A stretch of DNA of 64,000 nucleotides from NCBI GenBank assembly GCA_964019135.1, contig OZ025258.1, positions 14,911,771 through 14,975,770 of the forward strand, written 5' to 3'. Below the pieces are notes generated by a model. It had not been told where the DNA came from, did not search any database, and saw only the letters and a list, made by a program, of their open reading frames with translations. This DNA comes from Arenicola marina (Eukaryota > Annelida > Polychaeta > Arenicolidae). Position numbers and translations under genes: made by a program. Of the stretch, positions 1 through 64,000 are shown one piece after another (position 1 is the first letter of the stretch; each line of letters opens with the position of its first letter).

Positions 1-190
1 CACCCACCCTCACCGTCGCCTGCTCCACCCACGCTCTCCCCCTGCTCCGCCTTCCTCCTCCTTCGCTCTCCTTTCCTTCCGCCCTCCTCCTCCCCTCCCC
101 TCTCCTCCCCTCCCCTCTCCTCCCCTCCTCCGCCTTCCTCCCCTACCCCCCTCCCCTTACTCCTCCTCCCCCTTGCTCCGCCCCCTTGCT
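1..190. repeat. C/T-rich low-complexity tract
   Basis: One strand is almost purely pyrimidine, built of CCTCC, CTCCCC and CCTTCC words. It has no coding signal. Immediately after it (about 208-290) the phrase ATCACGCCACCGGTACAGAC is repeated three times with small changes, a short local tandem repeat. Confidence 0.8.
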
Positions 191-299
191 CCGCCCCTGG
201 AGATGCCCCGTCACGCCACCGGTACAGACCGCCCCATCACGCCACCGGTGCAGCCTCCCACCACCATCACGCCACCGGTACAGACCGTCACTAGCGCAT

Positions 300-2030
300 C
301 CGGCATGGACCGCAAACAACCCGCCCAGGCGGCACAACCCCGCGAGACACCCGGGTAACAGCTGTTGTTTGTCCAAGGGCCCCGCGCGATCAGTCGTTGT
401 GACGGGCGGCCAGTAATTGGCGGGAATCTACCTCCGGTGTGACATCACGGCCGCCATTTTGGACACATCGGACGGCGGCGATTTCATCGGATGAGCAATT
501 TTTTTATGTTTGGGCAAGGGACGGAGCAGTGGGGAGAGGGGAGAGGGGGTAGTCGGGGTGGGGGGGGGGAGGCGTATTCGGGGCAGGATGAGGGCTTCAC
601 GAGGGTCTCTGTAAGCTCTGTATTAAATGATCTCACTGGCGAGGCCTGGGATGATGAGAGGGGCATGATAGGCAGTTAAGCCAAGGTATTACAGCCTCGA
701 TGGTTCAGCTTGGAGTGGCACAGTTTTCGGAAGGTTCTCGCGTCTGTCTGTGTGTCTTCTGCCGATGTCTGTGTTTGCCATAGTCGTAAATCATTAGGGT
801 GAAAAAAATGCATACCGGTCATACGGTTAGCAAAGAAAAACACATGTATAAGGGCTCTCTTTGTGACGTCACAGTGGCGTGCTCACTCATGCACAGCACA
901 TGGGCTGCAGATAATCTGGCAAGAGAGGATGGGAAGGCTGCAAGAAGAGCGAGGCAACAAAACAGTTTTGCGAGAACAGTTATGGTTTGTTTGCGCGCGT
1001 GCATTTGAAGTTAAATGAAAGAAATACAAAACGTCGGCGTTCCGGCGACAGATCAAGGGATTATTCTGCGGGGGCGGGGGAGGGGGGGGGGGGGTGGTGT
1101 GGGGGCGTGGGGAGGGTAGGGTAGGGCTCGACGCAAGAGAGTGATGGCGGCAAGCACATTCCCGCTCCGATGATGAGATGAATTGTATGTCAAACAACAA
1201 ATCGATGCGGGTGTTGAACATGATCAAGGATCGAACCACGTAAGCTACAGATACCCCCTCCCCCCTCCCCCAGCAGAAAATGTGAAACAAAGTTCATACG
1301 GACTATGCTGCTGTAGGGATTACACCACAACAAACCTAGACATTAAAGAAATACGCAACACCTAGATCATTTGTTTTTAACCACCCCCCACGTTAAGGTT
1401 TTCGTTGATAACAGGTACACGTAAACTGTAGACTGTATAAACATGAAAAGAACGACGCCCTGCCAGCTTAAGTCATGCGGCAACCGTCCGGGTAATTGAA
1501 ACGCCCCGAGGAGAGAAACAAACCCTAAGCTTGCACCCACCACAAAGGTTCCGCGTCGGTAAAAGAAGACGCATGATGCTTCTCAACAGATTCTTAGTGC
1601 AAAGAACTTCGACGGAATGAGGGAATCGGGGTAACTGAGACCGCTAACTCATTACCGCGGGTACATACGGGACGGCAATGTTGGATCAGGGAGAACAAAC
1701 AACAGATGTGGGTCTGTGGCCACGTCATTATCCCGCGATCGATGATGATAGGTAAATGGGAAAAGGTTGCCATGGTGCGAATGGTCGCCATGGTGATAAT
1801 GGTACTTGTGACGTATTATTTTGCGGAGGGCAATTAATGGCGTCCCGCTGTATTTGCTCTTGGGACAAAATAAATGAGACACTTGTGGGTCACTTGTCTT
1901 GTCTGATTGTGATATCAAGCTGACATCTGATGCGCCGTCTTAACTTCACAAAACGATTTGTCTAGTCAGAAGATCTTATCATTAATAATGTAAACGGGCT
2001 TGGCACTTCTATACGTCTTTGTCGTCTGGT
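300..2030. other. Intergenic, no gene seen
   Basis: Short open frames here are shadows of biased composition. Poly-G runs sit at about 1072-1095. I see no splice-linked coding segments and no recognisable protein or RNA motif. Confidence 0.6.
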
Positions 2031-2815
2031 ACACAGAGTAATCTTCTGGTAGACGAAACCGTCTGGTTAAGGGAGTCGCCCGGTCGAAAGAAACTTTAGC
2101 ATAATCACTGAAGACATGTGGTAACCTTAATCAGAAACAGTAATCGACTGTAATCAATTAAACTTTTTCATAATGAATTACATTGTTTTTAAAAGCTATG
2201 TAATTGTAATCGTAAGCTGTGTTTTCTAGTAGACGCCATCCGTTGAGACAATTCACTGAGAGTAAGTAACTAGCTGGTCGAAGAAGCCCTCTGGTAGAAA
2301 CATGTTTGGTAGGAATAGCCGTTCCACGACAGCAAATATCTGATAGAACAATTCCCGGTTGTTGGTAGAAGATATCTGGTAATGGCGGTGGTCTGACAAA
2401 CGAAAGCACAAATGACCATTTGATAACAAATCCCAGGTGGTGGCAGACGTGGTAGAAAAAGAACCATATTTCTGGCAACATAAGTTGTTTAGAAAACGAA
2501 CATCGTTTAGTCTAAATAAAACCTAGTTGGATGAAACAAGATATTTCGTAACAAAACTTGTCTGAGGAACGAAACCTGTCTTTTCTTGATAAAACTCAGT
2601 CTGATAAATGTATATATTTAGCAACAGAAGTTGTTTGGAAACGAAAACCGTTTAGTTAAATAACACGCCGACTGCTAGGACAATATATCTGGTAACAGAA
2701 GTCTGGCAAACGAAACCGTCTTGTTTCAATAAAACCTTATATGAGAGACGACAATATCTAAAAACAGAAGTTGTCTGCCAAACGAAAACTGTCTATTCTA
2801 AAATCCTAATAGAAG
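2030..2815. repeat. Degenerate satellite, roughly 70-bp monomers (left block)
   Basis: The phrases ATATCTGGTAACAGAAG, GTCTGGCAAACGAAACCGTC and AATAAAACC..GTCTG recur in the same order roughly every 60-75 bases with many substitutions. The same monomers resume at about 3598-3965. The array therefore looks like one old satellite split by later sequence. Monomer length and copy number are estimates by eye. Confidence 0.6.
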
Positions 2816-3136
2816 CAGACATCTGTGGGTATAGCGAGAGGAAGACACAAAACATTAGACAGAGAAGAGAGGTGTTGTACGTATTGTGCTACAATAGGTG
2901 AAATTGCTGTTGAGAACGAATACCATTTTGTTATGATTTTCCCCTTATATTCAGTGTCTAGGAGAAAATTACATCCACAAAATATCATCAAATATCCCAC
3001 GAGTATTAATTTTATTGATCTTATGTGTAACATGGGTCAAAGTATAATTAAAAACCTAGCCAAATTTGTCTATGAAGCCAGCGCACAGATATTCGCAGAT
3101 TTGGCGCATGTATTTATTTGCACATATTTTTTGTAA
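2816..3136 (+). mobile_element. Non-LTR retrotransposon (LINE) 3' coding fragment
   Basis: An open frame of about 100 residues carries the arrangement typical of the C-terminus of LINE reverse-transcriptase proteins. It has a Cys-x2-Cys pair (RCCTYC), then NEYHF about a dozen residues on, then PLYS, basic residues (SRRKL), and a hydrophobic tail with FIDLM and IIKNLAKFVYEA. The upstream polymerase domain is absent, so this is a truncated copy. It lies inside a degenerate satellite, suggesting insertion into that array. The LINE clade cannot be fixed from so short a piece. Confidence 0.55.
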
Positions 3137-3597
3137 ACTGTATATGTGTACCACGTGCGTTGTGTCTAAAGTACTTAAAGTTACATGTGGAGCTGACCGT
3201 TGCAACGGCTGTACCAAAATAAACATAAACAGGAAATGTTGACCACAAGCAGTGTCAACGGCCACCGCCAAAGAATAAGTGGCGCTCCGGACGCTTCTCT
3301 TGTCTCATATAATTTAGCGCTTGGGCCCCCTGTCGGTGGCACCGTTAAACGACTTGTGTACACACGTTTATGACGTTTCAAATCAGCACAAGTTTTCATT
3401 TTTGTGGCGGACAATTCATAAATTTGAAATGTTTTGCTCATTGGCAGATAATTGGTGAGCGATATGGTAGGTGTTTATTGTCTGTTATGAACCTTAAGGC
3501 GTGAGGTTTGTGTTCTCATACGCAAATTTGGCATTCAAAAACAGCGAAACAACTCCACATGCAACTTTAAATAAACTATAAACTATTAATATTATTA
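3137..3597. other. Sequence between LINE fragment and right satellite block
   Basis: No coding or RNA signal was found. It may be the 3' untranslated part of the LINE fragment plus flanking DNA. Confidence 0.4.
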
Positions 3598-3965
3598 TAC
3601 ATCTGGTAACAGAAGATAGTGTGAAAGCCCCATAGTGTAAAACTCCATCTGATAGAAGAACCCAGGTGGTAGCAGAGATTGTCTGGCAAACGAAAATCGT
3701 CTTGTCTTGATCAAACCTCGTCTGATGGAACCATATATCTGGCAACATTTACATTGCCTTATCTTGACAAACGAAACCTTTTAGCGTAAATAAAACAAAC
3801 CCCGTCTGACAGAAGAAGACATCTGAGAACAGAAGTTGTCTGGCAAAAAGAGAGACGTCTTTTCTAAAACTCTGTCTGGATGGAAGGAAAGGCGGTCTGC
3901 GAGAAAAGTCGCGGCGGACAAAGCTATCTACAACAAGTTGCACTGCGGCGGCACCTCGTATCAAA
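3598..3965. repeat. Degenerate satellite, roughly 70-bp monomers (right block)
   Basis: It carries the same recurring phrases as the left block (ATCTGGTAACAGAAG, GTCTGGCAAACGAAA, CTCGTCTGATGGAACC), in the same orientation. Confidence 0.55.
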
Positions 3966-4671
3966 TATCTGATACCTGACGGAAACCCTCCGATAGTTGT
4001 CTCATATCGGTAGCAAAAGACTTAAAGAATTAGTCCCACTTACCACGGCGAAAGGATACATGGATTCTACCCATGCGGGTCCAGGGGCCAAGTGGCGACC
4101 GGGGCGTGGGGGGCTGGGGGAGTACAGACGCCTTAAGTCCATGCCCATCCCTCTCTCCCCATCCCCCCCCCCCCTCCTCTTCCCCTTCCCCTCCCCCACT
4201 CTACTAACCCGGCCGCTGTTGTGCACTTTCCAGGGGCCAGTACTCCCGCTTCGTACTCCCGGATACGTGAAACGGATAAGTGTAACAATAAATCAGCGGC
4301 CATGACAGCTGTCTACCTTCCCTACTATAGTAGGAGTGACAGCCAGCATACTTCCATGCATGCACGTTATGAAATAATCTCTCTGAGAGCACCGCTCTAG
4401 CCTTGACCCCATGCAGGCGGGCCCCATGCAATCTCTTAAATATTCCAGGCTTCTCGCCAACCGGCAATCGGCTCTAAAAATACAAGCGTTACGGTGAGAT
4501 ATGCGTCGGTTACGCGGAACCCAGCAGGGAGAGATTACCGGCAGGCATCCAAGGTCGGTCAGTGATCGGATACCAGATCCAAGGTCGGATACTAGACGCC
4601 CTTTCTGTGTTTCGCTTGGCCTCCCGGCTCGCCGCTCGGCCTGCCCGCCATGCGTGGCTCGGTCCGTCGTG

Positions 4672-5012
4672 GCGAGGGTCGGGGTTATGGGGAGAAATAG
4701 GGCGCAGTAAATGTCGACGTAAAGTTTAAAGGAATTTAATTCCGCGAGGGGAATTAGGTGTTCTCAGAAGCCAAAGCCAACGTTGACTTCGGTATAAATA
4801 TGTCGGTGGTGTGATACACAACGCCGGAAACAATAAATATGTTGGTCATGTGTGAGGGTCGGGCTTATGGGGAGAAATAGAGCACAAATAACTGTCGACA
4901 TAAAATTTAAAGGCATTTAATTCTGCGAGGGGAATTCGGGAAGTGTTCGGAGAAGCCGAGATCGAAGAGAAGTAAACGTTGACGTCGGTGTAAATATGTG
5001 GGTGATGTGATG
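4672..5012. repeat. Two-copy tandem duplication, about 180-bp period
   Basis: Segment 4672-4812 (starting GCGAGGGTCGGGGTTATGGG, with TTTAAAGGAATTTAATTC and ending near TATAAATATGTCGGTGG) is repeated at 4853-5010 with scattered substitutions and small indels. Both copies share GGGGAGAAATAG, GCGAGGGGAATT and AACGTTGACTTCGG-like words. There is no coding potential. Confidence 0.75.
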
Positions 5013-6125
5013 TGATGTGATTCAGAGACAAGTATAAAGACTGTAAATGATTCCACCTTTAATAAAGTTTAAAGCTATTGGAGCAGTTTTTTGCCGCCAA
5101 TTAAAAAAATCTGCATAGTGCACTGAAATGACAGCATTCACATTTGGAACAACTGTAACAATGGTGTAAAATGGTAATAGTAGGCCCCCTAAACCTTGGC
5201 AGAAAAGTTATCTGTTGCTTGACAGCTGACCACAAGTTGGAAGCCATGTGAACTACCTCACCGCTGTGTGTTTAGTTCACTGATTTATTTAGGGATGCTG
5301 AGCAGGCCCAAGCAATACATTGTGGTGATAACTAGGTGATAATTCTTGCACTAATCAGGCCTTCAAATGTAACAACTATAACAAGATTATGGCGAGAAAC
5401 AACTGCACAAGCAGCCTTAAGCCGTTGCCTCGTTGTTACCTTTATGGTTGTGAGCATGTAACGTTTATCTCTGTCGTTAACAACCCATAAATTATGTGAA
5501 AGGTTACTTAGTCATGGTTGTTGAATGCTTATCGTTTTCCCTGGATATTAACAACCCGCGATATACCGGCGTGAACTCTTTCGGCTATTTTTGAGGGCAT
5601 TAATGAGAAAGTTTAATTATCTGTGATATTTATAGCCCAACACACAGATTGTGTGTCTCCAAAGCGATGTGATACTTCAACCACGGTGGTAAGTGCTATA
5701 TAAGCAAAAACACGCGCCAGTCACTTTCTTTCATCAGAACCACTATTCTCGTCAACATTAGTCAGTCGCTGATCGATAAGCCACTGCTGAGCCAGCCACT
5801 GCACCAGTTGCTGCTGCTCCTTGACCCCCCCCCACCTCCTCCACCCAACCCTCAAACACACTCAAGCATCTCTTTCCCACTTCCAGCAATAGCCGACCAG
5901 CGCGACCGCCTTTCCGAGAAGTTCTTATTCCCCCTGCCTCAGTTACAAACATTAGTCCATCGACTCCTCCACTGACATTGTTAAATCAGCAACAACGCGG
6001 CGTCTTCTTCAGTGTCAGAACAATGGGTACTGATACTTAGAATTAGCCTACAGTATCACTGATCTCTGAGCCTGAATAACTCTTGTAACAATTTTTTTTC
6101 CTGTTTCTACACCGTAACGTTATTC
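5013..6125. other. Intergenic, no gene seen
   Basis: A TATATAAG box sits at about 5698-5705. Its downstream flank does not open into a convincing coding exon within this stretch, so I do not call a promoter. Confidence 0.5.
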
Positions 6126-6129
6126 CATC

Positions 6130-7195
6130 AGTTAATTCTACACGATTTACTCAACCCTACCCTGTATTCTCTCCACTCAATCCTACCATGTATTCTCTTC
6201 ACTCAATCGTACCCTATATTCTCTTCACATAATCCACTCCTGTATTCTCATTACTTAATCCTACCTCGTATTCTCTTCACATAATCCACTCCTGTATTCT
6301 CTTCACTTCATCCTACCTCATATTCTCTTCACATAATCTACCCCTGTGTTTTCTTCACTTAATCCTACCTCATATTCTCTTCACATAATCTACCCCTGTG
6401 TTCTCTTCACATAATCCCCCCTGTATTCTCTTCACATAATCCACCCCTGTATTCTCGTCACATAAACCTACCCTCTATTCTCTTCACATAATCTACCCCT
6501 GTATTCTCTTCACTTAATCCTACCTCATATTATTCTCTTCACTTAATCCTACCTCATATTCTCTTCACATAATCTACACCTGTGTTCTCTTCACATGATC
6601 CACCCCTGTATTCTCTTCACATAATCCACCCCTGTGTTCTCTTCACATAAACCTACCCTTTATTATCTTCACATAATCCACCCTGTATTCTCTTCACATA
6701 ATCCACCCCTGTAGTCTCGTCACATAGTTCACTTCTGTATTCTCCACATATTCCACCCCTGTATTCTCGTCACATAAACCTACCCTCTATTATCTTCACA
6801 TGATCCACCCCTGTATTCTCTTCACATAATCCACCCCTGTGTTCTCTTCACATAAACCTACCCTTTATTATCTTCACATAATCCACCCTGTATTCTCTTC
6901 ACATAATCCACCCCTGTAGTCTCGTCACATAGTTCACTTCTGTATTCTCCACATATTCCACCCCTGTATTCTCGTCACATAAACCTACCCTCTATTATCT
7001 TCACATGATCCACCCCTGTATTCTCTTTACTTAACCCTGCTCTGTATTATATTCATTTAATCCTACTCTTTCGACTCTTGAAATAATCCACCCCTGTATT
7101 ATCTTCACATAATCCACACCTGTATTCTCTTCACTTAATCCTACCCTGTATTCTCTTCACTTAATCCCACCGTGTGTTATCTTAACTTAATGGTG
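6130..7195. repeat. Minisatellite, about 25-bp units with higher-order repeats
   Basis: About forty degenerate copies of a unit such as TTCACATAATCCACCCCTGT followed by ATTCTC cover about 1.06 kb. Variants read CTTAATCCTACC or CATAAACCTACCC. A block of about 200 bp containing the unusual unit CATAGTTCACTTCTG occurs at about 6622-6815 and again at about 6830-7025. This shows a higher-order duplication. There is no coding potential. Confidence 0.9.
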
Positions 7196-7399
7196 TTCAT
7201 ACCCATTGGACATAATGTCTGCATTTATTGGTCATAACTCTTTACGAAATGCGTATTCTATCAAATGTGTCTTTATGTGGCAGGAATTATTCTAAGATAC
7301 CTAGGAAGCCACACTTGCCCATCTGAGAAACCCTACAACCTTTTATTGATGGGGAATGTTCGCTTCGTCAGTGCAGCCGAACCAGTCGAATGAAATGTC

Positions 7400-7565
7400 T
7401 TAGGCGGCAGCTGTGCAATTGAAGGCTAAGGTGAGTTAATAAACCCAGAACCCCAGGAAATGGGGCTGGACAAAACCTGCTCTAGGTTCGAACCCACGAC
7501 CAGTTCATCAACGGCTAAACCTGCTTACCAACTGAGCTAGCGAGGCTTCCTGAACCATTCCACGT
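7400..7565 (-). mobile_element. tRNA-derived SINE
   Basis: On the minus strand the sequence starts CCTCGCTAGCTCAGTTGGTA, which fits a pol III A box (TAGCTCAGTTGG). About 35 bases later comes GGGTTCGAACC, a B box. It does not fold into a full tRNA and is followed by an unrelated tail, as in a SINE. It differs from the SINE family at 10.3 and 38.3 kb. Limits are approximate. Confidence 0.6.
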
Positions 7566-8079
7566 CCCCTATTCCTGTAGGGCCGATCATGTACATGTGA
7601 CACAGACAATTGCCTCCACGTGCAACGAGATATCACCATTACTTCATTGGGTTTCTACGGAAATCGGCACCGAAATGAAAAAGGTTGCTCATCCCCCGGC
7701 CCCATTGCACGATAATTGTTCATACAATAATGACCCAATGCATCATTTAAATTAAAATACTTAGTAACTTTATCATTTGAAAAATGTAGGTACGAGTAAA
7801 CAAACGTTAATCCTGCCCTGTGTTACCTTCTCTTAAAGTTGCATATCGAGCTCTTTCCCGCCAAAACTAAAGAGGTCAAATTACAAATAAGAATCAGTCC
7901 TTGAATCATTCAAGATGTCTTTTGGCTATACTCCAACTATGCCAGACGGCCAAGTAGAGTCTCTTAGCCTTGACCGTGATATCAGTTTACCACAATTTTT
8001 CATTTTAGTGGTAAACGTCATCAGTTTGTGTGCTTCGCGATGCTTGGGCATAAGTAGCAGTGCCAAGACAGAGTTCTGT
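7566..8079. other. Intergenic, no gene seen
   Basis: AT-rich sequence between the SINE and the assembly gap, with no supported feature. Confidence 0.5.
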
Positions 8080-8279
8080 NNNNNNNNNNNNNNNNNNNNN
8101 NNNNNNNNNNNNNNNNNNNNNNNNNNNNNNNNNNNNNNNNNNNNNNNNNNNNNNNNNNNNNNNNNNNNNNNNNNNNNNNNNNNNNNNNNNNNNNNNNNNN
8201 NNNNNNNNNNNNNNNNNNNNNNNNNNNNNNNNNNNNNNNNNNNNNNNNNNNNNNNNNNNNNNNNNNNNNNNNNNNNNNN
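8080..8279. other. Assembly gap (200 N)
   Basis: An uninterrupted run of N, 200 bases long. A round number usually marks a gap of unknown size. Open frames across it are artefacts. Confidence 0.98.
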
Positions 8280-9880
8280 TCACGTGATCGTCGTGGCGTC
8301 GTGACGTCATATCCCATCCGTCTATATGTCAAAACTTGCCTTTTTTCAGTGTGGGAAGCTTTCAGGTATTGGCCTAAAAAAAAAGTTAGGAATACAAAAT
8401 GGCACTTTTCGCTCGATCACTCCCCGCCGCCCCCCCCCCCCCCACCCCATCCTCGAACATGGCTGCCCCGTCAGCGCCCCCCCCCCACCCATCTCCCCAC
8501 ACACACACAATCTCCTCTCACTCTATCTCACTCTCGCCATCTGGGCGATTGATTGAAGTGGATTGAAGTGACAAAGCATTCTCCCGACGGCATGTTTTGC
8601 CAGAGCTGTGACTGTCCTGACGTTAATCTCCTATGGTGTGTGGATGTAGGGTGGCAAGAGAGAGTGGGAGGTGGGCTGGGGGGGGGGGGGGGGCGGGTGG
8701 CGTCAAAAGTGCTAATGGTAACGGCTGAATGGACGCGTTTACTGAAAATATAAATATATAACGAGAGATCTAGGGATGGGGGAAGGTGCCGGTGAGGGGG
8801 CGGGTGCATAGAACACTTGGGGGGAGGGAAAGAGACTTACATCATATACGTCAGTGGGAGAGGCCAAAGGGTGGCGGTGTGGGAAGGTGTTGGGTAAGGA
8901 AGTAAGTAAGTAAGTTATGTCCGATTTCCGGGCACAAATTATGTAGCGTACATGTTCCCGTCCGCAACGATCAATAATTAATATGATGGGGCAAAAGTAT
9001 GTTTTACCAACATCACACCTACACCCGCCACCCCCACCTCCACAATTGAATAATGTAGGCAAGTTATTACTTTCTACAGAAATTAATCTATTTGCAATCA
9101 CCCCCCCCCCCCGATCCCCCGCCCCCCATGGCCCTTTAATTCCGGCCGCACTTGCTCTTTGTTCTTCTTCCTTTTCGCTCCAAAATGACACCTTTACATA
9201 TATATATATATAACGCGTCTAAACGAAAACCCATTGCCTAAAAGCCACGTGATGATTGTTCATTTTATGTTAGGGCTTGATATAATGTAATGGGGAAACA
9301 CGACGATTGATTGATTGAATACCCCCCGCCCCCCCCAACAAAAAAAAAGCCAACAACAACAGAAAACTAAATTATTAATCAAATTATTAAGTTAGCATCA
9401 AACGCCCGATGGCGTTAGTTTCAGTTTGACAGATGGCCTTCGCGTCGATTTCGTGGGCGCGTTGCCATGGGAAAGTGGGACCCGCGCCCGTCATTGGCAG
9501 CGAAGTATCAAAACACAACTTGATATACAACGAGAGGGGATTTATTGCCTGACCAAATATGATTATTAATATACCACCGAGCTCGACAAACAAGACTACC
9601 CTCCCCCTCCCCCCCCCCCCCCCCACCCACCCACCCACGCCCCGCGCATCTCGGCTGGCTGCTGTGGGCTACCCTTGCGACGCTCTTCCGCTGCCATGGG
9701 TAATGATGGTGGCACTGACGCAATGGCGTGGAAGGGAAAAGGGCCCGCCAAAAAAAATTCGGCAAAGCCGCGTATGGTGCAAAAACCGAAACTGCCACGT
9801 GGTCGAATGATGACACGTGGGCGATAATCGGGTTAATGAAGGTTTTGACAGCGATGGTGCGTCAAACAAGGGTTGATTGA
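8280..9880. other. Intergenic with poly-C/poly-G tracts, no gene
   Basis: Homopolymer C or G runs of about 10 or more occur near 8430, 8680, 9100, 9325 and 9610. A short TA repeat lies near 9198-9212. Open frames rich in Pro or Gly come from these tracts. Confidence 0.6.
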
Positions 9881-9894
9881 GAGGACCGAGGTGT

Positions 9895-10085
9895 CGTTAT
9901 CTAGCTAACACAATAACGTTCGTGGAAAGTTAGCTCAGAGCTAGCAGAACGTTCCGAGGACGTTATCTGGGAAAGCTTTGCTAGCGTTATGCTAGCGTTT
10001 TTAGATAACGCTATGGCTAACGTTCTAATAACGTTCACGGAAAGTTCGTTTGTAATCCTAAACTTCCTGCAACGTTGTCTGAAGG
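9895..10085. repeat. Cluster of AACGTT and GCTAGC palindromes
   Basis: The word AATAACGTTC followed by GGAAAGTT occurs at about 9911 and about 10027. Between them lie repeated GCTAGC, TAGATAACG/CGTTATCT and ACGTT words on both strands. The segment can pair with itself. I do not recognise the family. Confidence 0.5.
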
Positions 10086-10257
10086 TTATATCATAATCCT
10101 ATAATTATTTAACGCTCCTAGAAGTTTTTTTTTCTAGAAAGTTTCCTTATAACAGTAACAAGGGTATAACGATTAAGAAATATTAGAGGTACGTTAGGTT
10201 TGGTTGTATATTCAGGACGCTTTAACAAAAATGTGGTCATATCGCGTCAATGGCATA

Positions 10258-10455
10258 AGGAAGGGAGAGTGGAGCCATGTCCCAGGGGGTAACCCCCAAT
10301 TTTTGCGAACAAGGACATGGGATCTTTATCCTGCGACCCGGCAGACATGGCCACAGCGGGGCGCGAACCACCGATCCAAGTTCCGTTAGGCTCTCAGGTG
10401 GTCAGAGCACTCAAGGCGAGGGCTCTAACCCACTGAGCTATCGGGGCGGCACCCG
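10258..10455 (-). mobile_element. tRNA-derived SINE, family A
   Basis: The minus strand reads CCCCGATAGCTCAGTGGGTT (A box) and, after about 80 bases, CGGTGGTTCGCGCC (B-box-like). A conserved tail follows with GTCGCAGGATAAAGATCCCA, TTGTTCGCAAAAA and GGGGTTACCCCCTGGGACAT. A second near-full copy lies at 38306-38510 on the plus strand. Degenerate pieces lie near 15045, 17125, 36965 and 53250. Confidence 0.8.
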
Positions 10456-12490
10456 GTACGTATAGTGTTAGCTGGGTAATTTGAGGACATGTATAGAAAT
10501 GGAGGGGGCGGGGGGGGGGGGGAAGTCCCGAAACGATAGAAACAGCACTGAAACTACTGCCAAGTAAGTGCGGGTAACTTTTCATATTGTCGGCCTCGAC
10601 CTATAATTGCATTGCCTATATGCATATATGTATGTAGCTTTCGTTGCTGAAAAAAATAATAAAAAATAAACTATGGGTAAGTACCCGAAACGTCAAAAAC
10701 AATTGACTGACGAAATTCGGTTGAAACCACATGTTAGAAGAGTCGCCGCTGTGAGACTCTAACCAACCCACCCACCCACTCAACCCACATATCTACCGAG
10801 GATAGTCGACACATATCTTCGGCTTGGGGCCCCATATCCCAGACCCATCTACCTATACCAACCTACCCTTGACTCCCACGCCTGCCTGCGCTTGTAGCCC
10901 CACTCTGCTGCGGGGGGGGGGGGGGGAGACAATACGAGACCGGTGGTGGTAGGCGGGACAAATGACGGCGTCTGTCAGCCATCGCCGCCGCGCAGCCGGT
11001 GAGCTGGCTGGTTGCCCGGTGGTTGTTATAAGAGTGCCCGCGACACACTGGCAACGGTCAAACCCACACGGCGTATGTAGGCTTCGTCTACTTTGGTCGC
11101 CGGACGCCGCCCGATCGACTCGTCATTGGAGGAAAGACGGACGAGATATATTAACATGAACTTGCTGGCAGCCCCGATGTGCTTTCTTCCGCTGATGTAA
11201 ATATCGAACGGAGACTATTTCTTGTGAAACACAGGAATCGCACGGCGACGTAATAGCGGTGACTATTTCTCGTTGCTACACCGACGATCGCATTCAGCGG
11301 ACGTGATTTGAACTCACACCGAGGGACCTTTGGGGTAAGGAACCACAATCCAAGCAAATGTTGTTAAATTATATCAATAATCTCCAGCCAGAAGGCGTTC
11401 CGCTTACGGTAAATAGTCCCTCTGCCCCGTGTAAATATGTATCCAGTAGAATTATCTTTTACAATTAACATGTGAAGGTCTATTCGAAGTTTGGCATTTA
11501 CTGTGATACTGGTATCGTACGGGACGGATTCATTCGATTTTAATTCATTAGAACCCATGTACCTATGTTTGCAAGTTTGATCTAGGTCAAAGGCATGAAG
11601 CGCTTTAAACTTTTACCCCGTGTTATTTCGAAACATATTGTCGCGGTCTCTTCCACTGAATTTGATCCTACGACAACGGAATATCTCTATCTTTCGCGTC
11701 GAAAATGCAAAATTGTATCCAAACAACCCTCGAAAATCATTCTGACCCCATCACCGTTAGGATCGACCGAAGTTACGTCGGGCAGAGGTGAAGCGAGGAA
11801 CGAGCTCCCTCTGCTGGCAGATATGTTAAGTAACAGTGCTGCTGTTACTCTCGTTTGCCACTATGACATTTGGATCCGTTGGTTGGCCGCGTCCAGCGAA
11901 AGCCGTAGCCGCAGCCGTAGGCTTGGAGTCGTCTTCTTCCAGTGTTGTTTATCGCTGTTTACGTCCCACCGATAGATAGCTGAGGAAATATGCGTCAGAT
12001 GATGTTTCTTGCAAGACAGCGCAGTCGCTATAGGTGGATAGGGGTGTAGAATATCGGGTGGGGGAGAGAGAGAAGGGGGGGGGGAGAGGGGGTGGAGGAT
12101 AGGGGGTAGATGATAGGGGTGAGGGAAAGGGGGGTGAAGGATAGCGGTTGGAGGATAGGGGGGTGGAGGCTAGAAGGGTTGATAATAGTGGTGGAATATA
12201 TGAGGTCGAGGATAGAGGATCGATCTTAGCAATTCCTCCTAGAGTTATTGTTCCGCCTTAGTTTGTTATTTTGACATTACAGCAGATCCGTCTTCTTTCT
12301 GGCAAAGCGACGATCATGCGTTTTCGATTCAAGAATAGGTTTATGTGGTTCTCTCTCTCTATCTCTATCTTTCTCCTTCATAAATTATATGTGGGAAAGT
12401 ATTGCTTTGGCATGGATACACAGAAGGAAACCAAGTTCTCACCACAGTTTGTAATGACGTCAGCCCATTGACATAGCTCGCATGATTGGT
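10456..12490. other. Intergenic, no supported gene
   Basis: It holds a poly-G run near 10510 and another near 10912, and a G-rich stretch of GGGTGGAGGATAGGGG-like words at about 12045-12200. An open frame at 11595-11975 (126 codons) has no recognisable domain and no splice partners that I can see. I leave it uncalled. Confidence 0.5.
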
Positions 12491-12494
12491 AGGG

Positions 12495-12655
12495 AACCAA
12501 CCACAGAATAGACTTGTTGGCTTAGGTCCGGGAACCAGCCAGTCCACAGAATAGACTTGTTGGCTTGGCTTCGGAAACCAGCCAGTCCACAGAATAGACT
12601 TGTTGGCTTGGGTCCGGGAAGCAGCCAATCGACAGAAAAAACTTGTTGGTTCGTG
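12495..12655. repeat. Tandem repeat, about 55-bp unit, about 3 copies
   Basis: The words AACCAGCCAGTCCACAGAAT and AGACTTGTTGGCTTGG recur in order. Each copy differs slightly. It lies about 250 bp upstream of the GPCR start codon. Confidence 0.8.
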
Positions 12656-12913
12656 TCCGGAGCTGGCGTACGAGCATTAACACAAGCGCCGTGGAACCAG
12701 CCTTAGCTGCGTAATGTGCTGATTAGCATGGAACCAGGCAGTTCCAGTTGGCATTTGGCTGTTACACAAGTTAAAGACATTTCAAATATAAACTTTTGCC
12801 TTTGCTTGAAGGTATTTTGCAGGCATTTTGACAGTGTTCACATACTTTGTTTTCGTTTTCAGTTTCACAGAGGCACATAGAACGACCGACACCCATTCCA
12901 TCAGCTACAGGCC

Positions 12914-14086
12914 ATGGATCCAGCCAATGCATCCCTTTCGCCCCCCAACATTACAGGGCTACAAGGCCTGTCCGAGGCGGACCGTCAACTGGTCGCTTTC
13001 TACTACACGGTGGCTAAATACCTCTGGCTCGTCTTTGGATTTGTCATCTTAATAAGCGGAGTTGTCGGCAATACGCTGGCATTTATCGTCCTCCAAACGT
13101 CCAGCTACAGAGCGCAGTCCATTGGCTTCCTCCTGAGCACGCTAGCCGTCACGGACACCACATCTCTCCTAACCGGACTTCTCAGGGGCTTGATCCTGAA
13201 GGTACCAGGTGGATACGACATCCGGATGGGATCCGACTGGGCCTGTAAACCCCATGTGTTTCTCACATATTGCTGCCAAGTGCTGGGATCTTGGACCCTG
13301 GCCATCTTCACCATGGACAGGACAATATCCGTGTTAATGCCTCTCCAGTCCAAACGATTGTTTTCCAAACGGCGTATCATATATATTTGGGCCACCGCTT
13401 GCTGCGTCGTCGTCGGCTTTTACGCGCAGTTATTTTTCATATTCTCCCTCAACGAATACGAGATTTCCGGAGAGACGTTCAAGGAATGTAACTTCCACCC
13501 TGAGTACTTCGACATGGATTACAACGAGATCTTCTACTGGATCGACATGACGCTCTTCTCCGTCATCCCCATCGTCGTCATAGTAACGTGCAACATCCTG
13601 GTGTGCGCCAAACTGGTGCGCATGAAAAGCAAAGCGCGGCAGCTTCGGGCGACCTCTGGCGACGACGACGAGAAACACCGCTCGACGGTAGCTCTTCTGA
13701 TGGTGGTCAGCCTCGTTTTCGTCTTCACGACCCTGCCGTATTCCCTTCACGCCGCGACCTACTCCTACATCTCCAAGGTCACAGAGATGGACCACGCCGT
13801 GGATTACATCGTCGGAACATGCACGAAACTCCTCTTCTACAGCAACAACGCCGTCAACTTCCTGTTGTATTGCGTCAGCGCCGAACGGTTCCGAACCGCC
13901 ATGAAGGGCGTGGGCCCGAAGTGCCGGAATTGCATTAAAACCGCACGGAATCAGGTCAAAGAGAGGCGGAGTAGTAACCCGAGCAGTCGCCGCCAATCCA
14001 GTTTGACCCAGTTCACCTATCTGGAGGTCAAACCACGCGCTGTGACCCCAATTGACTTGAAATGCACGAAGCGGATGGAGGGATGA
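12914..14086 (+). CDS. Rhodopsin-class (class A) G-protein-coupled receptor, peptide-receptor type, single coding exon
   Basis: An intact 390-residue seven-pass receptor, presumably plasma membrane and coupled to a heterotrimeric G protein. The N-terminus has two N-glycosylation sites (NAS, NIT). TM1 carries GN at residues 52-53 and TM2 carries LAVTD with D81. TM3 is preceded by C111, which probably pairs with C192 in loop 2. MDR at 134-136 replaces DRY, TM6 has FTTLPYS (P275), and TM7 has NFLLY (315-319) in place of NPxxY, then a Phe-Arg helix-8 start and a basic Ser-rich tail. The start is GCCATGG. A pyrimidine-rich AG at 12861-12862 suggests a 5'-UTR intron acceptor. The overall look is of the FMRFamide/thyrotropin-releasing-hormone-like receptors that are greatly expanded in spiralians. 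The ligand cannot be read from sequence. Confidence 0.9.
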   Translation: MDPANASLSPPNITGLQGLSEADRQLVAFYYTVAKYLWLVFGFVILISGVVGNTLAFIVLQTSSYRAQSIGFLLSTLAVTDTTSLLTGLLRGLILKVPGGYDIRMGSDWACKPHVFLTYCCQVLGSWTLAIFTMDRTISVLMPLQSKRLFSKRRIIYIWATACCVVVGFYAQLFFIFSLNEYEISGETFKECNFHPEYFDMDYNEIFYWIDMTLFSVIPIVVIVTCNILVCAKLVRMKSKARQLRATSGDDDEKHRSTVALLMVVSLVFVFTTLPYSLHAATYSYISKVTEMDHAVDYIVGTCTKLLFYSNNAVNFLLYCVSAERFRTAMKGVGPKCRNCIKTARNQVKERRSSNPSSRRQSSLTQFTYLEVKPRAVTPIDLKCTKRMEG

Positions 14087-14290
14087 GGTGAGAAGCAATG
14101 AAAGGTTGATGGGGGTTTTTTGTGCACCTGAAGGTTAAGGTGGGAGGAGATGTCTGGCTTGAGGTAACGCGGAAACACTGGTTATATGTACATGACTTGT
14201 GACGTTTTATGCGGAAGAGGAATGGGCTTTGGACTGGTGTACATGTGCGGAGGCGTCGTAGTTCATTTCGACACGTTAGAACATCGCCGG

Positions 14291-14296
14291 AATAAA
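14291..14296 (+). terminator. Candidate polyadenylation signal of the GPCR gene
   Basis: AATAAA about 205 bases after the stop codon, the first such hexamer downstream. Placement fits a short 3' UTR. Confidence 0.5.
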
Positions 14297-14877
14297 ACTG
14301 TGGAAAAGAATCGGGAAACAAGAAGGGAAGCGGGCGTGTGAGCCAACTCAAGACCAGATGTCGAAATAGACAAAGCGCCACGGCGCGGAAGTCTGACAAT
14401 CTAAAGAGCATCGCTGACGTCACATCTAGTCTAGAACTATACGATAGCCAGAAAATCTAACGCTTGTTAGCATAAATTTTCGATGTTCTTAACATTTGTG
14501 TGATATGTATATGTATATTTGTGTTGTCGAATTCATTCACTAAATCGTTTACAAATATCGCTAGAAGGTAATTCTCCCATGTGACGACAAATCCAACGGT
14601 GAGGAAACTGTGAGCAAACAAGTCGATTCCTCGTATTCGGGTCACTGTGATATTGTCACTGTGAGATTGATATATTTGAACCATATTGAATTGTATATGT
14701 CATTAATGATTCATTAAAATGTTGCAGTAGTTGATAGTTTTGTTCAATTTATTATCAGAAGTACGGAAACCTTATTATAAGAAGGACGGAAACTTTTCAT
14801 AAATCCTTAAAACAAACAATATTGGCCAAAAAAATTCTTGAAAATATTTTGCAAACTAAAACAATGAGCTCATTGCT

Positions 14878-15000
14878 GAAATAAAGCTTCTGTAAAATAA
14901 TAGTTCGCGAAATAAAAATAAAGCTTCTCGAATGAAAACTACAGCTTGGCTAATTAAAAATAAAGCTTCGCTAATTAAAAATAAAGCTTCGCTAAAATAG
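14878..15000. repeat. Short tandem repeat, AATAAAGCTTC units
   Basis: AAAAATAAAGCTTCGCTAAT and variants recur about every 25 bases, about five times. Confidence 0.65.
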
Positions 15001-15039
15001 AGCTCCCATTGTGACCTGTAAGGCCATCATTCATAGGTC

Positions 15040-15190
15040 TTCAAGAAAAAGGATCTAGGGAAGAGTGGAGCCGTGACCCTGTGATGGTAACCCCCCACTC
15101 TTTGCAACAGACGGCATAGAGACATTGTACTGCTCATCCGCGTGCAGTGGGCATGAATCTCTAAATGGCACCGTGGTTATTGTTCGGATG
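15040..15190 (-). mobile_element. Degenerate fragment of SINE family A
   Basis: AAGAGTGGAGCCGTGACCC, then GGTAACCCCCCACTCTTTGC, matches the 3' part of the copy at 10258-10455 in the same orientation. The tRNA-like head is not recognisable. Confidence 0.5.
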
Positions 15191-15199
15191 GCTGGTCTG

Positions 15200-15480
15200 G
15201 CTTATAGTTTACTCCACAAAGCCAGACGCACTGTCATATAGACCAAAATAGGGTTGCAAACCCGTATCGCTAATTTATCGTATCTCGCTGAAGTGGCAGC
15301 AACTGGTGTAGCATGCTTGCTTTCATGACGGCATTTCACTAATTCAATATCAGTAAAGGGTTTTGCATGAAATCCAAAGCATATACAACAGAACTTGTGG
15401 ATGAGAAAGTACTGTAGACAAAGTAAAACATAAAATAAAAATGATAAAAATGTACAGAAGAAGACTATCAATTTACGGCC
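15200..15480 (-). mobile_element. Possible hAT-type transposase remnant
   Basis: An 89-codon minus-strand frame contains AKPFTDIELVK. This resembles the KPFTDGEFVK motif of hAT/ZBED-like transposases. Nothing else in the frame supports it, so this is weak and the piece would be a short relic. Confidence 0.25.
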
Positions 15481-17120
15481 TTATCTCCGGAGACGGCAAA
15501 CGATGGTCTTGACTAACAACAAAAAGTTGCCCTCGCATTGGTCCATCGTAGATGGAATGTCGGCCTGTAATGTGAGGTTCAAGTTAGACAGTGCTGAGTA
15601 AGGTTTATGAACTTGGGCCCTGGGAAATTTCCACAAACTGCAGCCACGAACGAGTTTGAGAAGCTATGACGACTAGACAATCTTTCACACTGATATAAAT
15701 CATTACACAGTTTCGCATACGCTTTTATCACACAGACGCATACCAGCGTATGCGAAATTTCGGTTCGTGCTTTTTATGTTGATATATAATGATCTATATC
15801 AGTTCATAAGGTGAAGTCGTTAGGCTTATTTATCGTGTGATGGCTTTTGGGAGGTTGAAGTGTGAAAAATACGGACCCCTTTGGAAAATCAAGGAGGGGA
15901 GGGGGGGAGGGGGACAGGCTTGATATAGGCCCCCCGTTTGTCTTGGACCATGTGGCATAAACGCCCAACAGTAGACACACTCAATAATCTTGCACCACCA
16001 GGGGCCGCGTGTGCCTTCAATGCCCGCATGAGTATATAAAACGTGGTACGGATCGCGGAGCCACATAACGGGAGATTAATTTGGAGCGTCATCGCGGCGA
16101 AAACGGCTTGTAAACGTGTCTCTAAGATCTGTGCACTAATTAGACACAAATGTAGGCTGTCTGTTTAGGGTGTTGTTTATTAAACAGTTTCTCATGTCCC
16201 TGGCCATCAAAAACTGGATCGGTCGGTCGGTAAAGTGAAAAAAACAGCCATTAGTCACAGAAGTACCTGTTACCCACTCGTACAACGCTCGCACCGTCTT
16301 TCACCTACTGGGATCCACACCGCAATCCGTGGATCTCGAAGCTTGTTACCGCATAAGAAGGGGTCTGGAAGAGGTAAGTGGAGACATGCGACACAGACAT
16401 ATTTGAAAAAGTGACATTTGAAATGGACCCCCAAATTCCGACACTGAGGATCTAAAAAAGCGACATCGATACAGATTTTTGAACAAGCGACACGGAACGT
16501 CGTGAAAAGTCGACATTCGACAATGAGAATTTGGAAAAAAAGTCAATGGACCCCCCCCCCGCGCCCTTCCAGACCCATATAAAAAACCAATCGTGATCCT
16601 GATTTTTTTCTATCCGGATCCGTCACCTGGTCGGAGAGATTTTCTGGTTGGCACCATAAATTTCGGTCGGTCGAGGACGTCCATACGGAGAAACGTGCAA
16701 TTAAGAGCTACGCCCATTAGCCGTTTCCTGGCGCCGGGTTTACAGAAGCCACCCACATGCTGATAGGTCGTTCTCCCATGAACCATTGTTTCTGTATAGC
16801 CCGCGTATTTAGTACTCGAACAGGGCTTTTTTTATTACTACACAAGTTGATGTGGGGGATTCAATTGCACAATTGGCGTACAAACGAAAAACCAATGGCG
16901 TTTCGATTAACTGGTCATTCGACACTAAAGTATCAAACACAATGTAAGTCATACCATCTGGTTCCATGTTCACGCAGTTCGCAAAGATAAATATTATTTC
17001 TATATATTCCGGCGCTCATTCACGGTCACATATGAATTCCTGTCTCCCGCACAAACTCCTAATTGGTTAGCTTGGTGCTTATAAGCAGGACACTTTAACC
17101 TCTTTAGGTCATGACGTGAC
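15481..17120. other. Intergenic, no gene; local repeats
   Basis: Near 16390-16540 phrases such as AAAAAGCGACATCGA and CGACACGGAAC recur, making a short degenerate tandem array that ends in a C-run at about 16547. No coding segment is supported. Confidence 0.5.
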
Positions 17121-17250
17121 AATGGAAAAAAACTTAAGGCATGGAGGAATCATAATTAACCCTCTACTCTTTGCGAAGTAAGATTTCACATATTTATCCT
17201 GCACGGATATTTGCACGGGTTGGAATCGAACTACGCACACACCGCTTCAG
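17120..17250 (-). mobile_element. Degenerate copy of SINE family A
   Basis: TAACCCTCTACTCTTTGCGA, then TATTTATCCTGCAC and GGGTTGGAATCGAACTACG, follow the order of the 10258-10455 copy, with about a third of positions changed. Confidence 0.45.
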
Positions 17251-17256
17251 GGGCGG

Positions 17257-17415
17257 ATCCAGGAATTTGAAAAGGGGTGGGGGGGGGGTCCAAACTTGCA
17301 ACCAGGGGGGTTCTCGGAACAAAATTGTGGACCTGGGGATCCACCATTTTTTTAACGACCGGGGGTGGGGTCCACTGAAAACTTGGGGGGGGGGGGAGGG
17401 GTGTCCACGCCTCAT
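17257..17415 (+). mobile_element. MITE terminus with AGGGGCGGATCCAGGA end
   Basis: Begins AGGGGCGGATCCAGGAATTT and runs into G-rich sequence with several GG(G)TCCA words. This terminus is widespread in DNA-transposon MITEs of marine invertebrates as I recall. The matching inverted end (TGGATCCGCCCCT) is not found nearby, so the copy looks one-ended or decayed. Confidence 0.4.
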
Positions 17416-18764
17416 ATGGCTTAAGTTTTGCATTGAAAAAACGACATTCTTCGTCAGGTCTATCGCAGGGCTATCCTCCACAATAGCTGAACGCGCTACC
17501 CGAACCGTCATGTGTGCTGGATGCCGTCGTACCTCACGCGATGACGGCATGATGACGTCACGATGACGTCACTAATGTCGGGTATGCTACTAATATTCGG
17601 CTTCTACACGTTATAACGGTTTATTTGGCGATATATTTCCTCTCCAGAGGACATCCCCCCTGCTAAAAGCTTGTTGCGCTAATAAAACAAGCGTTCGTCA
17701 CAAATGAAGTCAAAGTCATTTTCCAGAAGTCGGCCAAAACAGGATCAAGGTCAAGTAGTACAGTGCCATCGCCAAACAAGCAAATGTATATTCGAATCAC
17801 AAATCAAACCCAGTGAGCTCTACATAAGGAATGGGTGTAAACATTAAAGATAAAATGGCCTTTTATCCCCACACTTTCTCAAAACAAGCCCTCGTGTATG
17901 CTAGGCAATACTGCCTCACATTATGTGCACGCCCCTTTTGGTTGATTTATTTTATATGCCGAATAAGAATGGGTCATTAAAAGTTACTTGCTTGCGACAC
18001 TATTTATAAAGGCATTTTGATCACTCAGTTGCAGTGGTTCCCCTCTATCTTTCACAATGACATGTGATATCTTACTTATTGCACAATTCCGCAGCCAAAA
18101 TAGGTTATAAGTCACATCATAAGCGTGAGGTACCGTTAGTGCAGGCACCAGATTTGATTTGATTGGGTTTGAACGTGGGCAGACACCAGAACAATCAGCC
18201 CTAGAATACAACATCAGAATAGAAAAAAACGTAAAATGAATCTAGGCAACTCGCACAGTGCTCATATATTTTCAATTTTCTGAAAATCGTCCTTATCTTT
18301 CATTATTTACCCGCATATGATTATCATTTAAAATGACTTGTTCATCGCTCATCGCCACGTTCACCGTCAGGTAAGTATTTTGGTGTTGGGGTTAACACCA
18401 TGTAGAAGTTGTCCTGACTGTTTAGCAATTTACGCAAATACAGTGACACGCAGACGCTGGACAAGTAATGACCACTGTTTATCAATGAAAGCAATGAGTG
18501 TTATATGCATTAGACATATATGTTTATGTGATATAAGAGCGGAAGCAAGTTAAAAAAAAACACAAAGAAACGACCAAAATGAACATATATTATACATGTA
18601 CATGTAAAATCCCAAATAAATAAAGGTTATCTAAACACCGATGGTGTTTCAGGTTCCGAATCTCTTCCGTTGAAATGTTTTTAAAACATCTATGCAATAT
18701 TTGTATTATATATGAAACATTATATATTTACAGTTGATGTGCAATTAAGTGAGTCGACGCTGAC
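17416..18764. other. Intergenic, no gene seen
   Basis: It contains paired GATGACGTCA words at about 17552-17573. No coding or RNA signature is supported. Confidence 0.45.
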
Positions 18765-18978
18765 GACATTGTCGCTAAGATATCGACGACATTTTTCGCT
18801 AAGACAACAATGACATTTGTCGCCAAGGGAACGAAATTTGTCGCTAAGGCATCGACGACATTTGTCGCTAAGACAACGCCATTTGTCGCCAAGACGTCGA
18901 CGCCATTTGTCGCTAAGACATCTACGACATTTGTCGCTAAGACAACGACGCCATTTGTCGTTAACACACAGGCGACAT
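18765..18978. repeat. Tandem repeat of GACATTTGTCGCTAAGAC units
   Basis: Eight or nine units of 24-30 bases share ATTTGTCGCTAAGAC. Unit length varies in steps of three, so one frame reads as a FVAKTST-like peptide repeat. With no flanking coding signal, I treat this as a satellite property. Confidence 0.85.
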
Positions 18979-21955
18979 TTCTCACAACACATCATTACAA
19001 CATGTCCAGTTTTATGATAAAATTTGGTTCTACAGTGTGGCGCTAACCTTTCGACAAGGATGGATGCCATCTTATCACTGCACGAGACATCTTATGTACT
19101 CAAGGGCCCGTCAGTTTGAAATGGCTGGGGCCAAATAATTGGCCCCGCTCCATGCTAATGTCCTTTTCTAGGGCGAAATATTTTGCCCCAGCCATGTCGA
19201 AGTTACGACCCCAGTAGACTAATCCATCACTGGCCTGACAACACCCAAGACAACACCGCTATCTAGGATTAGGACTAGAGGACGTTGAGAAATGGACGTC
19301 ATACATTGGAGCTGTCGATCGCGGTCTTATTGCCCCGAAGGAAGAGGTAAGTTAAAATGTCACATCCGCGGAGATAATCTCTCGTTTTTTATAATCCCTG
19401 TCCCACATCGGAACAGTTCCCGGTGAGGTTCGGTATTGCAATCCCCACGGCTAGAGTTTGGACGCCGTGGGAACAAATAAAGTAATCCTAGATATTGCTT
19501 TTGTGTATAATGCGGCAGTCTTTAGCCGGACACGGTCAAACTGATCATGGCCAATATGTCATAGCGACATATTACGATGCTAAAATGAAGGGGGGGGGGG
19601 ATCGGTCTTTTTCATTTTACGTGATTTGGGAACAGGGTCTCATTTTTCTCGTGACTCGGGAATCAGGACTTCCTCGACCCTCCGTGATTCGGGATTACGT
19701 TTTTAATAATCTTCGTAAACCGATAACCGCTAAATATTATGTTCGTAATTTGGAAACACGACCCCTCCCCCGCCCTCCCCCCCTCCCCTCCCCCCCCCAC
19801 CACCAATTAAGCGCGTGGGGTACTGCAAATGCTGAGTCTCGGTTAGAAGCGCTAAAATTTGGACAACCAAACGCAGAGACCAAACCAGTCACTCATACGT
19901 AGAAGGCTGATGACGGAAGTCGGAAATCGGTTACCAGCAGCAATGATGGTTGTCTTGGGCATCGCCATCTTCTCCAGAGCAGCTTAAGACCGATTGCGAC
20001 TCTCTGCATGAGATATGGACCCAGTTATTTGGCAAAACGTACATGCATTATGTCCAGACCGGTCGGGAGTATGTCGCTTGGCAATGGCCATGCCATAGGG
20101 GCTAGTGTTAATGTAAACCTGGATGTAGAACAGTTCAGCCGATCCGCGAGGATATGTTCCCGAGGGGCGGAGGGGGCGGGGGGGGCACTATTATTCCAAT
20201 CCGGTTGCGGGGTGGGGGGGGGGGAGTCCGCGAAAAAGATACCCCAATAGAGCGGATATTTTTTAAATTGCGACCGACGGGCCGAGGGCTCTGAAAACGT
20301 GCGCTAATAGAGCGGGTCGCCGGGAATAAATACCCCTTCCGCACGGATTTTTTCGGTAAACCCCGCGACCGAGCGGATTTTGGCGGTGAAAAAGAGGGCG
20401 GGGGGTGGCTTTCCCGCGGACCCCCCCCCCCCCCCCAACCCAGCCTTGTATTAAGTACCCCCCCCCACCCCCCAACGGGAATATATGTTATTCTTGGTCG
20501 AGGGGTAACATATATCTTCCACGTGCCCTACGGATAGAGCAAAAATATACATATCCTCGCGGACTGGCTGTGAACATTTCGCCACAGACATTCAATGGCA
20601 GCAGGGAGTGAGGAGATGGTGTATGCTGGGCGGTGGAGCGGGTGAGGGCTCTTTACATGGACTAATAGAATTCTTCCACCTACTCTAAACCCGAGCCACC
20701 CGTTGTGACAAATCATCTTGACGACCGAGGCGGATGAAAGCAGCGTGGTCAAATTACTCCCCGTGCTCAAAGCGCTAGTCTTCATCATTGACGGAGGTCC
20801 ATGGATCTTCCATTCTCCGGCGCCGACCACCGTAAGCGAGTCCGGTCTTCCGGACTTCAAACAACAATATCCCTGAAGCCAGGGCCAAGGGAACGGAGCG
20901 CCTAGGTGAGGGGGAGGGGGGTAGAGTGGGGGCTGGGGCGAGCCATGGTCGTGTGAGGACACGGGAGGAAAGGGGGGAGGGGAGGGCGAAGGATGATCGC
21001 TCCGGAGGTGCCAGGGTGATTGTCGGGGATGGCGGTGCGTCAATATAGCTTGGTAGCCTGGCGCCATCAAGCTTCGCATGGCAAGGGGTCTTCTGATGTG
21101 CCACGGCCCCATGGAGTAGGGTCAGCCAACAGTGGTACGCGGTGGTGGGGGGAAGGAGGCGGAGGAGGAGGGGCGGAGAGATTGGCGCTTTGCGCGTGTG
21201 CGTAATTTGGCTCGATACCCACGAGGGCTAAACTGGAACATGACAGGCCGATGAATGATGATTGGATGAAACATAAAACCCCAAATGAGGTTCCAAGCCT
21301 CGGTTTCGAGCCCTCGTCTTATTGGTCTACGGTCTAGCAACTACCCTAGAGCGATCCTCAGCGCCTCAATCGAGAACGTGATTTGTCAGACCGGGTGGGA
21401 AGGTTCCATGTTAATGTTAATGAGGAAGAAAATCCCCACCGAACTATTGGTTCAACTTCCACAACGATATTTGTTATCCTCGCCTAGCCTTCGTGACTGG
21501 TCGTGCTTTCTCTGTGATGGCTATTTCAAACTTTTTATAATTTACTCAAAGCTCGTTATCCTTGTGGCTTTAGGCCAATAAACCATTTTTGTCTAAAGAT
21601 ATCAGGATATATTAACGACAGTTTATGATGCCATAAGCGAGTAGGGTATTGAAAATGCTGCGTTACATTTAGAAGCGATTAGGATAACCATGAACATGAT
21701 GAAATTTGTCACCGGCGGAAGACAGCGGTCCTATAAGAATGGAGCGCCACCTGGCGAATGCGTCTGTTGAATGGTTGGTTTCCTTTAAGCATCTCGCTTG
21801 AACCTCTGAAGCTGATATCTGGACAACGGGACTGGCTATGGCAGATAACATGCAGCATCTGGAATGTTGGCCCTAATATCTTCTCCATAAGAGAGGAGCC
21901 GCTGTTTGCATGGGATCTTTATTATGCATAAACATTCGAAAAGGTGGGGATCAAC
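18979..21955. other. Intergenic, G/C homopolymer-rich, no gene
   Basis: Long C or G runs occur near 19590, 19785, 20212, 20420 and 20460. Open frames across them are Pro/Gly-rich artefacts. CCGAGCGGAT-like words recur at about 20240-20390. Confidence 0.5.
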
Positions 21956-21964
21956 GGACAATAG

Positions 21965-22092
21965 ACCGATCCAGGCTGTCAATCATTCATGGACGTCACT
22001 GTTGTTTTTATCCAATCATGTGGCGAAAAAAAGTTTTCCACGTGCGTTATGTCGGACAAACAAGTCGGACAAAGAAAGCAGCATGTCACTTG
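21965..22092 (+). repeat. Dispersed repeat, copy 1 (partner at 63706)
   Basis: CCGATCCAGGCTGTC, CATTCAT, GACGTCACTGTTG, CCAATCAT, TGGCGAAAAAA, TCCACGTGCGTTATGTC and GCAGCATGTCACTT occur in this order. All return on the opposite strand at 63706-63832. The element family is unknown. Both copies hold TGACGTCA- or GACGTCAC-type and CCAAT-type words. Confidence 0.8.
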
Positions 22093-22758
22093 TGTTGTCA
22101 GTTTGAGCGATGAGTACTTCTCACTTGTAGCTACCCTCAGCTATGATTGCCAATTTCATATTCACGATTTGGAAAAAGGACTCAAGCATGGGCGGGGCAT
22201 AGTGTCCGGGTATGGATCGGTCTATTCCCTACTCACGATTACCAAAGCTCAGAGTGTGGAACGGTGTATAGCCGAACGAGCTACCTAGCTAGTTATAAGC
22301 CACAGATCACAACCCCTGGCGAATGGGAGCTTAAAGTTCACCGTGTTAACAATGATGTTGTTGGTGCTTTAAAGGGAATCACCAGCCTGGCCTCTAACGC
22401 TGCTTTACCGATTCATATAATACCCAATTGTCTATCCTCCAAATTACAGAATTTTTCGTCCTATCTAAAGCTCACAATAAAATTTAGAAGTGACCGCCGG
22501 GCACGATTTCGCCGCCTACCCAGGCGGCAGCCCTTTTTGAAGGTGTGTCCGAGATTGACCAATCAGGAGGCGATACTCTAATTTATTCAAACCGGAAATT
22601 GCGCCTATTGTGTGAGCAAAGCAAGAACGCGTGATCATCGCTAATATAAAGAGCTGCGATTCTCACTCCAATCATGGCACTGCTGCGGAGTACATCGTCG
22701 CAAGACGTATATCAATTTGTTTAGATGGTACATTTCCATTAAACACTAAGATCATGTT
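22093..22758. other. Intergenic, no gene seen
   Basis: No supported coding segment on either strand. This would be the 3' flank of the minus-strand gene if its tentative last exon is real. Confidence 0.4.
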
Positions 22759-23033
22759 CTACTGCGCGGCTTGGAACTGCCGCTGTTCATCTGTAAATCG
22801 CGGCCCTGATCTCTCTGTCCGCGAGTGATAACATAAGGCGGTGCCACATGAATAGTCACAATACGCGTCACTGCTCCAGGCAAAATGGCGCTCTGCTTGA
22901 CATTGCTGGGGGCGGGTTGCCTTAATTTTTTTCTCCGTACCAGTCGGCCGAAACGAAGCGTTAACACTTGCCAATTTAACTTTAAGATGTAAACTTTCGT
23001 TGCAGATCGCGATAAAATTAGGTTGGACACCCG
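22759..23033 (-). CDS. Tentative last exon of the unrecognised minus-strand gene
   Basis: The minus-strand frame from 23033 (after a pyrimidine-rich stretch and AG) starts in exactly the phase needed to follow the exon at 23745-23865. It reads 90 codons, GVQPNFIAICNESLHLK and onward, to a stop at 22759. The phase match has a one-in-three chance of being accidental. GVQPNFIAIC faintly recalls the TGVQxPYFLTVC region of phospholipid-phosphatase-related proteins, so it may instead belong to an unrelated relic. No typical poly(A) signal was confirmed. Confidence 0.3.
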
Positions 23034-23744
23034 CTTTAAGAAGCGTCGGGGGCGGTTGGACGCAGCAGTCGGAAGCGGATGTACGGGTTGTGTCTTCTAT
23101 CCGACTCTCCTTCAACTTCTGTCAAAAACAGCTTGGGATCGTTACCCCTGGCTGCCAGGTAGGTACCTACGAGCCATAACAATGTTAAGTGTCAACACAT
23201 TCCCGTACGAAAAAGATACAAATTTCAACTGTATCACTGGAGTTAGTTTTCCGTTGAAAGCTAGGTAGAATTTAGTTATTGCCCAGCTAAAGAACTGACT
23301 CAGTTGCATGGTAAATTCTAGCTGAAAAATAACTGTTCAGTTAGCTTTCTGCTGAGGACTTCCTATAATGCAACTGAAAGCCAACTTTTCATTTTTGTAA
23401 GGATTACCACCTTAACGTGACGTGACGAGTGACGTGTGCATGTGGACTTCTACTATTACAGGTACTATACGCCTTAAGCTACGCACCAATAAATCTTAAA
23501 GCTATAACCAAATCATGTTAGTGTCTAACTTTGTAACATTTTCTGACCAGGTAGATAATAATTTGTGATGGTAATTAAAACCATTGCCTGGGGCCAGCTT
23601 GTCATACATAGCCCCGAACCATAAAGCATGTGACGTGACTTGTTGGATAAAATTCGCAACTTTCGTTCAGCTGTCCAACTAAAATTGTGCTTTTGCCTTA
23701 TTTATCATTAGACGCGATGCGCATGAAATCGGAACCTAACTCAC

Positions 23745-26700
23745 CTCTTCGACTAAAGAGTTCCAATGCAAACCCATAGGCCCCCAAATGGTGAAAGAGG
23801 AAAATGACGTCATGATCGGCGTTATTCAGGACTTCCGGTCCTGCGGGAATTCCGACATATCTCTCCTGCAAACACCACAAGGTCATACACAGAAGTAGCA
23901 TACATCTATTATTGAGCACACTTATGATATGACTTGTTTTAGCGTGCTTCGCGGCTCAGGTTTCGCAGCGCTCTATCGCACCTGGTATTTCTTGTATTAA
24001 AGCCCTAATTCGATTGATCCATGCGGGGTTTTCATACCATTGAAATAACATTTCTATATAGATTTTCTATATATATATGCCCCGACCTATATTATTTATA
24101 TTGCGTAGGTCTCTTACCTCTAATACGGGTCTGATGCCTTCGCTAATCGCAAGGTATTTGGCATTGGCTTCATTAGCCACCAGAGGGTGGTGTCGTAGCA
24201 CCACAGCAGGCGTTGTAAGCGGCTGTGGCAAGTGTTGTGACGTCACCGTGTAGGAAGGGAAGTGTAACATCTCCACGAGGTCTTAAAATGAAATTAAAAC
24301 AGTATTACGCCATTTAACCGCTTGTTATCAAATAATAGCTAGAGCATACATTGTGTTTAATTGATGCACTTACTTTTTCGCCACTTTAAATGCGAATTTG
24401 TAGGCTATTTGTTTAATAAATGACCACTTGTATTTCTCCTCTAATCGGACTAATCCTCTGCCCATGTATTAGTTGCGTTCGTTATGACATTTCATTTACG
24501 TTATGCCTAAATCGGTCGTGCCACATAAAAACTCGACATGGAACCTTACATGTCGGGTCATCGGTACTCAGTCCGCGTGTGACCTTGAATTCGCCATCGA
24601 TAACCTTCAAGTACATCTGGTCCTCGACCTCCATGAAAATTTTCTGGGCCTGACTTTGCTTCACGAAGATAATGTCCCCGTCGTGCTTGGAAATTCGTTG
24701 GTGCTGAAGAACTTCGGGATTTCCTGTGAAAGAAGTAACTTTTGATTTCTGCCTTCGTACAGTTTTTTACTTTCTTAAACTTATTCCTCTAACTCACTTT
24801 ATACTGCACGGTATTTTTGCTTACATATGCGAAGACATATAAGCAATTGTTATCACTATTTAATATTGATTTCATCATAAATTCTTCCGTTTAAAATATT
24901 TTATTAATTAATACATTGTAATAACAACATTTTCATTAAGAAAACCAATTGTCTCAAATATATGCGAACGGCAGGTGAAATCACGCATTATATGATAGAT
25001 AACCGAGGCTTCCAGCTACTCCAGTAAGGGACACCGTCGCTTTTGTGTCAAATAATTCATATTCTATATCGGTTTCAGGTCTGTTGCTTTTTGATCTCCT
25101 TGTGAACTGAAATGAGAAACAAGACAAACGACGTCGCAATTCGGTACACCAGGTAAACTGTTACGTCGCCAAATATGCTGATTTAATTGGTTTAATCGGG
25201 GTGGTGGCGCACAAAAACTTATTCAATTATTACTAGTTTATTTCATTTACTGCTATTTCCCGCACATTTCACGAGGTGCATATGGTAGACAGATAATGTC
25301 GTTAGTGCGAGCTAACGAAAATCTTGGACTGGACTGACTTCAATTGGTACATTTTCATTATCGGCCCGATACTAGCCGACATTCCATAACAAAATGGAAG
25401 GTTGCTGCAGCTTAAAGAACCACTGGTAGCGATTGCCGCTGCTTTAGCCCGATCGAGCCCCCTATACATATCAAGCGCAGGTTATTAAATTCTGTCAGTT
25501 CCAGGAAAGTCTATCAACTGTCAACGATTTAGGCACCAATGGCGGCATGTCTGTAGTTCCAGTGATGCATGATGGACGTCGCTTGAATGATTACCATGGC
25601 AGCGTTCATAAATACATCATCTGCTTTTGCAACTTGGATGGTGACGTCATTTCGATTGACGTTACCATAGCAATTGGTCATAACAGAAGGCCAGGTGCCG
25701 CATTTTTGCCTACCAGCGTACGACATTTACTGTTATCATATCTAGGCTTATACATGTATATATTGATAGGCCTTCATGAGAGCACTTATATGCAGCTATG
25801 AATTAACGCACTCGCATCAGTTAGGTATCTACCACCTATGACATATCAATCTATACAATCGGGAAGCTCTCTTTCCATTCGTGCATAGCGGCGGGCCGTT
25901 ATGATCCATTACAAGAAGATTATAATAGAGAATCCTCTAGTAAAATTATGACGTAGGATCCTGTCGTTAACTTATAATCGATTAAATTATAGCGAATGCA
26001 CAAGGACGAATTCCCTTATTATCATACGCAAGTTGTTACTGTCAGTTTTATACCTTTAGAATTATAACGATTTTTGCATCAATGTGCGCCATGCCAATCC
26101 GGTTCCGGTGATGCATGATGGTCACAACAGCTAGATAGCCCCGATTAATGACATTATCATCTTATAATTGATAATCTCGTCCTGTAATTCTTGGATACCC
26201 ACCAGGGAGAACTCCTTGTCGATACACATGGTGGTCAGCACCCCAATGACGGACTCATGATTCTTGTCGAACAGAACAACATCTTGAAGCACAAGGACTT
26301 CTTCCCCATTCCTGCAATGATAATTCCCCCAATGGTGGGGGGGGGGACTATATTATACAAATCTGGAGTCGGGGTTGGGGGGGGGGGGGGTCCCAGGATG
26401 CCCCGTGATGCCTGAGCGAGCGAACATTTGTGAAAAATATAAAACTGATATTTGACAACTTATACGACCGGGGGAGGAGCGACTACAGAGCGATCGCAAG
26501 ACAACCGCAAGCATAACACGTGCAACATCCATCCCAACCTGGCTTATTGACTATCAAACTTGATATTCAATGAACCAGGCAAACAGAAAACGCAAATTGA
26601 AACAGAACAAAACTATATCAGCATCACCGATATGATTAGGGCAGTAATTACCTAAATCCGATCTGTTCCGCTGGTGAATCTGTTACAACATCTTTTAGGA

Positions 26701-26872
26701 TGTGTCTCTCGCTTTCATCAAGATTTTGAATGGAAGTGACCTTGACCCCCAACGGAACTTTCGCGTCGTCTTCAACCTCACGAGGGTTGCTAAGGAACAC
26801 CTCGGAAGTGCCAGTTGTGACGTCACCGCGATCTGTGGCCTGTGAACCGGTAGACTGGGATAACTTCTTCAT
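23745..26872 (-). CDS. Unrecognised protein-coding gene, at least five exons
   Basis: The exons, in transcript order, are 26872-26652, 26311-26199, 24723-24550, 24281-24118 and 23865-23745. Every junction has GT-AG and the phases run 2, 1, 1, 0, 1 without a break, giving 264 residues so far. The start ATG has an in-frame TGA 9 bases upstream. The first about 45 residues are polar and low in structure. The rest alternates short beta-like segments (EEVLVLQDVVLFDKN, ESVIGVLTTMCI, DGDIIFVKQ, DQMYLKVIDGEFKVTRG) and later ANAKYLAISEGIRPVLE and DHDVIFLFHHLGAYGFALE. There is no signal peptide or membrane span. I do not recognise the family. The beta-rich middle might be a trefoil-like fold, but that is a guess. 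Its neighbours give no functional hint. Confidence 0.75.
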
Positions 26873-26989
26873 TTTTATTCATAATTTATAATTTATACGT
26901 ACATATGCCTATTAGACTGAAAACAAGGAGTCAACACGAACACATTCACTAGCACAACAAGGCAAAATCATATCGGACACATTCTTTCC

Positions 26990-27357
26990 TGACCTTAAAG
27001 CAGCCTACTTAAAATTAAATGCGGCATCTTAGATTTTTTAAGAATCAAGACTAAAAGTGTCTCAAAATTATGACGCATATGTTTTATATCTCATTGAGTA
27101 TCTAAATCACAATTTCAACATAAAACTGCGCGGACCATTTTATCGCGCGCTGACGTCCTTGCGAGTCGTGGTCGAGACCGAACAGCGAACAAGCGCGCAG
27201 GGTTATAAAGCCGACCACGAACTTCTACTCCGGTGTACAAATTTACTTTTCTCCGGATAGCCCAAATGCTTCTAGGATTTAATTTCAAGACAGAATATGC
27301 TTATTTGACATGGGGAAGAGTTTGGTAATATAATAAATTACAGAACATATTACTACA
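26990..27357 (+). repeat. Dispersed repeat of about 370 bp, copy 1 (partner at 52601)
   Basis: It starts CTTAAAGCAGCCTACTTA and includes AATTTCAACATAAAACTGCG, GGTTATAAAGCCGACCAC and ATTTCAAGACAGAATATGCT. The same order and orientation return at 52601-52978, inside GLT1D1 intron 2. It may be a non-autonomous element. I could not find clear target-site duplications. Confidence 0.85.
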
Positions 27358-28579
27358 AATGACGTCACCAGCGACAGAACGGTAGTGTAATGGCGTCTTA
27401 TTGCTGAAGAGCGAGTTCCCCCCCCCCCCCCCCACACCCAATTCTCTAGTACTAATATAATAAATGGCGTGTGTACTCAATGTTAAATTTAAATTTGATG
27501 AATTTTTGCCTCATTACATATCTATGTTTTCATCGATTTATTAGGTATTGATTTTGATATTATTGATAAATATGGCAGAAATTAGCTGATCACTAGTTGA
27601 GTACTATTTGCGTCGCATACTTTTGTGTAGTCTACTGTTTCATTGCAGTTTAAAAAAAATTGTGCCGGTTCCATGCAAAGACTTTTAATGACATATAGGA
27701 ATAGATCATTTTTGCATTTTAATCAGGCCATACAATATATAATTTTGTTTCTATCCTGCCATGACCTGGGCGACAAACAACTGTTTGAATAGCTTAAATA
27801 TATATTTCCGGTAGTCTTCTCCACAGCTCATCGCTACGTGGCGCGCTCACTCCGCTTGTGTAAGCCCTTATGACATTGAACAAGTAGAGACAGTACAGAT
27901 GACAGCTATCGACGGCTTGAACAATAACAAAGAGAATAAATAGATGGTAAAATAAACAAATTGGCAGTCGTATCCAATCAAGCAATCAAAAGGCAAATCT
28001 AGCTCGCCGGCTCTGATGACACGACACGCAGGTGACTCTAACAAGTCTAGAGGTTCACCAATTCTATTGGCTCAAAATACTGGCGCGAAACTGGTATTGA
28101 ATTAAGAAAAGTATAGGACACGGATGAGAATAATTCGACGACATAACTAGACAGGATAAACTTTGAATGAGAGACTTAGACTGGTAGGAAGACACTGAAA
28201 GAGACAGCAAGGAGAGGAAGAAGGCAGGCCAGGGATCTCCGGGTGTTCTCGAGTCCATTGGGATGTTGCGTATCGGTTTTCGCGGACCTGCATGGTCAGA
28301 AACTTCGCCGCCGGACCAGTTATGATGTAAAAGTCTAACCTTGGACCACGGTTGGACTATGGACACGACTCCGAACTGACACACCCAGGGCTAAGCATAT
28401 TAGGTTTCAGCATAGAATACGGTTTCGGTTACCCGATCGTGAGAAATCATTGTATACCGCTTCTATCGCTAGGAGGCGTGTAACGGGCCCGCGCGTAGCG
28501 TAAAGCCGAAGTAACTGAATTAAGTCTTCTTACCAAATATTAAAGCAATCAAATTTAGTTTAAAAGGATAGACAAATAG
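27358..28579. other. Intergenic, no gene seen
   Basis: It has a C-run at about 27418-27434. Frames on both strands are short and without motifs. Confidence 0.45.
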
Positions 28580-28863
28580 CCTACCCCGGGGTAGTGCTAA
28601 ATCACCCTGGCCACTGTTGTGTACAGGGTGATAACTCGACATAGGGAAAAAGCAGTCAGCACGGCTAGGGTGCTCCACTTGTCGACACGATTCAGCAAAA
28701 TTGGTAGGGTTTGGGGCCAGATTCATAACATTTTCTGAAACTACATACCTTCATGGAGGGGGCTGCCGATATTAGACAGATATTTGTGTCCTATCGTTTC
28801 TTATTTGGCCAACTTTTGCAACATAGTTCGTGCCGCAATCGCTCCTCGCCGTCATATTGGCCC
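28580..28863 (+). repeat. Left arm of a roughly 284-bp inverted repeat
   Basis: It runs from CCCCGGGGTAGTGCTAAATC to CGCTCCTCGCCGTCATATTGG. The reverse complement of 31018-31299 matches it with only a handful of differences. The two arms enclose about 2.15 kb. No convincing target-site duplication is seen just outside the CCCCGGGG ends. Confidence 0.9.
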
Positions 28864-29199
28864 CTCAGTAAATGTATTTTTTTAGGGCAAAGTACCGAAA
28901 ACAGTTGAGAAACCGATAAAATTCATTTCACAAATACTCATTGCTGCTGTCGAAAGCCGGTCCACACCTCTAGTATCTAGTTTGTTAAATAAAAAAAAGA
29001 ATGAAACCTACGGTATATCTGGACGAACGCGTTCATGTTACGAATGGGAGGGGGTGAGCAACACGGCTAGAGAAATTTTATGCGCGGGGGAGGGGGAGGG
29101 GGTATTAGAGGCAGAAGCCGGGGACGGGGTTTTCGGCAATATATATGTCTAAGAAGAAGGGGTGATGATATATGTACGACGCGAATATCCTACATCAAG

Positions 29200-29420
29200 T
29201 GTTCATAGAAGTCTTCAGATGTCAAGGGCGGGACAGCTCCCCTCCCCCCCCCTCCCCCCCGCGGTCAATTCACTCTGCGCTGAATAATTGTTGCCGAACG
29301 ACTCCCCCTCCCCGGTAACCCCCCCCCCCCCCCGCAATCCACCCCGGCAACTACTCCTCCCCCCTGACAACGCCCCTCCCCCCCCCCCGCTGACAACGGG
29401 GGAAAGACAGCCCTAATGCC
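29200..29420. repeat. C-rich low-complexity tract
   Basis: Several runs of C of 8-15 bases are separated by short TGACAAC or GGCAACT words. On the minus strand this gives a Gly-rich open frame that I reject as a gene. Confidence 0.8.
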
Positions 29421-29548
29421 CCCCACCCCAGACAATCGAGGACAACTCGACCCTAGAAGTATGCAAAGTACCTTGACCGGCACAGGAGTTGAATTAATAA
29501 ATTCATTGAGTTAATATCTGAATTATGTATTCAGATACTTGACATTAA

Positions 29549-30597
29549 GGTAAGCCACCCATAACAGCAAGGTGAAAGAACTCTGTATTTGTGATTATGT
29601 TATGAAAGTATACCCAATTACACACCTTCTGGTGAATTTTTAGGATACTTTACCGTACCGTTAAAAAAATATTCTCCATTTTCCAAGTATACCCCCATTT
29701 CACAAAATGACCAAAACTTGACACCTACCACGAATATGTAATTTTGCTACAATTCAGCTCAATATTAAGTCATTATCATCAGTAATAGCTCTTTGGAAAG
29801 CTTAAACCTAGTGCAATACAGGAATGATATTCAACGATGTAAATAGTAGCCGCAAAAAATAACAGAATGGCAATAATATAGTGCAGTTATGCAAAAACAG
29901 GACCGTTTTTGCCAAAATTCGAAATCACCACCTTCACAAAATTGGCTATAATTTCATCAAAAATGAAAATCTTGACACCAAACCACGTTTAAAAACTTCT
30001 AAAAACATAGTTCTTGTAATAAAAGAAAGACAAATATAGGTGACCGTGCTAATTTCCCGAGAAACACGTCCTGAAACTTAAAAATGTTATTTCAGAAATA
30101 TTGTTTGGAGCAGCTGATTTCACACCAATTCAGTAATTTACGCCTTGTGCTCACATTTTAATAAATCTGGTTATATATTATGGTCTCCGATATAATTATG
30201 ATCTACACGAATGTTTTCTGAACTATTTACACGTTTTCTCCATGTTTTTTTCTTGAATAATCGGAATTTATCACGAAGAGCCATTCTCGGGGAAATACCC
30301 TGTGAATGACGTCACGAATTGGGGATTCCCTGTGAATGACGTGACGAGTTAGGGATTCCCCTTTTACTGACACCCGCCGATGTTTGTCGATGTTTACCGA
30401 GGTCTTCTCTAAATCGCCGATGCTTATTATACCATGTTCTATTTATTTTACCTATGTCACCACTTCCTTTGCTGTGTTTCATTCGTGCTTTGTTTCATTA
30501 AGACTGCTTAAAATATCAGGGCTACAGCCCGCCGATGTTTGCCGATGTTTACCGAGGTCTGCTCAAAATCGCCGAGGCTCATTATGGGTGGCTTACC
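29549..30597. mobile_element. Non-autonomous DNA transposon with TTAA target site (piggyBac-like)
   Basis: A 16-bp perfect terminal inverted repeat, GGTAAGCCACCCATAA at the left and its reverse complement at the right, bounds 1,049 bp. TTAA lies directly outside at both ends (29545-29548 and 30598-30601). TTAA target specificity is the hallmark of the piggyBac superfamily, although the tips do not start with the usual CC. There is no transposase frame inside. The right part holds two internal duplications: TGTGAATGACGT near 30301 and 30331, and CCCGCCGATGTTTG near 30374 and 30529. The element sits between the inverted arms at 28580 and 31018. Confidence 0.75.
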
Positions 30598-31017
30598 TTA
30601 ACTCGCATGTCGGTTGTGAATAATCAAACGCGTATTGCTACACGAAAGCTCAGCACGTGAATCTTATGTTAAAGTTGGGCGGTTTTGTCTAAAGCACAGA
30701 CATATACCCCCACCCCATCTAACCCCCGCCCCCCCCCCCCCCCCAGTCCAAGATCGCGCGACCGTATGGGGAGTGGGTATGTCTTTTTAATCACAAAAAT
30801 TCGCTCTCTTAGGCATCAAGGCACCCGCGGAAACCCCTAACCAGATAAACCTCATATGTACCCGTAAAGTCGCATAGCCGCAAAATCGCAGCCACAAATG
30901 GCTCAAACAAGGGAGGGTGTAGATGATATCTTGGTTGAATCAAGCTTGTCATGTCAGGTTCTCGTTCAGATGTCGTCGCTAGTCGCCTCATGTTTCGGTA
31001 GTTAGTCATGCTCATGA

Positions 31018-31299
31018 GCCAATGTGGCGGCGAGGAGCGATTGCGGCACGAAGTATGTTGCAAAAGTTGGCCAAATAAGAAACGATAGGACACAAATATC
31101 TGTCTAATATCGGCAGCCCCCTCCACGAAGGTATGTAGTTTCAGAAAATGTTATGAATCTGGCCCCAAACCCTACCAATTTTGCTGAATCGTGTCGACAA
31201 GTGGAGCACCATAGCCGTGCTGACTGCTTTTTCCCTATGTCGAGTTATCACCCTGTACACAACAGTGGCCAGGGTGATTTAGCACTAACCCCGGGGCTG
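31018..31299 (-). repeat. Right arm of the roughly 284-bp inverted repeat
   Basis: Reverse complement of the left arm at 28580-28863, at an estimated 97-98% identity by eye. The plus strand of this arm carries a short open frame starting MNLAPNPTNFAESCRQ. The same frame is open on the minus strand of the left arm, which suggests a captured or transposon-derived sequence. No family was recognised. Confidence 0.9.
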
Positions 31300-34010
31300 C
31301 ATTATTAAAGTTTAGACAAACCCCGTTTACGATGGATAAGTAAAAATAAATATGTATCCAAACCCTACATCGTCGTTGGTTTCTTGTGTTCCTTCCACGT
31401 GAGCATTCCCCATGCTACAGAAAATCTGCTAGTTTCAGTCTGACAACGACAGTCGGATAAGACCTCAAATGAGCACGACCTTAGGCCAATGACGCGTGTG
31501 TTGAATACTGAGCTTCAAAAATGTGGCTCCCTAGCGTAACAGCAGCGCACTTGATATATAGGCATTGTAGCTGTGTCCGGTATAGAGGCACGAACAGATT
31601 GGTGGCGCGTGTTAGAACACAAAACGTCATAGTGACGAAAACGCGAGAACCTTGGTAGAAGGAAATATAGAGTTTCAAGTTTGACTTCAACCATCCCGGT
31701 TATCGCTCACACAACCCTGCGTGACGTGTCTGAAGGAAACGGGGCGGGACCACTCTGGGCAAAACAAGTGATTGAGTGACGATTATGGTGACCTCTTGGA
31801 GGCCGAAATTCAAAAATCTAAGGTGCAGGAAAAATGGGGACATCTAAGGTTTCTATGAGCAGAAGGTTCCAATGGATAGACCCGAGGTGGGTGGGGGGGG
31901 GGGGGGGGGGGCGATACCCCGTATTCTACCGTTTTTAAAAGCACTTTTATATATCTGAAACTACAGAGTTGCTGTCATATATTCATAGCCGCCGTCAATA
32001 GACACGCCGATCGAGGGACAGTGTGCTCCTAGATGGTGTGGTCTGACGTTTTCGTCACTATGACGTTTTGGGTCCCAACAGGCGTCTTGGTGGAACGATG
32101 GGCGGCGGGGTGGTGATGGGTGGGTGAGGGCGCGGGGTGTGTGGGTGAGTCCCAGGGTGTGGGTGTGTTGGTGTGCGGGTAGGTGGGCTCGCAGAGGTGT
32201 GAGGTGTGGGGAGTGTGTGGGTGGGTGGGTATGAATTGAATCGTGTATAGGTTTAGGGTGGGTTCGGTGGAGTTCTGTGACAGCAATATCAGCGAGCACC
32301 GACATATAGCTTATACCCGGACCCGGACATGAACAACCGTTATACTGCAATATCCCGGACATAAACAACTAATTTACTGCAATTTTCCGGACATGAACGG
32401 GCAGTTTGTCTTCATAAGATGACTGACGTTTGACTTGTGGAGTCCTGCTACAAATTCGCAAATCCAGTAGGCAAGGCTCCCGATGCGATGTGAGATGTTA
32501 CCACCTGGTCTTATTTCACACGGAATTAGCACACGCAAATGATAATTGAACGGATTTCAGAAAATGGATGTTCTATAATTATCTAACTTTGTTTTCTCTT
32601 ACAAATTATCTAAATTATTTTCTACATTTATTATTTTCTAGAATTGTCTAAAGTAGGTTCGTTAAAAAAAACTCGCTGTCGTGCATTCCCCGGGTTATTT
32701 TGGCGCATGCACTCCAGATCGTTCTTTAACTAGTACATATATCTCCGCGGCCGATCTATGGACGGTGTGAGTTTTACCACGGTGCTGAAGAGCGAGCTAT
32801 AAGGGGAGAACGGCCAAGGCTCATAAAGCGCACGAACAGAATGAGGTTTCAATTAACGTCAGTAGGTCGCTAGCAAGCCATTTGTAGCATAACAAATATA
32901 AACAAGTTTTCTATCGTGAAACGCAGGATTTCGCATCCACCTGTGGTTCAGTGTTCAAAGCGATATGATACAAGTGGCCTGCCATAGGCCTCTCCTCGAT
33001 CACAGCCTTTAGACGAAGTTACGGATTATACGGCTATGTGAATTAGTTTCGGAGTAATTAACTTCTTAGCATATCCATGGGACTGTCAATGTTTTAAGAT
33101 TCGCCCGTTTTTTTCCAATGGTCACAAAACTCTTGGAAAAATGATTCGCTTTTGCAAGGGCCCAACTGCATCGCTTAAATGGTTAAGGCCATCAGCGATT
33201 CGAACACACAGGACACCATCAGCAGCAGCATTCTCAACCATTTGTAATCTATATTACCGCTTCAGTTTTGTATATATGACCAATATTCCATTATACACAC
33301 CGACCAAAGCCAGCAGTGATTATTTCGTGCAACAACACATATGCCTTTCGAAATATTTATTACATATCGCTTTGACAGATTACTCACGCTTTCTGGGATG
33401 AGGCAACAAACGCCATATTTTCATTTTTAATAATAAGATATCGCCTAACACAGCAAAAAACTATTTGAAACGCAGTTATTACATAATAAGTGATATCAGG
33501 TAAAATACTAAAGATTACAAAGGTTTTCTTACGGAATACGTAAACGACGTCTATTTCCGTGAAAGAGAACACTAAAATCATGCGTTCTTACATATATATA
33601 TATGGTGATTAAATATAATAGGACAAACGAAACCGTTTTGGTGAAACAAAAGTCAAGAAGCAGCATGGGACGATGCAAGAGGAACAGACGACTGTATGTT
33701 TGCTGACTGCATACAAAAAGGTTTCATCCAACTCATCTGGCAATTCAGAGCGAACACAGCGCACATTTGGTTTGATTATTTCGTAATGCGAGTTTAGAAT
33801 GACAGTATACAAGATGGGTGACAGTTATTTCAGTAAGTGATTATTTTGCTGGATATTTTAATTGATTTGCTAGCTATTCCAGAATTCAGACAAAAGACAG
33901 GTGACACTGCGTGCACGCCAGCATGGTGCAGCAAAACGGCTAATAGTATATCAACAACAGTTGTACACTTGCATGCAGGCCTTATGACGCATATTGTTAC
34001 GCACTTATTC
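31300..34010. other. Intergenic, no gene; simple repeats
   Basis: A poly-G run lies at about 31890-31910. A GGGTGGGTG/GTGTGGGTG-rich stretch lies at 32100-32240. Three copies of a CCGGACATGAACAAC unit lie at about 32315-32395. No supported gene. Confidence 0.5.
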
Positions 34011-34014
34011 AGAA

Positions 34015-34465
34015 GCCCATACAACGCGTGCATGCTTTATACCGCCGCATCTATACACGTATATGCTTCATGATCCGCCTTACAAGCTTCACGCACCTAT
34101 GTACTACGCGTGCATGCTCTTTGACGCACCAAAATGTGCTACGCTTGCATACTATTTGACGCACCAAAATGTGCTACGCGTGCATGCTCTTGGACGCACC
34201 AAAATTTACTACGCTTGCATGCTCTTTGACGCACCAAAATTACTACGCGTGTATGCGTCTTTATGCAACCAAATGTAAGACGCGTGCATGCTCTGTGACA
34301 CATCAAAATTTACTTCGCGTGCATGCCCTTTGAGGCACTAAAATGTACTAGGTTTGCATGGATTTTTACACAACCAATTGTACAACGCGTGCATGCTTTT
34401 TGACGCATGTAAATATATTTTTTTCACGCACCAAAATGTATTAAGCGTGCATTCACCAGGCACTC
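34015..34465. repeat. Tandem array, about 35-bp unit with ACGCGTGCATGC core
   Basis: About twelve units contain TACGCGTGCATGCTCTTTGA followed by CGCACCAAAATGTGC. The core ACGCGTGCATGC is a 12-base alternation of purine and pyrimidine. Units drift in sequence and length toward both ends. Confidence 0.9.
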
Positions 34466-35930
34466 ACTGTATCATGTTCAGGTGCCCCATATGCATGTAT
34501 GCTATAACAAGGCTACCAACAAAACGTGCACCAATTTATCAAACGAATGATAGCAGTCAGCACAGTCATCGGAAAAAGAGTTTCTCATAAGGACAAAGTT
34601 AAGAAATGAAGCGGATAAAAACGTCTGCTTCAAACACGACCTAGTCTTCGTAATAATCACTGTTAAATAAAATGTGAGACTTGATTCTAAAAAAATCATA
34701 CAGATAAAAAGTGAATTTTCCTAAAACTCAAAGTAATAAAAACTCCAGTCATAAAAGCCCAAGTCATAAAAGCTATGTAGCAAAATAGGTTGGCAAGAGC
34801 CTAACAGATCCTTTCGCACCACGGTTGGGCATGCCGAGTCCCCTTTCTCCCCCCCCCACCCATTCAAACACCCCACCATTATTGATGGCTTAATCCTGTC
34901 ATAATAGTGACGTCATGCTATTTGATCTCCTGACCCTCTCGTATTAGTGACGTCATGCCGTACTGTTTGATTATATGCCATGAATTCCTCCGTAAGTGTC
35001 AGTTCCACACTTGCCTAATAACCACATAAACTAAGCGTCTGGCGTGCTGGACTCACTCAAGCAGTCTACTCAGACTCCTTTATCCTTTATCTTCTACGCC
35101 TTCATCACTTTCCCTTGTTATAAAATATCGTAAAAATCTAATACATTTCCAGTTTATAATGCAAACCACAACCAATAGTCCTCTTTCAGCAGCAAAAACA
35201 ATTATGACGAGACTTTGCTTATGATTATTTCGATATCAACATTTTTATATATATTTTCAGTATCACGCAAATCAAAGTACACGACAAATTCACCGTAAGT
35301 TACTCTAACCTAAAATAAACAAAGGAAGTGAGAAAGAAGTCAAAAAGTCGTTAAAACCTAGATATTACACTTCTACATTAGACACACGCATAAAATGTAA
35401 TAGGTGATTGTAAAAAAACGAACACAAAAATCGCGTCATTGTCCTGAACATAGTTCACGTAAACAGGTGAATAATCTTACATGCAATAAACACATAGGGG
35501 GCGGTACAAGGCAGAAAGAAGAGTCATATCGTATTATGTGTAGTGCAATATCAGTATTCAGCAGTGCAATATTTTATCATCGAGTAGCAAAAAAATAATA
35601 TATCTTATTACTAACATCAGTTAACAGCCAGCAGCAGATGAACATGTAAAATTGATTTTTACATGGACTGGACTGAACTTTGCACAACATTTCATTGAAA
35701 TATATCGCTGCACAGTTTCCTTCACAGTCTTCACATGTCCGTACCAGATACAGTACAGGGCATTGACATTATGTTTACACCACAACGAACGCATTGAGCA
35801 CAATATCACATACTTGGCTGGAGAGTATGTACAAGGACGCTTGAAGTTTCCGTCAGTTTGATTAAACGCGTCAAGTATAGTGTCAGCAATCACTGTACTA
35901 CTTAGTATTATATTACCCAAAAACCATGCA
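34466..35930. other. Intergenic / distal 3' flank of SLC15A4, no gene
   Basis: AT-rich, with two GTGACGTCATGC words near 34908 and 34946. No coding segment found. Confidence 0.45.
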
Positions 35931-35934
35931 CATG

Positions 35935-36130
35935 TACTCAGACGCCCAGGTTAGTACTCGAATAGTGCGTCTCATCCAGTACTCGGAACGCTTGGGTTTA
36001 TACTCGGATGGTGAGTTTCATCCTGTGATCGAACGCCTGGGTCAGTGCTCGGATACCGAGTTCATCCTATAACCAAACGCTCGCGTTAGTACTCGAACGG
36101 GCTTCCCAAATACTCTTTCTACCTGTACTC
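35935..36130. repeat. Tandem repeat, about 48-bp units, at the 3' end of SLC15A4
   Basis: GTACTCGAA, CATCC and GAACGCCTGGGTT-like words recur about four times. The last unit reaches into the coding end: the codons for the C-terminal DASEYR and the stop use the repeat word GTACTCGGACGC. The SLC15A4 stop region and 3' UTR therefore appear to be part of the array. Confidence 0.75.
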
Positions 36131-39100
36131 GGACGCATCTGTATCTTGTGCATCCGTCTCCATGTCGGTGGCAGAAGTAGATCCGTACCGCTGAATATTT
36201 CTCCGGCTATTCTGATTCCGGTCTTGGCCGTTGGGAGGCGCATTCCCCCGCCTCCCCCCACCGGGGACCCCCCCTTCATCCTCGTCCTTACCCTTCCTCC
36301 GCCTGACCCTGTTCACGGACACGACCCCCATGTCCAGCCCCCAGGCGATGGCCACGAAGCAGGCGGCGCCCACCACCAGTAAGCCCGCCAGGAAGAAGAA
36401 GTAATAATCCAAGTGGCACGTGCACAGCCTGCTCGGGTCGTCGGGCGTGCCACAGGGCACGTAGCGGCAGTTGATGTCGCCGTGGTCCCAGTTGAAGAAC
36501 CAGACGCCGCGAAAGAAGAAGATGATGAGGCTACCGAGGACGGCGCCAAGGCCTTGGGTGAACCAGAACAGTCCCATGATGATACCCTGCATGGAGCGAG
36601 GGGCCTGGATGTACGCCAGCTCCAGACCTGAAACCAGATTGATTGTTTACTTGATTGATTTAATAAATAATATGATATTTTAACATGTGCCTCGATATAG
36701 GCCAACTCCAGACCTGCAACCAGATAGATTGATTAATTGTTGGATTGATTAATTTCATGCAAAGGACGTTTTAACGAGTTAAGGTACGTCATATCGAGAT
36801 AATGGGAACGTTCATCAATAGGAGAAGCCAAGCCCCCAGTGGCCCATTTCACGTACGACATAGCATAGCCGGTTACGGGGCTTAGTCGGCTAACATCGCC
36901 CATCATTTACATGGTAACTTTTATCGACTACGCCCCGTAGACAGCTAAACTACGTTCTTGAAATCCGCCACATGATTAACCATTTAGGCTTTGCTAAGAA
37001 AGACATGGATATCTTTATCTTGCACAAGCATAGATATATGGCCAGGCGCCAGTCGCTTAGGCCGGCATAGGAGTGCATATTCGACAAAAGTCCAACGCGC
37101 TACAAACTAGTCCACGGGGTGACAATACACAACGATTCGGAACCTGGATGACTGAACCAGAAACTCATAAGTTTCCAGCAGCGCTGGACTGTAAGTTACT
37201 AAAATGCCTAATTTAGCAAAGCGGCTACTTCGTGGATATAGGGCCTGACGGAAAAAATGCCTAATTCAATTCAACTAAGGTTTAAAAGATATTTCATTCA
37301 ATGTCTAAATCAAGCAATGCTTATTTCAAAAAAACAATGTTTAAGTCGGATGCAGATATGCAAAAAAAAAAAAAAAATGCTTCCAAATTCTTTGAACAAT
37401 GAACAACCTAGTGCATTGCATGAGAAATGGTAATATTATGCAACTGAAAGGACAAACTACTAGTGGCCGTTCGAATGGAACAAGTGAATAGAACAAAGCA
37501 ATGTCAACATATGGGAGCTCCGTTATATTATTTCAATGTCGCAACAGTAAACAAAGTAGACCAATCTCAGGCGCTGTTTAAATATACCTGCAACACTGGC
37601 AAATGCCTCGCTGATGCCGATTAAAGCATACTGAGGAATCTGATAGAGGATTGTCATATCTGAGGCTCGGTAGAAGGTGGTACCTGCAAGTAAAAAAACC
37701 CATAATAATCATATCTTGTAACTATGTAACTTCCATAAAAGTATGTAAATTCATTTAGATGAACATGCAATTGGTGAACAGGTTAACGTGGGCTTTTTGT
37801 ACAAACGACTATATAAATATATATAATTGAGTACATATAGGGCAAATAAAATAATATCATAAGGGTTTCCATGGTAACCATGGGGTGAGCACGCCAGCAA
37901 CTGAGGAAAGAGAGAGGGGAGGGGATGGTGGGAGGGGGGGGGGTAGCGAGGCGATCTGGATCCACTCACCGATGAGCTGCCAATGGGTGGCCTCCGTGCC
38001 GTTCGGCCAGTACCGCTCCAACCGGTAGTGCTCGACGGTTCCGGCCGCCAAGACGGCCAGGACGGCGAATACCATGCCGATGACGATCCGGGCCCGGACG
38101 GAGGGCATGATCCGGCGGGCGTCCAGGAACGGGTATACGACCAGATCCAGAAGCGGGATCAGCAGGATCAGAAACATGACGTCGAATAGGGACAGCCACG
38201 CTGCAGGAATCTGGATCAGAACAGACGATGGTTGGTTCCCTGTCTGGGACAGCTTTGTGCACACACGGGCTAAAACTGGGCCAAAATACCTCGTGGGAGA
38301 GAGGGGCCGGCGCGATAGCTCAGTGGGTTAGAGCGCTCGCATTGAGTGCTCTGGTCCCCTGAGAGCCTAATGGCACGGGAATCGGTGGTTCGCGCGCCGC
38401 TGTGGCCATCTCTGTGTGGTCGCAGGATAAAGATCCCATGTCCTTCTTCGCAAAGAGTAGGGGATTACCCCCGGGGACATGACTCCATTATCCCTTCCGC
38501 TGTGGGGGTAGTGTATTGTAGGTTACACTAAAAGCATTACATTTCTTACACGTGTTAACACCGTCACTTTCTGATCATGCGTCTAGTAAAATTTGCAAGT
38601 AATATCAGCTTTAATATTACTTACTTTAAACTGACGCGCCTCAGCGGCCGATCGGGTCCCGTTACCGCTGAAGTCTAATCTCATGTGAAGGCCTTGCACC
38701 ACGAAAGTGGTCTCCATCTGATAATAAACAATCGTTCGCTGATATATCAACAAGAAGACCTGATACGAAGGTGACATACGGTGTGCTTACTAGCAAATGC
38801 AAACGCTACTGTTACATGTTGTTCCTGCATTATTAAGGCGTAGGTCAGAAAATGCATGATTTACCACTTATACCATTACAATAACATTGTATCTAACCTT
38901 ATATGCATCATATATATATCACCAAAATAATTCATATTTCACATAGTTGTGATCACGCTGAAAAGCTGATTGTGGCAACCTTCCAAATTTGGAGTGGGCT
39001 GTCGCAGAAACCATGGAAATGCCCAAGTTACAACCAAATAAGATGCAGAATCTATCCGGATACGTTTAAAAGAACGGATGGAAACAAAGCAAAGGAAGAA

Positions 39101-41496
39101 ACGTTTCTGGCATACCTGGAAGTACACAATCCAGTATGGCGTGATCGCTATGAAGACACAGAATATCTTCCCCAGGGTCTTTATGTCTTCCACAATGTTG
39201 TCATGGTAACTACCCCCATAGCGGACTTTGGCGGTGTCCAGACAACTCGGGGAAGATTCCGCCGAGGTTTCTATGGCGCTAGAGAACCAATTACGAAAAA
39301 AATAATAGTTAGTGGAATATGCTCATATTATGAACAGTCGGTACCATTCGTTAGCTGGTCCAGAACTGCCACGGGTGAAATAGGCAACTACCTGGTATCA
39401 GTAGCATAACATTGCGATCAACCTGATATTCATTACATTACTCTAGTGTACAGTCTATCTCAGACCTATTTATTACACATCATTGGTATTAAACAGGTTG
39501 TAGCGCAATCCATCCCATATCTAAACATTCCTAGAAAAGGATTCCAAACATTATTATCGGTAATATATCCTGCATACCTGATGACCACATGTTCTTGCTC
39601 TCGACGATCTCTGTTGCAACAACCTCGCCGACAAGCTTGCGCAACAATTTTTATGATATTTGTCAAGATGCTTCCACCAGCTGGCTTCAATACGTACACA
39701 CAACCTCCTGAAATTTGTGAATAAACAGCTATAAGTATTTTACCAACATCTATATCTTATAATGACTATATCTTTCACATAATTTTCCAGCTTGTTTTCC
39801 ACTAACAGCATGAACAGACTGGTCTATCTTTGTATTTAATACAGCAATATTTATTCAAAGATATTTACCAAGTAGTTGCCTTCCATTATATTACATTGTC
39901 TTTGAAAATATATACTACAGGTAGCTAAAATGGTACAGAACATCCATCATTCCTTTTAAAATTAAACAATTACTATATTTGGCATCTGCAATATGGGTAT
40001 ATCAACCGCATTGTTCATGATTAATTTCACTGCACCATGGTTTACTTAACTACCGGTAACTATTATAACAAAAGCATTTGTGCAAGATTACTGCTGCTAC
40101 CCGGCAAAAGCAGGAGAGTATCAAAGTTAAGGTGAAGCACTTAATCTACATACCAGTAATGTCAAGTAATGCCCAAAGCAGTGGAGCAAACACTTACCAC
40201 AAATAAAGATGATGGTGGCTATCACAAGACAAATGTTTGGTGCCACATATCCCCAGAAGAAGCTTATTTCTTGTTGCACATAGGCCAGTCCCCCAAGGGA
40301 AATCAATGCACCAATATTGATACACCAATAGAACCAGTTGAAGAACATGCGTGTCGCTGCTGGACCGTCATCTTTAATCTGTAGTAAGGAAAAATACATA
40401 TCTGGAAATATTGAAATAGTAAAGTTCCAATATATAATAACATGAGATTCATAGCAGAGAATAAGAATTCTATCTGTATAGCAATGCATAGGAGAGGTTG
40501 GCAACTTCTTAACCAAAATAGAATACTACAATAAGCCTTGGCTCAAAAAAATTGGCGAAACCAGGTGAGAAGACTGTCATAGTATATTAGCTTCTTTAGC
40601 CTTTCCTTGTTACAAATATCACATCAGCAAGGGAAATGTCTAAATTACAATAAAATAACTGTACAATGAAATAAGTATTTATATTATTATAATTATGGCT
40701 AAAATCGTAAAATATAAATTTACATGATATAAAAAACTAATAGAATACTATATATTTTTAAATAAGTAACATTTATATTAAATGCTATATCTCTATTTAT
40801 ACATACCTGATCTGCTCCAAATGGGGAAATATTTGCTTTCACAGCACCATTGCCAATGCCAATAACAGCTAAAGCTAGGTATACAGCCCAAGAGCAGCTT
40901 TCAGAACTTGGTTGAATAACTGTATACCAATTGACATCCTTATCAATAGATGCTGAATTCATTGTCACATAATTTGTCCAATTTGATGACTTATTCACCG
41001 CTTTCTGAGAGCACCACTGTGGTGGGTCATCAGGATAAGTCTGTGTTACATCTGGATAAGGCGTCAGTAAGGGAAATATTATATATCCGGCAACATATAT
41101 CACAAAAAAAGCAACAATAGTCTTGAATTTTCCAAACCAGGCATCAGCGATCCAGCCTCCCAAGATTGAGGTCATGTACGACAGTCCAGTGAAGACAAAC
41201 AAGGCATTAGTCGCATTGTAAAATGTCCAGTTAAAGGGAGCCTCATTCAGAAACATCACTAAATTTCCCACAATGCCATAAAATGCGATTCTTTCAAATG
41301 TCTCAGCAAGTAACACGCATCCACAGGCAACTTTTCTCCTCCATGAAGAACCGGCAGCAGATGGGATGGGCGCCCGCAATCGTGCACGACCCCCTGTCCT
41401 CGACCCTGCCACTGAATTCGGCCTGGACGGCCCCGAATCCCTACCAGCAGGGCTGGCAGGCGCAGGCCTGAGCAAGGGTTGTCTCTCGTCATCCAT
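36119..41496 (-). CDS. SLC15A4: Proton-coupled peptide/histidine transporter, SLC15A4 (PHT1)-like
   Basis: Eight exons (41496-40807, 40378-40198, 39707-39578, 39278-39116, 38717-38625, 38210-37970, 37683-37588, 36627-36119) join in frame with GT-AG ends to give 700 residues. The POT/PTR family imports di/tripeptides (and histidine for PHT types) with protons. The N-terminal E4-RQP-L8L9 fits the acidic dileucine signal that sends SLC15A4 to endolysosomes. ExxER (ETFER, residues 65-69), GGWIADAWFGKF (signature 1) and FNWFYWCINIGALISLGG (signature 2) are intact. So are ITPYWIVYFQMETTFVVQGL and the final TM block. A long luminal loop with N-glycosylation sites after TM4 and a long Arg/Gly/Asn-rich tail make it larger than the human protein (577 aa). 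It points away from GLT1D1. Confidence 0.93.
36688..36735 (-). repeat. Duplicated start of SLC15A4 exon 8 inside intron 7
   Basis: GCCAACTCCAGACCTG and flanking bases copy 36616-36650, which hold the real acceptor and the codons GLELAYI of exon 8. The copy reads GLELAYIEA, then leaves the homology. It keeps an AG acceptor, so it could act as a decoy splice site. Confidence 0.6.
36965..37075 (-). mobile_element. Degenerate fragment of SINE family A
   Basis: GATTAACCATTTAGGCTTTG, GACATGGATATCTTTATCTT and CAAGCATAG follow the order of the family-A tail. It lies in SLC15A4 intron 7. Confidence 0.4.
38306..38510 (+). mobile_element. tRNA-derived SINE, family A (near full length)
   Basis: GGCGCGATAGCTCAGTGGGT (A box) and GGTGGTTCGCGCGCC (B-box region) are followed by CGCAGGATAAAGATCCCATG and GGGGATTACCCCCGGGGACA. 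It inserted in SLC15A4 intron 5, antisense to the gene. It is the best-preserved member of the family in this window together with 10258-10455. Confidence 0.85.
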
Positions 41497-41710
41497 ATTT
41501 CCCTTTCTTCTACGCGATCGTACCCGATTGAGAAGTTCCTTTATATCTGGGCACCTACACTACCAGAAGGTCCATCTCTTTGCCTATAAAAATTGCACAT
41601 ATAATTGCTGTTACGCTAAAAACAATGACATTAAAAGTTGTTGTCATATCTGTAACTGCCACTGCCTGGTCACATGCAATTTTGTAAACACCACTGCGTG
41701 GGCTTAAACT

Positions 41711-41752
41711 GTCACATGATCGCCTCTGTACTTGTGACGTCACTTCCGGTCC
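41711..41752. promoter_or_regulatory. Probable SLC15A4 proximal promoter: CRE and ETS/GABP motifs
   Basis: TGACGTCA (a perfect CRE) at 41735-41742 runs into CACTTCCGGT at 41741-41750, whose reverse complement ACCGGAAGTG is an ideal GABP/ETS site. GTCACATGAT lies just upstream and resembles, but does not match, the GTCACGTGAC CLEAR element of lysosomal genes. The block is about 220-255 bp upstream of the start codon. The regulatory role is inferred. Confidence 0.5.
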
Positions 41753-42438
41753 ACATGGCCTTGTTGACATAAAAAGCATAGCATCCGGTTTGACAAAGTG
41801 AAGGCTGAAGTCGAGAGGTTGGCTGCTTGATCTGTAACTTATGGGCGTCATAGTAATCTGGTAATAACTTTTCTCCATATCATAATATGAATAGGCATTG
41901 CCTATGTTGCGAGTTCACCCAAATTAAAAAATAATAAAGGCCTAGCTCTTAAAGCTGCTGTATCAACTGCAGCAGCCAGCTGTCCTAATCTTATAGCCTA
42001 GGTTTCTAGACAACTAGACCCAAAATCAACACGGGTATAGTTGGTTTGAGGTTGAGTTAGCTTGGGGTAGAGTTGGCTTGGGGTTGAGTAGGTGATGGGT
42101 CGGGCGTGTCGTGGGTCAAGTTGACTAGATGCTGTCTTATATCTGCTGTATTAGCTGAAGTAGTTTATATTCTTAAAGATGCCTGTACTGAAATATTTTA
42201 TTTAAGTTATAGAAATGATGTTTTTATCTATTTCTTTTAATTAAAAATAAGATGGATGGCTTAGTTGTTTAACGGTAATATATGCAGAGAAATACAAAAA
42301 TAAGCAGTTGCTTGAGTCTATAATTAATCATATTAGATCTATTTTATGATAATTAATATCTTATCCATTTTTAATTTTCTGACCCTTTTTTCCTTTTGCT
42401 AAAATTATATATAGGTTGATGAGACATTTTGAAACCAA
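41753..42438. other. SLC15A4 upstream flank
   Basis: It contains a short GGTTGAGT/TTGGGGT-type repeat at about 42045-42095. Nothing else is supported. Confidence 0.5.
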
Positions 42439-43011
42439 GTTTAAAGGGATTACTTCCAGTTGGACGACTTCCACTTGGACGACACCCCATTTTGGTACTT
42501 CCAGTTGGACGACTTCCAGTTAGACGACATTATATATAAATAGGTTAGGTATCGTGATATAAGGAATTCATATCGATGCATCATGGTTAGTGTGACTATT
42601 TGAGAATTTTGCAGATAAAATTAGGACAGTTTAAAGAAAGGTACAAGCATGTTTTCGGCGTGTCGTCTACGATTTAGCTTCACTGTGTTGTGGCCGACCG
42701 CCATTGCGTTGGCGTCGTGTTACATCATATATTATATATAAATGCGTTTTGGTATCACAATATACTCAATTCATATAGATGCATCATGATTAGTATGACT
42801 ATTTGAGAGGTTTGCAGATAAAATTGGGACAGTTTGAAGAATAGTAAAACCATTTTTTCGGCGTGTCGTCTAAGATTTAGCGTCACTCTGTTGTTGCCGA
42901 CCGTCATTGCATTGGCGTCGTGTTATTCTTACAAAGAGGTGTGAACGACACCTGCTCCTTTGATGTTCAAGATGGAATATTGGCGGCCTTTCCGCTTTCA
43001 CACCTCTTGAA

Positions 43012-43401
43012 TTATACACTTGGGACCTTCAGCTTGTAAGTTAATAATGTTTGATGTGGCTTGTGATTAACATACATGAGCGGTGTAACTAAATCTTCTG
43101 CTGCTAGCTGACAGAGGTCAGACTTTGCGGCTGTGGACGCCAATATTTCTTCATCTGGAATATGGCTATGATCCTTCGCGGAAAGCACATTCACACTACT
43201 GCCTTCGCCAGTAGTTAGCAGTCGACCAGGGCATCCACGAAGAACACACCGCAAATGCTGCTTGTTTCCATGAACACGATCTTTCTCGTGGCGATAATCT
43301 TTGTACAGCAAATTCACCCCGCGATGCTTCTTCACAATGGTTGCAGTTGCGTCCTCCATAGTAAACATATGGCGACAGAATGATTTCCATCTGATAAACA
43401 A
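43012..43401 (-). CDS. FLYWCH zinc-finger-type protein, transposon-borne
   Basis: 129 residues. In order: a possible start MFIRWKSF, LLYKDYRHEKDRVHGNK, LRCVLRGCPGRLLTTGEG, then DHSHIP. These supply the Cys, Cys, His, His of a FLYWCH finger, with Leu replacing the usual Trp before the first Cys. FLYWCH domains bind DNA and accompany MULE transposases. It lies between the long inverted ends of the element at 42447-45626 and overlaps the inner edge of the left arm. It is probably all that remains of the transposase gene. Host use is possible but unsupported. Confidence 0.6.
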   Translation of the reverse strand: MFIRWKSFCRHMFTMEDATATIVKKHRGVNLLYKDYRHEKDRVHGNKQHLRCVLRGCPGRLLTTGEGSSVNVLSAKDHSHIPDEEILASTAAKSDLCQLAAEDLVTPLMYVNHKPHQTLLTYKLKVPSV

Positions 43402-44148
43402 CCCCTAATATACTCTTTTAGGATGCCGATGTGCTCAAGATGCTGTGCTCAAGATTATGTATTCAGTAAGATACATCGATCCGCACAGGCATATCACAAG
43501 CCAGGTCAACTGTTGACAATTGCAATCACAGGGTTTTTTATAAAGCGATGACATGGACATACGCAAATGATGTTGACAGTTGAGTGCAATTAGGAAAATA
43601 CACTTCAAAGCTGGAGGTGTGAATTAGATAGATTTGTTTGTGCCACATACGTTTTCACAATTGAAATATATGTTTATCAATGGTCTTTGTCAAATAAAAA
43701 GTGCAATAAGAACTCAATTGTATTCCGTTATGTTAATCACAAGCCACATCAAACATTATTAACTTACAAACTGGAGGTCTCAAGTGTTTAATTCAAGAGG
43801 TGTGAAAGCGGAAAGGCCGCCAATATTCCATCTTGAACATCAAAGGAGCAGGTGTCGTTCACACCTCTTTGTAAGAATAACACGACACCAACGCAATTGC
43901 GGCCGCATCAACAGAGTGACGCTAAATCTTAGACGACACGCCGAAAAAATTGTACTATTCTTCAAACTGTCCCAATTTTATCTGCAAACTTCTCAGATAG
44001 TCATACTAATCATGTTGCATCTATATGAATTGATTAAATTGTGATACCAAAACGCATTTATATATAATATATGATGTAACACGACGCCAACGCAATGGCG
44101 GCCGCAACAACAGAGTGACGCTAAATCGTAGACGACACGCCGAAAAAT

Positions 44149-45414
44149 GGGTTGGCCCTTATAGCGAAAAGACGGCATTTTCGCGAAAAGACGGCATTTT
44201 CGCGAAAAGACAGCATTTTCGCGAAAAGACGGCATTTTCGCCAAAAGACAGGAGAATGAGAGGTTATTTCTTAGATAAATAACAAACAGCTACAAATACT
44301 TTGTGCCTTGTACCACAAGATTTTCTTTTCGTTACAAAGTGCTCAGATAAGCTAGATTTTCATAGATAGGGTGCTTGCTTGTTAGTGAGGTGTAGGTTGC
44401 ATGGTTGCACTATGATATGGTTGCACCTGAATAACTTCGTACGTTGTGCAAAGAAAAGACCTAAGATTTCATTGATTCAGCAGCATTCATTTATTGCTTA
44501 AAGAAATAAGGCCTATATACATATCCAAACATATAAAACATTGAGCAATTGAAGCTGGATGCAGCTGTGGCCTGTCCGTTGTTTTCGCGCAAACACAGCT
44601 ATCACACGACCGAAGTTGTCCTTGCAGCTCGTTTCCTTTTGCGCTGGTTTGGTTTTCTGCCTCCGTTTGGTGCAGTGACCAATAATTTGCCATCAGTGGA
44701 GCAAACGCTCTGGGAGTTTCAACGCTTTCATAAAGCGTGCCATGTGGCGGTCCCGCTGTTCCTTGGTGCGAGATGCCCACACCTCCATGGGGACAGCAAA
44801 TCGCTGAAACTGCTCACACAGGTCGAAGTCGCCAAGACCAACAAGACTCTGTTCGAGCTGTTGGTACTGTATGTCCACAACACGTTGTAGAAGGTCGATG
44901 AGCTCTAGAAGAGGTCTTGGCTCTTTTCGCGGACGACTATCTCTGTGCGAAATGACATGCTTAACCAATAAAAGGCCAGATACCAAAGTGATATCATCAA
45001 TAAAAACTGGCTTCGGTTAACATCAATTGTGAGAAGCCATGCCATGCCCAACAAGGATATACCTGGCCATTCCAAATAACAGCTTCTTTCATGCAGATTA
45101 CAGAAGCAGTGAGCCATGGGCAAGGTGTTAACCGAAGGCTGGGGATTGGTATGCTAAATTGGCTCAGTCACGGTTGCGCTATGATACACTTGTGAAAATA
45201 CGCTAACAGAAGCCGTTGGCTCATGCACACAGTTAAGTTGATATACGATTGACTAATTGGATGTTTGTTCTTCCTAATTATCATTAAGTATTATAAAGTA
45301 TAGCACAGCAAAAAATTAAGCTGAACCAGCGTCTGTGGCTTTCGCAAAAATGTCTTTTCGCGAACGACTGTCTTTTCGCGAAAAGACGTGTCTTTTCGCT
45401 ATAAGGGCCAACCG
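44149..45414. mobile_element. Nested Mutator-like element, 9-bp TSD, copy 1
   Basis: The 9-bp duplication CCGAAAAAT at 44140-44148 and 45415-45423 exactly flanks 1,266 bp. The ends are GGGTTGGCCCTTATAGCG at the left and CGCTATAAGGGCCAACCG at the right. Subterminal tandem words GCGAAAAGACGGCATTTTC follow. The middle (about 44471-44925), absent from copy 2, holds overlapping minus-strand frames (LLELIDLLQRVVDIQYQQL; NGGRKPNQRKRKRAARTT) that may be the tail of a transposase in two frames. It is inserted in the right arm of the element at 42447-45626. Confidence 0.85.
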
Positions 45415-45851
45415 CCGAAAAATTGCTTGTACTATTCTTCAAACTGTCCCAATTTTATCTGCAAACCTCTCAAATAGTCTTACTAATCATAATGCATCTA
45501 TATGAATTGCTTATTTTGCGATACCTAACGTATTTATATATATTGTCGTCTAACTGGAAGTCGTCCAACTGGAAGTACCAAAATGGGGTGTCATGCAAGT
45601 GGAAGTCGTCCAACTGAAAGCACGCCGTTTAAAGCTGGTAATAGATTTATAGCAATCTATACCTATCTATGTACCAGGGATATGTTCATAACAAAGCTAC
45701 ACCCTTTCACAGAAAGTGCCCCAATATGGCCAAAAAAAACATGTCCATAAATATTTCTATTTATATTAGAAGGACTTTAGTAGATCTATATCATTTCTAT
45801 TAAAACTATTTTCGGAGGTAACTCCTTCATGAAAAACATATTTTCATTGCC

Positions 45852-46151
45852 TGTTGTGACCTATCCATGAGAACAGATACTGAACAATTGCTAAATACAC
45901 CATGAGTAAGCTTCTTGAACACTCACACCATGTCAGAAGTATGTTTTATCCTCATCCTTCTTCTTCTACCATTCTAGCAATCTATAACATGTTTTATAGC
46001 ATGCTTTATGCGGTTGTGACCTGTCCATGAGAACATATACTGAACCGTTGCTAAATACACCACAAGTAAGTTTCTTGAACACTCACCACATGTCAGAAGT
46101 ACAATGTATGTTTTATCATCATCCGTCTTCTTCTATCATCCTAGATCTATA
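45852..46151. repeat. Two-copy tandem duplication, about 160-bp period
   Basis: GTTGTGACCTATCCATGAGA, GCTAAATACACCATGAGTAA and CTTCTTCTACCATTCTAG occur first at 45852-45984 and again with changes at about 46014-46151. Confidence 0.8.
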
Positions 46152-46168
46152 CAATTTGCTACCAATGT

Positions 46169-46449
46169 CTGGGCTCGCGCTAGGATATTTTTTTCATTAG
46201 CCAATTTGGCTAATTCCGTGGAAAAACATTAGCCAAAATTAGCCAAAATATATTAGTTATAAATTGGTTATAAATCTCATAATTGGAGATGAATGTAGTA
46301 GATCTACCATGTAATGTGAACATGAATAAAAATTTGCTTGTAGTTGAAATTTTATATTCGCCATTTTGGCGAGTGTCCAGGAAGTTCTTATCGCCAAATC
46401 CCAAATTTTCTCGCCAAATGGCTATTGGCGAATGCTAACGCGAGCCCAG
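46169..46449. mobile_element. MITE, 281 bp, 5-bp TSD
   Basis: Ends CTGGGCTCGCG and CGCGAGCCCAG are inverted repeats (extending, with one mismatch, to about 15 bp). AATGT flanks both sides (46164-46168 and 46450-46454). Internal GCCATTTTGGCGA and TCGCCAAATGGC words allow further pairing. No coding capacity. Confidence 0.75.
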
Positions 46450-46524
46450 AATGTGATACTGGTATCTCTCACAAAAAATGTTTTTAGAAAGTAAAGATAA
46501 AAAAAGATAAGTAAACTGGGCATA

Positions 46525-46625
46525 TGTTACAAAATTTCCAGTGTATAAGTCACACCCACCGATTTTGAGAAATTATTAGACTTGAGCCATAGATAAGTCG
46601 CACCAGTGTATAAGTAAAATGAAGT
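46525..46625. mobile_element. Possible MITE remnant with TATAAGTCGCACC words
   Basis: AGTGTATAAGTCACACCCACC and, inverted in spacing, GATAAGTCGCACCAGTGTAT resemble a word set common in hAT-type MITEs. Ends and duplications are not clear. Confidence 0.3.
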
Positions 46626-46811
46626 AAACTGACCATATGTTAGTTGCCTATTTACCGGTAGACACTTTTACATGCTAAAACCTGTTTATTATGTATACTT
46701 GGTATCTCTATTTGAAAGTAATACTGCTTGAGTAGGAGTAGTCCAGACAGTTTTCTGATCCTCAAAATGGTACACATTTGTGTTGCTTATCAATATGAGC
46801 TACTAAAACCG

Positions 46812-46995
46812 TTGTTTCAGTAATTGTTGCCTCTTTTATTAAACTTTTAATTCAATAATTGTTGCTTTTTTCTATTAAACTTTGAATCCAATAATTGTTG
46901 CCTTTTTTATTAAACTTTTAATTCAATAATTGTTGCCTTTTTTATTAAACTTTTTATTGAATAATTGTTGCCTTTTTGATTAATATTTTAATTAT
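46812..46995. repeat. Tandem repeat, about 36-bp unit, about 5 copies
   Basis: AATAATTGTTGCCTTTTTTA and TTAAACTTTTAATTC repeat with single changes. Confidence 0.9.
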
Positions 46996-47424
46996 TTGTC
47001 AGCAAGGGGATGTTGACAATACAAAGTACAACCATTTTTGTGTGAACATACTCAAAGCTTGACATTTTAAGAGGGGCTGTTTAGTTTCGGGAAAAGGGAT
47101 TTCATTCAGTATTTGTTAAACTGTTGATATTCTAGCTATTTTTGTCATAAAATAGCCAGTGATATGTTTAATTTTCATGCCCAAATAGACTGGATATGAA
47201 AATATTTGTATGTCCTATATTGTTTTGTGATGGTAATCTAGATCTATCTTTGTCTGGCAGGGAAACCAGTTTTTGACATTTGACATTGAAAATTATATAT
47301 AGATCTAATTAATTTAAATAAGTTATATAGATTAAAATCATTTGAAAATTAACAAAAATAGCACTGAAAAACAGCTATTTTTTCAAATCATAGATGAGTG
47401 ATATGGTTGTGAATAAATCTGAAT

Positions 47425-47945
47425 TATCCTGGGGTGTCAAAAGTAGGCAAACTGTGTCAAAAATAGAAAATAGTAAGTCATGTGAACAATATATAATAAA
47501 ATATTCTTAAAATATTTACAGTTTTGGTTTAAACTCCTGTTTAATTTTTCTCAATTAAACTCTTCAAATTATATATTTCAGGGGTGGAGGCATTTGAAAT
47601 ATAGGTTTGGAATCTAGAAACCAGAATTAAATTGTTATATTTAAAAAGGCAAAAACTACAGCTGAAATTTTGATGTCCTAGAGATATGTGTCAGAATTAG
47701 CCAAAAGGTGTCAAATGTTAGGAAATTGTATAGATCTATGAACAATATATCTACCGGTAATAAAATATTTACAGTTTTTGTTTAAAATCCTATTTAATTT
47801 GTCTCAAATAAACTCTTCAAATTAGAGCTATATATATTTCATGGGTGGAGGCATCTAAAATATAGGTTTGGAATCATAATAGAGACCAGAATTAAATTGT
47901 TATATTTAAAAAGGCAAAAACTGCAGCTGAAATTTGATGTCATAT
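47425..47945. repeat. Two-copy tandem duplication, about 265-bp period
   Basis: TTTAAACTCCTGTTTAATTT, GGGTGGAGGCATTTGAAAT and AGGCAAAAACTACAGCTGAA occur in copy 1 (about 47430-47675). They return in order in copy 2 (about 47700-47942), with small indels. Confidence 0.85.
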
Positions 47946-48214
47946 GGAAAATGTTGTGTTTGCCCTACCTACTTTTTAGTTTTACAGTGACAGACAGTGG
48001 TTTAAAGCCAAAGGCCCCAATTGGCCCAAAATAACTCTGTCTAAACATGATTCCAAATCATCAAAGTAAAACCTGCATTCCAAATAGCAATAGATCTAGG
48101 CCTACTTCTGTCAGGGTCACTGACACTGGTGTTGACCACAGCTATGCTTGTTCTTTCAACCAGTCCAGATTGATTTCATTCCTGTCTCCCTGACCATATC
48201 CATATGATATCTAT

Positions 48215-48440
48215 GGCTAGCCTGAATGTTCAGACGTTACAGTTTGACAGTCTGATGCTTACTGTTACAGTCACAAGAACAAGTGTCAAGACTACTGACT
48301 GTACCGTCTGAACCGTTTTTTGCACTGATTATTAATGTAAAAGCGTTGGTTTAAAGCCACGACCAGCTGATAGGCTTCAAGCCTGATTATACAGCTGTAT
48401 CAGATGTATGTATGTATGTATGTATGAACATTCAGGCTAG
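48215..48440. mobile_element. Possible MITE with CTAGCCTGAATGTTCA inverted ends
   Basis: CTAGCCTGAATGTTCA near 48217 and its exact reverse complement near 48424 are 16-bp inverted repeats enclosing about 190 bp. A (GTAT)n run lies beside the right end. No clear target duplication, so the call is tentative. Confidence 0.45.
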
Positions 48441-49834
48441 GCCTAATCTTAGACTTCGTCAATCTTGAATCTATGGCTAAAACAGGTAAACATGCAGACT
48501 TTATCAGTGTTTATCTGACTTGTTTTAGCTTGGACTAAAACTTTAGTTCAAGATCAAAATTAGCTAAAGCTGTCAATTAAAGATAGTTTTATATCAAAAT
48601 ACCAACCTTCAATCTCAACAAAACGTACCGACAAGTAGACGTCAACAAATCAACGACTAAGTCAGTTGTATTTGTCTAATTTGACCAGGCTGCCACCGGG
48701 GTTGACAGTTTGACAGACGCGAAGACGACACTCGACTTGGTCACTTGTCTGACTTAAAAAGTTGACAACCAGGGGCTGAAATATTCATGAAAACTGTCAT
48801 AGCAATCAGTTAAAATAAACAGATGACTTTCAAAAATAACACATACCTTGTCTAAATTTCTTATGACTTAGATCTATGCCAAACAGCAAAAAAAAAGTTG
48901 AGATTCGAACGCTTTTGCCAGATTCGCATTTTTCGGATGTTGGCATCAGACGGCGTTCCGCCAGTATAGCCGGGAGAAAGTGTGCATAAAAATGTAATCA
49001 ATGTTTTATAGTTTTCATAATCATTATTCTACCTTATTCGGGCAAATAAAGCAATAAAATAATAATTGTAGGCGTATATTCTGTTTCATATTCTGGAACT
49101 TTCTGAAATGGCTCCTATTATCGCCTTCACTCGCCGCCATGACGCGCGGTTGACGTTTTTTTTAATCGTATAGTAGATCTATGGCAATGTATGGCAAGCC
49201 AAAGGTATCATTTTTGATTTTTTTTTTTTTCTTTGTACACGTTACCATAATAGCTCGCTAGAGCTCGCTATTATGCAATCACAGATTGATGCTTGCTTCA
49301 GGTTTGGCTACCGTATGAAATGCAGATCAAGCCTGTTTAGCTATAAGTTTGACATTTGCTACCCTATCCCTGCAACATGGGCTATAGCATGGGCATGGCC
49401 CGCAGGGCGGACCGGCGGAGAGTCATGTTACACAGTTACAGGTCACAGGTCGGAGGCCATGTGCCGGGGGGCACTGATCCCCGTTCTGTGTCAGTTGAGT
49501 GACTGTGCCGGTGATCTTGGCAAACGTCATACTGTGCAGCCGCATGAATACAGTACTACTATTAGCAGATTAGTGTCATTATAGCCACGTTGCGGGGCCG
49601 TCAGGTCGGCATTTTTATGAAGCTCCAGATAATTGGGTAGGGCGTTGCTGCTTAGATCTCAACAAGCATGCCAGACTATATATAACTCTCAACTGAACCA
49701 TTAGGCAACTAAAGTGAAGCATATGTTTACCCAAAAAGTAGGTCGAGAACAGACCAATTTTTATGCTATGTTGCGGCTTTGTTATCTGCATCAGTATCAA
49801 AAGATATTTTTTTTATATATCTGACCCCGCTATT
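48441..49834. other. Intergenic, no gene seen
   Basis: A 103-codon plus frame at 49273-49584 has no recognisable motif or splice context and is left uncalled. Confidence 0.45.
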
Positions 49835-49837
49835 TAA

Positions 49838-51828
49838 ACCGGGCGACTCTCTTCTCGCGGTATTTAAGCCAGCCGACTCCTTCCCCGCGATATTTAAACT
49901 GGCCGACTCCTTCCCCGCGGTATTTAAACCGGCCAACTCCTTCACCGCGATATTTAAATCGGCCGACTCTTTCCTCGCGGTATTTAAACCCGCCGACTCC
50001 TTCCTCGCGGTATTTAAACCCGCCGACTCCATCCTCGCGGTATTTAAACCCTGTCGACTCCTTCCTTGAGGTATTTAAACCGGCCGACTCCTTCCTTGAG
50101 GTATTTAAACCGGCTGGCTCCCTTCCTCGTGGTATTTAAACCGGCTGGCTCCTTCCTCGTGGTATTTAAACCGGCTGGCTCCTTCCTCCTGGTATTTAAA
50201 CCGCCCGACTCCTTGCCCGCGGTATTTAAACCCGCCGACTCCTTCCTCGTGGTGTTTAAACCGGCCGACTCCTTCCTCGTGGTGTTTAAACCCGCCGACT
50301 CCTTCCTCGTGGTATTTAAAACGGGCCGACTCCTTCCTCACGGTACTTAAACCCGCCGACTCCTTCCTCGCGGTATTTAAACCCTGTCGACTCCTTCCTT
50401 GAGGTATTTAAACCGGCCGACTCCTTCCTGGCGGTATTTAAACCCGCCGACTCCTTCCTCGTGGTGTTTAAACCGGCCGACTCCTTCCTCACGGTATTTA
50501 AACCGGCCGACTCCTTCCTCACGGTATTTAAACCCATCGACTCCATCCTCGCGGTATTTTAACCCTGTCGACTCCTTCCTTGAGGTATTTAAACCCGCCG
50601 ACTCCTTCCTGGCGGTATTTAAACCCGCCGACTCCTTCCTCGTGGTATTTAAAACGGGCCGACTCCTTCCTCACGGTACTTAAACCCGCCGACTCCTTCC
50701 TGGCGGTATTTAAACCCGCCGACTCCTTCCTCGTGGTATTTAAACCCGCCGACTCCTTCCTGGCGGTATTTAAACCCGCCGACTCCTTCCTCGTGGTATT
50801 TAAACCCGCCGACTCCTTCCTGGCGGTATTTAAACCCGCCGACTCCTTCCTCGTGGTATTTAAAACGGGCCGACTCCTTCCTCGCGGTACTTATACCCGC
50901 CGACTCCTTCCTGGCGGTATTTAAACCCGCCGACTCCTTCCTCGTGGTATTTAAACCCGCCGACTCCTTCCTCCTGGTATTTAAACCCGCCGACTCCTTC
51001 CTCCTGGTATTTAAACCAGCCGACTCCTTCCTCCTGGTATTTAAACCCGCCGACTCCTTCCTCCTGGTATTTAAACCGGCCGACTCCTTCCTCACGGTAC
51101 TTAAACCCGCCGACTCATTTTTCGCGGTATTTAAACCCGCCGAGTCCTTCCTATCGGTATTTAAACCCGCCCACTCCTTCACTGCGATATTTAAATCGGC
51201 CGACTCCTTTCCCGTGGTATTTAAACCGGCCGCCTCTTTCCGCGCGGTATTTAAACCGGTCGACTTCTTCCTCGCGGTATTTAAACCCGTCGACTCCTTC
51301 CTTGAGGTATTTAAACCGGCTGGCTCCCTTCCTCGTGGTATTTAAACCGGCTGGCTCCTTCCTCGTGGTATTTAAACCGGCTGGCTCCTTCCTCCTGGTA
51401 TTTAAACCGCCCGACTCCTTCCTCGCGGTATTTAAACCGGCCGACTCCTTCCTCTCGGTATTTAAACCGGCCTACTCCTTACGCGCGATATTTAAACCGG
51501 CCGACTCGTTCCTCGCGGTATTTAAACCGGCCAACTCCTTCCTCGTGGTATTTAAAACGGCCGACTCCTTCCCCGTGGTATGTAAACCGACCGCTAATTC
51601 CCCGTGGTATTTATTAAACCGACCGGCTCCTTCCTCGTTGTATTTAAACCGGCCAACTCCTACTTCGCGTTATTTAAACCGGCCAACTCCTACTTCGCGT
51701 TATTTAAACTGGCCAACTCCTACCTCGCGTTATTTAAACTGGCCAACTCCTTCCTCGCGGTATTTATTTATCCGACCAGCTCCTTCCCCACGTTATTTAA
51801 ACCTGCCAACTCGATCCTGCCATGATGC
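49838..51828. repeat. 30-bp minisatellite, about 66 units, TATTTAAA core
   Basis: The unit is close to GCGGTATTTAAACCCGCCGA followed by CTCCTTCCTC. Variants at about five positions include CGGCC for CCGCC and CTGGCTCC for CCGACTCC. Dimeric and larger blocks recur: the group with three GGCTGGCTCC units at 50091-50210 returns at 51302-51420. Because 30 is divisible by 3 and the unit lacks stops in several frames, long repeat ORFs (VFKPADSFLA-type on plus) open on both strands. I read these as by-products. The array ends about 60 bp before the GLT1D1 start codon. Confidence 0.95.
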
Positions 51829-51889
51829 TTACATTCGGTACCCTTTCTGACAGGCATGATACGCCATGACCGGGTCTGCATGAGTCAGG

Positions 51890-54800
51890 ATGACGGGGTG
51901 CAGTGTGCTTTTCATGGCACGGATGGTGGCACAGAGCGGGAACGATTCAACCATAAAGCGAATCAAGTAAGGATTTTACACTTTGATTTTTATTTTCCTT
52001 GCGCATATACCATGTCAGAAAAGAACAAAGGGAGGAATTTAAGGCATCTTCTGAATACTTATTTCTTAACTGTGAATACCTAAACTATGATATGAGATAT
52101 TGTTAATATCTGATGGACAATCAGGGCTAGATTTGAACAACTTGGAAAAACAAATATGTATTTAATAAAAGGTTTATATTTGCAGGAGCCATTTTCATTC
52201 GGAGTACAAGTGTCACGCCCGCGATACCGACAGCTTCGGTGACACGCAGGAATTCCTGGATTTTTTAGAAGATGAACATATTAATGCGGTTATTGGTATC
52301 CATGCCCTACATGCCGGAAAATGGCTCAAAGGTAAAAAGGTAGCGAAAGCTTATCATTTACATTTAACAGAACCGTAGCATGTACATCAAATTTTATGAC
52401 ACATATGGTCAGAACCTGTGTTGTTGCTTGATATGTGATCGAAACTTGAAACCGGTAGAATGTGTCGCGGATATATCGCGGAAAAGCGTGTAGTCCAGGA
52501 ATAATAAGCAGACCCCAGATGGTTCTTGCACTAATCAGGCCGTAACATGTGACAAATTTAGATACGGAGTTGTGTTAATTGACAAATTAGCTTGAGTACC
52601 TTTAAAGCAGCCTACTTACATGCGCCATCTTAGATTTTTTTACATTTTAGAATCAAGACTAAACGTATCTCAAACTTATGATGCATATGATTGTTATATA
52701 TCTCGTTGAGTCTGTGAAACAACAATTTCAACATAAAACTGCGCGGTTTATTTATATCGCGCGCGGACGTCCTGGCGAGCCGCGGACGACATCACACAGA
52801 ATACCGAACAGCGAACAGGCGCAGGGATATAAAGCCGACCACCAACTTCTGCCCCGGTGAATAAATTTGCTTCTGTCCGGATAGCCCACATGCTTTCAGG
52901 ATTTAAATTCAAGACAGAACATACTTATTTGTCATGGAGAAGAGGTTGGTAATACAAAAAATTACAAAATATGTTCCTTTAAATCTTTCCAGATTCGCCC
53001 GTTCCGTTTGCCCTGATCCTGGGAGGCACCGATCTTAATGAATACAACAAAGACGCAGCTAAACTGAAGGTCATGACCTCTGCTGTGGATAAAGCCAGGT
53101 CTGTGCGCAAACATTTCATGTCGCTTTTCATAATGTTTCTGTTAAATGCATTAGCGGAGTCGCCATTTGGGTGGTTTAAGTAGAATACGTTAACCTCAGT
53201 AGCTCATATGGCGACAATGGGAAGGTTCAATGCAGAGCTGCAGAGCTATGTCTGGGGGTAACACCTGATATTCTTTGCTGGAATCACGCACCGGACTGGG
53301 CTAGTAGAGCACGCTCGACAGTAGTGGAACGCGCTACCACGCAACTAGGCCACTGGGAGACCTGAACGCAGTCATCAGCGGGTCCTTTGTAAGGGTAATA
53401 CGATCCCTAGCATGAGTCAATATATTTAATATTTCTGAAACTATATACATTTCCATTGGTTCCCGCGGACACTTGTTTTCTTAAATATTTTAATTGTCTC
53501 CTGTCGTTGCGTTGATTGGTGTGTTACAGATATATCATTACCTTCTCTGAAGCGATGAGTTTAAAGGCGAGAGATATATGGGTAAGTGGACAGTTAAGTT
53601 GTAGATATGTTAGGAGACAGCTTGCCTCTATCACTTTAGTTAATTATAGTAATTTAGTATTGTAAGAAGCTAGTATCTATGTTATTTACAGCCGTGAATA
53701 TTTATCACATGTATATATATTAATAAATATTTATATACATGTAATATAGCGTTAAGCGCGTGGATCTGACGGCGTTTTACGTTCGTGTTTGTTTTCGCTA
53801 TAGCCTTTGACGTCAGAGAGGCCACGCTTGTTCCGTGTTATCGCCCAAGGTTAGTATACCTATTCGAATCCATCATCATTGGTTTATAATACTGTTACTG
53901 GAATGATTTCATCACCCTTCGGTGTGGAAATCTACGCTACAATATCGGGTTAGGTTGTCTACCAATAGTGACAAAAATAGCACTGACGATTTTGAATTTC
54001 TTTCATGTCATATATCACTAGGCTTAACTCTCAGAAATCATGGTGCTGGGATTAATGGCCGCGTGCGGTGCCATAAACAACTGTGCTCCCTTTGGAATTT
54101 TAGCCATCAAGACTCATCCTGGTGCAGGCGCATTTAGCGAACTACGAAATCGTTTCGGTTTGGCCAGGGACAGCCAGTTTTTGTGTATGGTCGGAGGAAT
54201 AAGACCAGTGAAAGATCCGTTGTTCCTTATCCCTGCATTTTCGGGTAAGAGTTCTGTATTTCCGTGGCAATTGGGCCAATGTGGCTCAACAAATACATAC
54301 GGCTACCGAAGCGTATGAATTAAGTGAATACAACAATATTCGTGGAGACGCATGCATTCGGCAGTGCCAATCAGTGAACAATAAAGCTTCTCTGTGGAGT
54401 TGTGCTGCTATTTAATCCGATGTATCTGACTTTTGCTCGATGTACGGATCAAAACGCGAATGTTTTGCAAGTGGAATATGTCGTCTTCATTGCAGAATGG
54501 CACAGAACGAAACGAAGAGATGTCTTTATGCTGGTCATTGGGCCCGTAGTAAGTTAAAACAAGTCAACACATTTGGTAGAAATCCCTGCTTGTACGCTCC
54601 CAGGTATTTTGTATGCCAATCGAGGTTGTGTTTAATTCTAGTGATTAATTTTGGTTTAGGCCAGAGGATCGTTTGTCATGAAATGAGCTTGCCAACGTCT
54701 TAACATTATTGGATTGTACGTATACTGTGTTATCTGCACAAAAGCGATACATGCATGATTTTACCCTCGAAGTTTTCCCCAGCACTCCATTTCGAATACA

Positions 54801-56532
54801 AAAGAGAGCTTATTTTCAGTATTGTTATTAACAACGTCTGTGCATTAAAATAGCTCGACGTGACATTGATAAACAAGTATATGTAGAAACATATGTACCA
54901 CATGTAGTATATTAAATGACATATATTAGTTGTACGTTTAACAAACAACAGTTTCTGTTTTCCTGTACATGTATCAGCATCATTATCGCACCTGTTTAGC
55001 GAGAAGACGAGTACGGCGACAGAGTCTTGGAATTGGTGCAAAAGTACGAATCCGCTTTTTGGGTGTTATTTAATTTTATTGCATAAATTTATATATGTGT
55101 ATTACGAAAGAAAATTCTATAATGAAAAATGATTTGGGTCAATTTGTTGTGGAATTTTATTAGATTAAAGAGAGCTTCTCAATATCTTCCTATCTTAGTT
55201 GGTTATAGCTGCATATCACGTTCGTGCTCTAGCACTTGCATCTGGCGTATGGGGTATGTGCATAAATGTGGCCTAAATTTAAATTTTGATACCGTGGTCG
55301 TCTTTTTGTAATATGTTTCTATCGGCGTAGTTTGACTGCCTTAGGTGACATATTTCGAGGAGACCAACCTACGTCATCTTCCCCTCGCAGATTTATATAT
55401 ATAAGATTGATCCATTGCGTGAATGTTTCACATTCTGTGGACAGGTTATTTGTTGCCAATCTAGGTCGGAAGGGGTTATTTTCCTTGGAGGTCGGGACAT
55501 GGAGGAGACTCATGCCATCATTAAAGACAGCCTAGCCCTGGTGAATTCCTCCACAAGCGAGGGCATGGCCACTGCCATATTGGAGGTAGTGTATGGATTA
55601 AAAGCCTACATGCAACATGCAATGACACGTAACGGTAACTAAAAGCTGGGGTTTGAGCCAAGTAGCTGGCCTAAGTTAATAGACCGGTATTCAAAACACT
55701 GACGTAAGTTACGCACGAAAAAGTGACCGTCCGGCGTATGCCCTTATAGTTGTGGGGTTCAAAATCCAGAAATAATATTTAATATAATTTAGGCACTCTA
55801 AATCATAAAATGCATAATTTTTTATTCTGAACCACAAAAACGATCGACAAATGTTCTGCTTAGCGTTACGTACGTAGATTTGTTTAGCCTAAGAGTCTGA
55901 TTCACTAATGATGACAAAGAGAAAAATGCGAAAAATAATGTTTATAGCATCGAAAACCCGAGTTGGAGAATGGGCTAATATCAGGCTGCTTCTGGACTGT
56001 CATACGCAGCGTTGCCCAGTTGTCAAAGATCGATCTACTAGAAACATTTTGGAAGATTTTTTATCCAATGTAAATCTTGCATTCGAGTATATAGGCATAT
56101 AAAATAGGTATATATGCTAGATATCTTTGGGTGGTGTTATTTCACAGGCTATGGAACTTGAAACCCCAGTGATTGCCCGCGATATTCCCGGCAATAGAGC
56201 ACTGGTATGCCACGAGAAGACCGGACTACTCTACTCGACCCCTCAGGTATTTTATTATTAATATAATACATGGAGTTAATTAAACACAAGTGCATTTACT
56301 AAGCAACTTAGCATGAATGTATATGAATGCAGAATATGTAACGGAAATGTGACATTCTACATACACGTCTGATTCACAGGAATTCTTGGGGCATCTTGAC
56401 CGTTTGCTTCTGGACCAAAACCTTGCCGCCACAATCGTCAGACATGCAAAGGAGCAAGTTAAACATTGCCACGGATGTGAAGAGGAGCAGAAAGCTTACG
56501 CTACTATTATCCGAGATTTATGTACTGTTTGA
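51890..56532 (+). CDS. GLT1D1: Glycosyltransferase 1 domain-containing protein 1 (GLT1D1)-like
   Basis: Eleven exons: 51890-51966, 52186-52331, 52993-53098, 53530-53581, 53804-53849, 54104-54244, 54496-54548, 55000-55064 (3' end uncertain), 55465-55585 (5' end uncertain), 56148-56246 and 56380-56532. They join in phase to 352 residues; human is about 346. The N-terminal SGNDSTIKRIKSH matches the GTGNATTAARLRDH region of the human protein. Then come PFALILGGTDLNEYN, GGIRPVKDPLFLIPAFS, FMLVIGP and, at residues 261-269, EGMATAILE, the E-x7-E element of retaining GT-B (GT4) enzymes. ETPVIARDIPGN and HEKTGLLYSTPQE complete the Rossmann half. The acceptor and sugar are unknown for the family. An in-frame stop (TGA) 9 bases before the ATG supports the start. 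Confidence 0.93.
52601..52978 (+). repeat. Dispersed repeat of about 370 bp, copy 2 (partner at 26990)
   Basis: Same order and orientation as 26990-27357, from TTTAAAGCAGCCTACTTACA to ATTACAAAATATGTTCC. It lies in GLT1D1 intron 2 and stops about 14 bases before the exon 3 acceptor AG. Confidence 0.85.
53210..53370 (-). mobile_element. Degenerate fragment of SINE family A
   Basis: AGAGCTATGTCTGGGGGTAA and ATATTCTTTGCTGG echo the family tail. It lies in GLT1D1 intron 3. Confidence 0.35.
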
Positions 56533-57700
56533 CCTATTCCATGATAACCATATCATTAGGCCTAAGTGTATATAAATGACATATGTGGAATTCTTATCTT
56601 TAACGATCGTGTTGAAGAAATCTATCAATACAGTTATGTATGAACGCCTACCATATGTCCGTGGTTACCGTGCCGTGCTGTATTTTATATCTCTAACACA
56701 GCTAACGTAACAACTGTGACTATACATATGTGTGATTTGTATTTATACTTTTTATTTTTTATTTGTATTTATTTTAACAAATATACTTTGTTAGTGCGAT
56801 CATATATTTCTGGAAGGTTAAATGGATCCGTTCACTGCGGAAGAGGATATGATATACATATACCTTAAGGGTGATCTTACCAACGACAGACATGGACGAA
56901 TGAGCCATTCAAGCGGGTCACACAGCGGGGTTAATTATCATTGGTGCCCCTGAAAGGTAAACTGCTATCGATGAATTTCACTTCATCGTCATACAACTTT
57001 ATAAATTGTTTCTGCTATACATGTATATATACAAAAGGGTCTCAGAGATGCCTCCAACATCTGTAATAGCTACGTTATCTGTTGATTTGTTATCTGCATT
57101 AAAAATATTATTCACCGTTGCTATAGTTTCCCGAATGGTGCGTTCAAGTATATGAGATTTTATCGCTTTAACCTTAACATTTCTTCAAAGCGCTGATTCG
57201 AGAAATTACGTGAGATAAATGTCAAGAAATGTACCGATTGAATACACCGATGAAGACACAATTATATAACGGTATAGACACTCGCGATATCAAGGTTTCT
57301 TCGTGAAGTAAGAATGGGATATCAGCCGACCGTCGTGATCAAGAATTTACATTAATCGTGAACTGATACTGTTAATGCGAAATTACCGTGATTTATATCA
57401 TTTATCCGTCCCTTCCATTCTTAAACGGGGAGTTCTCCATTTAATTTATCGTGACCTGAGAATAAAAAAATAAAGACGCCCTCTGATGTGAGCACTGACA
57501 ATTAGCTCTACCAGTCCCAATAACGTTGGTATATTCAACCCTCAGCGCAAGTGACGCAACATCAATGGAAATACATGTGTAGTATTCCGGGTATACCACA
57601 CATGTAGCCTACCCAAGTTAATACCACACATGTAGCCTACCCAAGTTAAATGAACATCTAAGGTGCAAATTCTGACTAGAAAATCTGTAAACAATAGGCG
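56533..57700. other. GLT1D1 3' UTR and intergenic
   Basis: AT-rich sequence after the GLT1D1 stop. Two copies of ACCACACATGTAGCCTACCC lie in tandem at about 57594-57650. No gene. Confidence 0.5.
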
Positions 57701-57756
57701 AAGAAATCTGCCCCAGGGTGGACAGGGCCGTTAACTCCCACATATATACATGGTAC

Positions 57757-58540
57757 TTTATTATTATTATTGGGTTTATATAGCGCCAAATCAGTGAATC
57801 CGTTCAAAGACGCTGTACATCGAAGTAAACCGGGTAATTTACATAATGTACGTACCCGCTTCTCCATAAACCTGTTCTAGGTAGCTCACTGAAATAAGAA
57901 ATACATGCATACCACTAATAACTTTCATCAATAAATTTAGTGAACAAGTAAGTTTTCAAGCTCTGTTTAAACTGACGCAATATATCAAGCGAACGAAGGT
58001 CGCTTGGTAGGGCGTTCCACAACATTGGAGCATTGACAGCAAAGGCACGTACGTGTGCCAATTTTACAATCTTACAATTGGCCTTGGGAACCTTCAATTT
58101 AATTTCTTCGTTGGACCTCAAGTTCTAGCGGGCACAATTCGTTCTAGTTATAATTTCAGGTGCATATCATGTAATGCCTTGAAAACCATCATTAATACTT
58201 TAAAATCAATTCGAAACCGCACTAGAAGCCAGTGAAGCTGTTTCAGAGCTGGCGTTATATGGTCAAACTTTTAAAGATTTAGTACCACCTTGGCTGCCGC
58301 GTTTTGAACACACTGTAATTTCTTAATGAGACATGCAGGTAGGCCACTCATTAAACTATTGCAATAGTCAAATTTGCTAGTGATGAAGGAATGTACGACT
58401 GTATTCACTGCCTCATTTGTGAGATATCTCCGTATACTCTTAATATTATAGAGCTGGAAATAAGTACTGCATGAGATGCCACCAGAAGATATCGTTTTCT
58501 CTATTGATGCCCTCTTGAGGTTCATATTTATTTAAATTAA
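57757..58540 (-). mobile_element. LINE 3' half, L2/CR1-like, with AATA-type tail
   Basis: Minus-strand pieces read, in order: YNIKSIRRYLTNEAVNTVVH, FITSKFDYCNSLMSGLPA, LQCVQNAAAKVVL, DHITPALKQLHWLLVRFRID, FKVLMMVFKALH, NAPMLWNALPSDLRS and FKQSLKTYLF. This is the standard C-terminal series of non-LTR reverse transcriptases of the L2/CR1 group. The reading frame shifts several times, so the copy is dead. The 3' end GGCGCTATATAAACCCAATA with (AATA/TAA) repeats at 57758-57772 is the usual tail. It is 5'-truncated near 58540 and inserted between GLT1D1 and SBDS. Confidence 0.85.
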
Positions 58541-59260
58541 AAGTTGAGTATCTGTTTTCAAGAAAACGTTTAAAATTGCGTGCGCTGCTTAACTCGATAT
58601 CTGGTTCGGTGACTCCTTAGGAGTTTTGGTCTATTGTCCATGTGGAAAATCTGTCATACGTGGAAGGAACAAAAGCCATTTTTCCTAACCTTAATTAAGT
58701 AAAGCTGCTCGTTTGGGAATTGTCCACATATAAATTAAATGCTTTCTTGGGACATTACTGGTCATTCTAAAAAGTATTTGTGTTACTAGATCTATAAATG
58801 CCTTCAGGCTGCTTTGATCGACTGAGCGTATTAACATTTTTGCGCATTGCGCGAGTGCGGATCAAAGGCAGCCCCTAATAATTAACATGTCACGGCCCTA
58901 TCCAAAGATGCTCTCTGCCCACCTCCTATTACTATATTTTTTTGTTTTGCAGCACTGTTCAAGTTACTCATACAGCAATATTTTACTTGAGAAACTTTTT
59001 AACAAATGTTTTGAATGGAAATGTATTTCCGGTCAGTGTGAATTTCTTGTGTACCGCGTCATCAAAATTCGGGTATTGCTGCCCTTTCTGGCCTGTTTTA
59101 ATGTGATAACATGTGTGTCCAAGACATTTGCATGACATTTTCAAAATCGTTGTAGATATGAGGAAAGTATAAGATCTCGCTCCGCTGGGCCACGGCCAGT
59201 GGTCAAACGTGGCTTTGCGATGATTGCAAACCTAAATTACGATGTTTCCATACTGCCCAT
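58541..59260. other. Intergenic between LINE and SBDS
   Basis: An 82-codon plus frame at 58887-59135 has no domain and is not called. Confidence 0.5.
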
Positions 59261-59265
59261 GAGCT

Positions 59266-59273
59266 ACTTCCGG
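59266..59273. promoter_or_regulatory. ETS/GABP motif upstream of SBDS
   Basis: ACTTCCGG (reverse complement CCGGAAGT) lies about 150 bp upstream of the SBDS ATG. It is a typical housekeeping promoter element. Function is inferred from position. Confidence 0.4.
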
Positions 59274-59418
59274 CCGCTCACATTGATTGCAAAAGTTGTC
59301 ATTTTGTTGATAAATGCTTGTGAAATAACATCGTCAAGCTGATTGACTGGGAACTGACTGTACATACACAACCTTTAATTCGCTTCTTTGGTTCACACTA
59401 ACGCCAAAAACAAGTGAT

Positions 59419-62400
59419 ATGGCAGCGATATTTACTCCAACGAACCAAAAGAGACTGACTAATGTTGCTGTTGTCAGAATGAAGAAAGGAGGCAAACGAT
59501 TCGAGATAGCATGTTACCCAAATAAGGTCACGTCCTGGAGAAATGAGGTGTAAGTCTGGCAGTTTGAAGAATTCTTAGGATATATACTTAGAAAAATACA
59601 TAAATTCATGTTCCAATAGATATCACTTTCTAGAAACAAAAAATGCCACATAACGAGGTGTCTGGTGATCAGGTGATCAGAACGGATTGGCCCTTATAGC
59701 GAAAAGAGACGTCTTTTCGCGAAAAGAAGGGTCTTTTCGCGAAAAGACTGCATTTTCGCGAAAAGACAGGAGAATGAGAGGTTATTTCTTAGATAAATAA
59801 TAAACAGCTACAAATACTTTGTGCCTTGTACCACAAGATTTTCTTTTCGTTACAAAGTGCTCAGATAAGCTAGATTTTCATAGATTGGGTGCTTGCTTGT
59901 TAGTGAGGTGTAGGTTGCATGGTTGCACTATGATATGGTTGCACCTGAATAACTTTGTTGCAATAACGTTGTGCAAAGAAAAGACCTAAGATTTCAATGT
60001 CTTTTCGCGGACGACTATCTCTGTGCGAAATGACATGTTTAACCAATAAAAGGCCAGATACCAAAGTGATATCATCAATAAAAACTGGCTTCGGTTAACA
60101 TCAATTGTGAGAAGCCATGCCATGCCCAACAAAGATATACCTGGCCATTCCAAATAACAGCTTCTTTCATACAGATTACAGAAGCAGTGAGCCATGGGCA
60201 AGGTGTTAACAGAAGGCTGGGGATTGGTATGCTAAATTGGCTCAGTCACGGTTGCGCTATGATACACTTGTGAAAATACGCTAACAGAAGCCGTTGGCTC
60301 ATGCACACAGTTAAGTTGATATACGATTGACTAATTGGATGTTTGTTCTTCCTAATTATCATTAGGTATTATAAAGTATAGCACAGCAAAAAATTAAGCT
60401 GAACCAGCGTCTGTGGCTTTCGCAAAAATGTCTTTTCGCGAACGACTGTCTTTTCGCGAAAAGACGTGTCTTTTCGCTATAAGGGCCAACCGGATCAGAA
60501 CCAGCTGTACAAGACCTGTTAATGTTATGTACTTCGGCCTGGAATACAAAACATTACCCCTGGGGGAGGTACTTAATACATTGCTGGGTTTGGGGGGGGG
60601 GGTTCCGCAGTAAAGTAACCCTTTTTCACAAGGTTGGGGTAATTTACTGGTAAAATTAACTCTATTTAAGCATTTTACCATTAAATTTCACTCGGTCAAG
60701 GTGTTTTGCTGTTAAAACCTGCTTAGTCAGGGTATTTTACTGTTAGAACCTGCTTGTTCTAGATGTTTTAGCATCTAAGCTTCTAAGACTGAGTGGGTTT
60801 TAATGGTGAACTACCCTGACAGGGTATTTTTTTCCGGGTAACTTGCCATATAAATGTGCTCCTCTTGGCTAGAAAAGTAGGCCTATGGTTAGCCTTGTTT
60901 ATGGCCTCCAGGCTTGTCCGGTCGTAAAGAGGTAGGCCAGAGTGTTTATAGAGGCCTGTCAGATTTTTCCTGCGTTAACAGCCATGAACAGGGCTAGCCT
61001 ATGGTAGCCTCAAACTTGTAGTGCTGTTGCTGAGAACAGTATTGTACAAGGCTACATAATGAAGCTGCAGATGAGATAACTGGAAAACTATAGATTTGGC
61101 AAATCTTGTAAAAACATAATAGAAATAAATTTTTGACATCTAGCCTTGTCAATAGCTGTCAACAACGATTTTAAACATGGTGAAATATGAGACATCAAGA
61201 GGCAAAACTGTAGTCCTGGTTTGGACTATATAGCCTTGGTAACTAAATACAGTATTTGGACTGCCAGGATGAAGATCCATAGAAATTTATCATTTCATAG
61301 ATATTATATTTTTTACTTTATTTTCTGATGTAAAATGATATAATTATTAATTCTCATTACTTGTATTATTACTAAAGTATTAAGTGCAATATCACCATTT
61401 AGTCAAAATGTAGACTTTAAAGGTACATGTAATTGCATTGTCTGTCACTGTACACAAATGCTTAATAAGTTCCATAGCTTTTGTGATAAATAGCATAATC
61501 ACAAAATCACTTAATTTTCAGTGAGAAAGACATTGATGAAGTCCTTCAAAGTCATACAGTATTCACCAATGTTTCCAAGGGACAAGCTTCAAAAGTTGAG
61601 GATATGAAGAAATCATTTGGGACTGATAACCAATCAGAAATTTGTCTGCAGGTTTGAAACATCACATTCATCATATATTACTTATTACTGTCAAAGTTAA
61701 GTCCATTTATTACATATGTATTCTATAAATCAAGCCTAGAAAGCCATTAACCATTAGCCATTAGTCTTAAGCCACTAGCAAAGTTATGCTAGTCACAATA
61801 TTCATGAATATTGATACTTTACAAAGTGAAAAAAAGGTAATGTGATGTACAGGTAAATTGAATTTATTTTGTAGAATATAGTTTTTTTTTTAATACTTTA
61901 ATACTGTTTGATCCTGTGTTCATTTTATCATGACATAGATCCTTGCCAAAGGTGAGCTTCAAGTTACAGAGAAAGAGCGACACAGTCAGCTTGAATCAAT
62001 GTTTCGCGACATTGCTACCATTGTAGCGGACAAATGCATTAATCCAGAAGACAACAGACCTTACCCAGTCACTCTGATAGAGAAGGCCATGAAAGATGTT
62101 CATATTTCGGTGAAGCCTACCAAGAGCACAAAACAACAGGTATTGTCGCAGGAGAAAACCTTCTTATGATATAAATCCTGTAATGACTGACCTTTTTTGC
62201 ATTAAAAGTAATCATATTTGTTTCTGCACATGCAGCCACTATCCATTGCAAATGCGGGCCAAAGTAAAAAATATAGATATTATACTGGTAATTGTATTTC
62301 TGTATTTCCCAGGCTTTGGATGTCATCAAGCAGTTAAGTGAAGGCGATACAATAAAAATACAGAGAGCACAGATGAGGTTACGCATCACTGTAGCCGGTA

Positions 62401-64000
62401 AGATAACATGTCGTCAAACAGTATTGAAATGCACCTTATTGGCAGGGTATTAGCCACAGACCCGCCTGCCCGCCGGATGGTCGGGTAGTTTCAATTTTGG
62501 GGGGCAGATTTTCAGTTTAGCGGGCACTCAGGGGCTGTTTAATCTCCCAAAAAAAGGCCTTTCGGTCTAGAGGTCTAGAAGAAAATAATAGCGCTCACAA
62601 TTTGATATGAATTTTGTTTTTACCTGCCAACATTTTGGCTGGCAAAAAAAAAAAGTCTGGCTAATACCCTGCTGACTGTTACGGGCTTCGTTATGACCTG
62701 TTATGTCGTTCGCAGTGAGGCCTTCTGCCCTTGATATCAACGACTGAAATCTCAAACAAGTCACAAGTTCGCTTGCGGGCACACTGGCTGGGGATCCAAC
62801 CGCTGGTATGCCTTACGAAACATTCTCCCGGGGGCTTATCACGCCATTCTTACGTTAACTGGCAGTATATGTTACCCAAAATGTTTTAGCCATTTCAAAT
62901 GATTGCTTCACATGTCAGGCGCATTTCAACACTTACACTTTACTAATATCTTCATTTCTGTGCAATTTATGTTCCAGCGCGAGAGGCCAAGAAAGTACGC
63001 GAGAAAATCAAGAAGATGGCCAGCAAGGTTGAGAGGGAGGACTTTGATGCAGAACTAGAAATGGTAAGTTTTCTCGGGCATTTATATCATGTTTGATCAA
63101 ACCAGGTTTAGCCGAGTGTTAAGTTGGCACGGCCTGATTTTCTGCCGTAAATATATTTCCATTCTTTTGGCGTACAGGTTTTATTCAGATCTAATCACCC
63201 ATTTTTAGACAGGCCAAATGGCGCTTCTGAGCGAGAGACCAACTCGGTCATAAACAGGGAGGGGACGAGCGAAGAGGGGTAGATAAGAGTGGCTTAGTTG
63301 ATGTTTCATGTCATCATAACATAGGTTGACTGGTGGAAAGATGGTTGTCAGTTTAATGATTGTTCCCGCAACGGGAACGAAAGGACACACGTCCCAAATT
63401 GACAAGGTATATATATATATATATAGCTAAGCTGCCTAAGCAGACCGAAACGTCATGGGTTCGAAATCGGCCTCCTGTATCTTGCGCAATTGATTGCCCA
63501 GGGAAATTTTTGTGAATCAAATTAAGCTTCATGGCACAACAGTGGTTGACATCACCTTAGACCTTGAACGGCAATACACCGTTCCACACTCCGACACTAA
63601 GCCCCGCCCACGCTTGGGTCCCTTTTCGTTAATCGTGCGTATGAAATTGACAATCCTAGCTAATGGTAGGTACAAGTGAGACGTACTCATCTGTGAAAAT
63701 GACAATTAAGTGACATGCTGCTTTTTTTGTTGGACATAACGCACGTACGTGGAAGACCTTTTTTCGCCATATGATTGGTTAAAAGCAACAGTGACGTCAA
63801 TGAATGATCGACAGCCTGGATCGGTTGAAACATCAGAAGCTGGCCGTGCAGTGCATGTTACTACGTTATTATGATTTATATAGCAACACACGTTAGATTT
63901 TATAACCCGTTTCTCTCTCTGTTTCTTGCAGGTCGTCCTCGTAGATCCCGGATGTTATCGAGAAATCGACGACCTGGTGAGAATGGAAACCAAGGGCAAA
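59419..64000 (+). CDS. SBDS: SBDS ribosome maturation factor (3' end outside the window)
   Basis: Six exons are seen: 59419-59549, 61522-61651, 61939-62139, 62313-62397, 62978-63063 and 63932 onward, all GT-AG and in phase. They give 234 residues of an expected roughly 250. SBDS works with the GTPase EFL1 to evict eIF6 from nascent 60S subunits in the cytoplasm. The N-terminal FYSH domain is clear ([42 protein letters not shown]). The central helical domain carries [20 protein letters not shown] and [14 protein letters not shown]. The C-terminal ferredoxin-like domain starts [20 protein letters not shown] and continues [16 protein letters not shown]. The C-terminal KxxK/ETKGK region reaches the window end. 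Introns 1 and 4 carry DNA transposons. Confidence 0.97.
59684..60492. mobile_element. Mutator-like element, 9-bp TSD, copy 2 (internally deleted)
   Basis: The 9-bp duplication GATCAGAAC at 59675-59683 and 60493-60501 flanks 809 bp. The ends GGATTGGCCCTTATAGCG and CGCTATAAGGGCCAACCG match copy 1 at 44149-45414. Outer parts are nearly identical to copy 1, but the central segment of about 455 bp is missing. It sits in SBDS intron 1. Confidence 0.9.
60493..61521. other. Rest of SBDS intron 1
   Basis: Between 60600 and 60850 repeated AGGGTATTTTACTGTTA and TTTTACTGGTAAAATTAACT-type words form a degenerate palindromic repeat. Nothing else is supported. Confidence 0.45.
62442..62672. mobile_element. 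MITE, 231 bp, 15-bp perfect inverted ends
   Basis: GCAGGGTATTAGCCA at 62442-62456 and TGGCTAATACCCTGC at 62658-62672 are exact reverse complements. The inside is non-coding, with GGGCAGATTTTCAGTTTAGC and a poly-A run. Target duplication is not clear. It lies in SBDS intron 4. Confidence 0.7.
63420..63530 (+). mobile_element. Possible tRNA-derived SINE head
   Basis: TAGCTAAGCTGCCTAAGCAG (A-box-like) and GTCATGGGTTCGAAATCGG (B-box-like) are spaced as in pol III genes, with no tRNA fold. It lies in SBDS intron 5, next to a TA repeat. Confidence 0.4.
63706..63832 (-). repeat. Dispersed repeat, copy 2 (partner at 21965)
   Basis: The reverse complement of this stretch follows 21965-22092 closely, except that it lacks about 15 bases (GACAAACAAGTCGG region). 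It lies in SBDS intron 5. Confidence 0.8.

What the first reader, a model, noticed from the sequence alone, without database searches (positions are those of the whole stretch)
36119..56532. Head-to-head SLC15A4-GLT1D1 pair matches the human arrangement
Here SLC15A4 is on the minus strand and GLT1D1 on the plus strand, adjacent and divergent. From memory, human 12q24.32 has the same neighbours in the same orientation. A retained pair across such distance suggests shared regulation or ancestral bilaterian linkage. SBDS, next to it here, is elsewhere (chr 7) in human. The local 10.4-kb gap has been inflated by transposons and satellites without breaking the pair.
Basis: partly seen in the sequence, partly recalled or inferred. 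Interest (0 to 1): 0.75.

Follow-up and report, generated by a model that had tools for sequence, protein, structure and literature searches.

The report
Ancient SLC15A4–GLT1D1 gene neighbours in annelid
Two unrelated genes that sit side by side and back to back in humans are also side by side and back to back in this annelid worm, with a third human neighbour on the same chromosome; this is most likely a scrap of gene order inherited from an early bilaterian, which is a known kind of thing.

Summary
The window lies on a 43-Mb chromosome (C11) of an 867-Mb genome whose mitochondrial gene order fits annelids. SLC15A4 is an open 8-exon, 700-aa gene on the minus strand (41496–36119); GLT1D1 is an open 11-exon, 358-aa gene on the plus strand (51890–56532). 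Each is the only copy found. The transporter is SLC15A4-type: 448 bits to SLC15A4, 358 to SLC15A3, 125 to SLC15A2.

Both families are human 12q24.3 neighbours. Two other tested families are not on C11.

The 10,393-bp gap is 68% interspersed repeat, nested three deep, and 19% minisatellite.

Inheritance from the annelid–vertebrate ancestor is the best reading. Shared regulation is not shown; a shared promoter is unlikely today; linked long-range regulation or passive survival remain open. It is a new example of conserved microsynteny. No other invertebrate genome could be checked.

The parts
36119..41496 (-). SLC15A4 (PHT-type member of the POT family), 8 exons: 41496-40807, 40378-40198, 39707-39578, 39278-39116, 38717-38625, 38210-37970, 37683-37588, 36627-36119; 700 aa
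   Evidence: Open spliced frame; PDB search 448 bits to SLC15A4; Pfam PTR2 3.5e-82; all 8 genome hits of its protein fall in this gene
41497..51889 (.). Intergenic gap between the two start codons, 10,393 bp: 7,025 bp matched by interspersed repeats, 1,982 bp minisatellite, 1,386 bp other (994 bp if unmatched pieces inside the repeat span are left out)
   Evidence: computed from the matches that one search listed (its list was cut)
41876..49292 (.). Element X, split by the insertions; pieces 41876-42446, 45627-46168, 46450-48313, 48425-49292; other genomic copies at about 84-98% identity
   Evidence: window = query position + 41499
42447..45626 (.). Element Y inserted in X, flanked by a perfect 8-bp target-site duplication GTTTAAAG; itself split by Z
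   Evidence: other copies 97-99% identical over its long left piece
44149..45414 (.). Element Z inserted in Y; terminal inverted repeats GGTTGGCCCTTATAGCG / CGCTATAAGGGCCAACC
   Evidence: other copies 96-98% identical
49831..51812 (.). 30-bp minisatellite, about 66 copies, ending 77 bp before the GLT1D1 start codon
   Evidence: spacing
51890..56532 (+). GLT1D1 (GT4-type glycosyltransferase), 11 exons: 51890-51966, 52186-52331, 52993-53098, 53530-53581, 53804-53849, 54104-54244, 54496-54548, 55000-55062, 55445-55585, 56148-56246, 56380-56532; 358 aa
   Evidence: Open spliced frame; Pfam Glycos_transf_1 3.8e-23; all 6 genome hits of its draft protein fall in this gene
61499..64000 (+). SBDS (runs off the window), next gene recognised after GLT1D1 on the same strand
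   Evidence: SBDS_domain_II 3.2e-28 and SBDS_N 1.8e-18 on exons picked by eye

Best explanation
The divergent SLC15A4–GLT1D1 pair is a stretch of ancestral bilaterian gene order, inherited separately by annelids and vertebrates. It is part of a looser ancestral neighbourhood that also held TMEM132 and, at chromosome scale, Piwi. Each gene does its ordinary job, recalled as an endolysosomal proton-coupled histidine/peptide transporter and a GT4-type glycosyltransferase; no joint function is needed. The mechanism I think most likely for retention (about 0.4, inferred) is intermingled long-range cis-regulation, with control elements of one gene, or of the neural gene TMEM132, lying in or beyond its neighbour. 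A single shared promoter is less likely, because about 9 kb of repeat now separates the two start codons. Shown: identities, strands, single copies found, linkage to TMEM132 and Piwi genes, repeat content. Inferred: common descent and the regulatory reason. The confidence given is for descent.
For: Open genes, each found once, in the divergent arrangement. The human interval holds TMEM132C, SLC15A4, GLT1D1 and TMEM132D as its known genes (PMC3364975). A comparison of seven vertebrates reports TMEM132B, TMEM132C, SLC15A4 and GLT1D1 (printed GLTD1) among the common genes around AACS (PMC5981300), and Piwil1 is generally flanked by Fzd10, Tmem132d and Glt1d1 in bony and jawed vertebrates (PMC8574217). 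In this genome the only TMEM132 found (fourth, fifth, sixth and C-terminal domains) lies 362 kb from SLC15A4; one random placement would land that close with probability 8.4e-4. Of four Piwi-domain loci two are on C11 and both match Piwi-like protein 1 best; C11 is 5% of the assembly. Of two DRY_EERY (SFSWAP/CLASRP family) loci one is on C11. Human eQTL: a proxy SNP of a GLT1D1 variant is associated with SLC15A4 expression (PMC6028392).
Against: Only one invertebrate genome could be examined, so two lineages are compared, and the human strands are recalled. POLE is on C3 and none of 3 ACAS_N loci (a family that includes AACS, recalled) is on C11. A third Piwi locus, on C4, also scores higher with Piwi-like 1 (87.5 bits) than with Piwi-like 2 (73.4), so which locus corresponds to PIWIL1 is unsettled; only one short exon of each was compared. 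TMEM132 is not adjacent: 362 kb away, with gene-like exons in between, and its strand relative to SLC15A4 differs from human TMEM132C as I recall it. Opposite brain expression of the two human genes (PMC12385676) argues against simple co-expression. A published count finds that vertebrates lost 84% of blocks new in the bilaterian ancestor (PMC8851819), so survival on the human side is unusual.
Confidence: 0.8

Rival explanations
1. Passive survival: the pair is ancestral, but nothing holds it together; it is simply one of the adjacencies that random rearrangement has not yet broken. (This shares common descent with the best explanation and differs only in the reason for retention.)
For: Non-clitellate annelids keep ancestral linkage groups with few splits (PMC11371463, section 6), so some neighbours should survive unaided; whether this animal is non-clitellate is not settled. 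The gap took in three nested repeats and a 2-kb minisatellite with both frames open, so spacing is not constrained.
Against: The neighbourhood is reported among seven vertebrates (PMC5981300) as well as here, and vertebrates lost most old blocks (PMC8851819).
Confidence: 0.4
2. A shared bidirectional promoter held the two genes together, at least until the recent insertions.
For: Without the interspersed repeats and minisatellite only about 1.0-1.4 kb of the gap remains, and Y and Z copies are 96-99% identical to copies elsewhere, so the start codons may recently have been near bidirectional-promoter distance.
Against: Start codons are now 10.4 kb apart with both genes open; the human distance is about 30 kb as I recall; the CpG ratio in the non-repeat pieces and around the starts is not raised (0.65-0.77 against 0.92 for the window); human expression in brain is opposite (PMC12385676).
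Confidence: 0.15
3. Coincidence: the two genes became neighbours independently in the two lineages.
For: Only two lineages compared; POLE and ACAS_N genes are not on this chromosome.
Against: Adjacency in the same orientation has a probability of about 2e-5 under a random order of an assumed 25,000 genes; TMEM132 within 362 kb has 8.4e-4; two Piwi genes are on the same chromosome.
Confidence: 0.02

Closest known systems
Conserved bilaterian microsynteny blocks (Robert et al. 2022, PMC8851819)
   Same: Orthologous genes kept as neighbours across phyla; 256 blocks new in the bilaterian ancestor are reported
   Different: Their blocks need at least three orthologues with at most five genes between; here the pair is clear and the third member, TMEM132, is 362 kb away with an uncounted number of genes between
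Genomic regulatory blocks with bystander genes
   Same: A neural gene family with large introns (TMEM132, recalled) flanks the pair in human and is linked here
   Different: No conserved noncoding elements or chromatin domain could be tested
Bidirectional-promoter gene pairs
   Same: Head-to-head orientation; non-repeat gap about 1.0-1.4 kb
   Different: Present start codons are 10.4 kb apart
Vertebrate 12q24.32 neighbourhood (TMEM132C–SLC15A4–GLT1D1–TMEM132D; PMC3364975, PMC5981300)
   Same: Same adjacent pair; TMEM132 linked
   Different: One TMEM132 found here instead of copies on both sides; SBDS is the next recognised gene on the GLT1D1 side

Membership tests
SLC15A4 (PHT1) | POT/PTR2 domain | tested here: met
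   Pfam PTR2 3.5e-82 over residues 124-568 of the query
SLC15A4 (PHT1) | Closer to SLC15A4 than to other SLC15 members | tested here: met
   448 bits SLC15A4, 358 SLC15A3, 125 SLC15A2, 108 SLC15A1 (SLC15A5 was not among the matches). No tree was built, so co-orthology to SLC15A3 and SLC15A4 together is not excluded
GLT1D1 | GT4-type glycosyltransferase domain, complete frame | tested here: met
   Glycos_transf_1 3.8e-23; 358 aa open
GLT1D1 | Closest relative is animal GLT1D1 rather than another GT4 enzyme | tested here: inconclusive
   No GLT1D1 among the 11 PDB matches; best NCBIfam matches are prokaryotic GT4 families below their cut-offs; match to human GLT1D1 is recalled; no other genome locus matched
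Conserved bilaterian microsynteny block (PMC8851819 definition) | Three or more orthologues with at most five genes between neighbours, in more than one clade | tested here: inconclusive
Bidirectional promoter pair | Divergent transcript starts within about 1 kb (threshold recalled) | tested here: inconclusive
   Start codons 10,393 bp apart, which argues against it; transcript starts themselves are not known
Genomic regulatory block | Conserved noncoding elements spanning target and bystanders | not testable with these tools
   No second annelid or other invertebrate genome held

The most novel reading that the evidence does not exclude
TMEM132, SLC15A4, GLT1D1 and Piwi formed one regulatory neighbourhood in the bilaterian ancestor, in which long-range neural enhancers of TMEM132 have kept the unrelated transporter and glycosyltransferase genes as passengers since then (over 500 million years, recalled), tolerating nested transposon insertions between the passengers but not their separation.
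Probability: 0.2. Interest if true: 0.6.

Novelty: new member of a known kind. Interest (0 to 1): 0.35.

Why it matters
If the block holds across phyla, it gives a small, single-copy test case for why some gene neighbours outlast half a billion years of rearrangement, at a locus with human medical interest (SLC15A4 in lupus, PMC6028392). Here the gap was filled by repeats, so promoter sharing and long-range regulation can be told apart by experiment. As it stands it adds one example to a known class.

Tried and rejected
Shared promoter as the present cause: set aside because of the 10.4-kb repeat-filled gap. Wrong SLC15 paralogue: rejected by bit scores and by the protein search, whose 8 hits all fall in this gene, although the PTR2 family has arrays on C18 and C8, a locus on C20 and one hit on C5. 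GLT1D1 lacking a first exon: a strict motif search missed it, a looser one found it. TMEM132 reaching up to SLC15A4: N-terminal and third-domain models found nothing (the tool warns that this does not show absence), so its 5' end is unplaced and 362 kb is an upper estimate of the distance. Wider 12q24 linkage: of five families of human neighbours searched, three had a hit on C11 (TMEM132; Piwi, 2 of 4 loci; DRY_EERY, 1 of 2 loci) and two did not (POLE, 0 of 1; ACAS_N, 0 of 3). The DRY_EERY locus was not resolved between SFSWAP and CLASRP, so I give it little weight. Two minus-strand exon-like frames at 24.5 and 26.7 kb gave no Pfam match. Of six flank frames scanned beside them, PAN-like (below cut-off) and 60S acidic ribosomal protein matches came up and four gave nothing. 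A paper on ancient microsynteny looked up by DOI is not held.
Full report
Where the window lies. The window is C11:14911771-14975770 of an 867-Mb genome in 762 contigs. C11 is 43.1 Mb. The mitochondrial contig, 15.9 kb, reads cox1-N-cox2-D-atp8-Y-G-cox3-Q-nad6-cob-W-atp6-R-gap-H-nad5-F-E-P-T-nad4L-nad4-C-M-rrnS-V-rrnL-L-A-S-L-nad1-I-K-nad3-S-nad2, all on one strand. Protein genes were named by eye, tRNAs by ARAGORN; atp8 and the rRNAs are inferred from position; 3 of 25 ARAGORN calls that I judged spurious, two of them on the other strand, were left out. One strand for all genes is reported for the annelids studied up to then (PMC4505326, passages), and a noncoding gap between trnR and trnH is that of Clitellata (PMC4866719, passages). 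Siboglinidae share the Clitellata order, and many other annelid families share its protein-gene order. The passages do not spell the order out; its identity with that of Lumbricus is recalled. The animal is therefore most likely an annelid; the order does not tell earthworm from polychaete.

The two genes. SLC15A4 runs on the minus strand in eight exons from ATG 41496 to the stop at 36119, 700 aa with all junctions in phase. Its best solved-structure match is SLC15A4 (448 bits), then SLC15A3 (358), SLC15A2 (125) and SLC15A1 (108). Its protein finds only itself in the genome, 8 of 8 hits. The wider PTR2 family has 42 exon hits, with arrays on C18 and C8, a locus on C20 and one hit on C5. GLT1D1 runs on the plus strand in eleven exons from ATG 51890 to the stop at 56532, 358 aa, with a GT4 domain at 3.8e-23. 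Its protein, searched as a draft, finds only itself, 6 of 6 hits. No GLT1D1 was among its 11 PDB matches, so the name rests on the GT4 domain plus resemblance to the human protein that I recall. SBDS follows on the same strand.

The human comparison. A linkage study lists TMEM132C, SLC15A4, GLT1D1 and TMEM132D as the four known genes of its 1.3-Mb interval at 12q24.32, beside four hypothetical genes and a microRNA (PMC3364975, passages). A duplication in one patient carries TMEM132C, SLC15A4 and GLT1D1 together (PMC12385676, passages). A comparison of seven vertebrates from human to coelacanth reports TMEM132B, TMEM132C, SLC15A4 and GLT1D1 (printed GLTD1) among the common genes around AACS (PMC5981300, passages), and Piwil1 is generally flanked by Fzd10, Tmem132d and Glt1d1 in bony and jawed vertebrates (PMC8574217, passage). 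The human strands, and the human places of SFSWAP and POLE, are recalled.

Wider linkage in the annelid. I searched the genome with five families of human 12q24 neighbours. TMEM132: two exon hits, both on C11 at 14.57-14.59 Mb, minus strand. Scanning two of the three 10-kb stretches fetched there, minus strand only, found the fourth, fifth, sixth and C-terminal TMEM132 domains. The nearest exon is 362 kb from SLC15A4; a random single gene lies that near with probability 8.4e-4. Because the gene is on the minus strand its 5' end points towards SLC15A4, and its N-terminal and third-domain models found nothing, so the true distance may be smaller. Piwi: four loci, two of them on C11 at 24.90 and 24.96 Mb. 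One exon of each locus was compared with solved structures: both C11 loci match Piwi-like protein 1 best (85 and 93 bits, against 54 and 61 for Piwi-like 2); the C4 locus matches chains labelled Piwi best (95), with Piwi-like 1 at 88 and Piwi-like 2 at 73; the C9 locus is an Argonaute. So two of three Piwi genes are on C11, but which one corresponds to PIWIL1 is not settled. DRY_EERY (SFSWAP or CLASRP, not resolved): one locus on C11, one on C5. POLE: C3. ACAS_N (includes AACS, recalled): C2, C14 and contig C591, none on C11. C11 is 5% of the assembly. Linkage is therefore retained in part.

The gap. The 10,393 bp between start codons, with 301 bp more on the GLT1D1 side and 3 bp less on the other, were compared with the whole genome (a lower-bound search that scored 28 of 3,286 candidates and listed part of 166 matches). 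The listed matches cover 7,025 bp. They resolve into element X, interrupted by element Y with a perfect 8-bp target-site duplication GTTTAAAG, itself interrupted by element Z with terminal inverted repeats. Copies elsewhere are mostly 84-98% (X), 97-99% (long left piece of Y) and 96-98% (Z) identical. A 30-bp minisatellite fills 1,982 bp and ends 77 bp before the GLT1D1 start. What remains is 1,386 bp, or 994 bp outside the repeat span. It implies that the start codons may once have been about 1.0-1.4 kb apart.

Interpretation. Common descent is the only good explanation of the shared arrangement. Why it persisted is open. A single shared promoter is unlikely to be required today. Linked long-range regulation has one supporting human observation, an eQTL for SLC15A4 that is a proxy of a variant in GLT1D1 (PMC6028392, passages), and one against simple co-expression, opposite brain expression (PMC12385676). 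Passive survival is about as likely: non-clitellate annelids keep their ancestral linkage groups largely unsplit (PMC11371463, section 6), though whether this animal is one is not settled. Against that, vertebrates lost 84% of blocks that arose in the bilaterian ancestor (PMC8851819, section 5 part 1 of 2).

What is in print. Searches of the open library for SLC15A4 with GLT1D1 (5 papers, all human genetics by title and abstract opening), for three or more of SLC15A4, GLT1D1, TMEM132C, TMEM132D and synteny (6 papers), for GLT1D1 with microsynteny (0) and for GLT1D1 with invertebrate (0) showed no report of the pair outside vertebrates. Two broader searches were seen only in their first rows: 10 of 101 papers, none holding TMEM132, and 6 of 4,910, none holding GLT1D1. 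Supplementary tables of synteny papers could not be read, so the pair may be listed there.

Verdict. Observation confirmed, interpretation partly supported, and the kind of feature known. The linked TMEM132 and Piwi genes are the new element.

Noticed in passing
36685-36714, minus strand: A short duplicate of the start of SLC15A4 exon 8, with its own AG acceptor, lies 86 bp upstream of the real exon start; possibly a spurious or alternative acceptor.
   Followed up: no
12881-14083, plus strand: Single-exon rhodopsin-type GPCR, 401-aa frame, Pfam 7tm_1 7.8e-23.
   Followed up: partly
42447-45626: Nested transposon insertions (three elements deep with X) with target-site duplication and terminal inverted repeats.
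   Followed up: partly
49831-51812: 30-bp minisatellite of about 66 units ends 77 bp before the GLT1D1 start codon, where its promoter would be expected.
   Followed up: no
C11:14980594-14980846 (L035), minus strand: 60S acidic ribosomal protein exon (Pfam Ribosomal_60s 1e-6), the next recognised gene beyond SBDS.
   Followed up: no
C18:3.38-3.94 Mb and C8:25.71-25.95 Mb: Arrays of SLC15/PTR2-family exons, suggesting local expansion of peptide transporters.
   Followed up: no
C11:24.90 and 24.96 Mb: Two Piwi genes closest to Piwi-like 1, about 50 kb apart and divergent on opposite strands.
   Followed up: partly
6156-7191: 26-bp tandem array, about 40 copies, in a stretch with strong GC skew (-0.44 over 6001-8000).
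   Followed up: no
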